59,826 nucleotides of DNA. It comes from a virus. The notes beneath the pieces were generated by a model. It was not told the origin of the DNA. It ran no database searches and worked only from the letters and a program-made list of their open reading frames with translations. The position numbers and the translations under genes are program-made. Shown one piece after another: positions 1-59,826 of the stretch. The stretch spans positions 1-59,826 of IMG/VR virus record IMGVR_UViG_3300021197_000662. One strand, written 5' to 3'. How positions within the stretch are numbered: the stretch's first letter is position 1; every line of letters begins with the position of its first letter.

Positions 1-2
1 TT

Positions 3-233
3 GGCCGGGATATTCAGGCAGAAAAACAAGCTGGTCTGGATATTGCTTATGAAGATTTTGTACGTCAGCGGGATTATGACCGCGAACAGTTACAGTTCTA
101 TTCATCCATTCTTAGAGGTGTACCTGTCCAACCTTCAACAGAAACAACCAAACTTCAATCTTATAACCCTATCCAGCAATTGCTTGGAACGGGCGTTTCA
201 GCCTTAGGATTATATAAAGGTATGGGCGGCTAA
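3..233 (+). CDS. Virion/tail protein, C-terminal part (probably continues from the gene at 59367)
   Basis: The frame is open from the left edge to a stop at 231-233 and encodes 76 residues rich in Gln, Asp and Tyr, including YEDFVRQRDYDREQLQFYSS and ILRGVPV. From memory, this type of C-terminus is common in marine short-tailed phage virion proteins that follow the lysis genes. The gene at 59367 runs off the right edge one base into a codon; joining the ends gives a Val codon and continues in this frame. The joined protein would be about 230 residues, which looks short for the family, so some sequence may be missing at the join. A second open frame at 1..207 is judged a shadow because it lacks this family-like sequence. 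Confidence 0.75.
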   Translation, partial: GRDIQAEKQAGLDIAYEDFVRQRDYDREQLQFYSSILRGVPVQPSTETTKLQSYNPIQQLLGTGVSALGLYKGMGG

Positions 234-236
234 TTA

Positions 237-2303
237 ATGAACATTATAGACATCCAAGACAGCCTCAAGGACTTCTCTGAAAACCAGCTTATCAAAGAGA
301 TGCAGATGCCTTCTGGCAACGCTCCGCAGTTTCTTGTACTTAGCGAAATACAGCGCCGCAAGCGCGTCAGAGACGACTTCTCTAAGCGTCAGGCAGCAGC
401 AGAGCCAACTGTGGCTGAAGAGGCTCTAGCGGCCTCTGGTGTGCCTGTGAGTGGTATAGCTGGTATGTCAGAAGCTATGGCTCCTCAAAGCGCTGCATCA
501 GAGGGCATAGGTACTATCATGCCTCAAGCCATGCGCCCGCAAGCGCCACCGGCTGCGCCTGTCCCAGATGATGTTGCTATGGGTATGAGGTCTGGTGGTC
601 TAATGTCATATGGCGAAGAACTTTCAAGCCGCATGTCTGACGACAAGATTGATCCATTCCTAGATGAGGTCGAGCAAATGGCAGATAGTCGTTTTGGCTT
701 GTCCTCAGGAACTGAACCTACATATCGAATGCACAGTGCTGGCCAAGCATCATTCGATTTCCAACCAAAAATCGATTTTGATAATAATTCATATACACGC
801 CCAGCTCACCCAATTATGCCGCATCCGGTAAAGGGTGGGCCAATAGGGCGAATAATGCCATACGCAATGAAATCCAACCAATTCAGAGGCCCAGTGCCAG
901 TTCAAAGGTATGATGAGGGCGGTTTAATTAAGGCTCAAAATGGTCTGCCTCTTGGCTTGCGTCAAAGAAACCCCGGAAACATAAGGCCCGGTGCTGGGTT
1001 TATAGGTGAGTCAGGTGCTGATGGGGGATACGCCACATTCGGATCTGATGATGAGGGCCTAAGAGCAATACAGAGACTACTGATGACATACGGAGACAAG
1101 TATGACATTAAGACTCTTAGACAGCTTGCTAATAGATATGCGCCGCCATCAGACAACAATCCTACTGGAAATTACATAGACTTCCTTTCAGACAAGACAG
1201 GCATAGGCCCTGACGATGAGATAAATCTTGCTGAAAGCGGCTCTTCTATTATTCCTGCCATAGTTGGCTTTGAGCAGGGGCAACAGCCATACAGTCAAGC
1301 TCAGATAGATAGGGCAATCAGGGCAGCAGGAACTGATGATCCAGCAAAGGTTTCTGAAATCCTTGGGAAGCCTTTGTCAGACGACATTCTTAATCAACGA
1401 CTAGATCAAGAGCCTGATATGCTTTCCAGCCTTATGGGGGCTAATGCAGCCACTAACGATGCTATAGACCCACAGCTTATTGATAGCGGAAGATCTTCAC
1501 CGGCAGTTGTTGCAGCGGAAAGGCTAAAGAAGCTGAGAGCCATGACCGCAGACAAGGAGTCAGGTAATCAAACAACGGGTGCTGATATGCCAGCAGGAGA
1601 GCTAACAGATTTGCGTCCTGACGCTCAATTTTTTGCCACATATCAGGAAGGAAAAAGAATCGCTGAAGAACAGGCGCAAAAGGCGACAACTGCTGATCCG
1701 GACTTTGAAGTTATGCCGGTTGTGGCCGAGGTCAAAGACGATCTAGCAAACGTAGGGATTGGCAGCACCAGCGCTGTAAACGCTGCTAAGGCAGCAAAGG
1801 CGGCAAAGGCGGCTGATCAACCAAAGCTCCCTGAGCCAAACGTAGACATAAGAAATACTGGCGATTCTGATGGGGCTATATCCCTTGTTGATGAGATAAA
1901 AGCCCTTCAGGCCAAAATGGAAAAGAACAGAGAGTCTGACAAATGGCTTGCTCTTGCTCAGGCTGGGATGGCCTTGATGTCATCTAAAGAGCCTACATTG
2001 CTTGGCGCTGCTGGCGAAGCTGGCATAGCTGGTCTTTCTGCAATGAGAGAGGCAAATCAGCGTTACGAAGAAGGTGTTATAGACTTGATTAATGCGAGAG
2101 CCAAGATCCAAGGAAAAAAGACAAATAAAATGGATCTTAGCGCCAGCAATGTGGTGTCTCTTATAAATCGGCTACAAGAAGACATAGCATCAGGTTTAGT
2201 CCAAGGAGAAGCTTTGAAAAAGGCTCAACTAGAAATAATTGGGTTGAAAAGGATGCTAGAAATACCAGAGCAAACATTCGGCGCTGATCAAGCTGCATCT
2301 TAA
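237..2303 (+). CDS. Putative virion-associated protein with NPGNIR-type lysozyme-like domain
   Basis: This 688-residue protein starts three bases after the previous stop. Its first 230 residues are Ala/Pro/Met-rich and low in complexity. Around residue 245 comes Asn-Pro-Gly-Asn-Ile-Arg, a motif that in other phages marks a lysozyme-like or transglycosylase-like domain in virion proteins; the domain appears to cover about residues 238-350. The C-terminal half is Ala/Lys-rich and probably helical. Lying directly before the giant protein at 2316 among late genes, it may be an internal or tail-tip protein that opens the cell wall during DNA entry. The hydrolase role is inferred from the motif alone. 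I did not identify catalytic residues. Confidence 0.6.
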   Translation: MNIIDIQDSLKDFSENQLIKEMQMPSGNAPQFLVLSEIQRRKRVRDDFSKRQAAAEPTVAEEALAASGVPVSGIAGMSEAMAPQSAASEGIGTIMPQAMRPQAPPAAPVPDDVAMGMRSGGLMSYGEELSSRMSDDKIDPFLDEVEQMADSRFGLSSGTEPTYRMHSAGQASFDFQPKIDFDNNSYTRPAHPIMPHPVKGGPIGRIMPYAMKSNQFRGPVPVQRYDEGGLIKAQNGLPLGLRQRNPGNIRPGAGFIGESGADGGYATFGSDDEGLRAIQRLLMTYGDKYDIKTLRQLANRYAPPSDNNPTGNYIDFLSDKTGIGPDDEINLAESGSSIIPAIVGFEQGQQPYSQAQIDRAIRAAGTDDPAKVSEILGKPLSDDILNQRLDQEPDMLSSLMGANAATNDAIDPQLIDSGRSSPAVVAAERLKKLRAMTADKESGNQTTGADMPAGELTDLRPDAQFFATYQEGKRIAEEQAQKATTADPDFEVMPVVAEVKDDLANVGIGSTSAVNAAKAAKAAKAADQPKLPEPNVDIRNTGDSDGAISLVDEIKALQAKMEKNRESDKWLALAQAGMALMSSKEPTLLGAAGEAGIAGLSAMREANQRYEEGVIDLINARAKIQGKKTNKMDLSASNVVSLINRLQEDIASGLVQGEALKKAQLEIIGLKRMLEIPEQTFGADQAAS

Positions 2304-2315
2304 AGGAGATCATAG

Positions 2316-5300
2316 ATGGCAAACGTCTATGCGGATAGCAAGCGCACTGGAAAAAGTTACCTAGTTAGTATTGCTGGGGACAGCCCAACACCACAAGAGT
2401 TAGCTGACATTGAGCGGTATGTCGATGCCGTTGAAGGCTTTGGTGCGCCTACCACAGTTCAAGAGTCTCCAGATGAGGTGGGTAATCTCATTGACTTCAC
2501 TCAAGGCGCTGCATCAGGTCTTGCAAGAAGCATTGCCGATGTTCCCGGTGGATTGGCGTCTTTAACTGCTGCTGGTTTAAGAAAATTTGTACCCGGAGAT
2601 CAGGGCGAAGACAGCATAGAGTCTTTTGGTCAAGGCATAACAGATGCTGCTCGTACCGGCATTGATTATGTTATTGGGACTCCAGACGACAACATTGCTG
2701 GAAAAGCTGGACAGGCAATAGGCTCTATTGGGTCTTACTTCCTTGGTGGTGCTGGTGTTGTCAAGGGGCTGGGGGCTTTAGGCAAAAGCGCCTCTGCACA
2801 GAGAATAGGCGGTACGGCAGCAGCGGCTACAATGGGTGTGGGTCAGGGAGCGCAAAATCAAGTAGACAGAATAGCTAGATTTATAGAGCAGGGGGGCGAA
2901 CCTACAGAAAAAGACTTAGCCATCCTAACTGGTGGCCTTATTGGGGCGACTGAGGCGCTACCTATAAGCAAAGCTTTTGGCGTAATAGCAAACATTTTCA
3001 AGAAGGTCCCGAAAGACGTAAAAGAAAGTGCAGTTAAAAAATTAATACCAAGGCTAAAGAGTGCTGCTAAGGTTGGTGGGTATGAGGCCATTCAGGAAAG
3101 CGCGGCTGCTTGGCTTCAAGACCTAACGGAGCAAGGTCTTTATAATCCTGATTTAGATATCTCTATGAGCGCTTACAAAGATGACGCTATCTATGGTGGC
3201 GGGGCTGGCGCAACCTTTAACTTCCTTCTTGAGACTGTGGCTGGCAGAAGAGTCAAAAAGGTTTTAAAGGCTCAAACTCAACTGGTATTGGATCAAAGGG
3301 AGGAGGGTGAAGAAGTTAAACAACAAGTTGAGAGGGCAAAAGGCTCTCTTAATGAGCCTGAAGCCCCTGAAGCTATAGCTGGGTTGCTTACTGGGCCAAC
3401 AGAAGAAGGCGGAGTTAAAGACACTACTGATTTTACAGTAGGCGCTGATGGCGATGCGGTGAGAGAGCGTGACGAATTTGGAAGGCCCATAGATGAATCT
3501 ACTCCTTTTGAAGATGATTTAAAGAACAATCCAAAAGAGGCAACAAAGGCCTTTAATGAAAACTTAAAGGACTTAGGACTTAATCAGGACCAAGAGCAGC
3601 AAGCCTTAGCAGAAGCCGCAAGGGAAACACAGCTTGGCGACCAGCCAGTAGATCTTTCGGAGCTTTCTGAGGGAGAGTCTGCCACTCTCAGGCAATCTCG
3701 CGTTAGAGCTGGCGTTCAGGACGTAGACGGTCCAACTAGCTTAGATGAAATCAAAGATGTACTTGGATTACCCACATACAACAGAATAGGTGCAAGGCAA
3801 AAGCCTAGAACTTGGCAGAAGGCTCTTTCTGAGGAAGAGAAATCTTTAGCCGCTGAAGACGCTGCTATTAAAGAAAAGGTTATAGACAACAAAGACGCTG
3901 CAAAAGTTTTGGTTGAGTCTGGAGAGGTCTTAAACAAAGACGGAACAGTTAACAGATTAAAGCTGCAAAAGGCTTTATCTCTTACCGTCCAGCAGGCTCA
4001 AGCGTTAATCAATAACATGAAAACAGAAGGTGTTGTTGAGCCTGTAAGCAGAACAAAGGTTAGGCCAGCTAATCCACCTACGCCCCCTACGGAGCAGCAG
4101 GAAGCCGAGAGAAGTGCAGAGACTGTCCTTAATGAGCTTACCCGAATGCGGCAAGAGCAGCAGGAGAGAATAAACGCAGCCAAGGAAGTCGGAGTCGGTA
4201 GTCAGGCTGAACAGCTTGCTATTGAGGATGCACAGAGAGCTATTGACGAGCTTGATGCAAAGATCAAAGTTCAGGAAGTAAAGCTCTCTGATGTTAGAGC
4301 GTCTGCTCCACCCAGACCATCAGCCTCTCAGGCAAGAAATAACCAAGCCCTTGTTGTTCAAGAAGAAGCTGAAGGGGCAAAGCCAACAGAAGAATACAAA
4401 AGAAGAATAAACGCTGTAGCCAATGCTTTGCGTAAGTATTTGTTTGGCCTAGGGCTGAAAGATGTTGATTTAGTAAGTCAGAATGTAATTGACTACTCAG
4501 AGACTATTAACCCTGATGGGTCGAAAGACATAAATATTACTGAGGGGTCAGAGCAGGCAGGGGAAAACGCTCGCAGGATTATCACCCTTGCCATGGAGAT
4601 ATATGATCCAAACTTGAGCGAGGCTGAGCTTGAGCAAAGACTGGCTGGCGTCCTAAACCATGAAATAATACACGCTATGAAGGGCCTAGGTCTATTCACT
4701 GATGCTGAATGGGCTAGCCTTGTTAAGGCTGCCGAGAAAAGAAAATACGCAAAGACTATTAATGGCAGAACTATTGATAGAGAATACACCTTCTTGGATA
4801 GAGCGGAGTTTATGTATCCAGAAGACACTCCTGAGTCTCAGCAAGAAGAAGCTGTAGCTGAGATGTTTAGAGCATATGCAGAGGGCCGCATCAAAGTAGG
4901 CGGCAAGCCCAAAGGCTTGTTCAGTCGCATGGTCAGGTTTATCAAGTCAATATTTAACGCACATGCCGATGCTGGGTTCACTAGCGCAGCAGAGATATTT
5001 GATGGCATCAAGTCTGGAAAGGTTGGCCGTAGACAGCGTAACATAAGAGCCGCATCAATTGCTCCTGCTGGCGCTAAATACTCAACTGCTGGGGTTCGTG
5101 GCACGAACATTCGTGCTGGCTTCTTAATTCCTGAGCGAGGAAATGTAGAGCGTATACAGCAGTCATTCAAAGATGTGACAAAGCGCATACCTCAGCTTAC
5201 TGAGGCTGCACAAAAATTGTCCGATGGTACAATTTTATATGATGAGTATGATCGCTTAGTAAATGAGTTTAAGCCAATCATTCCATATGAAACAGTTCCT

Positions 5301-8300
5301 GCTCCAGCTACAAATGAAGAAATGGAGGGAGCTTTAAAATCAAATCAAATCCCTAAACTAAACATGCTTTCAAAGGATATGGATGGTCTTGTGACTGGCA
5401 TGAGACTAGATGTAAGCGCCTATAGGGATTACGGAGTTTGGGTCCCAACTATACATCATGGGAAAAGAAGCAACGTTACAAATAAGGACGGAAAAAACCT
5501 AGCTAATTTAACTATCTCTCATCAATCAACAGGGATAATAGAGAACGCAACATTTGAAGCACCGCAGGGCAGGGCATTAGCTGTTGCTAAGGGAGCGCAG
5601 AAGGGTCCGTTTTCTACAATAGAGGGGACTTACAAACACGCCACGCCAGATCAATCTTTTGCTATCGCACAGCAAATGATGAACGACCCAACAGTTGTGC
5701 AAGTTGGCTTTGATCCTGAGCGTCATTCATATTTTTATGACCGCATGACAACACAGCCTGTAATTAGTGCTGATCTGGTTGTTCAAGTCGGACCGCTAGT
5801 TCTTGCTAAAAACCCTGTGTTTGGAAACAAGTCAGAGTTTAAATTTTCTGTACGCACTATAAGAAACATGCCGACCAACCTAATCGGCCCAATACCAATA
5901 GTGCATGACGTAAAGACCCAGTACATGAACTCTGTTGGCCTTCCGAACAGAAGGCAGGGTGAGTATGTAGAGGTTGATCTTCCGTTGGCAACTCGTATAG
6001 CCGCCGCCTTTGAAGAAGCAGAAGACAGGCCTAACGATCCAGATGTGCAAATTGCTTATCAAGCCATGGCAAACGAGACTATGGCTCAGTGGCAGTTTAT
6101 AAAAAACACCGGCCTAGATGTAGAGTTTATTAAGGAAGACATGGACAACCCTTACCCCAACGGGTCTAGGGATGTCCTTATGGACATAAGAGACAACAAT
6201 CATATGTGGGTCTTCCCCACTGATACTGGTTTTGGTCAGGCATCAATAACTGCTGAGGATGAGGCTGCCAATCCTCTTCTTGCCAAGGCAGATGAAACTG
6301 TTGATGGCATAGACATGCGTATCAATGATGTGTTCCGCATAGTGCATGATTACTTTGGTCATGGGCTAGAGGGAGCAACGTTTACAGCGCGTGGTGAAGA
6401 AAACGCTTGGCAATCTCATGTGAGGATGTATAGTCCTACAGCGGCCAAGGCTATGACTACGGAGACAAGAGGACAAAACTCTTGGGTTAACTTTGGCCCA
6501 GTTGGGGAGCAAAATAGAGAAAACCCTGCATCTACAGTGTACGCAGAACAGAAGATAACCCTTCTTCCTGATTTTGCTGTTAACGAAGGTGTAGCACCAG
6601 ACTTGGAGTCTACAAATGAGCAAGAAAGAATTAATCGAAGCATCAAAGGATCTCGTATCTCAGGAGATGCAAGGTCAGACAGAGCAAGAGTCGATAGAGT
6701 CGCAACAGGATCGGGCAATGTCAGAGGCGAGATTCCAGAGGGCCAAGAAGCTGACTTTGGAACGCCGAAGCCAACAGTTGATGAAAACGGCTTAACTCGC
6801 CTAATACATTACTCTCCTATAGTGGGGCTGGACACCATCAGCCCAAGAGAGCAATTAACAAATAACAGGATGCGTGGAGATGAGCGGGAACGTAAAGTAA
6901 AGTTCCCTAACATCTATCAAGCTAGGTCTTACTTTGGCATGAATGTCGGTGAGGCAAATGGGTACAATCAAGAGGCCACTGTAGGCAATAACGTATACGA
7001 AACTCAAGTACCAGTTGATTCATTATACGACTACGACAAAGACCCAGAAGGCTTTATTACCAAAGCGGCTAATTCCGTTGATGACAACATCATGGAAAGA
7101 ACTTGGAACAAGCCCAAGCAATTCATAACAACAACAGCCGAAAAATCCATAAAGGATGCTGGTTACTCTGGTTACTGGAGTAACTCAAGAATGGGTATGG
7201 TTGCGGCCATGTTCAATGATACTGTTGTGAAGCCAGAAGGCTCTATAGAAAAGCCCGTAAAAAGATCTGCAAGAACAGCAACCATAGATGTACCTAATGT
7301 AAATAACGTTGACGGCGCTAGGATTAGCCAAAGGTTCCCTAAAGGCGCTTCAGCGACAGAAGACCCTATAGAAGAAATACTTCAATTGGGCGCTAATGAT
7401 ATAATTAACAATCCTAAACTGCTTGCCAGAACCGCCGAGATTGTACGAGGGTACAATATAATAACTGAAGAGGAGGCAGCGTCACTTGGCGACAAGGAGT
7501 TGGTCGAAACCCTTATAGAGAGACTTTCTTCTAACCTTGAGTTTGTTTATGACAACGTCCCAGAGGCAACAAGAGAAAGATCAAAGCTTTGGTATGTCGG
7601 CGCTAACAGAATAGCAAATGAAAACGCCTTAAAGTACAGCGAAGAGTCTGGCTCCCCGGTATCTATTGAGCAAGCCGCTGCTGTAATGGCTGCTCTAAGT
7701 CCACAGAAGGACTGGTATCAGAATGTCTCTCTAGGCGAGCGGCTTATAGACATATACAAAACCAAAATGGATTTTGTGCCGACCCCTGAGATGGAAGCAA
7801 CTGCTCGAAGAATATTTCCAAAAGATGTGCATCAGCCAATGCTTGATATTATATTCATGCAGGGGAGAAACATGCCCCTTTCTGAGTACGCCGATGCGCC
7901 CCTTCTGCAAGCTATGTTTATACGATTGTATGATGAAACATATAATGACCGTGGATACTACATCGTTTCTCCTGATGGACAGAACATTGGCTGGGCCAGA
8001 AATGCAAATGGGTCTAGGTCAAGGGTTGCTTGGGGTTCTAATAAAGAGATAACAAAGGCAGTTATGGCTTTAACCAATCCTGAATCAATCTCTTCGGAAA
8101 TGGGCGACAGGCATAAGGTTAGAAACTTCTTTAATAATATAGCTGCTCCATTCTCTCAGGACGGAGATGTAACATCGGATACTCACGCTGTAGCCGCTGC
8201 TCACCTAAAGCCATTGTCTGGCTCGTCTACAGAAGTTCATCACAACTTCGGCACATCACCGGTAGCTTCAAAAAGAGATGAGAACTGGAGAGGGGCCGTT

Positions 8301-11300
8301 TCAAACTCAGCTCCTCTCGGAGTTAAGGGTACATACGCCCTTTATGTTGAGGCACACAGAAGAGCAGCAGCCAGAAGAAATGTTCTCCCTAGAGAGATGC
8401 AGTCTATAACATGGGAGGCTGTAAGGGGATTATTTACCCCAGCGTTTAAGCAAAACAAAAACAATGTTAGGATGATTGACCGTATCTGGAATGACTTCAG
8501 GTCTGGTCAGAAAACAATAGAGGAAGTAAGAGAGGAAGTTTTAAATGAAGCAGGTGACAAAGGAAGATTTCGTCCACCAAGCTGGGAAGGACCCGATAGT
8601 GGAAGCATTAGCAGCCCTGAACTTGCCGTTGACCCGACAGAACTATCTGGAAATGTCGTATCCAGAAGCAATCCCATCGATTACAGCGGAGATGGAGTCG
8701 GAACTACCGGAGGAACTCCTAATGCCGAAACAAAATATAGTAAGCGGTCGGTAAGATACGTCCCATCTTTAGAGCAAGGAACAGGACCACTCATATCAAA
8801 CAACGCCATGCTGAAGGCGTCAGAGCAATCTTACGATAGGATAACGTACAACAACGTAGCTAGAGTTCTTGGAAAACTTTACTCAAAGGTGTTTGACGAA
8901 AAGAAGGCACGGGCTTGGGAAGCTAAGACAGAACGCTTTGTGACTAAGTTTCAGGATGCAATGCTTCCTGTGGGCAAGCTTATGGACGAACTAAGGTCTG
9001 ATGGGCTTAGCATTCCAGACGCAATGGATGTCTACATGAGGGAAGAGCTTGCACAGGGCCTCATGGGCGCTAGGCTAGACGAAAACAAAGCTAATTTATA
9101 CGAGCCATTAACAGACACTATAAAGCAGATAGAAGTTGATCAGGCAAAGATTGATCAACTTGCAAACGTGTCTAGATTTTTTGAGGACGCCAGAGGGGCT
9201 TATGATCCAAAGCTAGCCATTGCTGATGCTTATCTTTATGCACTCCACGCGAAAGAAAGAAATGCATATGTTCTGGCTAGAAACAAAACAGGGCTTGGGT
9301 CAGGAATGTCAGACGGAGAGGCTGATGCGATACTAGCGTGGGTAGACTCTCTGAATGTCCAAAGCAAAAACACCTTAAACGGCATAAAAAATACCGTAGT
9401 ACAAATTGTACAGAACACAAATGACGTAAGAAGAGAAGGCGGCCTTATGGCTGAGGAGTACAGCTTCTCAAACTATGTGCCTTTGCGAGGCATACTTGAC
9501 CCAGAAGAAGACCTTTCAGAGGATCTGGATAGCGTTCCTAGGATGGGAAGAAAGAAAAGAGACAACCTTTACGGAGGCACGGCTTATCAAGACCCAAGAA
9601 TAACAACGGGTAGGGGAACTGAGTACGCTGAAGACATTATAGCAAATGTCATGGTTCAGAACTCTAGGTCTATTGTAGCGGCTGAGAGAAACAAAGTCGG
9701 TCAGGCATTCTTAAATATTATTGATCCAAAGATCATGGACCCTAATGCCGAGTATATAATGGAAAAGGATAACAGGGACGGCATAGCAATTATAGTCGAT
9801 AAAGTAACTCCTGACATGCAAGAAAATGTTCTAAAGGTAAAGGTCAATGGCAGACAAGAGCCTTACAATATTCTTATAAGAGACAACAGGGTCGCCAGAG
9901 CCATGAGAGGCGCTGGTGGGGATGGAATCGAAAGAGGCGGCGCTGTAGTCAGATATATGGCAAAGTTCAACAGATACCTCTCAAACATTAACACAACTTG
10001 GAACCCAGAGTTTGCCATCACAAACTTTTTCAGGGACTTGGAGACTGCTGGGGTAAACATAGGTCAGTACGATCAAGAGGGTATTAGCAGAGAAGTAATG
10101 AAGAACGCCGCCCCTGCCGTAAAGGGAATCCTCGCTGTCACCAGAGAAGGAGGGTTTGAGGGGTATGACAAAACAAACTGGACAGACGTATTTAATGACT
10201 TTGTTTCTGCGGGCGGAAAGAACTCTACCAACCAAGTTGATAGCGTTAAAGATCAAATGGAAAGCATCAAAAAGGTTCTTGATGAGGTTTCCAATAACAG
10301 CATAAAGGGTAAGCTGGGACTTTCTAGGAATGGCTTTCTTTATAAAATTGGCGGGTTCTTAGACGCTTACAACACGGCTGTTGAAAATGGAGTCCGAGTT
10401 GCAACATATCATGCCCTGTTAAAGAGAGGGTTTAGCAAAGACAGAGCAGCTCAAGCAGCCAGAAACGTAACAGTAAACTTTGCAAAGCAGGGGGAAGAAA
10501 AAGCCCTTATGAATGCTTTGTTCCTTTTCTACAATGCATCAGTGCAAGGATCTATGGCCCTGTTTAACGCTGGCATAAGGTCATCAAAGGTACGCAATAT
10601 ATGGGGGGGGATGATTATTGCTGGCGTCCTATTGGATCAATTTGCCGCTGCGGCTTCAGGAGACGAAGACGAGGACGGTGTAAGCGACTACGATGAGCTA
10701 GGTCAGTACACTCTTGAGCATAACATAATATTCCCTACATTTGGGCTTGTGGAACAAAAGTTTTTAAAAATACCTTTAGGGTACGGGCTTAACACGGCAG
10801 TCAATCTAGGTCGATCCATGAGCAGGGTTCAGCGCGGAGAGTACACCCCTGCTGAAGGCTTTAACTCTACATTTGGCACATTAGCAGAATCTCTTAACCC
10901 TCTAGGGGACACTAATTGGGAAAATGCATTAATACCTACTGTAGGCGATCCGTTTATAAGCTTAGCTGTAAACAAAGACTACAAAGGCGACCCTATCGTA
11001 AAGGAAGCATCTCCCTTTGGTGTCCAGAAGCCAGACAGCCAACTGTACTGGTCTAACACAAGCGCACTATTCAAGGGTATAGCTAGGGCTGTCAATTCTG
11101 GCACAGGCGGCACAGAGATAACCCCCGGAATGATAGACATTTCGCCAGAAACGATAGACTTCTGGGCGCAATACTTTACTGGCGCAGCAGGAGCATTTGC
11201 TCTTAGGACTGCTGAGTCTCCCTCAAAGACAATTGAGTCATTCAGAGGCGACCTTGAAGGTGATCTAATAAGGGAAATACCATTTGCCAGAAAGCTATTC

Positions 11301-11636
11301 ACCTCTCCCTCTTCAAGAGAGGACACAGGCCAGTTTATCGAAAACAGGGATAAGGTTCTAAGGGCGGCAAAGGAGCTTCAGTTCTCTTTGCAGTCTCAAG
11401 ACCCAGAGAGAGCCTCTGAGATAAGAAAAGAGTACGCCAACGAGTTAAAGATTTATGGTCAGCTAAAGGCCATGAACAACTACAGAAACAAGCTTGTCAG
11501 AAACAAGAACAAAGTTCAGTCAAGCAAGACAATACCAGAAGAGCAAAAGAAGGCTATCATAAGAAGCCTAAGAGACAAGATACAGGTAATAGAAAAAAGA
11601 GCCGCAATCATTATGAGGAATGCTGGCGTAAGGTAA
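2316..11636 (+). CDS. Giant polyvalent virion protein (3106 aa) with metallopeptidase-like and other toxin/enzyme-like domains
   Basis: This is the largest gene in the window and has a clear ribosome-binding site (AAAGGAG). The N-terminus carries Gly/Ala-rich hydrophobic stretches. An HEIIH zinc-protease-type motif lies at residues 782-786. Around residue 1343 is VHDYFGHGLEG, a His-rich conserved patch. Around residue 1496 is LIHYSPIVGLDTISPREQL, resembling ADP-ribosyltransferase-like segments found in phage proteins. A further conserved domain starts near residue 1759. Near residue 2557 is a TTWNPEFAITNFFRDL segment typical of very large phage virion proteins. At about 2783-2795 is an acidic DEDEDGVSDYDEL loop like a calcium site. 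The order fits the polyvalent proteins thought to be injected with phage DNA. DarB-like antirestriction or internal ejection roles are both possible; specific activities are inferred. Confidence 0.75.
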   Translation: MANVYADSKRTGKSYLVSIAGDSPTPQELADIERYVDAVEGFGAPTTVQESPDEVGNLIDFTQGAASGLARSIADVPGGLASLTAAGLRKFVPGDQGEDSIESFGQGITDAARTGIDYVIGTPDDNIAGKAGQAIGSIGSYFLGGAGVVKGLGALGKSASAQRIGGTAAAATMGVGQGAQNQVDRIARFIEQGGEPTEKDLAILTGGLIGATEALPISKAFGVIANIFKKVPKDVKESAVKKLIPRLKSAAKVGGYEAIQESAAAWLQDLTEQGLYNPDLDISMSAYKDDAIYGGGAGATFNFLLETVAGRRVKKVLKAQTQLVLDQREEGEEVKQQVERAKGSLNEPEAPEAIAGLLTGPTEEGGVKDTTDFTVGADGDAVRERDEFGRPIDESTPFEDDLKNNPKEATKAFNENLKDLGLNQDQEQQALAEAARETQLGDQPVDLSELSEGESATLRQSRVRAGVQDVDGPTSLDEIKDVLGLPTYNRIGARQKPRTWQKALSEEEKSLAAEDAAIKEKVIDNKDAAKVLVESGEVLNKDGTVNRLKLQKALSLTVQQAQALINNMKTEGVVEPVSRTKVRPANPPTPPTEQQEAERSAETVLNELTRMRQEQQERINAAKEVGVGSQAEQLAIEDAQRAIDELDAKIKVQEVKLSDVRASAPPRPSASQARNNQALVVQEEAEGAKPTEEYKRRINAVANALRKYLFGLGLKDVDLVSQNVIDYSETINPDGSKDINITEGSEQAGENARRIITLAMEIYDPNLSEAELEQRLAGVLNHEIIHAMKGLGLFTDAEWASLVKAAEKRKYAKTINGRTIDREYTFLDRAEFMYPEDTPESQQEEAVAEMFRAYAEGRIKVGGKPKGLFSRMVRFIKSIFNAHADAGFTSAAEIFDGIKSGKVGRRQRNIRAASIAPAGAKYSTAGVRGTNIRAGFLIPERGNVERIQQSFKDVTKRIPQLTEAAQKLSDGTILYDEYDRLVNEFKPIIPYETVPAPATNEEMEGALKSNQIPKLNMLSKDMDGLVTGMRLDVSAYRDYGVWVPTIHHGKRSNVTNKDGKNLANLTISHQSTGIIENATFEAPQGRALAVAKGAQKGPFSTIEGTYKHATPDQSFAIAQQMMNDPTVVQVGFDPERHSYFYDRMTTQPVISADLVVQVGPLVLAKNPVFGNKSEFKFSVRTIRNMPTNLIGPIPIVHDVKTQYMNSVGLPNRRQGEYVEVDLPLATRIAAAFEEAEDRPNDPDVQIAYQAMANETMAQWQFIKNTGLDVEFIKEDMDNPYPNGSRDVLMDIRDNNHMWVFPTDTGFGQASITAEDEAANPLLAKADETVDGIDMRINDVFRIVHDYFGHGLEGATFTARGEENAWQSHVRMYSPTAAKAMTTETRGQNSWVNFGPVGEQNRENPASTVYAEQKITLLPDFAVNEGVAPDLESTNEQERINRSIKGSRISGDARSDRARVDRVATGSGNVRGEIPEGQEADFGTPKPTVDENGLTRLIHYSPIVGLDTISPREQLTNNRMRGDERERKVKFPNIYQARSYFGMNVGEANGYNQEATVGNNVYETQVPVDSLYDYDKDPEGFITKAANSVDDNIMERTWNKPKQFITTTAEKSIKDAGYSGYWSNSRMGMVAAMFNDTVVKPEGSIEKPVKRSARTATIDVPNVNNVDGARISQRFPKGASATEDPIEEILQLGANDIINNPKLLARTAEIVRGYNIITEEEAASLGDKELVETLIERLSSNLEFVYDNVPEATRERSKLWYVGANRIANENALKYSEESGSPVSIEQAAAVMAALSPQKDWYQNVSLGERLIDIYKTKMDFVPTPEMEATARRIFPKDVHQPMLDIIFMQGRNMPLSEYADAPLLQAMFIRLYDETYNDRGYYIVSPDGQNIGWARNANGSRSRVAWGSNKEITKAVMALTNPESISSEMGDRHKVRNFFNNIAAPFSQDGDVTSDTHAVAAAHLKPLSGSSTEVHHNFGTSPVASKRDENWRGAVSNSAPLGVKGTYALYVEAHRRAAARRNVLPREMQSITWEAVRGLFTPAFKQNKNNVRMIDRIWNDFRSGQKTIEEVREEVLNEAGDKGRFRPPSWEGPDSGSISSPELAVDPTELSGNVVSRSNPIDYSGDGVGTTGGTPNAETKYSKRSVRYVPSLEQGTGPLISNNAMLKASEQSYDRITYNNVARVLGKLYSKVFDEKKARAWEAKTERFVTKFQDAMLPVGKLMDELRSDGLSIPDAMDVYMREELAQGLMGARLDENKANLYEPLTDTIKQIEVDQAKIDQLANVSRFFEDARGAYDPKLAIADAYLYALHAKERNAYVLARNKTGLGSGMSDGEADAILAWVDSLNVQSKNTLNGIKNTVVQIVQNTNDVRREGGLMAEEYSFSNYVPLRGILDPEEDLSEDLDSVPRMGRKKRDNLYGGTAYQDPRITTGRGTEYAEDIIANVMVQNSRSIVAAERNKVGQAFLNIIDPKIMDPNAEYIMEKDNRDGIAIIVDKVTPDMQENVLKVKVNGRQEPYNILIRDNRVARAMRGAGGDGIERGGAVVRYMAKFNRYLSNINTTWNPEFAITNFFRDLETAGVNIGQYDQEGISREVMKNAAPAVKGILAVTREGGFEGYDKTNWTDVFNDFVSAGGKNSTNQVDSVKDQMESIKKVLDEVSNNSIKGKLGLSRNGFLYKIGGFLDAYNTAVENGVRVATYHALLKRGFSKDRAAQAARNVTVNFAKQGEEKALMNALFLFYNASVQGSMALFNAGIRSSKVRNIWGGMIIAGVLLDQFAAAASGDEDEDGVSDYDELGQYTLEHNIIFPTFGLVEQKFLKIPLGYGLNTAVNLGRSMSRVQRGEYTPAEGFNSTFGTLAESLNPLGDTNWENALIPTVGDPFISLAVNKDYKGDPIVKEASPFGVQKPDSQLYWSNTSALFKGIARAVNSGTGGTEITPGMIDISPETIDFWAQYFTGAAGAFALRTAESPSKTIESFRGDLEGDLIREIPFARKLFTSPSSREDTGQFIENRDKVLRAAKELQFSLQSQDPERASEIRKEYANELKIYGQLKAMNNYRNKLVRNKNKVQSSKTIPEEQKKAIIRSLRDKIQVIEKRAAIIMRNAGVR

Positions 11637-11760
11637 AGGCCAAGGGCCGCTTGTGCATAACAGCCCTTGGCGAGTTATGTGACTTCCTTGAGCGCAAATC
11701 TAGGCGTGGGACGCTCAAGGATTAAAGCCTGTCACATGGCTCAACCATACCCACGCTTAA
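11637..11760. other. Dense hairpin/pseudoknot-forming intergenic element
   Basis: The gap between the convergent giant gene and the minus-strand operon holds several exact complementary pairs: 11639-11647 with 11663-11671 (9 bp), 11686-11694 with 11712-11720 (9 bp), and 11677-11683 with 11731-11737 (7 bp, enclosing the second). The loop 11701-11710 can pair with 11750-11759 (10 bp with one G-U) to form a pseudoknot. The GCTCAA at 11739-11744 competes for the 11688-11693 arm. There is no U-tract, so this is not a textbook terminator. It could be a bidirectional terminator, an RNA-stability element or a small structured RNA. Confidence 0.5.
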
Positions 11761-11764
11761 CTAT

Positions 11765-11780
11765 TTGTACCGTGGTACAA
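11765..11780. promoter_or_regulatory. GTAC palindrome (operator candidate), perfect arms
   Basis: TTGTAC-CGTG-GTACAA, one of six copies with perfect 6-bp arms. It sits immediately after the stop codon of the last gene of the minus-strand recombination operon and beside the hairpin element. Confidence 0.6.
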
Positions 11781-11975
11781 TTACTTCTTAGCCTCATCAA
11801 ACTTAGAGTTAACCCAGTTAATTATATCTTCGTGTCTCCAGCGTTTAACTCTCTCTGAGATGACGATAGGCTTCGGGAATGTCTCATCGTTCTTTAGTAT
11901 CTTTTCAACAAGACGGTGACTCTTCAAAGACAATATGTTTGCAACGTCTCTCTGACCTATAAAATCATTGCTCAT
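11781..11975 (-). CDS. Small AlpA/excisionase-like helix-turn-helix protein
   Basis: The protein is 64 residues, last gene of the minus-strand recombination operon. IGQRDVANILSL followed by a K..FP.P...S...RW...DI..W pattern is the layout of AlpA/MerR-type winged HTH DNA-binding proteins, in which the helix is followed by a Phe-Pro-Pro-like wing and a Trp-containing C-terminal helix. The start at 11975 is chosen because its ATG overlaps the upstream stop as ATGA and is preceded by AGGG; an ATG seven codons upstream is also open. A GTAC palindrome lies directly after its stop. It could be a transcription regulator and is one candidate for the palindrome-binding protein, but nothing shows this. 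Confidence 0.65.
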   Translation of the reverse strand: MSNDFIGQRDVANILSLKSHRLVEKILKNDETFPKPIVISERVKRWRHEDIINWVNSKFDEAKK

Positions 11976-12454
11976 TTTTGATAACCCTGCTTCCATCTCA
12001 CGAACTCCTCTGTTATCGCCTTGAACCTTTCCCTAGCCTCAGAGTTATTCTTTAACTCTGCCCTGCTGGTGATGCCCAAGACTGATCTTAGTGTTTCAGT
12101 TACTGTCTTCTCTCTCTCCCCAAAAGAGCTTTCTATGTAATCAGCGTCTGGCATGTACTCTCGTTTATGCAAGAAGTCTGCAAACTCATCGTTCCTGCAT
12201 AACATACCGGCACTAGCAACCATCTTATCAACTTCCCTTTGATGATCACTTATCTCAGGCTGGTCATCGTCACCCAGCTTAACCATTGCCACCATGTAGC
12301 GAGAGCCTACCCAGTCAGTATGTAGACTAGGTGGAACATCATTAGGATGCAAGGCAAGTCTTAGTATAGTGCCTTGTTTGCTCTGTGACATAGAGGTCTT
12401 AACGGCCTCAAAGTTAACTGCGGCAGTCCTCACATCAACATTATCATTTTCCAT
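11972..12454 (-). CDS. Hypothetical protein in recombination operon
   Basis: This 160-residue soluble protein is not recognised. It is acidic, has no membrane segment and no obvious metal-binding motif, and its C-terminal third (ITSRAELKNNSEARERF) looks helical. The start has a strong ribosome-binding site (AAGGAGAGCC). It overlaps the upstream gene by 11 bases and the downstream HTH gene by four. Its location among annealing, nuclease and SSB-like genes suggests an accessory role in early DNA metabolism, but this is only association. Confidence 0.65.
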   Translation of the reverse strand: MENDNVDVRTAAVNFEAVKTSMSQSKQGTILRLALHPNDVPPSLHTDWVGSRYMVAMVKLGDDDQPEISDHQREVDKMVASAGMLCRNDEFADFLHKREYMPDADYIESSFGEREKTVTETLRSVLGITSRAELKNNSEARERFKAITEEFVRWKQGYQK

Positions 12455-12695
12455 ACTGGCTCTCCTTTAGAAAAATCTCTGATGTCCTACTGTCATAATG
12501 GTCACAGTCGGTAAAGTTTCTCACATGAGTGGTTCGCTTGATACCTTGACTAACTCTCTCCCAAGTGACCATCTCCTGACGGAACACACTTTCAGTGTTG
12601 TCTGGGAAAAAGTCTTGAGGAAGGGTTTTTGACAAATGACACAGCCCCTTTGTGGGGAAGTAGCATAAGTCTTTTGAATTTTTTAAAGACTTCAT
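12444..12695 (-). CDS. Hypothetical small protein
   Basis: The 83-residue product is not recognised. It is rich in Lys, Ser, Thr and Phe, with three cysteines and no clear domain. An AAGGATGG ribosome-binding site precedes the ATG, which overlaps the previous gene's stop as ATGA. Translational coupling on both sides supports a real gene, although the composition is the least protein-like in this operon. Confidence 0.5.
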   Translation of the reverse strand: MKSLKNSKDLCYFPTKGLCHLSKTLPQDFFPDNTESVFRQEMVTWERVSQGIKRTTHVRNFTDCDHYDSRTSEIFLKESQYGK

Positions 12696-13039
12696 CTGTC
12701 CATCCTTCTCTGGTTTTGTCTCTTCTCACCAGTGTTGACTGTGTTGTTGAGTTCCCTTAACCCACTTACAGTCTGCCTTACGATAGACTCTTTTGATGAA
12801 TACATCTTATCTATGCCGCGCCCCAATCTAGGCCCATTTAGGGTTAGCCACTTGCTCTTTGCATAGAAGTCACCTCTACCCCTGTTAAGATAAGTCCTAG
12901 TCCCTCTAGGGTTTGACCTCTTGTCTTTAGGGTTAAAGTAATCCTTAAAGTTCATAACCTCATCACTTAACATTTTTATATGCTGAGCAAACTCTTCTAC
13001 AGTCATGTCTGCTGCATTTTTTTCTCTTTCACTAATCAT
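12692..13039 (-). CDS. Hypothetical protein
   Basis: The 115-residue product is not recognised. It is basic and Arg/Asn-rich, and a central RSNPRGTRTYLNRGRGDFYA stretch might contact nucleic acid. GAGAG precedes the ATG, and the gene overlaps the next one by four bases. It belongs to the minus-strand operon that encodes the recombination functions. Confidence 0.6.
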   Translation of the reverse strand: MISEREKNAADMTVEEFAQHIKMLSDEVMNFKDYFNPKDKRSNPRGTRTYLNRGRGDFYAKSKWLTLNGPRLGRGIDKMYSSKESIVRQTVSGLRELNNTVNTGEKRQNQRRMDR

Positions 13040-13046
13040 TTGTCTC

Positions 13047-13217
13047 TCACTTTATATCTTGTAGTTCGCTTTCAAGGGCGTGGATAACTATTGATATTTT
13101 TGAAAGCATATCGTGTTCAGTCTCCACCTTATCAACTCGCGTGTTCTTCCTAAACTCATCTGGTAGGCTCTCTATTTGATGCTTCAGATCATAAGCAACA
13201 CAAAGGCTCTCATCCAT
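13047..13217 (-). CDS. Small hypothetical protein (56 aa)
   Basis: This gene is short and easily missed. The ATG at 13217 follows GGGAGAAGTTTA, a good ribosome-binding site inside the end of the HNH gene, with which it overlaps by eight bases. The product is acidic and predicted helical (DLKHQIESLPDEF, then DMLSKISIVIHALESELQDI) and could form a short coiled coil. It fills what would otherwise be the only sizeable gap in this operon. Function unknown. Confidence 0.65.
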   Translation of the reverse strand: MDESLCVAYDLKHQIESLPDEFRKNTRVDKVETEHDMLSKISIVIHALESELQDIK

Positions 13218-13473
13218 TAAACTTCTCCCAATTCAACTTGGCCCATTCTTTAGGGTCTACCCCTTGCAAATCCCACCAAGTCCTTTCATCACCAAAGCGA
13301 TGCAATGTCATGTGACAGGAGTGGCACAGAGGAACACACCAATTGTCTCCAACTTTCATGCCCATAGCGTTAGGCTCTGCGAACATGATATGGTGCGCCT
13401 CTGCGCCATACCCACAAACCAAGCAGGGTGCGCCACGCAAGGTCTGTAGATATTTCTTGGATCGTATCCTCAC
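13210..13473 (-). CDS. HNH-type endonuclease (DUF968/Ref-like)
   Basis: The 87-residue protein has a CLVCG knuckle, then EAHHI, then PLCHSCHMTLH, which is the zinc-binding and catalytic layout of HNH nucleases. The closing GDERTWWDLQGVDPKEWA pattern matches the small DUF968/Ref group of recombination-associated nucleases in phages. These enzymes nick or cut DNA with a metal ion held by the His-Asn/His-His motif. Its place beside SSB-like, annealing and exonuclease genes fits a role in recombination or processing of replication intermediates. The gene overlaps both neighbours, indicating coupled translation. Confidence 0.8.
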   Translation of the reverse strand: MRIRSKKYLQTLRGAPCLVCGYGAEAHHIMFAEPNAMGMKVGDNWCVPLCHSCHMTLHRFGDERTWWDLQGVDPKEWAKLNWEKFNG

Positions 13474-13829
13474 TTGATCCTAGTTACCTTTCTAAACGGA
13501 ACTATGGACAAATGATTTTCTTTAGGGACAGCCTTTGTCTTAGCAGACTTGTCACCATGAATTGACAGAATGCCTTGATACAATCCAGCAGACTGAGGCT
13601 CCGGAAGGAAAGCATAGTCCCCAACCTTCATCTTTTTTGCTGTAGATTTGTGCCATCCATATTTAATTTGGTATGACGGATCAGACTTGGTAGGCCAAGA
13701 GTGACTTGAGGCATCATTATCCTCTGGAACAAACTGATAAACAGCATAGTGTTCGACAGGACGATAGGGCTTCTTATGACAGGACTTTCCTGAAATAAGA
13801 GAGAAAAACTTTTTAATAATCTCAGTCAT
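13470..13829 (-). CDS. Hypothetical protein
   Basis: The 119-residue product is not recognised. It is rich in Lys, His, Tyr and Ser. The segment KKMKVGDYAFLPEPQSAGLYQGI may form a small beta-barrel like those in DNA- or RNA-binding proteins, but this is only an impression. The ATG overlaps the upstream SSB-like gene's stop (TAATG), and the downstream HNH gene overlaps its end by four bases. Confidence 0.6.
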   Translation of the reverse strand: MTEIIKKFFSLISGKSCHKKPYRPVEHYAVYQFVPEDNDASSHSWPTKSDPSYQIKYGWHKSTAKKMKVGDYAFLPEPQSAGLYQGILSIHGDKSAKTKAVPKENHLSIVPFRKVTRIK

Positions 13830-14122
13830 TAGAATGGGACCTCATCATTGGTTAGGGTTTTGCTTTGAGACTGTCCGTTAGCCTTTCTGGCGTAGTGTGT
13901 GTTGCCAACCAAAGACAGGAATGTTGATCCGTTCTTCTGGCTTACACGCTTCCAGCCAGCTAGATCTAGCTTAGGCTTTGGGTTTCCCTCTGCCATCTGA
14001 GCAACAAGGTCATTCACAACCTCGTCAGACAGCTCTATGTGGCCTGTATAATCAGGCTGAGTGGCTTTCTCTTTCCTGTTGTTGGTAAAAAGAACTCCTG
14101 ATGGTGGGTAATCGTTACTCAT
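13829..14122 (-). CDS. Putative single-stranded DNA-binding protein
   Basis: The 97-residue protein begins with a flexible SGVLFTNNRKEKATQPDYTG segment found in many small phage SSB-like proteins. A central LAGWKRVSQKNGSTFLSL pattern is expected of an OB-fold strand pair. It ends in the acidic tip Asn-Asp-Glu-Val-Pro-Phe, like the C-terminal tail by which SSBs recruit partners. It is encoded directly after the annealing protein gene (ATGA overlap). It probably coats single-stranded DNA made by the exonuclease. Family membership is judged by eye. Confidence 0.65.
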   Translation of the reverse strand: MSNDYPPSGVLFTNNRKEKATQPDYTGHIELSDEVVNDLVAQMAEGNPKPKLDLAGWKRVSQKNGSTFLSLVGNTHYARKANGQSQSKTLTNDEVPF

Positions 14123-14796
14123 GCCGCTTTCTCCTTATTGGCTTTTGACTCTGGGAATTGATGGCTGTGCTTAGTAAATTTAGCCACAACCGCTTTGTAA
14201 AGAACTTTGTCTCCTGACTCTAAAACATTCAAAGCATCCTTGTTCTCTCCCCAGAACGCAGTTAGCTTTTGATATGTATCGCACTCGCTGATAAATGAGT
14301 TAAACACCTCAGCCATTACAAAATAACTTGCCTCTTCCTTAACCTCTCCAGAAGAGGACGTTATCTTTACCTTCTCCTCTTTCTTTTCTTCGATCACACC
14401 CTCTGGCAAATCCTCGCCAGCATAGATGTAGTGACCCAACCCATGAAACGCCAAACACTTAGTCAGACACCTCTGTAAAGCTGTGTTTACTTGAAAGCTA
14501 TCTGGTTGCGACACAGCCTTGTTTGCGTGATTGAGAACAGGCATAACCTCTGTTTGACTCTCATCTTCTATATCAACGGTTACTGAAACAAATGCATACC
14601 CTGCCGGATCAATCATGTAGGGCAAGGTGCAATCATTATTTGCACTAGAGTACAAATTTTTCGTGAACGTAGTCTTGGGATAATGCTTCTTCACAATCCC
14701 CCACGCCCATGCCCAACTCAGATATGTCAGGCCATTCTTTTTTTCGATGTGATCAGACACATCAACCTTAGATAAGGTTTCCCATACGCTACTCAT
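14119..14796 (-). CDS. Single-strand annealing protein, DUF1071/Sak type
   Basis: The product is 225 residues from the ATG at 14796, which follows AGAGGAGAAGG; an upstream ATG at 14850 would overlap the exonuclease gene and is less likely. Residues such as GLTYLSWAWAWGIVKKHYP, a PYMIDPAGYAFVSVTV strand and QVNTALQRCLTKCLAFHGLG match the DUF1071/Sak annealing family of phage recombinases. Such proteins anneal complementary single strands during phage recombination. The exonuclease gene ends one base upstream, forming an exonuclease/annealase pair comparable in logic to lambda Exo/Beta. The C-terminal 80 residues are variable. Confidence 0.75.
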   Translation of the reverse strand: MSSVWETLSKVDVSDHIEKKNGLTYLSWAWAWGIVKKHYPKTTFTKNLYSSANNDCTLPYMIDPAGYAFVSVTVDIEDESQTEVMPVLNHANKAVSQPDSFQVNTALQRCLTKCLAFHGLGHYIYAGEDLPEGVIEEKKEEKVKITSSSGEVKEEASYFVMAEVFNSFISECDTYQKLTAFWGENKDALNVLESGDKVLYKAVVAKFTKHSHQFPESKANKEKAA

Positions 14797-14797
14797 A

Positions 14798-15682
14798 TTA
14801 ACCTTCTCCTCTGTACTGTGAACAAAAATCGGAAACTCCACAATAGTCACCGATACACCTTACCGCCTCTCCGGCTCGGTATTCTATTTCTAAAACATAT
14901 TCATTATCACGCGCTTTATGAGCCTGAGAAAATTCATTCGCTAATTGTTCAGTCTCAAAAACTCTCAAGGCTCTCTTGTTTCCCTTCTTTTTTACTGCCC
15001 AAGAATCGCTGCGCTTCCAAATTTCATCATTAGAACAAAAGGGGAACTCGCCCTCAGCGTCATACATCTTCTGCGCTTCTTGATGAATGCCAACTCTTTC
15101 ATTGATGTAATTGATGCGCGTCTCCTCGTCCCATATTGGGATGTCAACCAGCACAACAGGCGCACTAGGGTAGTCTGGCTTGTACTTTGATTCCCTCTTG
15201 TTCCAGTCCCTCAGTATCGCGCATATCTGCAAAGAGTTGACCTTTTTACCCTTATTTTTTTGTACGAGGTAGGCGTACATATTAAGTTGCCGCTCCCACT
15301 CAATCTTCCCATAGATCACAGACCAAACGCTTGTGACCTTGTAATCAGTTATCTGAATGTTTGCCCGATCAACAACCTGATGATCAACAGCCCCTGACAA
15401 GACCCATCCGTTAACCTCTGCAAACAACCTTTCCTCAAGTACGACATCATCAGATGGCTTGGTACTCTCAAGGACATGGTGAACAGCAGTGCCAAACAAA
15501 GGCCATATCATGTCTACTGCATCAACAGTTCTATCGTTGGCGTGATGATCCCTCATCAGCCTCACCCTTGGGCTGTCTATAAGGGTAGTGACAGATATGT
15601 CAGCATTTCCCTTGCTATATTTGTCATTTCTGGCAAAATCAACAAAGGATTTGGGCAATTTGTGATTATTGGTAATTTCCAT
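14798..15682 (-). CDS. PD-(D/E)XK exonuclease, RecB/Cas4-like
   Basis: The protein is 294 residues from the ATG at 15682, placed after a GGGAGGGA ribosome-binding site; an ATG at 15715 would include the promoter. The nuclease core is visible: His in GTAVHHVLE (about 68-69), Asp100 in SGAVDH, Asp113 and Lys115 in TDYK, and Gln132 followed by Tyr in QLNMYAYL. The C-terminus has CIGDYCGVSDFCSQY, a cysteine cluster like the iron-sulphur site of Cas4/AddB-type nucleases. It is the first gene of the minus operon and should resect DNA ends for the annealing protein just downstream. Confidence 0.8.
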   Translation of the reverse strand: MEITNNHKLPKSFVDFARNDKYSKGNADISVTTLIDSPRVRLMRDHHANDRTVDAVDMIWPLFGTAVHHVLESTKPSDDVVLEERLFAEVNGWVLSGAVDHQVVDRANIQITDYKVTSVWSVIYGKIEWERQLNMYAYLVQKNKGKKVNSLQICAILRDWNKRESKYKPDYPSAPVVLVDIPIWDEETRINYINERVGIHQEAQKMYDAEGEFPFCSNDEIWKRSDSWAVKKKGNKRALRVFETEQLANEFSQAHKARDNEYVLEIEYRAGEAVRCIGDYCGVSDFCSQYRGEG

Positions 15683-15705
15683 GTTGTCCCTCCCTGTGAG
15701 TTTTT

Positions 15706-15734
15706 GTTGTATCAAAAGCGTTTATTAATGTCAA
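15706..15734 (-). promoter_or_regulatory. Sigma70-type promoter for the minus-strand recombination operon
   Basis: On the minus strand TTGACA (15734-15729) is followed after exactly 17 bases by TACAAC (15711-15706), then by a short leader and the exonuclease ribosome-binding site. The -35 is perfect and the -10 has two mismatches. It lies in the roughly 70-base gap between the divergent exonuclease and resolvase genes. Confidence 0.65.
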
Positions 15735-15754
15735 TAAGGAATTTTGAGGACGAT

Positions 15755-16153
15755 ATGAACACAAAAACACATCAATTTGAGATACTTGGAGAACCGGCAT
15801 CAAAGGCCAACAGCAGAAAGATAGTTTTGATAAGAGGACGGCCAGCTTCTATAAAATCGGACAAGGCTAGGAAGTATGCCAAGTATTTCCTTGAGCAATG
15901 TGATCAGATAGAAGAGTTATTTTCTGGAGATGTTTGTGTCGAAATGTTAATCCACTACGCATCAAGAAGGCCAGACTTGGACGAAAGCTTGATCTTGGAT
16001 TTAATGCAAGGAAAGATTTACGAAAATGACCGGCAAGTTAAGCAGAAGAATATTTACTGGGGGCTTGATAGGGAAAGGCCAAGAACAATCATCAGAGTGT
16101 CATCTCTGGAGAGCGGTAATATCCCAAGCTATCTCGGATGCTTACCTGAATGA
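15755..16153 (+). CDS. rusA: RusA-like Holliday junction resolvase
   Basis: The 132-residue protein starts at 15755, after TTGAGGACGAT; ATGs further upstream (15728, 15476) lack a ribosome-binding site or overlap the divergent exonuclease. The N-terminal GEPASKANSRK and the acidic set Asp74, Asp76 and Asp92 (RRPDLDESLI and YENDRQVKQK) correspond to the RusA catalytic Asp residues. RusA dimers resolve four-way junctions in a metal-dependent reaction. It is transcribed divergently from the exonuclease/annealase operon and precedes the primase-helicase, consistent with resolving recombination and replication intermediates before packaging. Confidence 0.8.
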   Translation: MNTKTHQFEILGEPASKANSRKIVLIRGRPASIKSDKARKYAKYFLEQCDQIEELFSGDVCVEMLIHYASRRPDLDESLILDLMQGKIYENDRQVKQKNIYWGLDRERPRTIIRVSSLESGNIPSYLGCLPE

Positions 16154-16337
16154 CGAAAGACAAAAAGACGATGTGATCAAATGGCTACGCACAGAAGACT
16201 TTGTGACTGTTTGCGATCTTGCCGACATAGATCACCGAAAAATGAAAAATAACTTTCTGTATATTTTGACACAGAAAGAACCGATTGCCCGATACGAAGG
16301 TAGAAAGTTAAAAGATTTAATAGATAGAAAACCGTAG
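16026..16337 (+). CDS. Small conserved phage protein with possible HTH
   Basis: The product is up to 103 residues. The C-terminal 70 residues (WRAVISQAISDAYLND, then IKWLRTEDFVTVCDLADID) resemble a small domain common in alphaproteobacterial phages and prophages and are probably helical, possibly DNA-binding. The start is uncertain: the ATG at 16026 has only a distant AAGGA and overlaps RusA by 128 bases, a TTG lies at 16065, and no standard start codon occurs between it and the conserved part. The function of the family is not known to me. Confidence 0.6.
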   Translation: MTGKLSRRIFTGGLIGKGQEQSSECHLWRAVISQAISDAYLNDERQKDDVIKWLRTEDFVTVCDLADIDHRKMKNNFLYILTQKEPIARYEGRKLKDLIDRKP

Positions 16338-16430
16338 TAAAGATAATCTATAAACAGTCTATATAGAGATTATATTTATGTTATATATATTATATAAACA
16401 CATAATTCCTTGTCTCTGATACCTCCAAAA
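16338..16430. other. AT-rich intergenic region, possible replication origin
   Basis: The roughly 90 bases before the primase-helicase promoter are almost entirely A and T, with alternating TA runs and an imperfect inverted repeat (AATCTATA with TATAGAGATT). An easily melted tract next to the replicative primase-helicase gene is a reasonable origin candidate. No iterons were seen, so this is only a suggestion. Confidence 0.25.
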
Positions 16431-16437
16431 ATGCTTA

Positions 16438-16465
16438 TTGACAGATCAGACGGCATCGATATATC
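16438..16465 (+). promoter_or_regulatory. Promoter for the primase-helicase
   Basis: TTGACA at 16438-16443, a 16-base spacer and TATATC at 16460-16465 form a good host-type promoter. It is followed about 10-15 bases later by GTGGAGGACAAA, the ribosome-binding site of the ATG at 16491. The promoter lies inside the upstream part of the open frame and so supports the shorter start. Confidence 0.65.
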
Positions 16466-16490
16466 GTGTACGCCTGTCGTGGAGGACAAA

Positions 16491-18245
16491 ATGCAAAATG
16501 ATATATTGATACGCGGAGCAGCACTCCGCATGGGGGAAGGTCAGCACAAAGCTGTATGCCCCATCTGCTCACCCAATAGAAAAAAGAAGGGCGAAAGAAC
16601 CCTTTCCCTAAAGGTCGATGTAGAAGGAATTTTATACAATTGTTGGCACTGCCAATCATCTGGGGTCATCACCCTTGATGAGCGTCCTATGCCTGTTAGA
16701 AAGGAAGCTAAAGTGGCTGTTGTTGTTAAGCAAGATTGGGACGATTTAACAGCAAATACAATTGCTTGGCTTGGCAAGAGGGGGATATCAGAAAGCACTG
16801 CTAAGGATGCCAAGATCAAGACAGCGCAGCACTACATATCTTCTTTAAAAAAACAGACTGAGTGCGTTGTTTTTCCATACACAAATAAATCTCAGGTGTA
16901 TGCGGCGAAGGTCAGGGCTATATCTGACAAGGGCTTTTCTTGCAGCGGATCACCCGCATCATTTTTTAATTTGGATTCTATTGTAGAGGGGGAAGACCTA
17001 TACATTTGTGAAGGCGAAATGGATGCCCTCTCACTAATGGAGATAGGTTTCAAAAGTGTCGTGTCTGTCCCCAATGGGGCGGTGATGAAAGTTGTTGACG
17101 GCAAGATAGACCCTCAAGACGATAGCAAGTTTCGGTTTCTATGGGACGCAAAAGACAACCTTGATGCAGCAGCCAGAATAATAATTGCCACAGACTCAGA
17201 TGGGGCTGGAGAGGCTATGGCAGAAGAGATTGCCCGAAGGATAGGCAAGGACAAGTGTTGGCGTGTTGAGTGGCCTGATGACTGCAAGGATGCCAATGAC
17301 GTTCTGGTGAACTTGGGCAAGGATCATCTTAAAAAGATATGTGAAGAGGTCACGCCTTGGCCGGTAGCCGGTCTGTATGATGCGTCACACTTCTATGACC
17401 AGCTAGACGAGATATACGAAAAGGGGATGGGCAAGGGCGCTTCAACAGGATATGGGAATGTCGATGATCTCTATAGTGTTGTAGAGGGGCAGCTAACAGT
17501 GGTCACAGGACACCCATCATCTGGTAAGTCTGAGTTCGTTGACCAGATCATGGTAAACTTAGCTGAGGAAAAGGGTTGGAAGTTTGCCATATGTTCATTT
17601 GAAAACGAACCCCGAATACATATAGCAAAGCTGATAAGCAAGCATTTCGCAAAACCATTCTTTACTGGGATAACCCCAAGGCTAAGCAAGGAAGAACTGG
17701 AAAAAGGGAAGTCGTTTGTCAGGGAACACTTTAGCTTTCTCTATCAGAACGATGGGTCTATGGCCACTATTGGCGGCATAATAGAGCGATTGAAGATTGC
17801 GGTTATGAGGCACGGCATAAGGGGCGCTGTAATAGACCCATACAATTACATTCAGAAAAACGGAGACATATCGGAGACTGACTGGATTAGCGAGATGCTT
17901 ACACAGTTAAGGGTGTTTGCTCAGTCTCATGGAATACATCTGTGGTTTGTGGCTCACCCTACAAAGATGATGCGTGATTCTAACGGCAAGGTTCCACCAC
18001 CAAAGGGGTATGACATATCTGGATCAGCCGCTTGGTTTGCAAAGGCAGACATAGGCATGTCAGTACACAGGCCAGATCCAGTGAATAGCTCTATGTCAGA
18101 AATACATATATGGAAGTGTAGATTTTCTTGGGTTGGCAAACAGGGAGTTGCGGAACTGTACTTCAATCCAACAACATCAAAATACACAGAGGGAATAAAG
18201 GACGACTTTTTATCTCAGTCACCTCAATACGACACACCATTCTAG
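16491..18245 (+). CDS. Fused DNA primase-helicase (T7 gp4/Twinkle-like)
   Basis: The protein is 584 residues from the ATG at 16491, chosen because GGAGGAC lies just upstream and a promoter occupies the longer open frame. Domains in order: a four-Cys zinc ribbon (Cys23, 26, 51, 54) that reads template in primases; a TOPRIM core with CEGEMDALS at about 173-181 and Asp235-x-Asp237 in IIATDSDGAG; and a RecA-like helicase with Walker A GHPSSGKSE near 340-348, GAVIDPYNY as Walker B, and LWFVAHPTK as a later motif. It should unwind the fork and lay down RNA primers. No phage DNA polymerase was recognised, so it may load host polymerase. Confidence 0.9.
   Translation: MQNDILIRGAALRMGEGQHKAVCPICSPNRKKKGERTLSLKVDVEGILYNCWHCQSSGVITLDERPMPVRKEAKVAVVVKQDWDDLTANTIAWLGKRGISESTAKDAKIKTAQHYISSLKKQTECVVFPYTNKSQVYAAKVRAISDKGFSCSGSPASFFNLDSIVEGEDLYICEGEMDALSLMEIGFKSVVSVPNGAVMKVVDGKIDPQDDSKFRFLWDAKDNLDAAARIIIATDSDGAGEAMAEEIARRIGKDKCWRVEWPDDCKDANDVLVNLGKDHLKKICEEVTPWPVAGLYDASHFYDQLDEIYEKGMGKGASTGYGNVDDLYSVVEGQLTVVTGHPSSGKSEFVDQIMVNLAEEKGWKFAICSFENEPRIHIAKLISKHFAKPFFTGITPRLSKEELEKGKSFVREHFSFLYQNDGSMATIGGIIERLKIAVMRHGIRGAVIDPYNYIQKNGDISETDWISEMLTQLRVFAQSHGIHLWFVAHPTKMMRDSNGKVPPPKGYDISGSAAWFAKADIGMSVHRPDPVNSSMSEIHIWKCRFSWVGKQGVAELYFNPTTSKYTEGIKDDFLSQSPQYDTPF
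16520..16533 (+). repeat. 14-bp repeat, copy 1 (start of primase-helicase)
   Basis: AGCACTCCGCATGG is identical to 18259-18272 just after the gene. Here it also forms the right arm of a hairpin, GCGGAG-CAGCA-CTCCGC (16514-16530), early in the coding sequence. Confidence 0.5.
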
Positions 18246-18272
18246 CACTCCGCACGTTAGCACTCCGCATGG
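18243..18272 (+). repeat. Tandem TAGCACTCCGCA repeats after the primase-helicase
   Basis: TAGCACTCCGCA occurs at 18243-18254 and again at 18258-18269. The second copy extends to the 14-bp sequence shared with 16520-16533. Together they flank the primase-helicase gene. They could be recombination scars, a protein site or an RNA pairing element. Confidence 0.45.
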
Positions 18273-18306
18273 AATGTATGATAGTACCAAAATTTTAGAG
18301 AAAAAA

Positions 18307-18573
18307 ATGAACAGAGCAAAAATTTTAGACACGGCCAAAAAATATGTTACCGCTGATCGGGCTGCGGATCACGGCGAAATGGAAGATAATTTTTCAACGA
18401 TAGCAAAATATTGGTCAATTCATTTGGGCGTAGACGTTAATTCTGTCGATGTCGGGGTGATGATGGGGCTGTTAAAAATAGCCAGAATAAAATCTAACCG
18501 GTCACATGAGGATAATTATATTGATTGCGCTGGGTATATGGCTTGCGCTGGTGAATGCACAAAAGAGGGTTGA
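18307..18573 (+). CDS. DUF6378-like phage protein
   Basis: The 88-residue protein starts at 18307, where family-like sequence begins (MNRAKILDTAKKYVTADRA); an ATG at 18274 is in frame but adds unrelated residues. The conserved HGEMEDNFSTIAKYW, DVGVMMGLLKIARIKSN and DNYIDCAGYMACAGE segments match a small family found widely in phages, which I recall as DUF6378. Function is unknown to me. The gene follows the primase-helicase and ends before a bidirectional terminator, so it is probably co-transcribed as an early or middle gene. Confidence 0.7.
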   Translation: MNRAKILDTAKKYVTADRAADHGEMEDNFSTIAKYWSIHLGVDVNSVDVGVMMGLLKIARIKSNRSHEDNYIDCAGYMACAGECTKEG

Positions 18574-18579
18574 CCGCAT

Positions 18580-18595
18580 TTGTACTATGGTCTAA
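18580..18595. promoter_or_regulatory. Degenerate GTAC palindrome
   Basis: TTGTAC-TATG-GTCTAA keeps the left arm and has two mismatches in the right arm. It sits between the end of the DUF6378-like gene and the bidirectional terminator. Confidence 0.35.
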
Positions 18596-18622
18596 ATAAA
18601 ATGGGTCACTCCAAGACAAAAA

Positions 18623-18654
18623 AAAGGGGAGCCGGTTTTCACCAGCTCCCCTTT
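18623..18654. terminator. Bidirectional rho-independent terminator
   Basis: A perfect 10-bp stem, AAAGGGGAGC (18623-18632) with GCTCCCCTTT (18645-18654), encloses a 12-base loop. A long A-run lies on the left and T-rich sequence on the right, so it can stop both the plus-strand primase-helicase transcript and the convergent minus-strand operon that ends at 18657. Confidence 0.8.
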
Positions 18655-18656
18655 GA

Positions 18657-18839
18657 TTATTTCCAGTCCATTCTGATTACACGGCCATTGGGTTCTAGAT
18701 CAGCAATATCACCATCCTTGTTGCTAAGTGTATATTGCTCACTGATCCTATCCCAGATCATGGTAGTAACGATTTCGGGTAATTTCCCGACCTTTCTACA
18801 TTCCATGATATAGGCCATTTTTGCTTCGTCAAAATTCAT
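18657..18839 (-). CDS. Small hypothetical protein (60 aa)
   Basis: This is the last gene of the second minus-strand operon. The product is not recognised; it includes MNFDEAKMAYIMECRKVG and an ISEQYTLSNKDGDIADL segment of small beta-rich character. Its ATG lies one base after the preceding small membrane gene's stop, and it ends beside the bidirectional terminator. Confidence 0.55.
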   Translation of the reverse strand: MNFDEAKMAYIMECRKVGKLPEIVTTMIWDRISEQYTLSNKDGDIADLEPNGRVIRMDWK

Positions 18840-18840
18840 A

Positions 18841-19002
18841 TCACGCGCCCTTCTTTGCCAATTGAACGATCCCTACCATTGCCATAAACGCGCCAGAATA
18901 AAGAACCAGCATGCCAACGAATAAGCTATTGGAAGGTATCTCTATATATTCAACCCCAGCGAACGAAATGAACAGTCCTAAGAAAAATATAAAGTAATTC
19001 AT
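18841..19002 (-). CDS. Small membrane protein (53 aa)
   Basis: This gene is short. The ATG at 19002 overlaps the upstream stop as ATGA and follows GGAGAGAAC. Two hydrophobic helices are evident: YFIFFLGLFISFAGV and FVGMLVLYSGAFMAMVGIV. A basic tail (LAKKGA) follows. It is probably an inner-membrane protein with both ends on the same side. Candidate roles, such as a superinfection-exclusion peptide or an early host-takeover protein, are guesses. Confidence 0.65.
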   Translation of the reverse strand: MNYFIFFLGLFISFAGVEYIEIPSNSLFVGMLVLYSGAFMAMVGIVQLAKKGA

Positions 19003-19244
19003 GTGTTCTCTCCATAGACATTACCGCACATCATATCGACATGGTATGTGAATGAGTCGTAGTTTATCCAGCGATATGGTGATGCATCGATTATAAACAC
19101 AGGAAGGGCATGCATCATATATTCACGCCCTTCTTTATAGACATTGTGACTAGCCTTACGAATACCGTCATCATACTCATCGACATCAGGCTTATAGACA
19201 TAGCCCTGATATCGATATGTCGGTGCGTTATGCCAGCTAATCAT
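18999..19244 (-). CDS. Hypothetical protein rich in Tyr/Asp
   Basis: The 81-residue product is not recognised. It has unusually many aromatic residues (Tyr, Trp, His), for example SWHNAPTYRYQGYVYKPDVD and RWINYDSFTYHVD. No membrane segment or metal motif is obvious. It overlaps the genes on both sides, as expected for a coupled operon of small early proteins. Confidence 0.55.
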   Translation of the reverse strand: MISWHNAPTYRYQGYVYKPDVDEYDDGIRKASHNVYKEGREYMMHALPVFIIDASPYRWINYDSFTYHVDMMCGNVYGENT

Positions 19245-19413
19245 AAAAGTCTCCTAAAGCACACTCGACTGTTTCCTGAGCTTCAAGGGCCATGATAAGC
19301 TTTTGCCTGTTATCCTTGTGATAAGGGTGCATAAGCTGTTCGATAATTGTGTCCAGACCAACCTCAATAGCGTTCAATTCGGCTGGCGTTAACCTAAGAT
19401 TTATTACAGTCAT
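19237..19413 (-). CDS. Small hypothetical protein (58 aa)
   Basis: The start at 19413 is chosen because AAGGGAGAGACAAA precedes it and it overlaps the upstream stop as ATGA; an ATG eight codons upstream is weaker. The protein begins MTVINLRLTPAELNAIEVGL and is probably all-helical. Such LTPAEL starts occur in many small phage regulators, but I do not recognise a family. Confidence 0.55.
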   Translation of the reverse strand: MTVINLRLTPAELNAIEVGLDTIIEQLMHPYHKDNRQKLIMALEAQETVECALGDFYD

Positions 19414-19625
19414 TTTGTCTCTCCCTTGCTTGACCAATATTCATTCCAATGATCAGACATGACCTCAGTCTTTTCCTCATCGGACATATGAGCCAACAAA
19501 TCAAACGACTTGTTGACTACCAGTTTATCTTGAAGATCAGTGATGTCTTCACATCCGCCGATATGTTTTGAAACCTCATCAGCAAACTTATCTTCTAAGC
19601 CTAATATCCAGCTAGACATACCCAT
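19410..19625 (-). CDS. Small acidic hypothetical protein (71 aa)
   Basis: The product is not recognised. It is acidic and helical (LEDKFADEVSKHIGG, SDEEKTEVMSDHW) with a possible protein-binding role. The gene is coupled by overlap to those before and after it in the second minus-strand operon. Confidence 0.55.
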   Translation of the reverse strand: MGMSSWILGLEDKFADEVSKHIGGCEDITDLQDKLVVNKSFDLLAHMSDEEKTEVMSDHWNEYWSSKGETK

Positions 19626-19834
19626 TACACTTGCTCCCCTTCGATCTCATAATCTAAATATCCGCAAGCGGCATCAACGCCCAACAAAAACATTTCTTTA
19701 TCTTCCTCTGTATCGAAAGCGTATGTTTCTGTCTTGTCTTGGCAGGTTCCCCATATAATAGTGATAACGTGATTTGCGTTATCAATTTGCTCTTGGGTTT
19801 GAGCAATACAGTTTATGATTTGCTTTTGTACCAT
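19625..19834 (-). CDS. Small hypothetical protein whose start codon lies in a GTAC palindrome
   Basis: The product is 69 residues, not recognised, with two cysteines and an acidic TEEDKEMF segment. Its initiator ATG is the centre of the perfect palindrome at 19826-19841, so a protein bound there, or an RNA hairpin formed by it, could block both transcription and translation. AGGGAG lies upstream as ribosome-binding site. Confidence 0.6.
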   Translation of the reverse strand: MVQKQIINCIAQTQEQIDNANHVITIIWGTCQDKTETYAFDTEEDKEMFLLGVDAACGYLDYEIEGEQV

Positions 19835-19841
19835 GGTACAA
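19826..19841. promoter_or_regulatory. GTAC palindrome spanning a start codon
   Basis: TTGTAC-CATG-GTACAA is fully self-complementary over all 16 bases. It overlaps the minus-strand start codon at 19834-19832 and lies ten bases from the stop of the gene at 19851. Confidence 0.65.
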
Positions 19842-19850
19842 ATCTCCCTT

Positions 19851-20666
19851 CTAGTTTTCCATCATTTTCGTTAAGTGCCGGACAGTCCGGCGGTTCATAA
19901 GATTAAAGGCTTTCGACAGGCTCTCGCCAAAGCTATGCGGGATCACCGTTTCATCGCGGATCATATCAAACAGCGGATGCAGGTCATCGTGATCACTTGA
20001 TTTGTGGGTGATCATCCAGCCATTCTCAGTAAAGCCCATCTTTTTGTTGAAGCCGACAACAGTCACTTCCCAAGCATTCAAGCCAGCCTCATCAACATAC
20101 TGAACGTCAACAGGCTTGCACCTCATAACGAACCTTTTGCCTTTGGGTGATTGAATGATTGAAAAGCCTTTTAGGTGTATTGTCTTGAACCATGTGATCG
20201 GGACAGGAACAAGATTGCTCATATTGTAACGGCCTTCATTCTCGATCTCTACTTTGGAGTCCCCATTACTGGCCGAAAAAATCTCAGATGTTGATCTGGG
20301 GAATGCGCTATCGATAACCCTTTGTGCCTGTCTTTTTGATTTTGTTTTGGCATTCTTTAACGGGCTGTAACCGTCTATTTGTTTTCTTTCTTCACGATAC
20401 CGCCTGATGGCCTTGCCAGCATTCTCGCAATAGTTTTCAAAAGCTTTCCAGATATTTTCTGAATTGCTTTTTGCCAACCTTTCCTCAATGGCATGGATTT
20501 GAGGTTTTACATCTTGATCAGCCCTGTAGCTTGAGTGAGTGCCATGCTTAATGAAATGAGCAATGACCTTCATTGGAACGCCCACAACACCACCCGACCA
20601 ATGGGCTTTGAAATTCTCCAAATCGCTAAGCAGGAACTGAATATTTTTATATGTATCTGTCTGCAT
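19851..20666 (-). CDS. Hypothetical protein downstream of the VWA gene
   Basis: The product is 271 residues from the ATG at 20666, which follows GGAGACAAAA. I do not recognise the family. The N-terminal half is helical and basic (ENAGKAIRRYREERKQ); the C-terminal half seems to be a beta-rich domain (ITWFKTIHLKGFSIIQSPKGKR, then VQYVDEAGLNAWEVTVVG). No catalytic motif is visible. Its start resembles that of the gene at 23897: both begin Met-Gln-Thr after a GGAGAC leader. It is in the same operon as the MoxR-like ATPase and VWA protein and may be a partner or substrate. Confidence 0.6.
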   Translation of the reverse strand: MQTDTYKNIQFLLSDLENFKAHWSGGVVGVPMKVIAHFIKHGTHSSYRADQDVKPQIHAIEERLAKSNSENIWKAFENYCENAGKAIRRYREERKQIDGYSPLKNAKTKSKRQAQRVIDSAFPRSTSEIFSASNGDSKVEIENEGRYNMSNLVPVPITWFKTIHLKGFSIIQSPKGKRFVMRCKPVDVQYVDEAGLNAWEVTVVGFNKKMGFTENGWMITHKSSDHDDLHPLFDMIRDETVIPHSFGESLSKAFNLMNRRTVRHLTKMMEN

Positions 20667-20689
20667 TTTTGTCTCCATTGGGTGACGGC

Positions 20690-21841
20690 CTAAGCCGCCA
20701 CCTCTATGCGTGTTGTTTCACCAAACGGTGCATCATTGCAACGCTCATCAGTTGATACCCAAAGCACCGGATAATCTGGCACACGATCAGGGAAATCGAA
20801 TATTCCCATGTCGGTCAGGTAAACAAAATTATCGACAGGCAAGCAATTATCATCGATGTATTTAAAGACCGGTTCTACTCGCGTACCGCCCCGACCATTA
20901 CATTCGATCTTGTCGATGATATCGCCCTGACCATATGTCTTGACCGACTGGATCTTGCTATCGCAAGTTATGACAGTAAGGCTCTTAGGCTTGTGATCTT
21001 CCGACATATTGTTGAGTTCCCCAAGGAATTGCTGGAGTTCAACAGTACCGACTGATCCGCTAGTATCAACAGCCACCACCACATCACCGACACCGATCTT
21101 GTCAACGGCTGGCATGTAGATGCCTTGAGTGTAGTAGACCTTTTTATTGCAACGCCTGAACGTGTAGTCATCAGGCTGATCACCACCGATAAAGCGGTTG
21201 AACACATCACGCCAGTCAACCTCAGACCGCCGCATTTTGTCGATCAGTTCTTTAAGCTTGCCCGATAGTTTACCGACAGCTTTTGCATTCGATGCTGCAA
21301 GCATCACACGCTGATCATTAGATGCCTTGGCCTGTTCTATTTCGGCCTTAGAAGGCTCACCACCATCCTTACCTTGCATCTCACCTACATCACCACCCCA
21401 AGGCTGCTTGGATGGCTTCTTGTCCTTTTCTAGGCGGTTTAACAGCCTATACACTTGAAGCCATGTCATCCCAGAATATTGAGGGTCATATAAACCGCCC
21501 TGTGGCATTTCCATACCGTCTTCTTTTAGGTATGCGTTTATCACATAATCCATTGCCATATTTTGCAATTCATGGTTCGTTGGCTGGCCATCAATTGTCT
21601 TGACTGGTATGCAATGGTTCAGCATCGCGTGACCCACCTCATGGGCTATGACAAACTGCAAACCTTTGTCAGTCAGGCTATCAGCAAACGCTGGGTTCCA
21701 ACGAATACATTTGCCATCGGTTGCCATAGTCGGGATCGTGTCATCTTCGATGAAGGGCAAGCCCAAGGTCAGTGAACCCCAGAACGGCTTGTCCAGTACA
21801 AGTCTAGTTTTTGCTCTCGCAATTTTGGTTTCTATATCCAA
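20690..21841 (-). CDS. Metallopeptidase-like/VWA protein (DUF2201 type)
   Basis: The 383-residue protein starts at TTG 21841 after GGAGATTTTGAA. Near the N-terminus is HEVGH (67-71), a zinc-metallopeptidase-type motif. The middle is charged. The C-terminal domain has VAVDTSGSVG, a complete metal-ion adhesion motif (Asp259, Ser261, Ser263) of von Willebrand factor A folds, then TDMGIFDFPDRVPDYPVLW. This two-part layout matches the DUF2201 family, which commonly accompanies MoxR-type AAA ATPases; such an ATPase is encoded at 22106 in the same operon. MoxR/VWA pairs remodel or activate other proteins, often inserting metals. The target here is unknown. It could also act against host proteins. 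Confidence 0.8.
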   Translation of the reverse strand: MDIETKIARAKTRLVLDKPFWGSLTLGLPFIEDDTIPTMATDGKCIRWNPAFADSLTDKGLQFVIAHEVGHAMLNHCIPVKTIDGQPTNHELQNMAMDYVINAYLKEDGMEMPQGGLYDPQYSGMTWLQVYRLLNRLEKDKKPSKQPWGGDVGEMQGKDGGEPSKAEIEQAKASNDQRVMLAASNAKAVGKLSGKLKELIDKMRRSEVDWRDVFNRFIGGDQPDDYTFRRCNKKVYYTQGIYMPAVDKIGVGDVVVAVDTSGSVGTVELQQFLGELNNMSEDHKPKSLTVITCDSKIQSVKTYGQGDIIDKIECNGRGGTRVEPVFKYIDDNCLPVDNFVYLTDMGIFDFPDRVPDYPVLWVSTDERCNDAPFGETTRIEVAA

Positions 21842-21852
21842 TTCAAAATCTC

Positions 21853-22062
21853 CTAATGTCTCTCATGGTCTTGATCTGAAAATTTACATGCAACATCTCT
21901 GCCTTTTGATCCGAAAACTACAATGTCGAGATCAGCATCTATATCACCATGCATTCTTTGATCATGGAAAAGGTGTATGAAATCGGGCTTGCCAAAAACT
22001 TTGATCGCGGCTGAAAATTCCGCATCAGTTCTGAACCCGACAAAATGGACTGATCTTTTCAT
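21853..22062 (-). CDS. Small hypothetical protein between MoxR and VWA genes
   Basis: The 69-residue product is not recognised. GGGAGATATACG precedes the ATG. It has a FVGFRTDAEFSAAIKVFGKP start and several Asp and His residues (DADLDIVVFGSKGRD). It is encoded between the AAA ATPase and the VWA protein and may belong to their complex. Confidence 0.6.
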   Translation of the reverse strand: MKRSVHFVGFRTDAEFSAAIKVFGKPDFIHLFHDQRMHGDIDADLDIVVFGSKGRDVACKFSDQDHERH

Positions 22063-22105
22063 CGTATATCTCCCGAAAGAATTGGGGGGAAAATCCCCCC
22101 CAGTT

Positions 22106-23119
22106 TTACAGCATCAATTCTTTGCCATCCGAAAGTAAGAACTTGCGGAATGCATCAGTCTTTTTAATGCTTGGTGTGCGGTTCATTGCATCCCTAATTG
22201 AGAACACCGCAAATTCTTTGTGCGGTAATCTTTTGAGATACTGAATGATATTGCCAATATTTTTATCGTTGGCTCGACTACTCAGAGCCGCAGAAACCGC
22301 ATAGCACACCGCTGGGTCTTCGGCGATTGGTGCGCTATCTGGGTTGGCAATCAGTGCATCAATGTCTGGGCAACTCTCGTAAACTTTTTTGTAGCCCATA
22401 AACTCAGCACATGCACCTCGCCCCACTTGACCTGACACCGCTTCGTTTTCGTTCACCGCATCAAGCTTGAAACCCATGATGGTATCGACACGCTCCCATG
22501 ATCTAGGTGAAGGGCAAGCATCAGCATCGCGATCAAACTTGTGCAGCAACTCTGGCCGAAAGCGCAGGAAGCCGGTGATCAAAGGCGATACCCCGACTGA
22601 ATTATAGTAGGCCACCGCGTCTTCTAGATCGCTGTCCACAGAAGTGAACAAAAGTCGATCCTTTACATGCGATGGGAGTTGATTTGTACCAGCACGATCC
22701 GACATTTTGTTGCCAGCACATACGATAGCCCAACCGTCAGGCAGTCTATGCTCACCAATCCTACGCTCATTAATTATGACCGCTGATATGTTGAGGCAGG
22801 CAGTCGGGGCTTGCGCTAATTCATCAAGGAACAAAATTCCTTCGCCCTCAGTTGGCATCCAATCTGGACGCAGGCGTTTCATTCCATCACCATCATTCAC
22901 CAGCCAGCCTGCAAGCTCGCCAGCATCGTACTGGGCAAGGCTGACCGTCTTTAATGATATCCCACGATCTTCAGCGATTTGCTGAACGATGGTAGTTTTA
23001 CCAAGACCGGCTGATCCGACAAGGTATGGGATTGGCCGTTGTGCATCACGCCCATTTGAATGCTTCATTTGACTGTCGATACATGCCTCGACTATGGCTC
23101 TTGCTTGCGATATACGCAT
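22106..23119 (-). CDS. MoxR-like AAA+ ATPase
   Basis: The 337-residue protein starts at 23119 after GTGGAGATTAG. It has Walker A GSAGLGKTT (35-43), Walker B ILFLDEL (95-101) and the sequence GWAIVCAGNKMSDRAG, a sensor-1/arginine-region layout typical of MoxR-family AAA+ ATPases. These form hexamers and work with VWA-domain proteins to remodel substrates; the VWA partner is at 20690. A perfect GTAC palindrome lies 22 bases upstream of the start (23141-23156), so the gene may head a regulated transcript. Whether it serves phage assembly or host takeover cannot be told from sequence. Confidence 0.85.
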   Translation of the reverse strand: MRISQARAIVEACIDSQMKHSNGRDAQRPIPYLVGSAGLGKTTIVQQIAEDRGISLKTVSLAQYDAGELAGWLVNDGDGMKRLRPDWMPTEGEGILFLDELAQAPTACLNISAVIINERRIGEHRLPDGWAIVCAGNKMSDRAGTNQLPSHVKDRLLFTSVDSDLEDAVAYYNSVGVSPLITGFLRFRPELLHKFDRDADACPSPRSWERVDTIMGFKLDAVNENEAVSGQVGRGACAEFMGYKKVYESCPDIDALIANPDSAPIAEDPAVCYAVSAALSSRANDKNIGNIIQYLKRLPHKEFAVFSIRDAMNRTPSIKKTDAFRKFLLSDGKELML

Positions 23120-23140
23120 ATCTAATCTCCACTAATATTT

Positions 23141-23156
23141 TTGTACCATCGTACAA
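23141..23156. promoter_or_regulatory. GTAC palindrome upstream of the MoxR-like gene
   Basis: TTGTAC-CATC-GTACAA, perfect arms, lies between the genes at 23187 and 22106 and just 5' of the latter's ribosome-binding site. It is positioned like an operator. Confidence 0.6.
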
Positions 23157-23186
23157 ATTTTGGTTAAGGTTGGTAGGCAAAGCCGC

Positions 23187-23897
23187 CTAAGCGGCTTCAC
23201 CTTCAAGTTGGTTAATCATGGCATCAACTGCCTCATTTTCTGACTGGGTGATATCGCCAGCAGTTTGACTGCCTTGTCTCATATCAGCCCTAACCCTCAA
23301 TGCATTTTCTAATTCATTTTTGAAGGTATCAACAATCGCCAGAAAAGCATCTTCAGTCTGGTCTTTTTCACCCAAACCACCGATCCACTTATCGCCGTCA
23401 ACACGATTGCCATCAGCATCTTTTTTGGTGGATCGCTTGCCGACAAGCTTATCGACAAGAAGCTGGGTTGCAGTCTTGTTTGGCTCATCAGCAACGGCCT
23501 TAATTAGTTTGGCCTCGCTGGTGATATCGGCATCTTCAAACACATCACCCACCATTGTCGGTGTGATGTTGTCACCGTTGATGCCAAAAATCCTAATCGC
23601 ACCGGCTGTGTTTTTGATCAACTTATTGGCCATGCCATCAGTAATCTCTATTTGTTTCATGTTGATAAGCTGGTTTTTAAGATCACTGCTAATTTTGGGT
23701 GGCAGATTTCCCTTTTGCAAACCATGCTTGGCAACGCATGAAATGATCACGCAGTAGGTATCAAGCTTTCGGCTGTTAGCCTCTTTTGAACTCTCTTTTG
23801 AATTTTCTTTAAGAGCCTTGATGGTCTTTTCATTCTCACCGATGACAGTAAGATTTGTTGGATCGATAGGTAAATTTTTAGCAGCAGATGTCTGCAT
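23187..23897 (-). CDS. Hypothetical protein (MoxR/VWA operon)
   Basis: The product is 236 residues from the ATG at 23897, preceded by GGAGACTGTT. The family is not recognised. It is acidic and Lys/Glu/Asn-rich with many helices (NEKTIKALKENSKESSKEA; DAFLAIVDTFKNELENAL). There is no membrane segment or clear catalytic motif. A set of three hairpins precedes the gene. It may act with the MoxR-like ATPase encoded immediately downstream, but this is inferred from position only. Confidence 0.6.
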   Translation of the reverse strand: MQTSAAKNLPIDPTNLTVIGENEKTIKALKENSKESSKEANSRKLDTYCVIISCVAKHGLQKGNLPPKISSDLKNQLINMKQIEITDGMANKLIKNTAGAIRIFGINGDNITPTMVGDVFEDADITSEAKLIKAVADEPNKTATQLLVDKLVGKRSTKKDADGNRVDGDKWIGGLGEKDQTEDAFLAIVDTFKNELENALRVRADMRQGSQTAGDITQSENEAVDAMINQLEGEAA

Positions 23898-23924
23898 AAC
23901 AGTCTCCATCTTTAAGGTTGAAAT

Positions 23925-23980
23925 ATAGCAGGACGCTATGACCCAGCACCGGCTGGGTTTCGGGCGTGTCCTACGCGCCC
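23925..23980 (-). other. Three tandem perfect hairpins in the MoxR operon
   Basis: Within the 83-base gap before the gene at 23897 are three back-to-back stem-loops: 23962-23966 with 23976-23980 (GGGCG/CGCCC), 23941-23947 with 23952-23958 (7 bp, loop of four) and 23925-23929 with 23935-23939 (5 bp, loop of five). None is followed by a U-run on the minus strand. They might be an RNA processing or protection site, or control of the downstream gene. Confidence 0.45.
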
Positions 23981-23992
23981 ATCATCAGATAG

Positions 23993-24223
23993 CTATATGG
24001 CAATGTATTCGGTCAACAATAGTGTGCCTTGCTTCACAAGCTTGCCGTTTTGCATCAGGTAGTAGGCGTGGAAGCGGCGGTTTTTATAAACCGCGATCAT
24101 CTCAGGCTTTTCCCCAAACGCCTTGTTGCAGCGAAAAATGTATTCACCCAATTCCTTGATCGTTGGCTTGAGTGGGTACAAAGTTGTCTTACCGTTGTCG
24201 TTGAGTTGATTAGCTGAATACAT
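23993..24223 (-). CDS. Hypothetical protein (76 aa)
   Basis: The product is not recognised. It includes LGEYIFRCNKAFGEKPEMIAVYKNRRFHAYYLMQNGKLV, a compact basic alpha/beta-like sequence. Its ATG overlaps the stop of the short gene upstream as TAATG. It is an early member of the second minus-strand operon. Confidence 0.55.
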   Translation of the reverse strand: MYSANQLNDNGKTTLYPLKPTIKELGEYIFRCNKAFGEKPEMIAVYKNRRFHAYYLMQNGKLVKQGTLLLTEYIAI

Positions 24224-24387
24224 TACGCATTCCCCTTTTTCTTTGGTTTACGTCTGGAAATAATCTCAGCCAATGTGAGCTGAAAAACTGGTGTGGATTG
24301 GTACTGCTCATCTTGAAATGCAATCTGCTTGACGATTTCAGTTTTGTTGGCTGCATCAGGTGATGGAATGAAAGGTGATTTTTTCAC
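24223..24387 (-). CDS. Small basic hypothetical protein with GTG start (54 aa)
   Basis: The gene uses a GTG start at 24387 after AGGGAGCCACGCC and so is easily missed. The product is KKSPFIPSPDAANKTEIVKQ at its start and ends in ISRRKPKKKGNA, a strongly basic tail. It overlaps the next gene by one base (TAATG). It is apparently the first protein gene of the second minus-strand operon, preceded by a structured leader. Function unknown. Confidence 0.65.
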   Translation of the reverse strand: MKKSPFIPSPDAANKTEIVKQIAFQDEQYQSTPVFQLTLAEIISRRKPKKKGNA

Positions 24388-24668
24388 GGCGTGGCTCCCT
24401 GTTTCGCGTGTCTCATCATAACTGGGGTACGATCCCCAGCGACAGGTTTTGTTACAATGTCGGGTCTCTCTCGACTGCCCGATTACAGCGACACATGTGC
24501 CGCCTCAGTATTACCACCGCATCCATTATCCTAGTGTCAGGCCTAATCGATTTTTGCTTGGGCGTAGGCGTATTCAGATGCCATCAGAGCCGTAGTGCGG
24601 TAGTGTCCAGTCTTCGGGGTTGCTAGCCCCTCGCCCCAGTGGGCGGTTAAATCAGTAGCGGTGGCCTC
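24388..24668 (-). other. GC-rich structured leader of the second minus-strand operon
   Basis: About 280 bases upstream of the first gene are more GC-rich than the flanks and carry several hairpins: 24422-24427/24434-24439 (6 bp), 24460-24464/24478-24482, 24616-24619/24627-24630 and 24632-24636/24641-24645. At the 5' side on the minus strand is a perfect AGGAGG (near 24665) followed by 41 open codons down to a stop at 24543 but with no normal start codon. Short start-stop frames with weak ribosome sites (for example 24 codons near 24440-24520) also occur. It may be a regulatory leader, a decayed gene or an unusual start. Confidence 0.4.
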
Positions 24669-25226
24669 CTAAAAAATTTGACAAAAAAAACTTATTTCTT
24701 TTCGTAGCACAGCTAGACAACGCATGCAAACACTAAATGCATCTAACAACACTAATTTGTCAGAGGGTACAAATGTAAGCCGTTTGAACCATGCGTTTTG
24801 TTGTAGTGTGCCTCCTAATAAGTAGACGATCCAGAAACCACTATTATTGTGTGACCATGATATTTTTTTTCCTCTCAAACAGTAGACGTTTCAGAACGCA
24901 AAATTATTCACTGCTATTTTATTTTATTTTGAGACTGTGACATATCCGCAACACCAACCCTCAAAACACCCTAATATTTGTTTGTACACAAACAAGTTTG
25001 TTCACCATGTGTTCACGGTCTGGAACAAAACGTGAAAACGAGCGAGGTTGATCTGTGAGTAGGGGCTGGCGAAAGCCGTGTATCATTCCTACCAAAAACA
25101 CCTTTAATCGCTGTATGAGCTTCTATGGGCGTTTAATCGCCATGAACAAAAGGGGAACATTGCCATTTTGGGGGTTATTGTCTATATGTGAGGAATAGAG
25201 CCGATCTGGTGCGATTTAGGGTGTGA
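24669..25226. other. Non-coding region between early and late halves
   Basis: I see no convincing gene here. Features visible are a degenerate GTAC palindrome at 24757-24772 (TTGTCA-GAGG-GTACAA), an 18-base palindrome TTGTTTGT-AC-ACAAACAA at 24978-24995, two AGTAGACG copies at about 24823 and 24881, each followed by a CAGAA-type match, and two TTTAATCGC copies near 25110 and 25130. An open frame on the minus strand (24669-24878) has a TTG start and poor composition and is not called. Because early genes diverge leftward and late genes rightward from here, it may hold an origin or control region. Confidence 0.4.
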
Positions 25227-25250
25227 TGTTATTATTGTACGAGGGTACAA
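25227..25250 (+). promoter_or_regulatory. Extended -10 promoter with GTAC palindrome operator (start of late region)
   Basis: TG-T-TATTAT at 25227-25235 is followed at once by TTGTAC-GAGG-GTACAA (25235-25250). The palindrome would cover the transcription start about 60 bases before the small terminase gene. No good -35 is seen, as is usual with extended -10 promoters. Confidence 0.55.
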
Positions 25251-25312
25251 ATCCAAAAAGCCCGACCAAGCGATAGCGCATTTCGGTGGCACATCTATAG
25301 AGGGATAAAGAC

Positions 25313-25792
25313 ATGGGTAAAGACAAAGATAAGACAAACCATTTGAAGTTGGTTGTCAGTGCAGGCGATAAGCTAACCAGTAAACAGGAACACTTTTGTC
25401 AATTGGTTGCCAAGGGTGAAACCCTGACAGATGCATATCGACAAGCCTACGATGTGAGTGCCAAGACAAAGCCAAGCACAGTATGGACAAACGCCTCAAA
25501 GCTGGCCACAGAAAACACTAAGGTGTCACTAAGGATCAAGGCCATTACTGAGGAAATTACAGCGCGAAAGGCGACAGACGATGACCGCCTAAAAATCTGG
25601 ATCACTGATCGGTTAAAGACTGAAGCCATGGAAGCGGAGAGTGATAGCGCGCGCGTGGCAAGCTTGACCCAGCTAGGCAGATCGATTGGCATGTTCAGTG
25701 ACAGGGTTGAGACAGACAACGTGGCCGACAGATCAGCGGGTGAAATCGAAGCCGATATCCAGCGCAGGCTGGCATCGATCCTTGGCGAGTGA
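25313..25792 (+). CDS. terS: Terminase small subunit
   Basis: The 159-residue protein starts after AGAGGGATAAAGAC. LTSKQEHFCQLVAKGETLTDAYRQAYDVS, split over positions about 21-50, is the opening helix-turn-helix of the Terminase_2 small-subunit family, which binds phage DNA at the packaging start. The C-terminal half is helical and acidic, as expected for oligomer formation and large-subunit contact. The large terminase gene lies about 1 kb downstream. The gene is the first of the late half and follows an operator-bearing promoter. Confidence 0.8.
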   Translation: MGKDKDKTNHLKLVVSAGDKLTSKQEHFCQLVAKGETLTDAYRQAYDVSAKTKPSTVWTNASKLATENTKVSLRIKAITEEITARKATDDDRLKIWITDRLKTEAMEAESDSARVASLTQLGRSIGMFSDRVETDNVADRSAGEIEADIQRRLASILGE

Positions 25793-25897
25793 CCCTCCGC
25801 ATGAAGACTTGCTCCCGGGCTGACCCCCACCTACCCTCATCCCCCCTGTGACAGCATGGCCACTCCACACGCCCGTACATGAGGTTCTGCACGAGTA

Positions 25898-26122
25898 ATG
25901 CCCAATCTTTTCTCAACACCCTGCAATATGGAATGTAAGTTTAATGGCCCTATAAAGCCCACTGACAGCCTTTGCCTGATCTGTGGTATGACGAGTGCCG
26001 AAAGAGACGACTGGCCCCTTCTGACGGCTTCTGAGGCCGATGCCAAGTATGTTGAGATTCAGGCTAGGCTGGAAACGATATGGTTGATCTGGGAACTGAT
26101 GGAGGAACCAACACTTCAATAG
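25898..26122 (+). CDS. Small Cys-motif protein, DUF1289-like
   Basis: The 74-residue protein has the pattern TPC-x3-C, then CLICG, then ERDDW, matching the small zinc-ribbon-like DUF1289 proteins (C-x3-C and C-x2-C followed by a Glu/Arg-rich W segment). The upstream ribosome-binding site is weak (GAGG about 13 bases away), so the start is uncertain. Function unknown. It sits between the two terminase genes. Confidence 0.5.
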   Translation: MPNLFSTPCNMECKFNGPIKPTDSLCLICGMTSAERDDWPLLTASEADAKYVEIQARLETIWLIWELMEEPTLQ

Positions 26123-26133
26123 CCCCCCCCCTT

Positions 26134-26155
26134 TGTAATTTGTACTAGGGTACAA
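26134..26155 (+). promoter_or_regulatory. Possible -10 element with GTAC palindrome
   Basis: TGTAAT (26134-26139) is followed directly by TTGTAC-TAGG-GTACAA at 26140-26155, with perfect arms. The order, -10-like hexamer then palindrome, repeats that at 25227 and 38877. A TATAAT hexamer also occurs at 26212-26217. Confidence 0.5.
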
Positions 26156-26306
26156 CAAAATATTACTGCCGGGTATTTTACAGGATAACACCCTAGGAAT
26201 CTTACAGTCTGTATAATGATTATATTTATATATATATATACATATCTAGTTATAACACATAATCTGTTATATACTGCCTGTGAGTCGCTAAGTCTCCCGG
26301 CGGCTC

Positions 26307-26352
26307 CGGTGGGGTTGAGCGGCCTCCCTCGCTCCCCCACCGTCATTATTTT
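26307..26352 (+). terminator. Strong terminator-like hairpin before the terminase genes
   Basis: CGGTGGGG (26307-26314) pairs with CCCCACCG (26335-26342), and the inner GAGCG (26317-26321) pairs with CGCTC (26330-26334), giving 13 bp with a two-base bulge. TCATTATTTT follows. It lies inside the transcribed leader before the gene at 26376, so it may act as an attenuator rather than a final stop. Confidence 0.7.
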
Positions 26353-26362
26353 GGGAGATTGA

Positions 26363-26383
26363 ATGGGAGAGTGCATTGTCTAA
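26363..26383 (+). CDS. Possible leader peptide MGECIV
   Basis: ATG at 26363 follows GGGAGATTGA and encodes six residues before TAA. Its stop overlaps the start region of the next gene (TTG at 26376), and it lies just after the terminator-like hairpin. This could be a leader peptide for attenuation or translational coupling, but such short frames also arise by chance. Confidence 0.25.
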   Translation: MGECIV

Positions 26384-26624
26384 TAACGTTATCCAGTTTC
26401 CTCGTGGTGTAGGTCTTGACGACAAGACTGATCTTGACCCATATGAGATGTTTGGCGTTCTTCGTGACGAAGTAAAGATGACTGAGGCTATCGTTGTCGG
26501 CTGGACTGACGAGGGTAATCTGTTTATGTCAACGTCACATGGCAAGGCTCCTGATATGGTTTTTCTCTTGGAGCTGGCTAAGTCGGTTCTTTTGAACAGG
26601 TGCGTAAGTGACGAGGATGAGTGA
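26376..26624 (+). CDS. Hypothetical protein (82 aa)
   Basis: The start is TTG at 26376, with GGGAGAGTGCA as ribosome-binding site. The N-terminus, MSNNVIQFPRG, has the Asn-Val-Ile-Gln-Phe-Pro signature seen at the start of many small phage proteins. The product is acidic and includes a AIVVGWTDEGNLFMSTSHG beta segment. Function unknown. It overlaps the next gene by one to four bases and leads into the large terminase gene. Confidence 0.6.
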   Translation: MSNNVIQFPRGVGLDDKTDLDPYEMFGVLRDEVKMTEAIVVGWTDEGNLFMSTSHGKAPDMVFLLELAKSVLLNRCVSDEDE

Positions 26625-26842
26625 TGGACTTCTATACCTTTTTTGTCTTCTTCTCCGTAATCGTAACACCGGAAGGTGAGCTAAAGACGTTCTCAAAGAA
26701 CGTAACCGAATGTCCGACCCGTGAGATTGTTCTGGAATTACACAAGCCTAGGCTGGATAGGGGTGAGATAATTGACTGGGCCGCAACATGCTTGGAGACA
26801 AAACTCCCTCTGGACACAACCGTCAGGGGCTTGAAGACGTAA
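26624..26842 (+). CDS. Hypothetical protein (72 aa)
   Basis: The product starts at ATG 26624 (a GTG at 26621 is also possible) and is not recognised. The first 20 residues are hydrophobic and aromatic (DFYTFFVFFSVIVTPEG), too short and mixed for a clear membrane helix. GAGGATGA precedes it. The large terminase gene begins two bases after its stop. Confidence 0.5.
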   Translation: MDFYTFFVFFSVIVTPEGELKTFSKNVTECPTREIVLELHKPRLDRGEIIDWAATCLETKLPLDTTVRGLKT

Positions 26843-26843
26843 C

Positions 26844-28352
26844 ATGAGCCAGCTGGCAGTTATAAACAAGAAGATAGCTAACCTACCTCCTGATCAAAAA
26901 CAGGAGATACTGGATCTTTTGACTGAGCTTGACGAGGCGAAGAAGAAGGAACAGTCCAAGACAGAGTTTCTTCCGTTTGTTGAGCGTATGTGGCCAAGCT
27001 TTATTAGCGGTAAGCATCACTCAATCATGGCAGATGCCTTTGAAAGGGTTGCCAATGGTGACCTGAAGCGCCTGATTATCAATATGCCACCACGACATAC
27101 CAAGTCCGAGTTTGCATCCTATCTGTTTCCGGCATGGTTTCTTGGCAGATACCCCGAAAAGAAAATCATTCAGACCGCACACACGGCAGAACTGGCTGTA
27201 GGTTTTGGCCGTAAGGTGAGGAACCTTATCAACCAGACTGATTTCCAACAGGTATTCCCCGGCATATCCCTGTCGTCTGACTCAAAAGCTGCCGGAAGAT
27301 GGAACACAAACAAGAGAGGTGACTATTTTGCTATTGGTGTTGGTGGTGCAGTTACTGGTAAAGGTGCTGACGTTCTCATTATTGACGACCCCCACTCGGA
27401 GCAGGAGGCGGCATTGGGGGCTTACAACCCAGAAGTCTACGACAAGGTATACGAATGGTACACATCAGGACCGCGTCAGAGACTACAACCGGGTGGAGCG
27501 ATCATTGTAGTGATGACAAGATGGTCTGTCAGGGACTTAACCGGACAGATTGTTAAAGCAGCTACCCAAAGAACAGGCGCAGATGAGTGGGAAGTCATTG
27601 AGTTGCCCGCTATTATGCCATCTGGTGACCCTTTATGGCCTGAGTTCTGGCCCGCAGATCAGTTAGAGGCACTAAAAGCCGAACTTCCTGTGTCTAAATG
27701 GTCGGCACAGTACCAACAGGACCCAACTTCAGAAGAAGGAGCCTTGATTAAGCGAGAATGGTGGCAGGAATGGGAAAAAGATAGCCCGCCACCGTGCGAA
27801 GCAATCATTCAGAGCTGGGATACTGCGTTCCTCAAAACGCAGCGAGCGGATTATTCCGCTTGTACCACATGGGGTATCTTCAATATGCCGAATGAGGACG
27901 GGGTAACAGTCCCAAACCTTATTCTTTTGGACGCATACAAGGAAAAACTAGAGTTTCCAGAGCTAAAACGTGCTGCTTACGATAAATACTGGGAATTTGA
28001 GCCTGACCAGATGATTGTTGAGGCTAAAGCTGCCGGTTCTCCGCTTATTTTTGAGTTAAGGGCCATGGGAATACCAGTTACGGAGTTTACACCCTCCCGT
28101 GGACAGGATAAGATAGCTAGAGTTAACGCAGTCAGCGATCTTTTTGCCTCTGGTGTGATATGGTGTCCTGCAACTAGGTGGGCTGATGAAGTTATTGAGG
28201 AATGTGCGTCATTCCCTGCGGGGGAGCATGACGATTTGGTGGATTCCACCACTCAAGCATTGCTGAGATTCCGTCAGGGAGGATGGATTAGAAGCTCTAT
28301 GGATGAATGGGACGATGAGCCTTCTTACAGAAGGCCAGTAGAATACTACTAA
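26844..28352 (+). CDS. terL: Terminase large subunit
   Basis: The 502-residue protein has a Walker A-like PPRHTKSEF (82-90), Walker B DVLIIDDPHS (176-185) and a C-terminal nuclease with Asp in QSWDTAF (about 320) and Asp residues in GEHDDLVDSTTQAL near residue 465. It is the packaging motor: ATP-driven DNA translocation into the procapsid and cutting of concatemers. The PPRHTKS version of the ATPase motif is frequent in podoviruses that package by a headful-like mode. It precedes the portal gene directly, as usual. Confidence 0.92.
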   Translation: MSQLAVINKKIANLPPDQKQEILDLLTELDEAKKKEQSKTEFLPFVERMWPSFISGKHHSIMADAFERVANGDLKRLIINMPPRHTKSEFASYLFPAWFLGRYPEKKIIQTAHTAELAVGFGRKVRNLINQTDFQQVFPGISLSSDSKAAGRWNTNKRGDYFAIGVGGAVTGKGADVLIIDDPHSEQEAALGAYNPEVYDKVYEWYTSGPRQRLQPGGAIIVVMTRWSVRDLTGQIVKAATQRTGADEWEVIELPAIMPSGDPLWPEFWPADQLEALKAELPVSKWSAQYQQDPTSEEGALIKREWWQEWEKDSPPPCEAIIQSWDTAFLKTQRADYSACTTWGIFNMPNEDGVTVPNLILLDAYKEKLEFPELKRAAYDKYWEFEPDQMIVEAKAAGSPLIFELRAMGIPVTEFTPSRGQDKIARVNAVSDLFASGVIWCPATRWADEVIEECASFPAGEHDDLVDSTTQALLRFRQGGWIRSSMDEWDDEPSYRRPVEYY

Positions 28353-28366
28353 AAAGACCGTTACTC

Positions 28367-28375
28367 TGTTATTAT
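28367..28375 (+). promoter_or_regulatory. Extended -10 promoter before the portal gene
   Basis: TG-T-TATTAT, identical to the element at 25227-25235, lies 32 bases before the portal start codon in the short gap after the large terminase. No clear -35 was found. Confidence 0.4.
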
Positions 28376-28406
28376 GAAAAAATTATACAAACAATAGGAT
28401 TTTGGC

Positions 28407-30845
28407 ATGGCTGTGGAAAAACAAATGATTCCCTCTGATCTCGACATAGAGGATACAGATGAAGTTGAGGTTGAGATTGTTAATCCTGACGCTGTAGGTA
28501 TTACATCTGAAGGGGAGTCAATGGTCATAGATTTCACAGGTGATGTGACTGAGGACATGATCGGACCTGACCATGACAGCAACCTAGCCGAGTATCTTGA
28601 AGAGGGTGAGCTAGAGGGTTTGGCATCCGAGCTTGTTGATGACTTTGTTGCTGACAGACAATCCAGAAAAGACTGGGCGCGATCATACGTCAAGGGTCTT
28701 GACCTATTGGGAATGAAGATTGAAGAAAGAACCCAGCCATGGGCTGGTGCTGCTGGTGTTTTCCACCCAGTTCTTACTGAAGCTGTTGTCCGATTCCAAG
28801 CCCAAGCAATGGGAGAGCTGTTTCCTGCGTCCGGACCTGTCCGTACAAAGATTATGGGAAAAGTGGATCTTGATAAGCAGGAACAGGCGCAGCGTGTAGA
28901 AACGGAAATGAATTATCTTCTTACTGAGGAGATGACAGAGTACCGCGATGAAACAGAGCAGATGCTTTTCCGTCTGCCCCTTGCTGGATCTTCTTTCAAA
29001 AAAGTTTATTACGATCCTATCAATGAACGCCCCGCTGCCATGTTTGTGCCAGCAGAAGATTTTGTAGTTTCCTACGGCGCTGCCGATCTTGCTACATGCC
29101 CACGTTACACGCATGTAATGAAAAAAACAGAAAATGAAATAATAGAGCTTCAGGTGGCTGGCTTTTATCTTGATGTCGATCTTCCGGCTCCAGAGCCTGA
29201 TTATTCTGATATTCAGGAAAAGTATGATGAGATTGATGGTGAGACTGCTGTCCTTGAGGACGATGATCGGCACACCATACTTGAGGTTCATGCTGACCTT
29301 AACCTGCCAGAGCCTTTCGATGATCCGGATGGTTTGGCGCGTCCGTATGTTGTCACCATAGATAAGTCCAGTTTGACAATCTTGTCCATAAGGAGAAACT
29401 GGTATGAAGACGATACTAAGAAGCGTAAAAGACCGCACTTTGTTCACTATAGATACTTACCGGGCCTTGGGTTCTATGGAACGGGTCTTATTCATCTTAT
29501 TGGTGGTCTTGCTAAAAGCGCCACAAGTATTCTTCGACAGCTTATTGACGCTGGCACACTCAGCAACCTCCCCGCTGGCCTTAAAGCTCGCGGGCTTCGT
29601 ATTAAAGGTGACGATTCGCCTCTCATGCCGGGTGAGTTCCGCGATGTGGACGTACCGGGTGGTGCGATTCGGGATTCGATTGCATTCCTTCCTTACAAGG
29701 AGCCATCATCAGTATTATACCAGTTGCTCGGAAACCTCGTGGAAGAGGGGCGAAGGATTGGCTCCGTTGCTGATGTACAAGTTGGAAACCTCAACCCGCA
29801 AGCTCCGGTCGGAACTACACTAGCTCTTATGGAGCGAAGCATGAAGGTCATGTCTGGCGTTCAGGCTCGTCTTCATGCGGCTTTAAAAAACGAACTTCGT
29901 ATTCTTGCAAAAGTAGTTCGTGACTATATGCCGCCAGAATACAATTACGATATGGAAGGCGACTTCAATCGCCAACAGGACTTTGATAAGCGTGTGGATG
30001 TTATTCCTGTATCAGATCCTAATGCTGCCACAATGGCACAGCGTGTCGTCCAGTATCAGGCTGCCATGCAGTTAGCTCAGCAAGCTCCCAATCTTTATAA
30101 TATGGGTAAACTTCATCGTCAGATGCTTGAGGTACTTGGGATTAAAGACGCTGATGAAATTGTTAAGCTTCCAGATGACATAAAGCCGTCAGACCCTGTC
30201 ACAGAAAACATGGCTCTTCTAAAACAGGAGCCTGTTAAGGCGTTTAAGTATCAGGATCACGAAGCGCATATTCAGGTTCACATGGCTGCGGCCCAAGATC
30301 CAAAGCTTATGGAAATCATTGGACAGTCTCCTTTCGCTGGAGCAATACAGGCGTCTCTTGCAGCGCACGTTACAGAGCATGTCGCCTTGCAGTACAGAAA
30401 AGAAATAGAAAAGAATCTTGGTGTAGGATTGCCTGACGAAGAAAAGCCTTTACCAGAAGATGTCGAGATAGAAATATCAAGACTTTCTGCTGAAGCAGCA
30501 GGCAAACTCCTTCGTAAGGATCAGGCTGAGGCAGCGCAAAAACAAGCCCAGCAGCAACAGCAAGATCCTCTTACCCAGATACAGCAACGTGAGCTAAAGC
30601 TGAAAGAGGATGAGTTCCAGCATAAAAAACAACTTGATATTGCTAAGCTTCAAGCCGATATTGAGTCCAAGGCTTCAAACGTTGAGGTTCAAAAAGATCG
30701 TTTGCAGTCAGAAGAAAAGCGTGAGGGCGCTCGCCTTGGCGTTAAGGTGGCAACAGAGACTGACAACGCCCGAAGAGAAGATATTAAGCAGGGCATAGAG
30801 TTAGGTCGTGAAATAGCAAAGGACTTGGTGGAGACTGATGAATGA
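28407..30845 (+). CDS. Portal protein
   Basis: The 812-residue protein sits between terminase and scaffold genes. An acidic N-terminus precedes a core containing RKDWARSYVKGLDLLGMK, then GFYGTGLIHLIGGLAKSATS and VGTTLALMERSMKVMSGVQA. These segments match large portal proteins of short-tailed phages, which form the twelve-fold ring through which DNA enters. The C-terminal 130 residues are Gln/Lys/Glu-rich and predicted coiled coil, a possible barrel or scaffold contact. The length is typical of P22-type portals. Confidence rests on these motifs and gene order. Confidence 0.85.
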   Translation: MAVEKQMIPSDLDIEDTDEVEVEIVNPDAVGITSEGESMVIDFTGDVTEDMIGPDHDSNLAEYLEEGELEGLASELVDDFVADRQSRKDWARSYVKGLDLLGMKIEERTQPWAGAAGVFHPVLTEAVVRFQAQAMGELFPASGPVRTKIMGKVDLDKQEQAQRVETEMNYLLTEEMTEYRDETEQMLFRLPLAGSSFKKVYYDPINERPAAMFVPAEDFVVSYGAADLATCPRYTHVMKKTENEIIELQVAGFYLDVDLPAPEPDYSDIQEKYDEIDGETAVLEDDDRHTILEVHADLNLPEPFDDPDGLARPYVVTIDKSSLTILSIRRNWYEDDTKKRKRPHFVHYRYLPGLGFYGTGLIHLIGGLAKSATSILRQLIDAGTLSNLPAGLKARGLRIKGDDSPLMPGEFRDVDVPGGAIRDSIAFLPYKEPSSVLYQLLGNLVEEGRRIGSVADVQVGNLNPQAPVGTTLALMERSMKVMSGVQARLHAALKNELRILAKVVRDYMPPEYNYDMEGDFNRQQDFDKRVDVIPVSDPNAATMAQRVVQYQAAMQLAQQAPNLYNMGKLHRQMLEVLGIKDADEIVKLPDDIKPSDPVTENMALLKQEPVKAFKYQDHEAHIQVHMAAAQDPKLMEIIGQSPFAGAIQASLAAHVTEHVALQYRKEIEKNLGVGLPDEEKPLPEDVEIEISRLSAEAAGKLLRKDQAEAAQKQAQQQQQDPLTQIQQRELKLKEDEFQHKKQLDIAKLQADIESKASNVEVQKDRLQSEEKREGARLGVKVATETDNARREDIKQGIELGREIAKDLVETDE

Positions 30846-31020
30846 ACTTGATTTTGTAAAAGACAAGATAAGGAACTATTTGAATGATATCGCTGACCAT
30901 ATGGCCGGTGGCGGATGCGGAAACCACGAGGAGTATGTTCGACTCGTTGGCAAAGTGGAAGCTCTCGCGCTTATTGAAAGGGACATTCTCGATTTGCAAA
31001 AGAAGTACGAAGAATCATAA
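30838..31020 (+). CDS. Small hypothetical protein (60 aa)
   Basis: The product is not recognised. It is helical, with a Gly-rich turn (HMAGGGCGNHEEYVRLVGKV) between two helices. The ATG at 30838 overlaps the portal end by eight bases, suggesting translational coupling. Small proteins of this kind are often found beside portals in marine podoviruses, but I cannot assign a role. Confidence 0.6.
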   Translation: MNELDFVKDKIRNYLNDIADHMAGGGCGNHEEYVRLVGKVEALALIERDILDLQKKYEES

Positions 31021-31125
31021 GGCTTCCGCTTCTGATTCAATTGAGTTATATTGTAAATGTGGAGACTTTCAGGGCGAAAACCCTGCAAGGTACTGTGAAC
31101 CTAAATCACTGCAAAAGGAACAGAA

Positions 31126-31494
31126 ATGTATTCTGCTGAAAAAACGGTTGATGAGTCTATCGCCCGCAAAATGCCAGAACCGACTGGCTACAAACTTTTG
31201 ATTAAGCCGCTTGAGGTTAAAGAAAAAACAGAATCTGGAATTTACATAACTGATACACTGAAGAATGCGGAACAGACCGCTTCAGTTCTTGGTTTTGTAG
31301 TGAAGGTTGGGCTGGACGCTTATAAGGATACTGAGAAGTTTCCTAATGGCCCTTACTGTAAAGAAGGTGACTTTGTGATTTTTCGTTCTTATTCCGGTAC
31401 AAGGTTTAAGATTGAAAAACAGGAGTTCCGTCTTATCAATGATGACACTGTTGAAGCCGTCATCGATGACCCAAGGGGATACGCAAGAGCATGA
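31126..31494 (+). CDS. GroES-like co-chaperonin
   Basis: The 122-residue protein has AAAGGA upstream. Its sequence TGYKLLIKPLEVKEKTESGIYI, split here at residues about 20-41, resembles the first strands of GroES, followed by an expected mobile-loop region and KEGDFVIFRSYSGTRF, the conserved strand before the domed end. GroES-like proteins cap chaperonin chambers; phage versions (T4 gp31 type) substitute for host GroES so that the capsid protein can fold. Its place between portal and scaffold genes fits capsid folding. No phage GroEL gene was seen, so it would pair with host GroEL. Confidence 0.8.
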   Translation: MYSAEKTVDESIARKMPEPTGYKLLIKPLEVKEKTESGIYITDTLKNAEQTASVLGFVVKVGLDAYKDTEKFPNGPYCKEGDFVIFRSYSGTRFKIEKQEFRLINDDTVEAVIDDPRGYARA

Positions 31495-32426
31495 ACAATA
31501 CAGCTGAGAAGTTAGAAGATGACTCTATTGAGGTAGAGTTGGAGGACAATTCTGAACTTGAGGTGGACATCGTTGATGACACCCCAGATGAAGATAAGGG
31601 CAAACCTCGCCGCGCCGATGAAGCTGAGGCTATAATCCCAGAGGACGATGAGATCGCTCAATATAGCGGTAGCGTTCAGAAACGGATTAAACAGCTAAAG
31701 TTTGAATACCATGAAGAGAGACGCCGTAAAGAAGAGGCGTCTAGGCTTCAGGACGAGGCGGTTGATTACGCTCGTAAGATTACTGAGGAGAACCAGAAAC
31801 TCCGCAAAACCCTTGAAGAGGGTGAAGGCGTTCTGGTGGAGCAAGCAAAGAGCAGAGTTGAGGCTGAGCTTGAACGTGCTAAGTCTGCTTATAAGGAGGC
31901 CTACGAGACAGGCGATCCTGATAAACTGATTGACGCTCAAGAAAAGCTAAGCTCTCTTCAGAATGAAAAGTTTAGGGTAGAGTCTTATAAGCCCAAGCCT
32001 CAAGTAAAGCAGGAGATGCCTGTAGAGCTTGAGAAAAAGCCAAAAGTTCCAGAGCCAGACGAGAAAACAAAAGCGTGGGCATCACAGAACGAATGGTTTG
32101 GCAGTGACTCTGGAATGACAGGTTATGCCTTTGGTGTGCATGAAACCTTGGTAAAACAAGGAATCAATCCGCAGACACAGGCAGATGAGTATTACCGGCG
32201 TATAGATGAGTCTATGCGTGAACGGTTCCCAGACAAGTTTGATGAGCAGCAAGTTGAGGCTGCACCTGTTCGTCAAGCTGGTTCCGTGGTTGCCCCCGCC
32301 CAGCGGAGTGCAAAAAAACCACGCAGAGTGCAATTAACCTCAACACAAGTCGCTCTCGCCAAGCGCCTTGGCCTTACGGCAGAACAATATGCGGCGCAAC
32401 TCTTGAAGGAGGCATCTAATGTCTAA
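31491..32426 (+). CDS. Scaffolding protein
   Basis: The 311-residue protein overlaps the GroES-like gene by four bases. It is acidic at the N-terminus and has a long central coiled coil (HEERRRKEEASRLQ through RVEAELERAKSAYKEAYE). The end is basic and helical (LTSTQVALAKRLGLTAEQYA), as in scaffolds whose C-terminus binds the capsid protein. Position before the capsid genes supports the call. Scaffolds guide procapsid assembly and leave afterwards. There is no obvious protease domain. Confidence 0.75.
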   Translation: MNNTAEKLEDDSIEVELEDNSELEVDIVDDTPDEDKGKPRRADEAEAIIPEDDEIAQYSGSVQKRIKQLKFEYHEERRRKEEASRLQDEAVDYARKITEENQKLRKTLEEGEGVLVEQAKSRVEAELERAKSAYKEAYETGDPDKLIDAQEKLSSLQNEKFRVESYKPKPQVKQEMPVELEKKPKVPEPDEKTKAWASQNEWFGSDSGMTGYAFGVHETLVKQGINPQTQADEYYRRIDESMRERFPDKFDEQQVEAAPVRQAGSVVAPAQRSAKKPRRVQLTSTQVALAKRLGLTAEQYAAQLLKEASNV

Positions 32427-32862
32427 CAGAACCCCACGCACAAACGAGACTCGTGAAGTAGAGGCTCGTAAAAAGACTTGGCAAAGACCGGGCATGTTAC
32501 CGACCCCCGAATCACGCAATGGTGTAGAGTACCGCTGGATTCGCACATCAACTTTGGGGAATAGTGACAACACCAATGTATCGGCTAAATTTCGTGAGGG
32601 TTGGACGCCAGTTAAGGCAGAGGACCATCCTGAATTACAAGTGTTGCCTGATATCGATTCTCGATTTCAAGGTAATGTTGAGGTTGGAGGATTGCTACTT
32701 TGCGAGAACTCAACCGAATATGTGGTATCCCGTAGGGACGCGCATGATGACATGAACGTTAATCAGATCCAAGCGGTAGACAATAGCTACCTAAAACAAT
32801 CTGACGCTCGCATGCCAATGATGCAGCCTGAAAGGTCAACCAAAACTTCGTTTGGTAAGTAG
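32419..32862 (+). CDS. Head-region hypothetical protein
   Basis: The 147-residue protein begins with AAGGAGG eight or so bases upstream and overlaps the scaffold gene by eight bases. The sequence YRWIRTSTLGNSDNTNVSAK and a VGGLLLCENSTEYVVSRRD segment recur in marine phage head gene clusters, from memory. It may be a minor head or decoration protein; function is not established. Confidence 0.55.
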   Translation: MSNRTPRTNETREVEARKKTWQRPGMLPTPESRNGVEYRWIRTSTLGNSDNTNVSAKFREGWTPVKAEDHPELQVLPDIDSRFQGNVEVGGLLLCENSTEYVVSRRDAHDDMNVNQIQAVDNSYLKQSDARMPMMQPERSTKTSFGK

Positions 32863-32917
32863 TCAATGGTGGGTGCTTACCGTGTTTAACTATTGAGTAG
32901 ATGAGAGGAGAGACAAT

Positions 32918-33520
32918 ATGTCTTCAGTTGCTGCTCCCTTCGGTCTGCGCCCGATTGGTAAATTGGATTCTGGTTCATTGGAAGTTTTCCGCCAGTACCC
33001 AATTTTGTCAGGTTACGCTACCAATATCTGCACTGGCGATGTCGCCATGCTTGTAGATAATGGTACAACGACAACCATTCAGAAGCAGGCCGCTACAGGT
33101 GATGATTCTACCGCCATCGATATGGTCGGTATTTTCATGGGGTGTTCATTCACCGATCCTAACTCAGGCCAAAAAGTGTTTTCACAAAAATGGCCTGCTA
33201 GTACCGTTGCGTCTGACGCAATGGCATTTGTAGTAGACGACCCTAACGCTTTGTTTGCTATCCAAGCAGATGGCGCTCCAACAAACGTTGGTGATGTCTA
33301 TGGCAAGAATACACTTTTCATTCAGACAGCCCCAAATACTACACTTAACATTAGTCGTGTAGCTTTGGACATTTCTGAAATTAGCACTGATGCTCAAAAC
33401 CCAATCAGAATTATTGATTACTTGGGTGGAGATCAGGGTGATGAAAAGGGTACTTCATTCCCGATTCTGGTGTGTAAGTTTAATTACCATCAGCACTCTT
33501 CAACAACTGGCTCAGCATAA
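32918..33520 (+). CDS. Putative head decoration/structural protein
   Basis: The 200-residue protein starts after GAGAGGAGAGAC. It begins SSVAAPFGLRPIGKLDSGS, a start shared from memory with structural proteins of short-tailed marine phages encoded directly before the capsid. It is Thr/Val/Asp-rich, beta-like and has no membrane segment. A decoration or cement protein is the likeliest role, based on position. Confidence 0.6.
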   Translation: MSSVAAPFGLRPIGKLDSGSLEVFRQYPILSGYATNICTGDVAMLVDNGTTTTIQKQAATGDDSTAIDMVGIFMGCSFTDPNSGQKVFSQKWPASTVASDAMAFVVDDPNALFAIQADGAPTNVGDVYGKNTLFIQTAPNTTLNISRVALDISEISTDAQNPIRIIDYLGGDQGDEKGTSFPILVCKFNYHQHSSTTGSA

Positions 33521-33532
33521 GGAGTGTAACTG

Positions 33533-34438
33533 ATGGCTATTTCACGCGCACAACTGTTAAAGGAGCTTTTGCCGGGTCTAAATGCATTGTTTGGTATGGA
33601 GTACGCAAAGTACGAAAACGAGCATGCAGAAATCTATGAAACTGAGACTTCAGAGCGTAGCTTTGAGGAAGAGGTCAAACTGTCAGGCTTTGGTGCTGCA
33701 CCAGTCAAGCCTGAAGGTTCCGCGATTTCATATGATTCCGCTCAAGAATCCTTCACCGCCCGTTACAACCACGAAACCGTGGGAATGGGCTTCTCTGTAA
33801 CGGAAGAAGCAATGGAAGATAATTTGTACGATGCGCTCTCAGCTCGTTATACAAAAGCTCTTGCCCGCGCTATGGCTTACACAAAGCAAGTCAAAGCAGC
33901 TTCTCTCCTGAACACAGGCTTCACAACCTTTACATCTGGCGATGGCGTTACTCTGTTTAATGCTAATCACCCGACTGTACAGGGTGGTGTAAACGCCAAC
34001 CGTCCAGCAGTAGCTGCTGACTTGAACGAAACATCTCTTGAGGATGCAGTAATTAACATTGCTGCGTTTGTTGACGAGCGTGGGCTACTTGTAGCCGCCC
34101 GTCCTCAAAAGCTGATTGTTCCACCAGCACTAATGTTTGTTGCAACTCGCTTGCTACAGACTGATCTTCGTGTCGGGACTGCCGATAACGACATCAATGC
34201 ACTGCGTTCAAACGGTTCAATTGCTCAGGGATATCGTGTCAACCACTACTTGCTTGATAACGATGCCTTCTTCCTGACAACTGATGTTCCAAACGGCATG
34301 AAGCATTTTGTCCGTACAGCAATGTCAACATCTATGGATGGTGACTTTGACACAGGCAATGTTCGCTACAAGGCCCGTGAGCGTTACAGCTTCGGTGTTT
34401 CAGATCCACTTGGCGTTTACGGCTCTCCCGGAGCTTAA
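33533..34438 (+). CDS. Major capsid protein
   Basis: The 301-residue protein has GGAGTGTAACTG upstream. Segments HETVGMGFSVTEEAMEDNLYD, split over residues about 83-103, and LFNANHPT near 144 are like Mu gpT/HK97-fold capsid proteins, and PQKLIVPPALMFVATRLLQT fits the core helix-strand region. Position after scaffold and decoration genes and before a terminator supports the call. The capsid fold assembles as hexamers and pentamers around the scaffold. No propeptide cleavage site is obvious. Confidence 0.8.
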   Translation: MAISRAQLLKELLPGLNALFGMEYAKYENEHAEIYETETSERSFEEEVKLSGFGAAPVKPEGSAISYDSAQESFTARYNHETVGMGFSVTEEAMEDNLYDALSARYTKALARAMAYTKQVKAASLLNTGFTTFTSGDGVTLFNANHPTVQGGVNANRPAVAADLNETSLEDAVINIAAFVDERGLLVAARPQKLIVPPALMFVATRLLQTDLRVGTADNDINALRSNGSIAQGYRVNHYLLDNDAFFLTTDVPNGMKHFVRTAMSTSMDGDFDTGNVRYKARERYSFGVSDPLGVYGSPGA

Positions 34439-34454
34439 TCGTACTAGGGTACAA
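34439..34454. promoter_or_regulatory. GTAC palindrome after the capsid gene
   Basis: TCGTAC-TAGG-GTACAA starts immediately after the capsid stop codon and has one arm mismatch. Ten bases later comes a rho-independent terminator. Confidence 0.5.
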
Positions 34455-34463
34455 ATATTGATT

Positions 34464-34492
34464 GGGCGGCTTTCGGGTCGCCCTTTCTTTTG
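34464..34492 (+). terminator. Rho-independent terminator after the capsid gene
   Basis: GGGCGGC (34464-34470) pairs with GTCGCCC (34477-34483) with one G-U pair around a six-base loop, followed by TTTCTTTTG. It would set the level of capsid transcript relative to the genes beyond. Confidence 0.8.
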
Positions 34493-34499
34493 TTATAAT
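34491..34499 (+). promoter_or_regulatory. Extended -10 promoter after the terminator
   Basis: TG-T-TATAAT at 34491-34499 is a perfect extended -10 at the end of the terminator tract. It would restart transcription for the genes from 34560. A separate TTGACA at 34511-34516 has no good -10 partner. Confidence 0.5.
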
Positions 34500-34559
34500 T
34501 AATAAGAACCTTGACAGTCGCATAGGGCGGCTGACATTAGCCGAGACAAGGAGTTCCTC

Positions 34560-35021
34560 ATGGCTACTACCACTTTTTCTGGTCCTATTAAGGCCGGAAC
34601 AATCAAGAACACTACAGGCACAACAGTTGGAACTGATATCGCAAATGTCGGTCAAGTTGTTATGGCCCAAACATTTTCAGCAGACTTGTCAGGTGGCGCT
34701 CTAGCTGCTCAGGTCACTGACGTTGTTATCCCTGCAAATTCTCAAATTATTGACTGTGTGATTGACATCATTACAGCCGCAAATGCTTCAACCAACCTTA
34801 GTGTTGGCGATACCGCAGGTGGAGCAGCTACAATTCTGAACACCTTTGCATCTGGAACAGACGCTGGACGTAAGTACCCAACAACACAAGCTGGCGCTGC
34901 ATTGGCTTGGCAAGACACTGGCACATCAGACATTCGTTTGACTGTGACCGCGTCTGCTGCCACAAACGCAGGCCTTGTTCGCTTTACAATCCTGTATCAG
35001 CAAAACAATAACCTTGCTTAA
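34560..35021 (+). CDS. Putative virion (fibre/decoration-like) protein
   Basis: The 153-residue protein has AAGGAG upstream. It is Ala/Thr/Gly-rich and predicted beta-structured, with repeated VVIPANSQIIDCVIDII and DIRLTVTASAATNAGL strands typical of phage decoration or fibre proteins. It is the first gene after the capsid terminator. The exact virion location is unknown. Confidence 0.55.
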   Translation: MATTTFSGPIKAGTIKNTTGTTVGTDIANVGQVVMAQTFSADLSGGALAAQVTDVVIPANSQIIDCVIDIITAANASTNLSVGDTAGGAATILNTFASGTDAGRKYPTTQAGAALAWQDTGTSDIRLTVTASAATNAGLVRFTILYQQNNNLA

Positions 35022-35033
35022 TAGGAGGTTATT

Positions 35034-35318
35034 ATGGCTGATGGTGATGTAAAGGCGTATAACTTTAATACAGGTGACACCCCTGCTTTAGTTGGCACAT
35101 CTAGGGCTAGGATTAAAAACATCTTAGTTTACGGAACCAATGTTACTGCTTTGACCTTGAAGAATGGAACCTCTACTGGAACCACTCTTCTTGATATTAC
35201 CGTTGCCGCAGGATGGAACGAAGTGTTCCTTCCTGACGATGGTATCTTAGCAAAAGACGGTGTTTTCTTTGCTGCCCTGACTGGCAGTGGAAGTAAGGTA
35301 ACTCTTCTTTTAGCTTAA
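35034..35318 (+). CDS. Small putative virion protein (94 aa)
   Basis: It starts after AGGAGGTTATT. The sequence is short, beta-rich and Gly/Thr/Leu-rich (LTLKNGTSTGTTLLDITVAA), resembling small carbohydrate- or capsid-decorating domains. The function is not recognised. It is coupled closely to the gene at 34560. Confidence 0.55.
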   Translation: MADGDVKAYNFNTGDTPALVGTSRARIKNILVYGTNVTALTLKNGTSTGTTLLDITVAAGWNEVFLPDDGILAKDGVFFAALTGSGSKVTLLLA

Positions 35319-35334
35319 ATTAGGAGATGTTTCT

Positions 35335-35625
35335 GTGCCTAGAAAAAAAGAAACGCCTATAAAAACGTCTGTTAAATCAGGTAATTTCCGCGCTACTAAA
35401 AAGGGCGCGGGAATGACCTCTAAGGGCGTCAAAGCTTACAGAGCTAAAAACCCCGGTAGCAAGCTCAAGACGGCAGTGACAGGCAAGGTAAAGCCCGGTA
35501 GCGCATCAGCTAAGCGGCGTAAGTCTTTCTGTGCGCGTTCTGCCGGTCAGATGAAGAAGTTTCCTAAAGCAGCAGCTAATCCTAATAGCCGTCTAAGGCA
35601 AGCCCGTAAAAGGTGGAAGTGCTAA
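35335..35625 (+). CDS. Small very basic protein (DUF6321-like)
   Basis: The start is GTG at 35335 after TAGGAGATG. The 96-residue product is extremely Lys/Arg-rich. The C-terminal SASAKRRKSFCARSAGQMKK resembles a small protein of T4-like and other marine phages that I recall as DUF6321. It may bind DNA inside the virion or during packaging. It begins a run of basic proteins. Confidence 0.65.
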   Translation: MPRKKETPIKTSVKSGNFRATKKGAGMTSKGVKAYRAKNPGSKLKTAVTGKVKPGSASAKRRKSFCARSAGQMKKFPKAAANPNSRLRQARKRWKC

Positions 35626-35825
35626 TGACTGAAGCGGTTGAAGTTACTCTAGCTAGGTTGGAAGAGCGTATAAAGACTCTTTCCAGTGAGGTTAGGCATG
35701 TCCATGAAGAGGTTTCCGATCTAAAGGCTCAAGCCAATAGATGGAAAGGTGCTTTCTGGGTAATCATAGGGTTAGGCGGTGCTGTAGGCGCACTAGCCCA
35801 TTTATTTATTGGGTGGATAAAATGA
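35625..35825 (+). CDS. XhlA-like coiled-coil membrane protein
   Basis: The 66-residue protein starts at the ATG 35625, which overlaps the previous stop as TAATG; an upstream ATG at 35613 is less likely. An N-terminal heptad coiled coil (LARLEERIKTLSSEVRHVHE) precedes a single membrane helix (FWVIIGLGGAVGALAHLFIGW). The layout is that of haemolysin XhlA-type phage proteins, which act in lysis or as tail-membrane anchors. It lies far from the lysis genes at 55-57 kb, so a structural role is also possible. Confidence 0.65.
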   Translation: MTEAVEVTLARLEERIKTLSSEVRHVHEEVSDLKAQANRWKGAFWVIIGLGGAVGALAHLFIGWIK

Positions 35826-36205
35826 CTATATCCAGAACCAGCATGGGCAGCCAAATGAAAGGAAGTAAGATGAAAAAGAAGGTTAAAAAAATGATCGGAG
35901 GCGGAGAGCTTCTTGGATCAGTAAGCCCCTTAGCAGGAGCAATGACCGGTAAGGGCATGATTGGTCGTGCTGTAGGCAAGGGCTTAAAAAACGTAAGCCC
36001 CTTAGCAATGATGATTGAGGCTGGCAAAAAGAAAAATAAATCTGGGAAAGCCGCTCCTGCATCAGGGCAGTCACAGGCTGGCTCTGGCATGGGGGCTACA
36101 CCAATGCAGGGTATGACGCCTATGAAAAAAGGTGGCGCTATGAAAAAGTCATACTCAATAGACGGGTGTGCTGCGAAAGGTAAGACTAGAGCTAGAAGGA
36201 AGTAG
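35822..36205 (+). CDS. Basic Gly/Met-rich protein
   Basis: The 127-residue product starts at the ATG overlapping the previous stop (ATGA at 35822). It is rich in Lys, Gly and Met with repeats such as SPLAGAMTGKGMIGRA and PMKKGGAMKKS. No family fold is evident. The KKGG pattern recurs in the genes at 36611 and 39842, so these may be related virion or DNA-binding proteins. Confidence 0.55.
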   Translation: MTISRTSMGSQMKGSKMKKKVKKMIGGGELLGSVSPLAGAMTGKGMIGRAVGKGLKNVSPLAMMIEAGKKKNKSGKAAPASGQSQAGSGMGATPMQGMTPMKKGGAMKKSYSIDGCAAKGKTRARRK

Positions 36206-36207
36206 TC

Positions 36208-36357
36208 ATGGAATCAAAGATCGTAAGCGCTCCAAAAGGTTTCCATTGGATGAAATCCAAAAGTGGGTATAAGCTAATGAAGAATGGCTCAGGGTTTAAG
36301 CCTCATAAGGGCGGATCTTTGAAAGCCAAGTTTCCTATTCAAAAGGCTCACAAATGA
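36208..36357 (+). CDS. Small basic protein (49 aa)
   Basis: This is a short gene missed by length filters. It starts two bases after the previous stop and ends in an ATGA overlap with the next. AGAAGGAAG lies upstream. The product is Lys/Gly-rich (GFHWMKSKSGYKLMKNGSG) and continues the run of basic proteins. Function unknown. Confidence 0.65.
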   Translation: MESKIVSAPKGFHWMKSKSGYKLMKNGSGFKPHKGGSLKAKFPIQKAHK

Positions 36358-36611
36358 CACGCAATTACAAATCAGAGTACAAGAAGTATCAGTCCTCTGA
36401 GAAGCAAAAGACAAGAAGGGCTGGCAGAAACACGGCAAGGAATAAAATGACCGCTGCTGGCAAGGTAAAAAAGGGTGACGGAAAAGATGTGGCCCACAAG
36501 AACGGCAACCCAACAGACAACCGCCGTTCTAACCTAAAGGCTGTGTCTGCTGCAAAGAACAGATCATTCAGGCGCACCTCTACTGCGCGTAAGGTAAACA
36601 GGAGAGCGTAA
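36354..36611 (+). CDS. HNH-like small basic protein
   Basis: The 85-residue protein is basic, with DVAHKNGNPTDNRRSNLKAV, the shape of the HNH/AP2-associated DxxHKNGNxxDNRxxNL motif found in marine phages. In true HNH nucleases the first position is usually Asp-His; here Ala precedes His-Lys-Asn-Gly. It may therefore bind DNA without cutting or be a small nuclease needing a partner. It overlaps both neighbours. Confidence 0.65.
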   Translation: MTRNYKSEYKKYQSSEKQKTRRAGRNTARNKMTAAGKVKKGDGKDVAHKNGNPTDNRRSNLKAVSAAKNRSFRRTSTARKVNRRA

Positions 36612-37273
36612 TGAGAGCAGCAAAGATGATGTGCGGTCAGCGTAAAAAGCCAATCGCTATGAAAAAGGGCGGTAACCCTGTTGCTAAGACGTTAAGAAGT
36701 CCATCACTAAAACCAAAGGTGGTAAAGCCTAAAAAAGGAAAGGGGTCTTACAATAGAAAGGCCCCTTCAGTTAAGGCAATGAAGGATGGGGGTAAAACTG
36801 TCAAATCAAAAAAAGTAAAAACACCAAAGGGTACTCCTAGCTTTAACATTGCAAAAACGTTTATGGGTAAGAAGCCTGTTAGTTACTCAAAAGCCAGAGC
36901 ATACGATACTGGTGGAGAATTACAGAAGATGAAGTCTGGGGGAGAAGCAATAAGATCTTCAGGAAAGAACATGCTTGAGGGGATTCGCTCTAGAACTCCG
37001 AAGACTGGAGAAAAAGCAAAAGCTAGAATGGAGTCACAAAAAAAGTATGTTGAGGAGCAAAACAAAAAACCTCCAAGAAGCATGAAGTCTGGAGGCAAAG
37101 CAAAGTCTACAGTGAATAAGGCTGGAAACTACACCAAGCCCACAATGCGTAAAAAAATATTTAACAGAATCAAAGCTGGCGGTAAGGGTGGCGCTCCGGG
37201 TCAGTGGAGTGCGCGTAAGGCTCAAATGGTAGCCTCTGCTTACAAGAAGGCTGGTGGAGGATATAGAGACTAA
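36611..37273 (+). CDS. Lys-rich protein with GQWSARKAQ C-terminal motif
   Basis: The 220-residue product is very basic. It contains repeated KSGG/KKGG-type units and ends in APGQWSARKAQMVASAYKKA followed by GGGYRD. That C-terminal motif recurs in small proteins of marine myoviruses and podoviruses, from memory. The long low-complexity stretch resembles histone-like or virion DNA-condensing proteins. It ends one base into the oxygenase-like gene's start. Confidence 0.6.
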   Translation: MRAAKMMCGQRKKPIAMKKGGNPVAKTLRSPSLKPKVVKPKKGKGSYNRKAPSVKAMKDGGKTVKSKKVKTPKGTPSFNIAKTFMGKKPVSYSKARAYDTGGELQKMKSGGEAIRSSGKNMLEGIRSRTPKTGEKAKARMESQKKYVEEQNKKPPRSMKSGGKAKSTVNKAGNYTKPTMRKKIFNRIKAGGKGGAPGQWSARKAQMVASAYKKAGGGYRD

Positions 37274-38352
37274 TGCCGCCAAGGAATCACAAAAGCTGGA
37301 TGCTAGAGCCTAGTGTAGAGTATATAAATTCACTTATATATTCTGATCATGGTTTGTATGAGCAAGAGATTGAAAACATCTTTTCCAAGGTGTGGGTTCC
37401 TATGTGCCATAAATCTGAATTATCAGAGGCAGGTAATTTTAGAACTACTTCTATTGCGGGAAAACTTGTAATAGCTATAAACAATGGCGATTACATTCAA
37501 GGGTATATTAACACAGATAAACAAACTGCACCTTCTGGGTCAATGTCTCGTGTTGAATTTTTAATGGAAGACTTTGTAAAACTTCATACTGAAGTGAAAC
37601 ACGGCGGTATGGTCTGGGTTACACTAGACCCCAACCCAACTCAGAGTGTAGATGAGTGGACGGGTGGTGCATTCGACTGTATTGCGGATGCTATCGACAC
37701 TGAAGAGATGGAAGTCTTTCACTACCACAAGGCAGTCATCGACACTAACTACAAGCTGTGGCACGATACCAACAGCGAGTTCTACCACGATTTCATGCAC
37801 TACTTTAATCGTGTGTCAGGGTTTAACGATGAATACTTTGCCAGAAAAAATATACCGTTTGATAACGGTCACGTTAACGTCAGTAGCTTCACGGTTAACT
37901 ACGAGGAGTACGATGGCTTTGAGGATAGGGGAGAGCTTAGTTTCCCTAACCTCCCTCCCAATCAGTGGTACATGGTTGATCTGTTTCCCGGATTTAATTT
38001 TAATCTTCGTGGCAGCGCTTATAGAAGCGATAGCGTTACGCCTCTTGGCCCAAACAAAGTCCTCATTGAGTTTCGTGGGTACGGCCTTAAAAAGGACACT
38101 CCAGAGGAGCGTCAGACTCGCATAAAGCATCACAACAGTATATGGGGTCCTTTTGGTCGCAATCTTCACGAAGATCTAATTGGAGTATCTGGCCAAGGCA
38201 CAACAATGCGTACTGGTACAGAGCCTCGCAACATATTGCATGGAAGGCATGAAAACGGAACGATACACGATGAAGTTGGAATGCGTCATTATTATGCAGA
38301 GTGGAGCAAGTGGATGGGGGTAGAAGCAAGCAATCCTGTCTTAGCGGCCTAA
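37273..38352 (+). CDS. Atypical Rieske-type oxygenase alpha-subunit homologue lacking the Rieske cluster (MsmA-like)
   Basis: The 359-residue protein is collinear with ring-hydroxylating/methanesulfonate monooxygenase large subunits. N-terminal FSKVWVPMCHKSELSEAGNF matches the entry to the Rieske domain. The stretch that should hold Cys-x-His and Cys-x2-His (about 78-112) is short and has no Cys; the only Cys are 45 and 136. The catalytic domain keeps YHDFMH with His172 and His176 and an Asp near 301, a plausible mononuclear iron site. Without the [2Fe-2S] centre it cannot take electrons in the usual way. It may act with another donor, be a regulator or be a virion protein. HMO-2011 is reported to carry an atypical MsmA. 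Confidence 0.8.
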   Translation: MPPRNHKSWMLEPSVEYINSLIYSDHGLYEQEIENIFSKVWVPMCHKSELSEAGNFRTTSIAGKLVIAINNGDYIQGYINTDKQTAPSGSMSRVEFLMEDFVKLHTEVKHGGMVWVTLDPNPTQSVDEWTGGAFDCIADAIDTEEMEVFHYHKAVIDTNYKLWHDTNSEFYHDFMHYFNRVSGFNDEYFARKNIPFDNGHVNVSSFTVNYEEYDGFEDRGELSFPNLPPNQWYMVDLFPGFNFNLRGSAYRSDSVTPLGPNKVLIEFRGYGLKKDTPEERQTRIKHHNSIWGPFGRNLHEDLIGVSGQGTTMRTGTEPRNILHGRHENGTIHDEVGMRHYYAEWSKWMGVEASNPVLAA

Positions 38353-38395
38353 ACAAAAAGAAGGGAGATCACCAGTATCTAAGTAAGGAATAAAA

Positions 38396-38872
38396 ATGAT
38401 TGCAGAAACCTTGGCAGGAATAGCGCTTGTAAAAAGTGCAGTAGACGGAATAAAGGGTGCTATAGGTACGGCCAATGATATTGGCGATATCGCTAGTCAA
38501 ATAGACTCATTGTTTGCAGGGCAGAAACAGGTAAATGAGGCTAGAAATAGGAAGTCTGGGGTTTCTTTAGTAGACCAGTTCGGCGTTGAGAACGTTGCTA
38601 GAGAAACTATAGACGCAAAGATAGCAGCTGAAAAGTTGCAAGAAGTAGCCACCATGGTTGACATGCGCTTCGGTCACGGCACTTGGCGTGGTATAGTGGA
38701 CGAAAGAGCCAGAAGAATAAAAGAAGCAAAGGCAGCCGTTGCCGCTAAACGTAAAGCCGATCTGTTAAGGCAGAACGAAATAATGGAAAACATTAAGATG
38801 GGTACTATTGTTTGTGTCTTAATAATGATCGCAGCCGGTCTTTTTATTACTGTGGTAGCGTCAGTTAGCTAG
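38396..38872 (+). CDS. Virion-associated single-membrane-helix protein
   Basis: The 158-residue protein starts after AAGGAATAAAA. It begins IAETLAGIALVKSAVDGIKG, an amphipathic start seen in many cyanophage and pelagiphage proteins, continues with a helical charged region and ends with MGTIVCVLIMIAAGLFITVV, a strong membrane helix. A tail-associated membrane protein is possible. It lies between the oxygenase-like gene and the operator promoter at 38877. Confidence 0.6.
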   Translation: MIAETLAGIALVKSAVDGIKGAIGTANDIGDIASQIDSLFAGQKQVNEARNRKSGVSLVDQFGVENVARETIDAKIAAEKLQEVATMVDMRFGHGTWRGIVDERARRIKEAKAAVAAKRKADLLRQNEIMENIKMGTIVCVLIMIAAGLFITVVASVS

Positions 38873-38876
38873 AAAG

Positions 38877-38901
38877 TGCTATAATATGTACGGGGGTACA
38901 A
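38877..38901 (+). promoter_or_regulatory. Extended -10 promoter with overlapping GTAC palindrome
   Basis: TG-C-TATAAT (38877-38885) is followed directly by ATGTAC-GGGG-GTACAA (38886-38901), with one arm mismatch. The start of transcription would fall inside the palindrome. The start codon at 38903 is only one base beyond it, and GGGGG inside the palindrome could be the ribosome-binding site. Bound protein would block both steps. Confidence 0.6.
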
Positions 38902-38902
38902 C

Positions 38903-39163
38903 ATGCCGTTAAAGAGTTCGCAGAAGAGTCTGAAGTCGTGGACTAAGCAAAAATGGAGAACCAAGAGTGGCAAACCCTCCACGCAGGGATCTAAGGCAAC
39001 CGGAGAGAGGTATTTACCGGCATCAGCTATTAAAGCCCTCTCACCAAAGGAGTACGCGGCCACCACCGCTGCTAAAAGAAAAGGAACTAAGGCTGGTAAG
39101 CAGTTCGTCAAGCAGCCTAAAAAGGTACGAGCGAAAGTAAAGCCGCATAGGAAGGTCAAGTAA
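38903..39163 (+). CDS. DUF5872-like basic protein
   Basis: The 86-residue product has WTKQKWRTKSGKPSTQGSKA and ATGERYLPASAIKALSPKEY, the signature of the small basic DUF5872 family of marine phages. Function is unproved; a virion DNA-binding role is reasonable given the Lys/Arg content. Transcription may start almost at its ATG from the operator promoter. Confidence 0.75.
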   Translation: MPLKSSQKSLKSWTKQKWRTKSGKPSTQGSKATGERYLPASAIKALSPKEYAATTAAKRKGTKAGKQFVKQPKKVRAKVKPHRKVK

Positions 39164-39840
39164 TGGCTGTAATAACACCTGATTTATCTGAGATATTTGA
39201 AGAAGCGTTTGAACGCGCTGGCCTTCAGCTGCAAACAGGATACGACCTAAAGACTGCGCGGCGCAGTTTAAACCTATTAACATTGGAATGGCAAAATCGT
39301 GGACTTAACCTCTGGACTATCGACTCTGGCACACAAGCTCTCACAGCAGGCACAGCGACTTATCAAATGCCTGCGGATACTATTGACCTCATTGAACATC
39401 AAGTTCGTACAGGCTCTGGGACAGAGCAAGTCGATACTAGCTTGGAGCGTATCAGCGTCTCAAGCTATGCTCAGCAAAGCGCTAAGAATTTGCAAGGACG
39501 GCCTTCACAAATCTTTGTTGATCGTCAAGCAACAGCTGTCAATGTTACTTTGTGGCCTGTGCCGGATTCTGTCTCGTATACTTTATCGTATTTCCGCTTA
39601 CGCGGAATCAATGGCGTCTCGTCTGGAATAGGAACGACCGCTGATGTGCCGCCAAGGTTTGTACCTTGTCTTGCGGCTGGTATGGCGTATTACATAGCCA
39701 TGAAGAAACCCGAAGTTGCGGCTCGTGTGGGACCGCTTAAACAAGAGTATGAGTTTCAGTTTGAGTTAGCTGCAAACGAGGACACAGACTCTTCACCAAT
39801 GAAGTTCGTGCCATACGACACGTTTTATTTAGGAGGCTAA
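39163..39840 (+). CDS. Tail adaptor / head-tail connector (P22 gp4-like)
   Basis: The 225-residue protein (LSEIFEEAFERAGLQLQTGY; ARRSLNLLTLEWQNRGLNLW) has the helical N-terminal pattern of podovirus adaptor proteins that close the portal channel, then a beta region. It overlaps the preceding gene by one base (TAATGG). A second adaptor-like gene of the same length is at 42096. Confidence 0.7.
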   Translation: MAVITPDLSEIFEEAFERAGLQLQTGYDLKTARRSLNLLTLEWQNRGLNLWTIDSGTQALTAGTATYQMPADTIDLIEHQVRTGSGTEQVDTSLERISVSSYAQQSAKNLQGRPSQIFVDRQATAVNVTLWPVPDSVSYTLSYFRLRGINGVSSGIGTTADVPPRFVPCLAAGMAYYIAMKKPEVAARVGPLKQEYEFQFELAANEDTDSSPMKFVPYDTFYLGG

Positions 39841-39841
39841 T

Positions 39842-40918
39842 ATGCCTGTTAGAATTAAAAAGTTAAATCAAAAGGAAAAGATGCCTCTGCCGAAGTCGAA
39901 GCCTCGTCATGCAAATCCGAAGCATCCAATGAATACAGAGAAGACAAAGCCTTTGGGTAAAAAAGAAGGCGGGAAAATGCCTAAGCCAAAATCCATAAGC
40001 AAGGCCATGAAAGAGGTGTATTCAAAAAAACTAGATTCTGAAAATTTTCTTGCTCCAAAAAAGGGAACCCTAAAAGACCCTGCTAAGAACAGCAAGGCAC
40101 TTCAAAGAAGGGCTTTTAACAAAACCTTAAAGGAAAACCCTCAAGCAGTGAAAAGGTTAAATAAAATGAATAAAAAGGCCGAAGGTGGTAAACTTAAAAT
40201 GGTAGAGAAGGGTGGAAAGAAAGTCCCATTCTTTGCCGCAGATGGAGTAGGTAAAATGATGGGTGGTGGAATGGCTAAGAAAAGCATGGGTTATGCTAAA
40301 GGTGGCTCAGTAAAGGTTGGAGAAAAGGGAGCGGCAAAAACCCTTTCTCAAATTGCAAAACAAAATGGCGTTACATTAAAGGCTTTGCTGGGCGCTAATC
40401 CAAGCATTAAAAATGCCAATAAGATCCGCTTGGGTCAATCTATTAAGCTTCCCACTAACATGGCGGGGTCTAAGTCTTCTAATCCATATGCGGGAATAAA
40501 GCGCGGTCAAATGGCTGACATGGATGTTAAGAACAAGTCAGAAAAGCGTCAACGTACAGCGACTCGCTCAATGCAGAGTCAAGTTAAGCAAGGCGGCAGC
40601 AATATGACGCCAACGCCAAGCAAGGCAGCGGCCACTAAAGAAAGCAAGTCAGGACGCGCAGCAATGCTGGCTAAGGCTCGTAAGTTGCGTGATAGCAAAC
40701 AAGCTGCAAAGCCCACTGGGAAAACATTAGCAAACACACCTAAATCAGGCGCTGCCAAGGTCGCTGAAACTCGCATGGCTAGGCTTGCTAACAAAAACAA
40801 AACAGCCCGTAGAATGGGTGGTGGCTCCATGAAAAAAGTACAGGGGTACAAATCTGGTGGAGTTGTTCGTGGCGCTGGCGCTGCAACAAAAGGAAAGAGA
40901 TACGGTAGAGCTGGCTAA
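39842..40918 (+). CDS. Lys-rich virion protein with LysM domain
   Basis: The 358-residue protein has AGGAGG upstream. Flanks are highly basic and low in complexity (repeats with KKxxGG). Residues about 160-205 hold TLSQIAKQNGVTLKALLGAN and NKIRLGQSIKLP, a LysM peptidoglycan-binding domain. LysM domains bind N-acetylglucosamine chains, so the protein may touch the cell wall during infection or be delivered with DNA. The C-terminal quarter, RMGGGSMKKVQGYKSGGVVR, resembles the Gly-rich tails seen in the genes at 35822 and 36611. Confidence 0.7.
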   Translation: MPVRIKKLNQKEKMPLPKSKPRHANPKHPMNTEKTKPLGKKEGGKMPKPKSISKAMKEVYSKKLDSENFLAPKKGTLKDPAKNSKALQRRAFNKTLKENPQAVKRLNKMNKKAEGGKLKMVEKGGKKVPFFAADGVGKMMGGGMAKKSMGYAKGGSVKVGEKGAAKTLSQIAKQNGVTLKALLGANPSIKNANKIRLGQSIKLPTNMAGSKSSNPYAGIKRGQMADMDVKNKSEKRQRTATRSMQSQVKQGGSNMTPTPSKAAATKESKSGRAAMLAKARKLRDSKQAAKPTGKTLANTPKSGAAKVAETRMARLANKNKTARRMGGGSMKKVQGYKSGGVVRGAGAATKGKRYGRAG

Positions 40919-41667
40919 TGAGTTTTGCTAAGGGCAAATATGCGTTTGGGTACTGTGACAAGACAGGCTTTAGGTATGACCTAAAAGACCTTGTTGATGA
41001 GTTTAAGAACGGTGTCAAAACAGGAATGAGAGTCGGGATAGATGTGGTTGACCCAGATCATCCTCAAAACTTCTTGGGCCGTATGCGTATATTTGACCCA
41101 CAGTCTTTGCGTGATCCAAGGCCAGAACGGTTCAAGGAGTCTGTAACTATAACATTCCCAACGTTTGATGTTACGACATTGACTAGGGTTAATGTTGGGT
41201 TTGGCATTGGTAGGGCGGGCCAGCTTGTAGCTGATGGTACTGTTGGCCCTGTTGTTACAGTGACTCTTACAGGGGTTTCTGGAACAGGCGCTGTAGGCTC
41301 CTTAACACTGTCAACTGTGAATAACTACACAGTTACCGTTGCCTCTGGAACCAACTCATACGGAAGCGGAAACAAGTATTATGTTGCTGGCCTCTCAGGA
41401 GCCTCCCCAACTCTTACACTAAACGAAGGCTCTACATACAAGTTTGACCAGTCTGACAACAGTAATTCAAGTCATCCATTTAGGTTCTCCACAACAGCTA
41501 ATGGTACTCATGGAGGAGGATCACAGTACACAACCGGCGTAACAACAAGCGGTACTCCGGGTTCATCTGGGGCTTATACGCAGATCACAGTGGCTAGTGG
41601 AGCGCCTACACTGTATTATTACTGCACAAATCATAGCGGAATGGGTGGTCAGGCCAACACCCCGTAG
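40918..41667 (+). CDS. Tail/virion protein with C-terminal cupredoxin-like domain
   Basis: The 249-residue protein starts by overlapping the previous stop (TAATG). The first 85 residues (YAFGYCDKTGFRYDLKDLVD) form a domain seen in other marine short-tailed phage proteins. After a Ser/Thr/Gly-rich beta region, the C-terminal 90 residues contain SSHPFRFSTTANGTHGGG and YYYCTNHSGMGG. His186, Cys236, His239 and Met242 reproduce the four ligands of type-1 blue copper sites (C-x2-H-x2-M here). The fold is probably a cupredoxin-like sandwich used as a fibre or knob domain; whether it binds copper is untested. Confidence 0.7.
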   Translation: MSFAKGKYAFGYCDKTGFRYDLKDLVDEFKNGVKTGMRVGIDVVDPDHPQNFLGRMRIFDPQSLRDPRPERFKESVTITFPTFDVTTLTRVNVGFGIGRAGQLVADGTVGPVVTVTLTGVSGTGAVGSLTLSTVNNYTVTVASGTNSYGSGNKYYVAGLSGASPTLTLNEGSTYKFDQSDNSNSSHPFRFSTTANGTHGGGSQYTTGVTTSGTPGSSGAYTQITVASGAPTLYYYCTNHSGMGGQANTP

Positions 41668-41676
41668 GAGTATAAA

Positions 41677-42096
41677 ATGGCGATAAACACAGCACTGTGT
41701 ACAAGTTTCAAGAAAGAACTGTTTGAGGCGGTACACGACTTTACATCTGATACGTTCAAGATTGCTTTGTACAGCAGTAGCGCGTCACTAGATGCTGCTA
41801 CAACAGCATACAGCACATCAAATGAGATATCAGGAACTGGATACTCTGCGGGGGGAGTTACGCTAAGCGTTGTAGCGCCAAGCATAGACGGGACCACGGG
41901 CTTGGTTGATTTTGGTAATCCGTCTTGGTCAAACGCTACGTTCTCTACAAGTGGAGCATTAATATACAATTCCAGTAAATCGAACAAAGCTGTTGCCGTC
42001 TATTCATTTGGTTCAAACCAAAGCGTTAGTTCAGCGAACTTTAATATAACGATGCCAGCAGCGGCAGCGGGAACTGCGATAGTCAGGATTAACTAA
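41677..42096 (+). CDS. Putative tail structural protein
   Basis: The 139-residue protein has TAGGAGTATAAA upstream. It begins AINTALCTSFKKELFEAVHD, then a beta-rich section with Ser/Thr/Gly. Similar proteins lie in tail gene clusters of marine phages, from memory. No enzymatic motif is seen. Its stop overlaps the next gene's start. Confidence 0.6.
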   Translation: MAINTALCTSFKKELFEAVHDFTSDTFKIALYSSSASLDAATTAYSTSNEISGTGYSAGGVTLSVVAPSIDGTTGLVDFGNPSWSNATFSTSGALIYNSSKSNKAVAVYSFGSNQSVSSANFNITMPAAAAGTAIVRIN

Positions 42097-42773
42097 TGTC
42101 TTATACTTATGCCGAGTTAAAGCAAGCTATAAAAGACTTTACAGAGAATGACGAAACAGGGTTCGTAACTAACATCCCTGTCTTTATTCGTGCGGCAGAA
42201 GACAGAATAATAGTTAATGTTGATCTGGAGAACTTTCGCAAGAATGCCACATCAGCTCTTACTCAAGGTAATGAGTACCTATCAACACCCTCAGACTTCT
42301 TGGCTCCCTTTTCTTTGTTTGTCAGCACTGCTGGCAAGCAGGGGTTTCTTCTTGAGAAAGATGTAAACTTTATGAGAGAGGCGTACCCAGACAGGACCGT
42401 CACAGGAACCCCTAAATACTATGGTTTCTTTGATGCAACTGCGACAGCCGCAGCGGGTCAGGTTCAGGCAAACTTCATATTAGGTCCGACACCGGATCAA
42501 GCATACACTGTGGAGCTTCACTACTATTACCGTCCAGCAAGCCTGACCGCTGGCGCAGACAATGAATATACATGGCTTAGCAAAAACGCTACAAACGCCC
42601 TTCTTTACGGTTCTCTAATAGAAGCGTATATTTACATGAAGGGTGAGCAGGATGTTATATCCATGTATGATGGGCGCTTCCAAGAAAGCCTATCAAGGTT
42701 AAAAGACCTCGCGGAAGCAAGAGAAAACGATGACGCATACAGGCAGGGTCTACCCACTAGACCTCGCACATAA
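42096..42773 (+). CDS. Second tail adaptor/tube-like protein
   Basis: The 225-residue product starts TYAELKQAIKDFTENDETGF, followed by FIRAAEDRIIVNVDLENFRK and LHYYYRPASLTAGADNEYTW. This pattern matches another class of podovirus adaptor/tail-tube A-like proteins. It forms a possible stacked connector with the product of 39163. Confidence 0.65.
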   Translation: MSYTYAELKQAIKDFTENDETGFVTNIPVFIRAAEDRIIVNVDLENFRKNATSALTQGNEYLSTPSDFLAPFSLFVSTAGKQGFLLEKDVNFMREAYPDRTVTGTPKYYGFFDATATAAAGQVQANFILGPTPDQAYTVELHYYYRPASLTAGADNEYTWLSKNATNALLYGSLIEAYIYMKGEQDVISMYDGRFQESLSRLKDLAEARENDDAYRQGLPTRPRT

Positions 42774-42783
42774 GGAGTAGAAG

Positions 42784-43833
42784 ATGGCAACATCAAATGC
42801 GGCAACCACATACTTGGAAAGACGAGTTCTTGACTTCTTGTTCAAGAATAATGCTCTTTCCTTTGCCACGCCGGGCAACAGCATATATGTAGGTTTAGCT
42901 ACCGCAGTAACAAGTGCTGAAAATAGTGCATTCACGGAAGTGAATATAACAACTCAAGACGCTAACTATACACGACAACAGGTAACGGCGGCTAACTGGA
43001 AACAGTCAAACACCACACTTGCTGTCAATGCTGGCGCTTCTGATACAGAGATTATCTTAACAGATGCTGAGGCTTTGCCTACATCAGGTGATATTGTTAT
43101 CAACCAAGAGATACTCACTTACACAGGCAAGGATGGAACAGCTACCGCTGACGCAAACGGAGCCGTTTCCAGTTCTACTAACGTAGCTGTTGATGGAAAC
43201 AATGGAACGCTTACAGTTGGTATGGTTGTGACTGGCACAGGAATATCTGGCACAGTTCGTATCGCCACTGTGACTAACCAGAACAACATCGTACTGTCAT
43301 CCGCTGTGACAATTGCTGATAACACTGCTCTGTCCTTTACAGGTGTTAATACGTTAACAGGGGTAAGTAGAGCGCAAGACGGAACTTCCGCCGCATCTCA
43401 CACCGCTGGAGCCACAGTTATCTGTGATTCTCAGAGAGTGATTAATGATGGCAATATTGAGTTTTCTCCATCTAGTGGAATCGCTAGCTACACAGTCACT
43501 CATGCGTTTGTTGCAGACAATAGCTTTTCACGGGCCACTGTAAACGGTGCTGTATCAAGCTCCGCTAACGTGGCGCTGGATGCAAACAGCGGGACTATTG
43601 CAGTCGGTGATGTTGTCACTGGAGTCGGGATAAGCGGGCTTGTTACAGTGCAGACTGTCACAAACCAGAATGCAATCGTTCTTAGCTCTGCTCAAAGCAT
43701 TTCTGATAATGTCGTGTTAAAGTTCGATGGTAGCAATACGTTGTTCCTAGGCGCTCTTGACGCATCAAAAACATTGGCTGTTGGTGACATCTTTAGGATC
43801 AACGCAAGCAACCTAAGCATTGAGCTGAAGTAA
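42784..43833 (+). CDS. Tail fibre-region protein with two inserted ~61-aa modules
   Basis: The 349-residue protein has AAGGAGTAGAAG upstream. It begins ATTYLERRVLDFLFKNNALS and contains EILTYTGKD and TLTGVSRAQDGTSAASHTAG segments that look like one domain. That domain is split by a 61-codon module (43156-43338). A second 61-codon module (43543-43725) splits the C-terminal LGALDASKT domain. The modules resemble one another and a third in the next gene. The product is probably a baseplate or fibre-base protein. Confidence 0.65.
   Translation: MATSNAATTYLERRVLDFLFKNNALSFATPGNSIYVGLATAVTSAENSAFTEVNITTQDANYTRQQVTAANWKQSNTTLAVNAGASDTEIILTDAEALPTSGDIVINQEILTYTGKDGTATADANGAVSSSTNVAVDGNNGTLTVGMVVTGTGISGTVRIATVTNQNNIVLSSAVTIADNTALSFTGVNTLTGVSRAQDGTSAASHTAGATVICDSQRVINDGNIEFSPSSGIASYTVTHAFVADNSFSRATVNGAVSSSANVALDANSGTIAVGDVVTGVGISGLVTVQTVTNQNAIVLSSAQSISDNVVLKFDGSNTLFLGALDASKTLAVGDIFRINASNLSIELK
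43156..43338 (+). repeat. Beta-module copy 1 in gene 42784
   Basis: 61 codons beginning Asn-Gly-Ala-Val-Ser-Ser, with TLTVGMVVTGTGISG near the middle and IVLSSAVTIADN near the end. It interrupts a domain whose halves (LTYTGKDGT and NTLTGVSRAQDG) lie on either side. Confidence 0.6.
43543..43725 (+). repeat. Beta-module copy 2 in gene 42784
   Basis: Again 61 codons beginning Asn-Gly-Ala-Val-Ser-Ser, with TIAVGDVVTGVGISG and IVLSSAQSISDN. It lies between ADNSFSRATV and NTLFLGALDASKT. Confidence 0.6.
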
Positions 43834-44414
43834 TGGCTCTTGTGATCAAAGATCGTGTTAAGGAAACCACGGCCACTACTGGCACGGGTGCTTACACCTT
43901 ATCTGGAGCAGTAAGTGGGTTTGAGGCTTTCTCTGAGATAGGGAACAGCAACACCACTTACTACGGCTGCTCCGATGGCACGAACTTTGAGGTTGGAATT
44001 GGAACATATACTTTGTCTGGCACAACACTGGCTAGGACTACGATATTAGAAAGCAGTAGCACAAAGATTACAGCACTCGTAAATGGCGCTGTGAGCGCCT
44101 CTACAGCCGTTACAGTTGATAATGTCTCTGGAGGTACTCTAACTGTGGGACAGCGCGTCAAAGGGACAGGAATCTCCGGCGTTGTGACTATTGCTACGGT
44201 GAATAGCCAGACAAGTATTGCTTTAAGTTCAGCAGTCACCTTGGCAGACAATGCGGCGCTTACATTAGGTGACGAGAAGATAAGCTGGTCGTCTGGTACT
44301 AGAACAATATTTTGTACGATGCCAGCAGAGAAGATGGTTTTCAAAGATGCAACTGGTGCAACTGGTTTTGCCACAGTAGACGATGCCACAGCCTTGGCAA
44401 TTGCACTTGGTTGA
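43833..44414 (+). CDS. Tail fibre-region protein with one inserted module
   Basis: The 193-residue protein overlaps the preceding stop (TAATGG). The N-terminal VIKDRVKETTATTGTGAYTL and the C-terminal ISWSSGTRTIFCTMPAEKMV belong to a widespread small marine-phage tail protein. Between LARTTILESSSTKI and KISWSSG lies a third copy of the ~61-residue beta-module (44082-44267). The host domain is known from tail clusters but has no enzymatic function that I know. Confidence 0.7.
   Translation: MALVIKDRVKETTATTGTGAYTLSGAVSGFEAFSEIGNSNTTYYGCSDGTNFEVGIGTYTLSGTTLARTTILESSSTKITALVNGAVSASTAVTVDNVSGGTLTVGQRVKGTGISGVVTIATVNSQTSIALSSAVTLADNAALTLGDEKISWSSGTRTIFCTMPAEKMVFKDATGATGFATVDDATALAIALG
44082..44267 (+). 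repeat. Beta-module copy 3 in gene 43833
   Basis: 62 codons beginning Asn-Gly-Ala-Val-Ser-Ala, with TLTVGQRVKGTGISG and IALSSAVTLADN. It is homologous to the two copies in gene 42784 but sits in a different host protein. Confidence 0.6.
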
Positions 44415-44426
44415 TAGGAGAGATTA

Positions 44427-44783
44427 ATGGCAAACACATTCAAACTGATAACTAGAGATGTAGCACCAAACGCCGCAGGAACGCCTGAAACTTTGTACAC
44501 TGTCCAAACAGGAAGCACTATTGTTATCCTTGGCTTAACACTTACTAACGTCCACACCTCGCAGATAACATCTTCAGTCACATTAGTCAGCACAACAACT
44601 CAGACGAATCAAACGCAAAACACCACGGCGCATCTTTGCAAAGACATACCAATACCTGTTGGAAGCAGTTTTGAATTAATGGCGGGGAACAAGATTATTG
44701 CGAATGTTGGAGATATTATAAAGATAGACGCAAGCGTTGCGGACAAGGTGAGCGTGACCATGAGTTATATGGAGATTACCTAA
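44427..44783 (+). CDS. Small tail-region protein
   Basis: The 118-residue product has AGGAGAGATTA upstream. It is beta-rich (GSTIVILGLTLTNVHTSQIT; NVGDIIKIDASVADKVSVTM). Similar proteins occur next to fibres in marine phages, from memory; a trimeric cap or decoration role is a guess. Confidence 0.55.
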   Translation: MANTFKLITRDVAPNAAGTPETLYTVQTGSTIVILGLTLTNVHTSQITSSVTLVSTTTQTNQTQNTTAHLCKDIPIPVGSSFELMAGNKIIANVGDIIKIDASVADKVSVTMSYMEIT

Positions 44784-45232
44784 TGCCATATATAGGTGAG
44801 CAGCTTGCTACTAATTATCAGTCAATACCAGCAGTACAGAGATTTAATGGTGACGGTAGTGATACAACTTTCACTTTAAATACTGCGGTTAGCTCCGTGC
44901 AGGATGTACTGGTGTCAGTCGATGGTGTCGTACAGGACACAGCCGCCTACACTATTCCTGATGGTACTACGCTAACTTTTACAGCCGCGCCTTCTTCCGG
45001 GACGGGAAATATCTTTGTTAATTACAACGCTCCTCAAGTAGGCACTGTCACACCAGCCGCCGAGAACAAGGGTAATTTCAAGGCTGGTGGCTTGTTCCGT
45101 GTCAACGCACAATCTCTCACAGCAAATACAACCATTTTAGCTACAGAGAACGCCAACGTAACTGGACCGTTTACTGTGGCTAGTGGTGTTACATTAACCG
45201 TTGAAAGCGGTGGGACATTGGTGACGCTATGA
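44783..45232 (+). CDS. Fibre-like protein with beta-module
   Basis: The 149-residue protein starts by overlapping the previous stop. Its N-terminus PYIGEQLATNYQSIPAVQRF recurs in the gene at 48113 (PYIG...). The middle VQDVLVSVDGVVQDTAAYTI is the VSVDGVxQ module common in marine phage fibres, and the C-terminal TLTVESGGTLVTL is strand-like. It may be a separate fibre subunit. Confidence 0.6.
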   Translation: MPYIGEQLATNYQSIPAVQRFNGDGSDTTFTLNTAVSSVQDVLVSVDGVVQDTAAYTIPDGTTLTFTAAPSSGTGNIFVNYNAPQVGTVTPAAENKGNFKAGGLFRVNAQSLTANTTILATENANVTGPFTVASGVTLTVESGGTLVTL

Positions 45233-45615
45233 GTACATTAAAAGCAGATACCATTCAGAGTACAGGCGGTGGTGCGGTTACGCTGACTAAGCAAGCAGCA
45301 GCAAAAGTTACTTTTAACATGAACTTGCGAAGCAGCACTACAATGGATATTGCTACTAATGCAATTTCTACAGAGTGCCTAAATATTTCTAGCGGAACGG
45401 ATGCTGGAACTGGCCTTGCGCGGGGCAACCTAACCAACGCGATGCAGAACAAACAGTACATCTGGACTGAAGGCACACTTGCGGCAAACAACACACACAA
45501 CCTTGATGTTGGGGTTGCAACGACAAGTCTTATTCCTTTTCAAGGGCATGACGCAGACAGCGGTAGTGACAGCGATTTGATTGGTTGTTCAGCAGTATTT
45601 GGAGACCTAGCATGA
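45229..45615 (+). CDS. GDLA-family small fibre protein, copy 1
   Basis: The 128-residue protein overlaps the previous gene by four bases. It begins STLKADTIQSTGGGAVTLTK, and a C-terminal AVFGDLA closes it. The start motif (LKADTIQ/LKVDT) is standard for marine phage fibre modules, and the C-terminal tetrapeptide is shared by five further genes. Its codons carry GGAGAC ahead of the next ATG (45612), which overlaps its stop as ATGA. Confidence 0.65.
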   Translation: MSTLKADTIQSTGGGAVTLTKQAAAKVTFNMNLRSSTTMDIATNAISTECLNISSGTDAGTGLARGNLTNAMQNKQYIWTEGTLAANNTHNLDVGVATTSLIPFQGHDADSGSDSDLIGCSAVFGDLA

Positions 45616-46055
45616 GTAAGATACAGGTAACAAATATCAATGACCTGTCTGACAATGCGTCTTTAGTTACAGATAATGGCGGTATCAAAACTGACAAACT
45701 GACAGGCAAGACTGCGGCTGCAAGCGTGACTGTTACTGATGGCTCTGTAACAATGAAACTACAAGACGGCTTGGCAGTAGTAGGAATTTACTATGACCTT
45801 ACTAATAATACTAATCAACAATCATGGAATGTAGCCAGCGTCACAGACCACGGCACTGGAAATCAGCAGATATTTTATACAAACAATGTAACAGGTAACG
45901 CTATTTCTGTTTACATGGCATCTAATGGTTATCACGGCAATGGTGAAATATTTGGTAGCGGTTCAAACTCACATTATCAGAGAATAAGAGACTCAGGTGG
46001 GACTTTACAAGACAGCACGCAAACCTGTAGTTCGGTACACGGAGACCTCGCATAA
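45612..46055 (+). CDS. GDLA-family small fibre protein, copy 2
   Basis: The 147-residue protein starts at 45612 in the overlap with copy 1; an ATG nine codons upstream lies within copy 1 and is less likely. It begins SKIQVTNINDLSDNASLVTD and ends VHGDLA. The centre is Thr/Asn/Gly-rich and beta-like. It is probably one of several small receptor-contact proteins or fibre tips made from exchangeable cassettes. Confidence 0.6.
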   Translation: MSKIQVTNINDLSDNASLVTDNGGIKTDKLTGKTAAASVTVTDGSVTMKLQDGLAVVGIYYDLTNNTNQQSWNVASVTDHGTGNQQIFYTNNVTGNAISVYMASNGYHGNGEIFGSGSNSHYQRIRDSGGTLQDSTQTCSSVHGDLA

Positions 46056-46426
46056 TGGCACTAGGAAAGATAAAAGCAGATACCCTAGAACACAGCACCG
46101 CTGGGTCACTTGATACGCAGTATGTTGTGCAGGGTAGTGCGAAGGTTACTATTGCCGCTGATGAGGCTGCTGTTTTATTTAAATCACTTAACGTAAGCAG
46201 CGGAGTAGACGAAGGCACTGGAGATTATAAGTACAATCTGACGAATGCTCTCACCACAAATACTGCGGAGAATCCCACCGCAACTTGTGCGCTTGGGTAT
46301 CAGACTATTATAAGAGTAAAAACAGCGGATGCTACAACTAGTGTTGTAGATGTAGAAAGCATAAACACTAGTGCAAGTGCTACAAACGCAGACCAAGGAA
46401 TAGCAGTATTTGGAGACCTAGCATAA
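46055..46426 (+). CDS. GDLA-family small fibre protein, copy 3
   Basis: The 123-residue protein begins ALGKIKADTLEHSTAGSLDT and contains AKVTIAADEAAVLFKSLNVS, like copy 1, and ends AVFGDLA. The next gene (46426), of a different family, uses its embedded ribosome-binding site. Confidence 0.6.
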   Translation: MALGKIKADTLEHSTAGSLDTQYVVQGSAKVTIAADEAAVLFKSLNVSSGVDEGTGDYKYNLTNALTTNTAENPTATCALGYQTIIRVKTADATTSVVDVESINTSASATNADQGIAVFGDLA

Positions 46427-46902
46427 TGGAAACACCAGAATTTCAAGGCACACACCTATTTGACAGGCTATGTTGGGCAAAAGAAAACCTAGACGCTGTA
46501 CAGTCTGACTATCGTGTAGTGTACGAGGACAGCATAGACGAATGCGCTAAGATACTTGTGCCTGACCCTAACTGGATGGCTTGTGCGTTACAGGGCGGCA
46601 TCCTACCACCAGTACAGGTATACTGGGAACTAGCTAAAGATGAAGCAAAGCCTGACTTTGTAAAGCACACCAGAGGACACTTGCTACATAACACTGAGCC
46701 TGTTGAGGCTATGACCGAAGAACAGGCTATTGAGTATTTGATTATGAAGGATTGCCCACAGCATGTGTGGCGTGACTATGATAGCGGAAATAAGCCAAAG
46801 ATGGTAATATGCCGTAAGGAACAGCTTCCAGCTACAAGAGAGTGGCGAAATGCTTGGAAGATAAGTGAAGAACTAGCCACTGATGAAACCGTAGCCGCAT
46901 AG
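46426..46902 (+). CDS. Putative fibre-associated/assembly protein
   Basis: The 158-residue protein has no beta repeats. It is acidic and contains FDRLCWAKENLDAVQSDYRV, NWMACALQGGILPPVQVYWE and TREWRNAWKISE. Such non-fibre proteins between fibre genes are often assembly chaperones. The RKEQLPATREWRNAW segment resembles phage fibre assembly proteins at the level of impression. It starts in the TAATGG overlap with copy 3. Confidence 0.55.
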   Translation: METPEFQGTHLFDRLCWAKENLDAVQSDYRVVYEDSIDECAKILVPDPNWMACALQGGILPPVQVYWELAKDEAKPDFVKHTRGHLLHNTEPVEAMTEEQAIEYLIMKDCPQHVWRDYDSGNKPKMVICRKEQLPATREWRNAWKISEELATDETVAA

Positions 46903-46912
46903 GAGAAACCTC

Positions 46913-47284
46913 ATGGCAACAACATATATCGTAGACAAGGACGGTAATCAGATTGATGCTTCAACCGCTACCGTTCCATCTGACCGTCATTTTCGTGGAG
47001 CATGGACTTTGAGTGGTAAAGTCATTTCTGAGGACATGGCAGAAGCAAAAAAGATTTTTCAGAATAAAATTCGTGAAGTTCGCGCACCGCTGCTTGATGC
47101 AGAGGATGTCGTGTATATGAAAGCACTAGAGGCTGATGATGCTACTGCAAAGATCAACTCTGTAAATAAGAAGAAGGCATTGCGTGATGCACCAGCCGCT
47201 TCAGCGATTAGCGATGCAGATACAATCGCAAAGCTAAAGGCAGCTTGGGATACATCTGTGCTTGGTGATACCCCTTACGCATAA
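46913..47284 (+). CDS. Putative fibre assembly protein
   Basis: The 123-residue protein has TAGGAGAAACCTC upstream. It begins TTYIVDKDGNQIDASTATVP, then RAPLLDAEDVVYMKALEADD and a C-terminal helix. The pattern of an N-terminal beta part and Arg/Asp-rich helices resembles small tail-fibre assembly factors. A role in folding the neighbouring fibres is inferred. Confidence 0.5.
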   Translation: MATTYIVDKDGNQIDASTATVPSDRHFRGAWTLSGKVISEDMAEAKKIFQNKIREVRAPLLDAEDVVYMKALEADDATAKINSVNKKKALRDAPAASAISDADTIAKLKAAWDTSVLGDTPYA

Positions 47285-47295
47285 GGAGATAGACG

Positions 47296-47820
47296 GTGGC
47301 ATTAACTAAGATTGGCAAAGAGGGCATAACAGGCATATCTAATTCTGCTAATGCTACCGCTATTACGATTGATAGCAGTGGTCGCACTGCAATTCCTAAT
47401 CAACCATTGTTCGTTGCAGATTCACCTATTGTCGGCACTAGCGGCGCTGAAGCAGCTTCAAGTGTTCGTTATAAAAGATGGACAAATGTTTTATTTAACA
47501 TAGGAAGTCACTTTAACAATGCCTCTGGTGGAGGATTTTTTACAGCCCCTGTTGCTGGTAGATATTACATATTGATGAAAGCGGGCCACAAAGTAACCTA
47601 CAATGCGTGGTGTGGTATGTATCTTTATAAAAATAGCACAAACATATGCGTCTTCTGGGACCCGGTAGACTCAGCTACAAGTGGCACTTACAACTCAAAC
47701 AATGCAAACATACTCCTAGACCTTGCTGCGAATGACACTTGCGGGGTGGGTTATCACACCAGCTATTCTGACCTTTCGGCTAATTCTAACAACTTCATTA
47801 GCATTGGGCTTCTGCATTAA
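47296..47820 (+). CDS. C1q-like fibre tip protein
   Basis: The start is GTG at 47296 after AAGGAGATAGAC. The N-terminal ALTKIGKEGITGISNSANAT is a common marine phage fibre start. The C-terminal 120 residues (SGGGFFTAPVAGRYYILMKA; YLYKNSTNICVF) have the strand pattern of C1q/TNF-like jelly-roll trimers, which bind receptors. It is a likely receptor-contact protein. Confidence 0.65.
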   Translation: MALTKIGKEGITGISNSANATAITIDSSGRTAIPNQPLFVADSPIVGTSGAEAASSVRYKRWTNVLFNIGSHFNNASGGGFFTAPVAGRYYILMKAGHKVTYNAWCGMYLYKNSTNICVFWDPVDSATSGTYNSNNANILLDLAANDTCGVGYHTSYSDLSANSNNFISIGLLH

Positions 47821-47832
47821 AAGGATAAACAC

Positions 47833-48108
47833 ATGCCTTCAATCACGATAGAGTTAACAGACACTCAGTATAAGAGCTTAGAGTATGTCGCTCCAACTGT
47901 TCAAGTCTGGGCTGACAATGCTCTTCACAACCGCGCCCGTCTTGGTCAGGAAGAAATCATTGCCGCGTTAGTAGCACACTGTAACGAGAATGATATTGCT
48001 ATCGCCACAGGCGCTGATGCACAAGTGACACAAGCATTTGAGTTAGGTGTTGTTAAGACAGCAGCAAAACGAAACGAAGAATCAATGGCTAGTAGTTTGC
48101 CGGAGTAA
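47833..48108 (+). CDS. Small hypothetical protein in fibre array
   Basis: The 91-residue product begins PSITIELTDTQYKSLEYVAP, contains a NHRARLGQEEIIAAL-like helix (NRARLGQEEIIAAL) and ends SMASSLPE. It is acidic and alpha/beta. Similar small proteins accompany marine phage fibres, from memory. An assembly or stabilising role is possible. Confidence 0.55.
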   Translation: MPSITIELTDTQYKSLEYVAPTVQVWADNALHNRARLGQEEIIAALVAHCNENDIAIATGADAQVTQAFELGVVKTAAKRNEESMASSLPE

Positions 48109-48112
48109 TTAA

Positions 48113-48574
48113 ATGCCATACATAGGTAAATCCCCAACAGTAGGTTTCCGCAATCGCTTTGTATATCAAGCAACAGCAGGACAGACTAGCTTTAGTGGCA
48201 GTGATCAAGATGCAAAGGTGTTGACTTATCAGGATAGCCTATACTTAGACGTATATCAAAACGGTGTCTTACTCAAACCCGGAACAGACTATACAGCCAC
48301 GACAGGTACAACAGTAGTCTTGGTCACAGGGGCAAGCCTCAATGACGTAGTTGAGATGATTATCTATGACACATTCTCTGTAGCCAACAGCTACACTAAA
48401 GCAGAGGCTGACACACGCTACCCATTCTTAGGCAATGACAGCATCATCCGTACCAATGGGCAGACCATTACTGCTGACATCACAATCAGTGCGACAACTA
48501 ATGGTGTATCGGCTGGGCCTATTACACAGAGCAATGCCACGGTCACTGTTAACGGATATTGGAGTATCGTATGA
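48113..48574 (+). CDS. Fibre-like protein (PYIG start)
   Basis: The 153-residue protein begins PYIGKSPTVGFRNRFVYQAT, has YLDVYQNGVLLKPGTDYTAT, the xVxQNGVxL-type beta-module common in fibres, and ends with NGYWSIV. It shares the PYIG start with 44783. Its stop overlaps the next gene as ATGA. Confidence 0.65.
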   Translation: MPYIGKSPTVGFRNRFVYQATAGQTSFSGSDQDAKVLTYQDSLYLDVYQNGVLLKPGTDYTATTGTTVVLVTGASLNDVVEMIIYDTFSVANSYTKAEADTRYPFLGNDSIIRTNGQTITADITISATTNGVSAGPITQSNATVTVNGYWSIV

Positions 48575-48984
48575 CCAGTCAGTTAAATGTAGATACCATT
48601 GTAGATAAGGCTGGCTCTGGCGGTTCCAATGTTAAAATGGCTAATACATCTACCTATGTATCAGATGGTGGAAATGTTACGCAGAATACTGTGCAGGGGG
48701 TGGCAAAGCATTGGACAATTGTTGACCAGACTGGAACAACAGAATCTTTAGGTAGTTTTAATCAAAGTTCTCTTACAGATGTTAACACGGGTAGAACAGA
48801 TGTAAATTTTGTTAACAATTTCAGTTCAGTCAACAAATGCACAACAATTTCTAACACATATGCAATGGACGGTTGCTGGTATCAAGTTGGAAATACCACT
48901 AATTACAGAATAGTTAACTATATTGGGGGAGCTTACACTGATTTTGACCATTCTAGTGGTAGAATTACAGGAGACCTCGCATAA
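48571..48984 (+). CDS. GDLA-family small fibre protein, copy 4
   Basis: The 137-residue product starts at the ATG overlapping the previous stop; an ATG four codons upstream is also open. It begins TSQLNVDTIVDKAGSGGSNV and contains QGVAKHWTIVDQTGTTESLG and SLTDVNTGRTDVNF, a marine-phage fibre repeat, ending RITGDLA. The next start follows as TAATGG. Confidence 0.65.
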   Translation: MTSQLNVDTIVDKAGSGGSNVKMANTSTYVSDGGNVTQNTVQGVAKHWTIVDQTGTTESLGSFNQSSLTDVNTGRTDVNFVNNFSSVNKCTTISNTYAMDGCWYQVGNTTNYRIVNYIGGAYTDFDHSSGRITGDLA

Positions 48985-49385
48985 TGGCTAGTATTCTTAA
49001 AGTAGATACCCTAACAGGTGTAACCACCGCTGGCTCTATTAGCGTTACTGGCGAGGGCAACTCAACCACGACTAATCTTCAGCAGGGGTTAGCGAAGGCT
49101 TGGATGGATTTAAATGGTTCTGGAACAATTGCTTTACGAGATAGCAATAATATAGCCAGCGTCACGGATAATACCACAGGAGATTATACCGCCTCATACA
49201 CATCAGCTATGAGTAACGCAAACTATTCAGCTTTAAATTCTTGTGGTGTCACAAGTGTAATTACCGCATCAGTGCGTCAACATACTATTGCGGCGGGTTC
49301 GTATAGGCTTGAAATGAACGAAACTGGTGGGGCTGCGGCAGATAGTACATATGTACATTTAGGAATACACGGAGACCTAGCGTAA
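48984..49385 (+). CDS. GDLA-family small fibre protein, copy 5
   Basis: The 133-residue protein begins ASILKVDTLTGVTTAGSISV and contains AKAWMDLNGSGTIALRDSNN and ASVTDNTTGDYTASY, the KAWxxFNGTGTxAxRDSxNxSSxTDxGTGDYTxxF motif of marine phage fibres, and ends IHGDLA. It overlaps its neighbours by one base each. Confidence 0.7.
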   Translation: MASILKVDTLTGVTTAGSISVTGEGNSTTTNLQQGLAKAWMDLNGSGTIALRDSNNIASVTDNTTGDYTASYTSAMSNANYSALNSCGVTSVITASVRQHTIAAGSYRLEMNETGGAAADSTYVHLGIHGDLA

Positions 49386-49786
49386 TGGCAAGCGAACTTA
49401 GAGTAAACACACTGAAGGATGCCGCTGGGAACAACAGCATTGCTACTAGCTTTGTGGCGAGTGGTAGTGCGAAGGCGTGGATAAACTTTAATGGTCAAAG
49501 CACACCAGCCGCCCGGGACAGTTTTAATCATGCAAGTTTAACTGATAACGGAACAGGCGACTACACCCCTGCGTTCACAAGTTCTTTCGGTAATGTAAAT
49601 TATTCATGCTCTGCTTTTAACTTTGGTAGTACTACGGTAGACACTAATTCACGACAATTTGGCTCTAACACAAAAGCTACAAGCAACATTAGAATAAGAG
49701 CAGGTTATGGACCCGGAACTAATGGTGGTTTGACGTTATATGACAGTGAAGGACATGATATGAATTTCATGGGAGACCTAGCATGA
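49385..49786 (+). CDS. GDLA-family small fibre protein, copy 6
   Basis: The 133-residue product begins ASELRVNTLKDAAGNNSIAT and has SAKAWINFNGQSTPAARDSF and ASLTDNGTGDYTPAFTSSF, close to copy 5, then ends NFMGDLA. It is followed by the carbohydrate-module gene in an ATGA overlap. Confidence 0.7.
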   Translation: MASELRVNTLKDAAGNNSIATSFVASGSAKAWINFNGQSTPAARDSFNHASLTDNGTGDYTPAFTSSFGNVNYSCSAFNFGSTTVDTNSRQFGSNTKATSNIRIRAGYGPGTNGGLTLYDSEGHDMNFMGDLA

Positions 49787-50844
49787 GTAAAGCAGCAGAA
49801 CTAGCCGCACTGATTGGTGGGCAAAAGGCGTCAGGACACAAAAATCTTGTAAAAAATGGGGCAATGGTTGTTGCACAAAGAGCAACATCAGCTTCAGGTG
49901 ACACAACTGGCACTGTTAGAACAGTAGACAAAATGAACCCAGAGATAAGCTCTGCTGGCACTTGGACACAAAGCCAATCAACAGATGTGCCAAGCGGTCA
50001 AGGATTTGTTAATTCCTTTAAATTAGACTGCACAACAGCCGATGCGTCTTTGTCTGCTGGTGATGTCTGTATTCTTGGTTATAGATTTGAGGGTTTAGAA
50101 TTACAGCGTTTGAATTATGGAACATCAGGCGCAAAAAATATTGTCTTATCTTTTTGGGTAAAGACAAACAAAACAGGAAACTATGTTGTTCAGTTTCAAA
50201 ATATTAGAAGTACAATTAGAGTCTGTTCTTTGCTTTATACGGTATCATCAGCAAATACATGGCAAAAAGTTGAGTTCCCCATTCCAGCCGATACGGCAGC
50301 AACTTTTGATAATGATAATCTTTTAAGCGGTATTTTATATTGGTGGTTAGCTGCGGGAACAAATTGGACATCTGGAACATTAAACACAACTTGGGCAGAC
50401 AGAGTTAATGCAAATGTTGCGGCTGGGCTAAATGTCAACCTAGCCGATAGCACAGACAATGAATGGTACATCACAGGAATCCAGCTTGAAGAAGGAGATG
50501 TAGCCACGCCTTTTGAGCATGAGGACTACTCAACTACGTTAGCCAAGTGTCAGCGATACTACACACGCTGGCAATCAACCGGCGCAAATAACTGGCCTAG
50601 ATTTTTCCAGCCATCGTACGTTGATAATGGATATGTTAGTGGTACTTTTGCTTTTCCAGTACAGATGAGAACCCCCCCAAGTGTTGCTTTTACAGGAACT
50701 TGGCAAGGGCAGGGTGCGGATGGCATCGGCACAGGTTCAGTCAGTCAGGATGGTGTTAACCTATATTGTCTTGCGACTGGTGCTAGCAGTATTGCTGGAT
50801 ATTATGCGGATGGCGGCTCATTAGACATGACATCGGAGTTATAA
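49783..50844 (+). CDS. Fibre protein with carbohydrate-binding-like module
   Basis: The 353-residue protein begins SKAAELAALIGGQ. It has NLVKNGAMVVAQRATSASGD, then a jelly-roll-like region (KNIVLSFWVKTNKTGNYVVQ; WQKVEFPIPAD) and EWYITGIQLEEGDVATPFEH, the signature of phage fibre proteins with a carbohydrate-binding module. The C-terminus is a Ser/Gly-rich knob. It is probably the main receptor-binding protein of this array. Confidence 0.75.
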   Translation: MSKAAELAALIGGQKASGHKNLVKNGAMVVAQRATSASGDTTGTVRTVDKMNPEISSAGTWTQSQSTDVPSGQGFVNSFKLDCTTADASLSAGDVCILGYRFEGLELQRLNYGTSGAKNIVLSFWVKTNKTGNYVVQFQNIRSTIRVCSLLYTVSSANTWQKVEFPIPADTAATFDNDNLLSGILYWWLAAGTNWTSGTLNTTWADRVNANVAAGLNVNLADSTDNEWYITGIQLEEGDVATPFEHEDYSTTLAKCQRYYTRWQSTGANNWPRFFQPSYVDNGYVSGTFAFPVQMRTPPSVAFTGTWQGQGADGIGTGSVSQDGVNLYCLATGASSIAGYYADGGSLDMTSEL

Positions 50845-50847
50845 AAA

Positions 50848-51030
50848 ATGAATATTACTAATGTACAATATGTTAATGACCCCCTTTCTGGATTTAGTAA
50901 GGCCATGATTAAAGCGACTATTGATGAAATAGAATGGTGGGTTCCCAATAATGCACCCAGCAACCAGCACTACGCAGAAATTCAAAAGCAAGTAGCGGCT
51001 GGTACTCTAACCATTGCAGATGCTGACTGA
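50848..51030 (+). CDS. Small fibre-associated protein (60 aa)
   Basis: The product begins NITNVQYVNDPLSGFSKAMI and includes DEIEWWVPNNAPSNQHYAEI and an end helix. It resembles short proteins placed after fibres in marine phages, probably assembly or capping factors. The ribosome-binding site is weak. Its stop overlaps the next gene start (TGATG). Confidence 0.55.
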   Translation: MNITNVQYVNDPLSGFSKAMIKATIDEIEWWVPNNAPSNQHYAEIQKQVAAGTLTIADAD

Positions 51031-51752
51031 TGTTTGGTGAGTTGGCATTATCCGAAAGGGCTATCGCTGCTCACGGAATATTAAACTTTGGGTCTGCGTC
51101 TGCTGATGCCAACTTTGTTATATCTTCTGATTTTGCTAACCTTCAAGCAAGTGGCAGTCTTAGCCTAGAGGCTATATCTAGCATAAGCAGAATAGGCGCT
51201 GGCACGTTAACTGGAGTTATTGGTGTCACATCCGAGTTTGAGCAGAGCGCCAACGCATTAAGGTTTGCCACTGGTATAGTAGAGAAGTCATTTGGCTTCG
51301 TTGCCGATACAGATGGCATTCTTGTAAAAGATGGCATATATGAGCAGTCATTTGATTTTACTCAGAACGCCTCTGCAATAAAACTTGTAACCGGTGTGTC
51401 TGAGCAAAGTTTTGACTTTGTGCAGTCTCTTTCTGCTAGCGCAGAATACTCTGCTCATTCAGATCAAACCTTTGACTTTACACAAAGTGCTGAAATTAGC
51501 AGGGTTTTCAGCGGTGTGTCCGAAAACTTTGTTGAGTTTGACTTTATTCAAACTGCCGGAATACTGATTTACAGAAACAACTTCAATGTAGAGTTTGCTT
51601 TTGTACAGACGATAAATGGTGATCTGCTTTGGGTTGAAATAGACGCCAGCACTCCTGTAGAGACATGGAGTCAGATAAACGCATCTAGCGGAACATGGAC
51701 ACCAATAAACGCTAGTGGTACAATAGAGCAATGGATTAAAAAGGTGGTATAG
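51030..51752 (+). CDS. Fibre protein with tandem ~23-residue repeats
   Basis: The 240-residue product is built mostly of repeats of the type EQSFDFTQNASAIKLVTGVS, followed by DFVQSLSASAEYSAHS and DFTQSAEISRVFSGVS units. Each has Phe-Asp-Phe-x-Gln. The C-terminal portion (VETWSQINASSGTWTPINAS) is Trp-rich and may be a short binding domain. The repeats probably form a beta-helical fibre shaft. Confidence 0.65.
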   Translation: MFGELALSERAIAAHGILNFGSASADANFVISSDFANLQASGSLSLEAISSISRIGAGTLTGVIGVTSEFEQSANALRFATGIVEKSFGFVADTDGILVKDGIYEQSFDFTQNASAIKLVTGVSEQSFDFVQSLSASAEYSAHSDQTFDFTQSAEISRVFSGVSENFVEFDFIQTAGILIYRNNFNVEFAFVQTINGDLLWVEIDASTPVETWSQINASSGTWTPINASGTIEQWIKKVV

Positions 51753-52700
51753 ATGGCTAGTACATATACGCAGAATGCTGGTATTGAAAAACCGGGTACT
51801 GGTGATCAATCAGGAACTTGGGGTGTAACTACAAACACAAACTTTGATATAATCGACCGCGCCGTTCATGGTCAGGTTTCTATAGCTATATCTGGCAGCA
51901 CAGATTTAACGACAAGTGATGGTTCTGTTAGCAACGGCATTGCACCTGTTGTCATTCTCACAGGCAGTCCGGGCGCTACATTTGAGCTTAGGGTCACACC
52001 CACTGATCAGAAAAAACACTACACCATAAAAAATGAAACAAATGGAGCGTGTAGGGTTATTTATAAAGGCGTTACTTACTCCACATCCAACGGTGTAGAG
52101 ATCGCAGCAAACTCAACGCAGGCAGTCACAGGCGATGGCGGCGGCGGTTCTGGTGTATTCAAAAGCCTAACCCCTAGCACAGACCTAGTTAACGATCTGA
52201 CTCCTCAGTTAGGCGGGTCGCTGGACGTTAATGGGCAAAGCATTGTGTCTGCGTCAAACGGGAACATAGTTATTGCCCCTCATGGAACTGGTCATGTTGA
52301 CATAAATAGCGACTTAGATGTTACAGGCGCTGTTGATGTGACTGGGGATTTAGATGTTGATAATGTAAACATCAATGGAAACGCAGTAACCGTTACCAAT
52401 ACAAACGCTAACTTAACCTTAGCCGGGAACGGCACTGGGAAGGTTCTCATAAGCAATCTTTCTTACCCAAACGCCGATGGTACAGCATCTCAGGTCTTAA
52501 CAACAAATGGCTCTGGGGTTCTTTCATTTGCTAACGCGTCTGCAAGTCTTGGTTCAAGCCTCACATTAGGAAACTGGACCATAGAAGTTGATGGAAGTAA
52601 CAACCTTCTATTTAAGTATAGCGGTGACACAAAGATAAGAATGACATCCGCTGGTGCGCTGGATGTAGAAGATGATGTAACAGCTTATAGCGGTATATAG
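51753..52700 (+). CDS. Tail fibre protein
   Basis: The 315-residue protein begins STYTQNAGIEKPGTGDQSGT and NTNFDIIDRAVHGQVSIAIS, a widespread marine tail-fibre start, then contains LTPQLGGSLDVNGQSIVSAS, DVTGAVDVTGDLDVDNVN and PNADGTASQVLTTNGSGVL, beta-strand repeats characteristic of fibre shafts of T7-like marine phages. The C-terminus ends in a short hydrophobic segment. The fibre would contact the host surface. Confidence 0.75.
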   Translation: MASTYTQNAGIEKPGTGDQSGTWGVTTNTNFDIIDRAVHGQVSIAISGSTDLTTSDGSVSNGIAPVVILTGSPGATFELRVTPTDQKKHYTIKNETNGACRVIYKGVTYSTSNGVEIAANSTQAVTGDGGGGSGVFKSLTPSTDLVNDLTPQLGGSLDVNGQSIVSASNGNIVIAPHGTGHVDINSDLDVTGAVDVTGDLDVDNVNINGNAVTVTNTNANLTLAGNGTGKVLISNLSYPNADGTASQVLTTNGSGVLSFANASASLGSSLTLGNWTIEVDGSNNLLFKYSGDTKIRMTSAGALDVEDDVTAYSGI

Positions 52701-52702
52701 TT

Positions 52703-53419
52703 ATGACACTTCCCGGTTCTGGAACAATAAGCATAAATAGCTTAGTCGGTGAGTTTGGTGGATCTGCTCCTCATGCTCTTAGCGAGTATTACAGGAATGG
52801 TGGCTTAGTCTCTTCTGGCAATACAAATGTCCCTACATCTGGAGCGTTGTCGCTGTCCGATTTCTACGGTGCAACAGCAACAACAACAAGAGACATCCGC
52901 GTTCAGATGTCTTACAACGCTGGTCATGGGTATTCTGCCTTTGGAATCACATCACCTAACAGCACAGCCGCTCCTCAATCATACTCAGGCAGCTTGCTGT
53001 TTAATCCTTTTACTATTTATTCACCTGTTTTTAGAGCGGGAACAGGCTTCTTAAATCAGAATATTAATATGAGCTTTAGTCAAAACGAAGATGCTCAAGG
53101 GTGTTCTATTTATTTGTACGGTGGCACAAGTTCAACAAACATGTCTGATGTGGTTCTGGGGTTAGATGCTGGCTATAGCGGTAGTCAGGGCGGAACCAGA
53201 GGATTTTCAATTGTTTTTGATAGCAATGGCGGATGCACAAGCATTACAAACACAAGCAATACTTACAACTATAACTTAATTACAATTTCTACAAACAACC
53301 CAAGCACATCACATCGCTGGTATCAGTGGCGTTGCATATCCCCAAGCGCCACAGAAAAAGCCTCAACTATGATGAATGGCGACCCAACAAGTCTTAGCTC
53401 TGTAACACAGCCTGCATAA
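52703..53419 (+). CDS. Fibre/receptor-binding protein
   Basis: The 238-residue product begins TLPGSGTISINSLVGEFGGS, then SLSDFYGA, a start repeated in many cyanophage and pelagiphage fibre proteins. The remainder is Ser/Gly/Asn-rich beta sequence. It may be a fibre tip attached to the preceding protein, whose stop lies two bases before this start codon. Confidence 0.65.
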   Translation: MTLPGSGTISINSLVGEFGGSAPHALSEYYRNGGLVSSGNTNVPTSGALSLSDFYGATATTTRDIRVQMSYNAGHGYSAFGITSPNSTAAPQSYSGSLLFNPFTIYSPVFRAGTGFLNQNINMSFSQNEDAQGCSIYLYGGTSSTNMSDVVLGLDAGYSGSQGGTRGFSIVFDSNGGCTSITNTSNTYNYNLITISTNNPSTSHRWYQWRCISPSATEKASTMMNGDPTSLSSVTQPA

Positions 53420-53431
53420 GAGAGAAGCTAG

Positions 53432-55321
53432 ATGCCTCTTCAAAAATTACAATTTAGACCCGGAATAAACAAAGATGTTACGTCTTATTCCAATGAGGGC
53501 GGCTGGGTAGATGGCGACAAAATAAGGTTTCGTCTTGGTTTTCCAGAGAAGATTGGTGGATGGCTAAAGTATAGCGTTAACACCTTTCAGGGAGCCGCTC
53601 GCGCTCTTCACAACTGGATAGCCTTAGATGGGTCTAACTTTTTAGGCATAGGCACACACCTCAAATACTATATAGAAGAGGGTGGTGGTTTTAACGACAT
53701 TACCCCACTGAGATCGACCACAGCCGCTGGCGATGTCACGTTTGCCGCAACCAACGGCTCCACAACCATTACAGTTTCAGATACAAATCACGGCGCTGTG
53801 TTAAATGATTTTGTTGAGTTTTCTGGCGCTGCCACTTTAGGCGGCAATATAACAGCAGCAATACTAAATGCTGAGCATAAGGTAACCGCAGTTGTAAGCT
53901 CAAGTCAGTATCAAATAGTTGTTTCTGCTACAGCTAATGGCTCTGACACGGGAAACGGCGGCAGCTCAGTTGTAGGTAAGTATCAGATTAATGTTGGTCT
54001 TAACTCACAGGTTGGAGGAACTGGTTGGGGTTCCAGCACATGGGGAAGGCTTGGCTGGGGTTCCGGCTCCTCCTTAACAACTACAACAAACATAAGACTG
54101 TGGTCACATGATAACTTTGGAGAAGACTTAATTATTAACCCAAGGGACGCAAACGTGTACTATTGGGACAAGGGGACAGGTCTGGGCGCTAGGGCCGTAG
54201 AGCTTTCGACTCTAAGTGGGGCTAAATCAGCTCCTCAGATAGCCAAACAGGTGCTTGTGTCAGATCAGGACAGGCATGTTCTGGCGTTTGGGTGTGATGC
54301 AATTAACTCTAGTTCAAGTGCCGCTCAAGGGAATGGTGTGCAGGACCCCCTACTTGTTAGATTCTCTAGCCAAGAGAACGCAGTTGATTGGTATCCAACA
54401 AGCACAAATACTGCTGGTGACCTTATACTCGGCTCTGGCTCTGAGTTTGTGCAAGCGGTAGAGACAAAGCGTGAAATTCTTGTGTGGACTGATACATCTC
54501 TTCACTCAATGAGGTTTATTGGGCCGCCGTTCACCTTTGGTATACAGCAGTTAGCTTCAAACATCACAATTATGGGGCCTAACGCCGCTGTAGCAACAGA
54601 GGACGTTGTCTACTGGATGGGCATAGATAACTTCTACACTTACTCAGGTCAGACAAAGCAGCTTAATTGCACAGTAAAAGATCATGTGTTTAACGATTTT
54701 AACTTCTCTCAGTCTGATAAGGTGTATGGAGGAATTAACTCTGAGTTTTCAGAGGTGATATGGCTTTACCCATCTGAGACAAACTCTTTAGCCAGCGGCG
54801 GCTCAGGAGAAAACGACAAGTACGTTATATACAATTACAAAGATGACATTTGGTATTACGGCAACCTAAGTAGATCAGCTTGGATCGACAGAGGCATAAG
54901 AAACTTTCCTATAGCTACCGAAAGCGGATATTTATATAACCATGAGTTTGAGTATGACGATGATGGATCAGCTATGGCTTCGTTTATTGAGTCAGCGCCA
55001 ATGGACATAGGCGATGGCGATAGGTTTACCCTAGCCACAACGGTAGTTCCTGACCTGACGTTTGTTGGGTCAACAGCATTATCTAGTCCTCAAGCAACAT
55101 TCACCCTAAAAGCCCGCACAGAACCCGGAGCAGCCTACGGAAGCACATCTAGTGGAGCAACCGTAAGAACAGCTTCGTCCCCTGTAGAAACGTTTACAGA
55201 GCTTCTTAATCTAAGGGTAAGGGGTAGGTCATTCGCTATAAAGGTTGACTCATCTGCTTTAGGCACAAAATGGAAGCTGGGGTCACCTCGCGTTGACATA
55301 CGCCCAGATGGTAGACGCTAA
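53432..55321 (+). CDS. Tail/DNA-stabilisation protein (P22 gp10-like)
   Basis: The 629-residue protein begins PLQKLQFRPGINKDVTSYSN, with EGGWVDGDKIRFRLGFPEKI, a start typical of large tail hub or DNA-stabilisation proteins of podoviruses, and contains LYPSETNSLASGGSGENDKY near residue 450. It probably forms the tail hub below the adaptors. The length fits this class. It overlaps the next gene as TAATGG. Confidence 0.7.
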   Translation: MPLQKLQFRPGINKDVTSYSNEGGWVDGDKIRFRLGFPEKIGGWLKYSVNTFQGAARALHNWIALDGSNFLGIGTHLKYYIEEGGGFNDITPLRSTTAAGDVTFAATNGSTTITVSDTNHGAVLNDFVEFSGAATLGGNITAAILNAEHKVTAVVSSSQYQIVVSATANGSDTGNGGSSVVGKYQINVGLNSQVGGTGWGSSTWGRLGWGSGSSLTTTTNIRLWSHDNFGEDLIINPRDANVYYWDKGTGLGARAVELSTLSGAKSAPQIAKQVLVSDQDRHVLAFGCDAINSSSSAAQGNGVQDPLLVRFSSQENAVDWYPTSTNTAGDLILGSGSEFVQAVETKREILVWTDTSLHSMRFIGPPFTFGIQQLASNITIMGPNAAVATEDVVYWMGIDNFYTYSGQTKQLNCTVKDHVFNDFNFSQSDKVYGGINSEFSEVIWLYPSETNSLASGGSGENDKYVIYNYKDDIWYYGNLSRSAWIDRGIRNFPIATESGYLYNHEFEYDDDGSAMASFIESAPMDIGDGDRFTLATTVVPDLTFVGSTALSSPQATFTLKARTEPGAAYGSTSSGATVRTASSPVETFTELLNLRVRGRSFAIKVDSSALGTKWKLGSPRVDIRPDGRR

Positions 55322-55551
55322 TGGCTGTAATTAATGTACCAGCACCAAGACTGCCTGAGCCTACTCAGGAGTATTCCTTGCCATATATGCAGGATTTACT
55401 GAGAGCGTTAGAAATATTTATTGAGCAAGAAAGAACACCGGGAGAGCTTAGGGGTACAAAGATAACTTTAACTGACTTGCCGACAGCATCGACAGGTCTT
55501 GAATCGGGAGCCTTATGGAACAACTCAGGTGTGGTAAATATAATACCATAG
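55321..55551 (+). CDS. Small hypothetical protein (76 aa)
   Basis: The product begins AVINVPAPRLPEPTQEYSLP, with YMQDLLRALEIFIEQERTPG, then TSLPTASTGLESGALW-type sequence (residues 56-68: PTASTGLESGALW). It resembles small marine phage proteins located after tail genes, from memory. Its stop is in a degraded GTAC sequence (ACCATAGTACAA). Confidence 0.55.
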   Translation: MAVINVPAPRLPEPTQEYSLPYMQDLLRALEIFIEQERTPGELRGTKITLTDLPTASTGLESGALWNNSGVVNIIP

Positions 55552-55558
55552 TACAAAT

Positions 55559-55879
55559 ATGGCTCAGAAAAAATTGCAGAAAAACAGCGTATATAGCGAA
55601 TACGATGAGGATGGGGACGGCATAGTCACGGATGAAGAGCTTTCTCATGTTAAAGAGATAAAGAAGACCGAGACAGAGCTAAGGAAGAACTTAGCGCAGT
55701 TGCGTATGGCAAGGTGTACCCTGATATTCATGGGTGTATACGCGACTTTTCTTGCTTCTCCCTTGTGTTCTGCCGAAAAGCTAGAGGGATTAGCGGGGGT
55801 AACAGACCTTATATTCCTTAGTGGCAGCGGCATCGTAGGGGCTTACATCGGAATGACAACTTGGATGAGTAAAAAATGA
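55559..55879 (+). CDS. Membrane protein with N-terminal EF-hand
   Basis: The 106-residue product has a canonical EF-hand calcium loop, Asp16-x-Asp18-x-Asp20-Gly21-x-x-Thr24-x-x-Glu27 (in YDEDGDGIVTDEEL), then a coiled coil (EIKKTETELRKNLAQLRMA) and two membrane helices (CTLIFMGVYATFLASPLC; LIFLSGSGIVGAYIGMTTW). It directly precedes the holin-like gene (ATGA overlap), so it belongs to the lysis cassette. It could be a holin partner controlled by calcium; the regulation is inferred. Confidence 0.7.
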   Translation: MAQKKLQKNSVYSEYDEDGDGIVTDEELSHVKEIKKTETELRKNLAQLRMARCTLIFMGVYATFLASPLCSAEKLEGLAGVTDLIFLSGSGIVGAYIGMTTWMSKK

Positions 55880-56262
55880 TACAGGCATTGATAGGCCCGA
55901 TAGGGTCATTACTGGGTACTTGGCTTGAGGGTAAGGTCGAAACAAAGAAGGCAGAAACTGGCGCTAGGGTAGCGCGAGCCAAAGCCGAAGCGACCATAAT
56001 GGAGAAAAAAGCTACAGGAGAAATTGACTGGGACTTGAAGATGGCTGATGCCTCTGCTCACAGTTGGAAAGACGAGTGGCTTACAATTATTTTTTCCATA
56101 CCCCTAATATTATCATTCTGTGGTGACTGGGGCAGGCAAATAGTTTCAGATGGATTTATGGCCTTAGAAACCATGCCGACATACTACCAATACACCTTGG
56201 GAACAATTGTAGCCGCCAGTTTTGGAACACGCGCAGCAACCAAGTTTTTTGGCAAAAAGTAA
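55876..56262 (+). CDS. Holin-like membrane protein (3TM type)
   Basis: The 128-residue protein has an amphipathic N-terminal helix (LIGPIGSLLGTWLEG), a charged Lys/Ala-rich stretch and two hydrophobic segments (LTIIFSIPLILSFCGDW and YQYTLGTIVAASFGTRAATK). This agrees with the 3TM phage holin family of small marine phages. Holins open the inner membrane so the endolysin can reach the cell wall. The amidase gene lies 1 kb downstream. Confidence 0.65.
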   Translation: MIQALIGPIGSLLGTWLEGKVETKKAETGARVARAKAEATIMEKKATGEIDWDLKMADASAHSWKDEWLTIIFSIPLILSFCGDWGRQIVSDGFMALETMPTYYQYTLGTIVAASFGTRAATKFFGKK

Positions 56263-56288
56263 AAAAGGTTACTATATAGGCATTTAAA

Positions 56289-56297
56289 TGGTATAAT
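56289..56297 (+). promoter_or_regulatory. Extended -10 promoter before the phosphoesterase gene
   Basis: TG-G-TATAAT at 56289-56297 is a perfect extended -10 (weak -35 TTACTA 17 bases upstream). The transcript would begin about 24 bases before the ATG at 56328. Confidence 0.55.
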
Positions 56298-56327
56298 CTC
56301 CTAACGTTAATGGTCGGGAGACTGAAA

Positions 56328-57335
56328 ATGGCACAGCCAACTTTGCCTAGATCAGTTTACGAAGAGACTGCAAAATTGTTCTACGCCTCTGATCAGAATG
56401 TAGCCAGAGCAGCAAGAGCAGCAGGGTTACAATACAACACCTTTAGCTCAAGAATAAGAAAGGCCAGAGAGCTTGGTATAATAACTGACAAGTCCAAGAA
56501 CGAAGCCAGTGTGATAGAGGCCAAGGTTGTAGTTAAGCCTATATACAGAATACAACAGAGAAACTCCAAACCAGAGGAAACCAAAAGAGTTTTAGCAATT
56601 GGAGACTGTCACGATGGCCCTTCAATCCCAGACAAATCAAGATTTTTTGCTATGGGAAGGTACGCTAAAGAGAATAAAGTAGATCAAATTATACAGATAG
56701 GAGACTTTGCAAGCGTTGACTCTCTTAATAGATTTGACGGAAATGACACTCTAAACGGAAAGAAAAAGCCATCGTTTGGTGAGGACATGAAAAGCTTTCA
56801 GGAAGCTATCAGGTCTTTTCATAAGGGTCTTGATGGCTATGATGTGCCGAAGCATGTGACTCTGGGCAACCACGAAGACAGGATTTGGTCCTTTACGAAC
56901 AAAAACCCAGAAATAGTTGATATGCTTGATCAAATATTGTTTGCCACAATGGATGATTATAACTGGACATACTCACCATATGGAGAGTTTTACTTTATAG
57001 GAGATGTTGGGTTCACACATGCGCCAATAAACACCATGGGGAAGGCCTATGGCGGTATGCAATCAGAGAACTCAATAGCTAGAGACGCAATGCATGATGT
57101 GGTTTACGGGCATACACATAAGAGATTAGACAAGACATTCCCGAAGATGGGCAATCAGAACGTTACCATAATCAATTTGGGAACAAGCCTACCGGAAGGA
57201 CACATAGAAGAGTATGCTAAACATAGTTTAACTGGTTGGTCATATGGGGTCTACGACATCCAGATAAAAGATGGTAAAATATACGAAACGACTTGGATAC
57301 CTATGGGCAATTTATTAATGAAGTATGGTGAATAA
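56328..57335 (+). CDS. Metallophosphoesterase with N-terminal HTH-like region
   Basis: The 335-residue protein starts at 56328 after GGGAGACTGAAA; an upstream ATG at 56310 is open but lacks this site. The first 55 residues look like a HTH (SDQNVARAARAAGLQYNTFS). From about 85 come GDCHDGP, GDFASVDS, GNHED and GHTHKR, the metal-binding motifs of calcineurin-type phosphoesterases. These cleave phosphodiesters of nucleotides or DNA ends. Its place between holin and amidase genes is unusual. It might process DNA or cyclic nucleotides, but the substrate is unknown. Confidence 0.8.
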   Translation: MAQPTLPRSVYEETAKLFYASDQNVARAARAAGLQYNTFSSRIRKARELGIITDKSKNEASVIEAKVVVKPIYRIQQRNSKPEETKRVLAIGDCHDGPSIPDKSRFFAMGRYAKENKVDQIIQIGDFASVDSLNRFDGNDTLNGKKKPSFGEDMKSFQEAIRSFHKGLDGYDVPKHVTLGNHEDRIWSFTNKNPEIVDMLDQILFATMDDYNWTYSPYGEFYFIGDVGFTHAPINTMGKAYGGMQSENSIARDAMHDVVYGHTHKRLDKTFPKMGNQNVTIINLGTSLPEGHIEEYAKHSLTGWSYGVYDIQIKDGKIYETTWIPMGNLLMKYGE

Positions 57336-57336
57336 G

Positions 57337-57747
57337 ATGCGGGAGATTACAAAAGTAATTGTACACTGCGCTGCGACCCCCGAAGGAAGGGACGTAGCAA
57401 CCGAGGAGATTAAACGCTGGCACACAGAGGAGCGTGGCTGGAGTGATATCGGTTATCATTGGGTTATTGAACTTGACGGCTCGACTAATGAGGGCCGCAG
57501 TGAAGATATTAATGGCGCTCACTGTAGGGGCCATAACAGCGACAGCATTGGCATCTGCTATGTTGGTGGTTCTGACTCTGAAGGAAATCCTAAAGACACA
57601 CGAACCGAGGGACAGAGAGACGCGCTTGTCGCCCTTATCAAGGAAATACTTGATAGATACCCGGATGCGGAGGTCTTTGGACACAGAGACTTCTCAACAA
57701 AAGCCTGCCCATCATTTGACGCAAAAACAGAGTATGCAGGACTCTAA
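57337..57747 (+). CDS. N-acetylmuramoyl-L-alanine amidase (endolysin, T7 lysozyme-like)
   Basis: The 136-residue protein starts at 57337; an in-frame ATG four codons upstream overlaps the phosphoesterase stop. Zinc ligands His10, His116 and Cys124, with Tyr40 and Lys122 as catalytic partners, have nearly the spacing of T7 lysozyme (His17, Tyr46, His122, Lys128, Cys130). It should cut the amide bond between N-acetylmuramic acid and L-alanine in peptidoglycan. In T7 it also inhibits the phage RNA polymerase, but no such polymerase is seen here. There is no signal peptide, so release depends on the holin. Confidence 0.9.
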   Translation: MREITKVIVHCAATPEGRDVATEEIKRWHTEERGWSDIGYHWVIELDGSTNEGRSEDINGAHCRGHNSDSIGICYVGGSDSEGNPKDTRTEGQRDALVALIKEILDRYPDAEVFGHRDFSTKACPSFDAKTEYAGL

Positions 57748-57757
57748 GGAGTAGAAT

Positions 57758-58957
57758 ATGTTACCAATGTTGCTTGGATTAGCTGGCTCTGGATTAGCTG
57801 GCGCTGGTATGTTAGGGGGCATGGGCGCTCTCACCGCTGGTGCGCTCGGCTCTGGTTTGGGGTCGTATATAGAAACAGGTGACCTTGGTCAGGGCATACA
57901 AACTGGTCTTATGTCATTCTTGGGCGGTAAGGCCCTTGGTTCTCTGATGGGTAGCGGCGCTGCCGCGACTGGAGCAACTCCTGCTGCATTGCAGCCGGGT
58001 GCTGAGTTAGCGTCTTCTGGAATGGGTGTTGACGGCTTAGGCGCAGGAAATTTTGTGAATGCAGCAAACCCTGCTACAATTAACCCTGCTATGATGCCGG
58101 GTCCCAGTGTAGGTAGTAGTCTTTCATACACGCCTGACGGTAGTCTTGTCTCTAACGTTGCCCCCGCCCCCTCTTCTGGCAACATGTTTAGCAATATGTT
58201 TAAGGACCCAACGGCAGGGATCGGAAACAGCATCCCTGCTGACGCAACAATGGGTCAAAGGTTTTCTGGCGCTACGGGCGCACTAATGACCCCTGAGTCG
58301 TTGGGTTCGGGCCTAGGCGCTGCTCTTGCTATGCCACCTCCAGATTTGGACATAGAAAAGAAAAAGTTCAACACAGAAGAAGCTGAGGCTTATGACAAGA
58401 AGCAGTTCACCCCCGGTGCTGGCTTCCGTCCGGGCATTGACAAAGAGTTTGATTACTTTGGCCCAACTCAATTCGCTAATGGTGGCATCACAGACCTTCG
58501 TTACGCAGAAGGCGGTGACATGAACATGGCTGGAAAGCCAAATGACAAAGAGCTTATCAATGACGCTGTAGATGCAATTCAGGGTAAGGACGAGTCTCCA
58601 GAAAGAACATTAGCTATGTTCGTATCAAGGTATGGAGAAGACGCTCTTCGTGATCTTGTACAAAAAGTACAGAGCGGTGAGTTTGACGAAAATGCGGAGG
58701 CAACGGAAGGGAAGGTCAGCGGTGTCGGTGACGGCATGGATGACATGATCCCTGCAACCTTAGAAGGAGAACAAGACGTTGTATTATCCGATGGTGAGTT
58801 TATCGTTCCTGCGGATGTGGTTAGCGGGTTGGGCAACGGATCAACTGACGCTGGCTCGAAATCTCTTTACGAAATGATGGATCGTGTTCGTGAGATGAGG
58901 ACAGGCGGAACAGCGCAACCTAAGCAAGTGCCACAGGAGAGAATGCTACCAGCATGA
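57758..58957 (+). CDS. Virion-associated Gly/Ala-rich protein
   Basis: The 399-residue protein has AAGGAGTAGAAT upstream. It begins with a Gly/Ala/Leu-rich region (LGLAGSGLAGAGMLGGMGAL), followed by Pro/Ala/Gly stretches, then GGITDLRYAEGGDMNMAGKP and a C-terminal helical domain (EGEQDVVLSDGEFIVPADVV). The EGExDVxLSDGEFVIPADVVS pattern recurs in internal or tail-tip virion proteins of marine phages. It may be membrane-active during DNA ejection. Its stop overlaps the next gene. Confidence 0.6.
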   Translation: MLPMLLGLAGSGLAGAGMLGGMGALTAGALGSGLGSYIETGDLGQGIQTGLMSFLGGKALGSLMGSGAAATGATPAALQPGAELASSGMGVDGLGAGNFVNAANPATINPAMMPGPSVGSSLSYTPDGSLVSNVAPAPSSGNMFSNMFKDPTAGIGNSIPADATMGQRFSGATGALMTPESLGSGLGAALAMPPPDLDIEKKKFNTEEAEAYDKKQFTPGAGFRPGIDKEFDYFGPTQFANGGITDLRYAEGGDMNMAGKPNDKELINDAVDAIQGKDESPERTLAMFVSRYGEDALRDLVQKVQSGEFDENAEATEGKVSGVGDGMDDMIPATLEGEQDVVLSDGEFIVPADVVSGLGNGSTDAGSKSLYEMMDRVREMRTGGTAQPKQVPQERMLPA

Positions 58958-59364
58958 TGATATCGGCAGTACCCAGAGAAGCTCTGGGCATCGTCTGGGG
59001 AGACGTAGCAAAGTTAATGAATAGGTCAGTGGAAACTTCCAATGGAAAGTATCACATTGATGACTTGTACCACGCTATAGTTGGCGGGCAGTACGTTTTG
59101 TGGGTTATAATGGATGGCGATAAATCTATAGCAGCTATAACAACAAGCGTAATATCTTATCCGGGCCGCAAAGCAATGGCAATGGACTGGATAGGCGGCA
59201 TAAGAATGAGAGAGTGGCTACCCATGGCGGTCGAAACTTTGTCAGAATACTCAAGGAAGAATGGTTGTTCTCACCTTGAGGGGTACGGAAGAAAAGCGTG
59301 GGGACGATGGTTATCTAAGTACGGCTGGAAGCCGGAATATATTGCTTATAGAATGGAGCTGTAA
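58954..59364 (+). CDS. GNAT-fold-like protein (T7 gp13-like position)
   Basis: The 136-residue protein begins ISAVPREALGIVWGDVAKLM; two overlapping ATGs at 58954 and 58957 are both possible. GQYVLWVIMDGDKSIAAITT, SHLEGYGRKAWGRWLSKYGW and a C-terminal EYIAYRMEL resemble the strand-helix layout of GNAT acetyltransferases, as in small proteins beside T7-type internal virion genes. No complete acetyl-CoA loop is visible. An assembly or virion role is possible. Confidence 0.55.
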   Translation: MMISAVPREALGIVWGDVAKLMNRSVETSNGKYHIDDLYHAIVGGQYVLWVIMDGDKSIAAITTSVISYPGRKAMAMDWIGGIRMREWLPMAVETLSEYSRKNGCSHLEGYGRKAWGRWLSKYGWKPEYIAYRMEL

Positions 59365-59366
59365 CA

Positions 59367-59826
59367 ATGAGCAAAGGCTCACCTAAACCAACAGATCAGA
59401 CGGTTGTTCAAACCAACCTTCCCGAATATGTACAGCCATACTTTGAGCGTCTTCTAAACAGAACAGAAGCCGAGACAAAGCAACAGTATCAGCCGTACCA
59501 AGGTCAGCGATTACAGACTGGCGGCACCGATGTTACTGATGCTCAGCAGATGGGGCGTAATATTGCTGGTCAAGGCATTCAAGGATTGCCTCAAGCTCAA
59601 GCAGCCACCATGGCTGGTCTTGGCAGATCAATGCAGGGCATGGGTTATCAGGCGGGTCAGTTTGATAATGCAGCAGCCCAGCAGTATATGTCTCCTTATA
59701 TGCAACAGGTGGTGGATGTTCAAAAACAGCAAGCAATACTTGACGCCCAAAGACAAAATGCTGGCAGGGCGGCTGAAGCAGTCCAAGCTGGCGCATTCGG
59801 TGGCTCCAGACAAGCAGTTCAGCAAG
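59367..59826 (+). CDS. Virion/tail protein, N-terminal part (runs off right edge; continues at 3..233)
   Basis: The gene starts at ATG 59367, two bases after the previous stop, and is open to the edge, one base into codon 154. It begins SKGSPKPTDQTVVQTNLPEY and is Gln/Ala-rich with RTEAETKQQYQPYQGQRLQT. The left end continues in the same frame (see 3..233). This class normally has a Gln/Ala-rich middle before the C-terminal segment, so the two parts probably belong to one gene, perhaps with missing middle sequence. Confidence 0.75.
   Translation, partial: MSKGSPKPTDQTVVQTNLPEYVQPYFERLLNRTEAETKQQYQPYQGQRLQTGGTDVTDAQQMGRNIAGQGIQGLPQAQAATMAGLGRSMQGMGYQAGQFDNAAAQQYMSPYMQQVVDVQKQQAILDAQRQNAGRAAEAVQAGAFGGSRQAVQQ

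Follow-up and report, generated by a model that had tools for sequence, protein, structure and literature searches.

A MoxR-type ATPase and a DUF2201 metallopeptidase-VWA protein with two conserved flanking proteins in an uncultured marine phage

Gene arrangement and genomic setting

The window, that is, the whole stretch of DNA analysed here, is the IMG/VR virus record IMGVR_UViG_3300021197_000662 (59,826 bases) of a marine virus from an uncultured phage group. Following the minus strand, the genes encode protein X (23187–23909, 240 aa), a MoxR-type AAA+ ATPase (22106–23119, 337 aa), a DUF2201 metallopeptidase-VWA protein (20690–21841, 383 aa, TTG start) and protein Y (19851–20678, 275 aa). 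Between the ATPase and VWA genes there are a 43-bp gap, a 69-aa ORF on the same strand (21853–22062) and an 11-bp gap, and a DUF3150-like gene is not found in this interval. The 69-aa ORF was found in two loci of the first locus set (L004 and L006; L numbers denote the loci compared in this study). As it is patchy among relatives, it is probably not a core part.

The gene block adjoins replication and recombination genes (a Sak-like annealing protein, an exonuclease and a primase/helicase) and lies on the strand opposite to that of the head and tail genes. From this arrangement, an early position of the block is plausible. A MoxR/VWA remodelling pair in the non-structural half of the phage is supported; the placement in the early half given by the initial annotation is plausible from the gene position. 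The megablast search of the region against phages gave zero matches.

The ATPase and the VWA protein

The ATPase reaches the cut-offs of both the Pfam AAA_5 and AAA models and matches phrog_1297 ('ATPase') of PHROGs with an E value of 7e-70. The motifs are Walker A (GSAGLGKT), Walker B (ILFLDE), the sensor-1 Asn in AGN and the sensor-2 region SPRSW, and according to an alignment of 26 phage sequences, all four motifs are present in the ATPase. The score against bpMoxR, a Pfam profile for one MoxR subgroup, is 16.9 bits and is below the cut-off of 27. The MoxR label is based on the general AAA models, phrog_1297, the motifs and the VWA partner. In the sequence, an insert-like stretch is located ahead of Walker B and is a candidate for the MoxR helix-2 insert near the pore loop.

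The VWA protein has a metallopeptidase-like domain with HExxHxxxxH at the N-terminus and a VWA domain with a complete MIDAS at the C-terminus. The Pfam scores are 109 bits for DUF2201_N (cut-off 23.2) and 80.7 bits for the DUF2201 VWA domain (cut-off 26.4), PF13203 and PF09967 are both over the cut-off, and the match to phrog_1314 has an E value of 5e-97. The protein carries HEVGHxxxxH and the MIDAS residues D259, S261, S263, T320 and D344. In the alignment of the window sequence with 27 phage VWA sequences, 28 of 28 rows carry HExxHxxxxH as well as the DxSxS, Thr and Asp of the MIDAS. In the 25-row alignment A3, the residues H67, E68, H71, H76, D98, D259, S261, S263, T320 and D344 are invariant. 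An HExxH motif with further ligands is typical of proteases. Nothing close to the ATPase or the VWA protein was found in the PDB by sequence. These results bear out the initial assignments of both proteins, and there is little doubt about what the pair is.

The family phrog_1314 is labelled 'HNH endonuclease', and the same annotation is given to its members in many phage records; according to the observed domains, the window member is a DUF2201 metallopeptidase-VWA protein.

Proteins X and Y

X is encoded directly upstream of the ATPase, and Y directly downstream of the VWA gene. The alignments contain 31 sequences for X (30 homologs) and 33 sequences for Y (32 homologs), always in the same place. 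The order X-ATPase-VWA-Y on one strand was observed in 85 of the 119 loci in viral contigs, and nearly all of the remainder are cut by contig ends. The 85 loci are redundant, several being from the same contigs; the distinct VWA sequences number 37 and form 23 clusters at 90%. Since part of the locus set was retrieved via the ATPase or VWA protein and is biased toward co-occurrence, the fair test is given by the scans seeded with X or Y, in which the ATPase or VWA gene was missing only at contig ends. Exceptions to the order with sufficient room on the contig are the two CRP-7-like loci L057 and L058 as well as L170; Y was undetected in L058 and L170, and X was undetected in L057. Where computable, dN/dS of X, the ATPase, the VWA protein and Y is about 0.03–0.16, indicating purifying selection. 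The four-gene module is well supported, and what is new here is that the previously unnamed X and Y flank the pair in a fixed order.

The initial annotation listed small unknown proteins at 21853, 19851 and 23187. These ORFs exist and have no trusted family match, but two of them are proteins of 240 and 275 aa that are strictly conserved neighbours of the pair. Weak scattered matches of X and Y, searched member by member in Pfam and PHROGs, were taken as chance, and tblastn of X and Y against the phage records gave zero matches. One gene of cyanophage MinM2 was detected as a relative of X by hmmsearch (E 1.1e-6). The MinM2 gene directly upstream of the ATPase matches X weakly (hhalign probability 7%), and its place is supportive. 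Similarly, Y matches gp16 of Roseobacter phage CRP-7 weakly by sequence (hhalign 16%), and the syntenic place is supportive.

The AlphaFold2 model of X (mean pLDDT 77.7) is helical, with an N-terminal domain and a C-terminal helix of 54 residues. In the model of Y (mean pLDDT 81.3), the N-terminal half is helical, and the C-terminal domain is beta-rich with a long helix at its end. For X, VIA-align over the best 1000 Foldseek chains gave a best Z of 6.0, in which the long helix alone is aligned; this value is within the range that means merely a common arrangement, and the candidate was rejected. For Y, the Foldseek search of the PDB gave no match at E ≤0.001. The single match of Y among viral models is a 321-aa protein (E 7e-7, TM 0.43, rmsd 12.3); CRP-7 gp16 is of the same length.

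Distribution and ancestry of the pair

The tblastn search of 50,697 phage records (E 1e-5) detected VWA homologs in 662 records and ATPase homologs in 778 records, the two being counted separately so that each figure refers to one gene and not to the pair. Both genes were present in nine of nine phages examined in detail, and podoviruses and myoviruses both carry them. In the window, the two families phrog_1297 and phrog_1314 are close together on one strand. The pair has an early or replication-gene neighbourhood in this virus, N4, CRP-7, DSS3phi2, phiFa and MinM2. N4 gp24 and gp25 are among the 14 core genes of 25 N4-like phages, and they are middle transcripts (PMC4193335). In a jumbo-phage survey, the same fused metallopeptidase-vWA architecture is described together with MoxR (PMC7824862). 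The search for this neighbourhood in other phages, which had been suggested as a check, thus found the pair widely, in addition to the 85 loci with all four genes. The statement that the system had yet to be described for this phage group holds only in a narrow sense, because the pair is core in N4-like phages (PMC4193335), is described in jumbo phages (PMC7824862), and is carried by CRP-7. The ATPase/VWA pair itself is already known from several hundred phage genomes.

Cellular homologs of the pair are also widespread. Among the matched bacterial ORFs, HExxHxxxxH is present in 56 of 82 and a DxSxS motif in 79 of 82. An ATPase is upstream on the same strand in 69 of 79 bacterial relatives, and in many cases a gene encoding about 300 aa lies in between; this gene is 29% identical to the MinM2 gene annotated DUF3150. 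X and Y gave no match among the bacterial relatives of the pair. A DUF3150-like gene between the ATPase and VWA genes was seen at 15681–16553 in a cyanophage locus (L024) and at 6039–6974 in an Acidobacteriota locus (L077); the Pfam library used did not recognize it in either.

A quick tree built from 96 VWA proteins places the window protein with CRP-7 in a 12-row all-phage clade (SH-aLRT 99), and the long deeper branches of this tree were left unused. Since the VWA protein is located in an all-phage clade, it is not a recent host import, which the initial annotation had named as a refuting finding. The ancestry of the pair is thus shown to be old and phage-borne.

Comparison with known systems

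N4 gp24/gp25 (Schitoviridae, phrog_1297/phrog_1314) share with the window the same two families, their order, their location as neighbours and a non-late position. Unlike in the window, a dCTP deaminase gene follows, X and Y are not found, and the identity is 27–28%. The nearest named proteins are those of CRP-7 (gp07/gp15/gp16), with 43% identity for the MoxR ATPase and 32% for the VWA protein, and gp16, which directly follows the VWA gene, is the probable counterpart of Y. However, seven genes separate the ATPase from the VWA gene in CRP-7, and X is undetected. The jumbo-phage pair has the same domain architecture of both proteins; virion assembly is proposed for it, and the passages of the survey examined mention neither X nor Y (PMC7824862).

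In the cellular MoxR-[DUF3150-like]-DUF2201 triads (e.g. L077 of Acidobacteriota), the ATPase gene likewise precedes that of a DUF2201 protein with this architecture, but the triads contain the DUF3150-like gene, which is absent in the window, and neither X nor Y has a match in them. Cyanophage MinM2 shares this middle gene. NorQ/NorD also consist of a MoxR ATPase and a VWA protein that contains a MIDAS; in contrast to the window protein, the N-terminal domain of NorD is not described as a metallopeptidase, and the known target is nitric oxide reductase. Neither X nor Y was detected next to the pair of N4, S-TIM5, phage G, PA5oct or FV3, and the core machine therefore does not need X and Y.

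Palindromes and hairpins

Two GTAC palindromes had been noted next to the genes. The perfect dyad TTTGTAC-CATC-GTACAAA (23140–23157) lies in the gap between X and the ATPase, just upstream of the ATPase ribosome-binding site, and a site is present in the same gap in L003 and L015. The perfect dyad TTTGTAC-CATG-GTACAAA (19825–19842) lies between Y and the next gene and overlaps the start codon of the latter; a site is present in the same gap in L003–L007, L037 and L038. In relatives, dyad sites in the corresponding gaps are often located 3' of a GC-rich hairpin and 5' of a ribosome-binding site. The dyad GTACNNNNGTAC occurs exactly 10 times in the window against 0.37 expected, at positions 7443, 11767, 19828, 23143, 25237, 26142, 34441, 38888, 40838 and 49345. 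Allowing up to three mismatches, TTTGTACNNNNGTACAAA occurs 16 times against 3.1 expected. Nine of the 16 dyads are intergenic, and the intergenic share of the window is 6.9% according to the gene map made here. The palindromes are thus real and far beyond chance, but they belong to a dispersed genome-wide element and are not a property of the operon.

Two other explanations of the dyad were rejected. The first is an RNA hairpin whose loop would always have one sense; the sense-strand centre is GATG at some genes and CATC at others, and because of this variation a DNA site is favoured. The second is that the dyad belongs to the module; the module is retained in L012, L042 and similar groups, and no exact site was found in them. 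From its distribution in the sequence, the dispersed dyad is a candidate for a genome-wide operator or promoter element.

Three hairpins were found on the minus strand. At the 3' end of X, the hairpin AAGCCGC-TTAG-GCGGCTT (23180–23197) has the stop codon in the loop, and other paired stems are found in the same place in L006, L007 and L012. A GC-rich hairpin follows the ATPase gene (22083–22102), and L006 and L007 have other paired GC-rich stems at this position. The hairpin GGTGGCGGC-TTAG-GCCGTCACC (20681–20702), located at the 3' end of the VWA gene, has one mismatch and also has the stop codon in the loop. In both the X and VWA hairpins, the loop contains the stop codon of the gene that is closed, and paired base changes are observed in relatives.

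The genes had been assigned to one minus-strand operon, next to a structured leader. The shared minus strand is confirmed, but a single operon is unproven, as GC-rich hairpins are present between the genes and a dyad and a new ribosome-binding site precede the ATPase gene. The structured leader is not supported: the region 24388–24687 folds no better than shuffled sequences (z −0.28), and no match was found in Rfam.

Proposed function

We presume, with a probability of about 0.45, that the pair is an ancient phage-borne MoxR/VWA machine acting on a non-virion complex of the phage (of the replication or transcription stage), with X and Y as clade-specific partners. A non-virion role is favoured because of the replication-gene position, the middle timing in N4 and the absence of gp24/gp25 homologs from the 13 virion proteins tabulated for RPP1/RLP1 (PMC4193335).

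In this machine, the ATPase would form a ring, and the VWA domain would dock on it, by analogy, with the MIDAS metal site binding the target. Driven by ATP turnover, the VWA domain would then shift relative to the zincin-like domain at the N-terminus, and the latter may cleave or remodel the bound target, much as NorQ/NorD act on a metal-insertion target; a twisting mechanism is described for NorQ/NorD (PMC13036017). Since a zincin-like domain is present, cleavage or forced remodelling of the bound protein is the natural guess. X, with its long C-terminal helix, and Y would select the target. They are most likely bound substrates or adaptors, and clade-specific partners are the likeliest assignment because X and Y are conserved with the pair in the clade and are not found with the pair in distant phages. 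Ring assembly, docking, peptidase activity, the partnership of X and Y, the timing and the target are what we infer here.

A more specific proposal is that X-ATPase-VWA-Y is an undescribed four-part machine, in which an AAA+ ring would drive a VWA-fused zincin and two dedicated phage proteins would direct this zincin to a nucleoprotein complex, so that the complex is matured or dismantled in phage replication. In part of the clade, the machine would be co-switched with other phage genes via the GTAC dyad. This proposal is speculative, and we consider it rather unlikely.

Virion assembly, in which the pair would remodel and trim structural proteins in head or tail assembly, had been named in the initial annotation as a refuting finding; the indirect evidence on it is mixed, and it is doubtful but the most probable of the alternatives. 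In S-TIM5, the Hsp20, MoxR and VWA genes are close to an annotated virion protein gene, and the ATPase of PA5oct is marked ESI-MS/MS; these annotations fit virion assembly and keep it alive against the non-virion role. The MoxR/VWA pair of the Acidianus two-tailed virus reportedly has a role in virion assembly. The same role is proposed for the same domain architecture in the jumbo-phage survey (PMC7824862), and the second structural module of RPP1 is near its gp24/gp25 homologs (PMC4193335). However, the pair is accompanied by early, middle or replication genes and not by late genes in this virus and in most of the phages compared, and it occurs in podoviruses and myoviruses alike. The absence from the RPP1/RLP1 virion proteins also argues against this role, although an assembly factor can be missing from the finished virion.

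The initial annotation suggested host takeover or anti-defence, in which the machine would extract, unfold or cleave a host protein early in infection. The position on the non-structural side agrees with this idea, an unfoldase partner with a fused peptidase-like domain would be apt for such a task, and the clade-specific X and Y could be targeting adaptors. Positive evidence was not obtained, and the reading is improbable: the genes evolve slowly, the pair has core gene status across many, very different hosts, its activity is not virus-specific in view of the widespread cellular homologs, and there was no defence-related match. PADLOC, which lists defence genes and not anti-defence genes, found nothing. 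Purifying selection, host breadth and the empty PADLOC result argue mildly against a fast arms race and are compatible with attack on a conserved host process; a specialised anti-defence role is less likely because of the slow evolution and the breadth over hosts. Metal insertion, in which a metalloenzyme of the phage or host would receive a metal and the zincin-like domain would serve as metal carrier rather than protease, is very unlikely, as there is no one metalloenzyme gene that occurs with the pair throughout the phages compared and the HExxH motif with its further ligands is protease-like, although the well-studied MoxR/VWA pair NorQ/NorD performs this function (PMC13036017) and the metal-binding residues are invariant.

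The gp24/gp25-type pair is a core gene set in several hundred sequenced phages, and X and Y, as its likely partners, give a first concrete handle on its target; with X and Y known, interaction tests among the four proteins become direct. If a regulator binds the dispersed dyad, gene control in this uncultured marine phage group would be explained.

Other features of the window

At 2316–11636, the window encodes a giant polyvalent-type protein of 3106 aa with LPD38 and DUF7178 domains, which is adjoined by a 688-aa protein with endolysin and tape-measure matches. A match to the Rfam Mu-gpT-DE RNA (61 bits) is located at 34509–34562, just 3' of a gene matching the major head protein family phrog_371.

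Follow-up and report, generated by a model that had tools for sequence, protein, structure and literature searches.

A phage-borne Rieske-less relative of MsmA as the putative catalytic half of a split SAR116 MSA monooxygenase

Why should a phage carry a Rieske oxygenase gene in which every ligand of the Rieske cluster is missing? The question is raised by an open, intact reading frame (359 aa, ATG start; positions 37,273–38,352, + strand) in the virus record IMGVR_UViG_3300021197_000662, whose whole analysed stretch of 59,826 nucleotides is called the window here. A first-pass annotation, made from the letters alone, noted that HMO-2011 is reported to have an atypical MsmA and proposed that the loss is common to both, and the published record bears this out: the HMO-2011 ‘MsmA’, many GOS and virome ‘MsmA’ sequences and one of the two IMCC1322 copies lack the CxH-X26-CxxH motif that occurs in all proven degraders of methanesulfonate (MSA), an absence left unexplained (Henriques and De Marco 2015, PMC4433239). 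Papers on SAR116 genomes mention msmA and say nothing of a Rieske defect (PMC8547437, PMC12262181).

The window protein, referred to below as B, is 76% identical to the ‘MsmA’ of Puniceispirillum phage HMO-2011 (ADW08429.1) and 72–79% identical to proteins encoded on SAR116 chromosomes. Its sole cysteines are C45 and C136, CxH and CxxH pairs are absent, and Pfam returned Ring_hydroxyl_A alone (PF00848, E 1.5e-07), with no Rieske domain (PF00355); intact MsmA controls matched both families. The gene was thus rightly read at the outset as a Rieske oxygenase relative without Rieske ligands. Aligned with the intact MsmA of the L121 locus, B has no counterpart for 45 residues, namely the cluster-bearing part of the Rieske domain in intact MsmA; all four ligands are missing. 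What is left is a vestigial Rieske domain with no ligand kept in the alignment (residues 13–124; 37,309–37,644, +), followed by a catalytic domain (residues 125–346; 37,645–38,310, +) that is recognized by its identity to MsmA (median 72.5% to intact proteins), by an AF2 model and by Foldseek.

The mononuclear iron site had been thought kept, and it is: the ligands H172 (37,786–37,788, +), H176 (37,798–37,800, +) and D301 (38,173–38,175, +), together with E169 (37,777–37,779, +), are invariant across all 48 aligned Rieske-less sequences. In CntA, 44 Å separates the Rieske cluster from the iron of the same chain, electrons pass from one subunit to its neighbour, and the bridging glutamate E205, which accepts them from the neighbour's Rieske cluster, is essential (PMC7948474). 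Because the ExxH motif is common to both proteins, we infer that E169 is the equivalent of E205. Structure prediction, which had been suggested as a check, gave a Rieske oxygenase fold (model m086ca2fea30f, built from an alignment of 53 diverse sequences; pLDDT 87, pTM 0.88). The top 50 PDB matches listed by Foldseek were all Rieske oxygenases or their relatives, at a TM of about 0.7, and included the alpha subunits of terephthalate dioxygenase, NagGH and CntA; sequence matches in the PDB were also Rieske oxygenases, and every NCBIfam match lay far under the cut-off. Set against a canonical Rieske oxygenase, B therefore has the fold, the 2-His-1-carboxylate site and the bridging acid, and lacks the [2Fe-2S] ligands. 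The CxH-X26-CxxH motif of MsmA is missing from B and in SAR116 sits on a separate protein, the A half described below.

A frameshift or assembly error hiding the Rieske motif was considered and rejected, since HMO-2011 and the IMG/VR relatives are in the same state: the motif occurs in 0 of 155 viral loci, with ExxHxxxH and HED[LIV] present in 154, the sole exception being a frame-broken copy (L047). In the larger set of 213 viral loci CxH-X26-CxxH was likewise never found. With an intact SAR116 MsmA as query, each of the 80 best viral matches was B-type, and no viral A half emerged when a single A protein or an alignment of A proteins served as query, the viral matches again being B-type.

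We then compared selection between domains. Median pN/pS for the N- and C-terminal domains, respectively, was 0.407 and 0.067 in phage B, 0.146 and 0.056 in cellular B, 0.168 and 0.496 in A, and 0.252 and 0.232 in intact MsmA; because synonymous sites are near saturation, these values serve as a contrast between domains alone. Read in that way, selection is reciprocal, A and B each being constrained in the domain that it retains, and the catalytic domain of phage B appears constrained about as much as that of the host. That B might be a decaying captured gene without function, as loss of the cluster and the one frame-broken copy among 155 could suggest, is refuted by this pattern, with a catalytic-domain pN/pS of 0.067 and iron motifs in 154 of 155 copies, which also disposes of the pseudogene reading. 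B has a metabolic homologue in the host and is under purifying selection in phage genomes, as an auxiliary metabolic gene should be. The vestigial domain of the phage copies (residues 13–124, L001–L082) recombines: 38 of 142 pairs were mosaic, that is, their catalytic domains were closely related yet their N domains were <70% identical, and the domain is seen to be swapped next to near-identical catalytic domains. Between phage and host B, identity is 54% in the vestigial domain and 92% in the catalytic domain.

A scan of bacterial genomes separated MsmA-type proteins into two groups. The intact group (about 410–430 aa, CPH-X26-CMFH) is 50–58% identical to the window B; the Rieske-less group (about 362 aa, 72–79% identical) is found mainly in SAR116. 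Within the same SAR116 cluster as B lies a second MsmA-like gene, the A half, which encodes a protein of ~796 aa with an intact Rieske domain (CPH-X26-CMFH), a lost iron site and a C-terminal half that is an FAD ferredoxin reductase; it stands where msmA would be, next to genes of msmE, msmB and msmC type. In a single alignment, all 62 intact MsmA proteins have every Rieske and iron-site ligand, and E169 is invariant in them. The 13 A halves have each retained four of four Rieske ligands, and D301, E169 and H172 are gone from every one of them; one has a histidine in the H176 column, but inside a decayed, gapped region. All 48 B proteins keep D165 in addition to the four invariant residues named above, and no Rieske ligand. 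Because sorting into classes relied on the Rieske motif and a [DE]xxHxxxH motif, D301 and Pfam provide independent checks, and Pfam agrees: A matches Rieske and the reductase, with Ring_hydroxyl_A under the cut-off, B matches Ring_hydroxyl_A without Rieske, and intact MsmA matches both. In SAR116, then, two proteins of one genome have complementary losses of metal sites, as is to be expected of a split enzyme; as read from the aligned ligands, this shows that an msmA duplicate underwent reciprocal loss.

The two halves occur together. Among 136 genomes of the Puniceispirillales (SAR116), 12 have both A and B, the apparent host of HMO-2011 being one of them, none has a single half, and one (G019) has intact MsmA and neither half (Fisher p 2e-17 for co-occurrence, uncorrected for kinship). 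No intact MsmA was seen among the 12 split genomes, in one of which (G010) the A half is in fragments at contig ends. Outside this set, B was found without A in three cases. One is a short MAG contig that starts within msmB (L083). In the other two, B is on contigs assigned to bins of Hellea and Rickettsiales (L097 and L098) that contain no A half; L098 has genes for ribonucleotide reductase with matches to phage families, and among the neighbouring genes of either contig nothing pointed clearly to phage or host. These could be viral contigs or hosts that break the A/B pairing. Two apparent two-MsmA genomes (L127, L104) were rejected, the second match being a stand-alone reductase.

The cluster in which the halves lie is informative as to substrate. 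In the L085 locus a divergent gene for an NMT1-like binding protein is followed by the A half, an MsmB-like protein, an MsmC-like Rieske ferredoxin, a 281-aa ORF, the B half, LysR, TauE, a PanB-like protein and formate-THF ligase; of these, TauE, a sulfite exporter, and the ligase fit the conversion of MSA to sulfite and a C1 unit. From ancestry and this neighbourhood we take MSA to be the probable substrate. The 281-aa protein (L085 6951–7796, and homologues), which has no Pfam match, directly precedes B in SAR116 clusters, and distant homologues (about 30%) lie near intact msm clusters. In three related loci with an intact msmA (L107, L112, L121), the intact gene holds the place of the A half, which makes it probable that B is the newcomer and A the resident copy. 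The apparent host of HMO-2011 (G031, a single 2,753,527-bp contig), which we take to be Ca. P. marinum IMCC1322, has both halves. Its B gene is the nearest to that of HMO-2011, and its A half is the least decayed of all, with E169K, H172Q, H176K and the D301 region deleted. In the genome that is probably IMCC1322 (L195 7912–12502), a dmsA-like molybdopterin oxidoreductase and two ORFs lie between msmC and B, in agreement with the dmsABC genes reported near msmA (PMC8547437).

We believe, with a probability of roughly two in three, that the window gene encodes the working catalytic half of a split SAR116 MSA monooxygenase that would receive its electrons in trans from the host A protein. Supply in trans is feasible in principle, because in Rieske oxygenases each cluster already feeds the iron of the adjacent subunit instead of that in its own chain. 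A and B would assemble into one enzyme, in which electrons would pass from NAD(P)H through the FAD reductase and the Rieske cluster of A to E169 and the iron of B, possibly with the ferredoxin MsmC as an intermediate; the iron of B would then oxidize MSA to formaldehyde and sulfite. Phage B made during infection would join host A, MsmB and MsmC and keep up or raise MSA oxidation to the benefit of the phage, and it would be inoperative without the host half. Joint action of A and B is judged the most likely arrangement because the acceptor side with E169 survives in B and the donor side in A, together with the reductase, and because a split chlorophyllide a oxygenase works. It is also in line with the lack of B in the SAR11 phages HTVC027P and HTVC023P, relatives of the window phage. 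Two things sit less well with it: a ring of alternating A and B does not fit a three-subunit ring, and it is odd that the vestigial domain of the phage copies should diverge and recombine if it touches a conserved partner. Of the ‘maintained new function’ proposed for the gene at first, maintenance stands (catalytic pN/pS about 0.07); a new function is unsupported for a protein that is a normal member of the SAR116 msm cluster, and the old reaction, shared between two proteins of which the phage supplies one, is likelier.

If B is active, its electrons might instead come straight from the small Rieske ferredoxin MsmC, docking where deletion of the cluster region has left a pocket, with A as a mere relay. 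The gene for MsmC lies in the gene cluster of A and B, and the 45-residue deletion removes the cluster-bearing part of the domain. We nevertheless consider this distinctly unlikely, given that the Rieske domain of A has remained MsmA-like (X26 spacer, pN/pS 0.168), as would be expected of a domain that docks to a catalytic one, and that A and B co-occur without exception in the Puniceispirillales set.

The far greater divergence of the vestigial than of the catalytic domain between phage and host could also mean that phage B is a decoy, competing with host B for A and thereby stopping or redirecting MSA oxidation. A decoy needs no iron ligands, bridging acid or near-whole catalytic domain, yet all of these have been kept over saturated synonymous distances, and we hold this explanation to be very improbable.

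The setting of the gene in the phage genome bears on a further explanation, that B has taken on a role in the virion or in regulation that has nothing to do with oxygenation. As the first-pass annotation observed, B lies among late basic genes: the surrounding ORFs are rich in Lys and Arg and lie downstream of those for terminase, portal and capsid. Upstream is a Lys-rich 220-aa ORF (36,611–37,273, +) whose stop overlaps the B start by one base; its C-terminal part matches phrog_17747 and it is present in the B loci of several phage lineages. Downstream, a 158-aa ORF with a hydrophobic C-terminal segment (38,396–38,872, +), for which Pfam and PHROG searches gave no match, occurs in most B-containing phage loci. 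The late position of B in at least two phage types and its basic neighbours favour a virion or regulatory role, at which the early reading had hinted. Such a role is unsupported, the same Rieske-less protein being found on chromosomes, in SAR116 msm clusters, and we regard it as very doubtful, since the catalytic domain is as conserved among phage copies as among chromosomal ones (median identity 95% versus 93%) and the two interleave in the tree.

The window terminase is nearest to the HTVC027P/HTVC023P type, and B is carried by several phage types, including HMO-2011 relatives and that of the window. The segment 36,611–39,163, comprising the Lys-rich ORF, B, the 158-aa ORF and a Lys-rich 86-aa ORF, recurs in HMO-2011-type contigs. 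The window head genes being of HTVC027P/HTVC023P type, gene content marks this segment as a mobile late cassette, exchanged among types of phage. The window phage probably infects SAR116. Two other features of the window are recorded here: an ORF of 3106 aa (2316–11,636), and a DUF2201 VWA/metallopeptidase protein that adjoins an AAA ATPase (20,690–23,119, − strand), a MoxR/VWA-like pair that is unusual for a phage.

In phylogenies, B forms a single clade (support 100/99) inside the alphaproteobacterial MsmA tree, as does A (97/93). Phage and cellular B interleave; HMO-2011 branches first (99/91) and the copy of its apparent host next. This placement allows, without showing it, that the split began in phages and that the catalytic half returned to SAR116 chromosomes. 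A captured msmA would have lost its Rieske domain while the host enzyme supplied electrons, after which the resident SAR116 msmA would have lost its iron site and fused to a reductase. We think such an origin unlikely; were it true, the obligatory division of a host enzyme between two proteins would have been brought about by a virus.

B resembles MsmA in its ancestry, its complete set of iron-site residues, its catalytic domain and its location in host msm clusters; unlike MsmA, it has lost the Rieske cluster with 45 residues and needs electrons from another protein. The HMO-2011 protein is of the same kind, but is carried by a phage of another type. CntA has the same ExxH motif and is the model for electron transfer between subunits, but has both centres on one chain, is an alpha3 enzyme and acts on quaternary ammonium compounds. 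The closest precedent for a Rieske oxygenase spread over two proteins is the Micromonas chlorophyllide a oxygenase, MpCAO, in which, according to work by Kunugi et al. in 2013, the Rieske centre and the iron site reportedly reside on different chains. The two-chain enzyme has been reconstituted in active form in vitro (PMC9615114); it is eukaryotic, belongs to another Rieske oxygenase family, has no reductase fusion and involves no virus. We found no earlier description of a split A/B SAR116 enzyme in the literature searched, which lay mainly outside subscription journals. The absence of the motif in HMO-2011 was already known, and what appears to be new is the host side, namely the A half, the co-occurrence and the reciprocal loss.

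The Rieske-less ‘MsmA’ of HMO-2011, marine viromes and GOS thereby gains a concrete explanation. Given the importance of MSA among marine sulfur compounds, care is needed where such genes are annotated as complete MSA monooxygenases or taken as evidence of viral MSA oxidation. If the split is as we propose, SAR116 would offer a natural system in which intersubunit electron transfer can be studied half by half, and phages would be able to carry half an enzyme, with the host providing the remainder.
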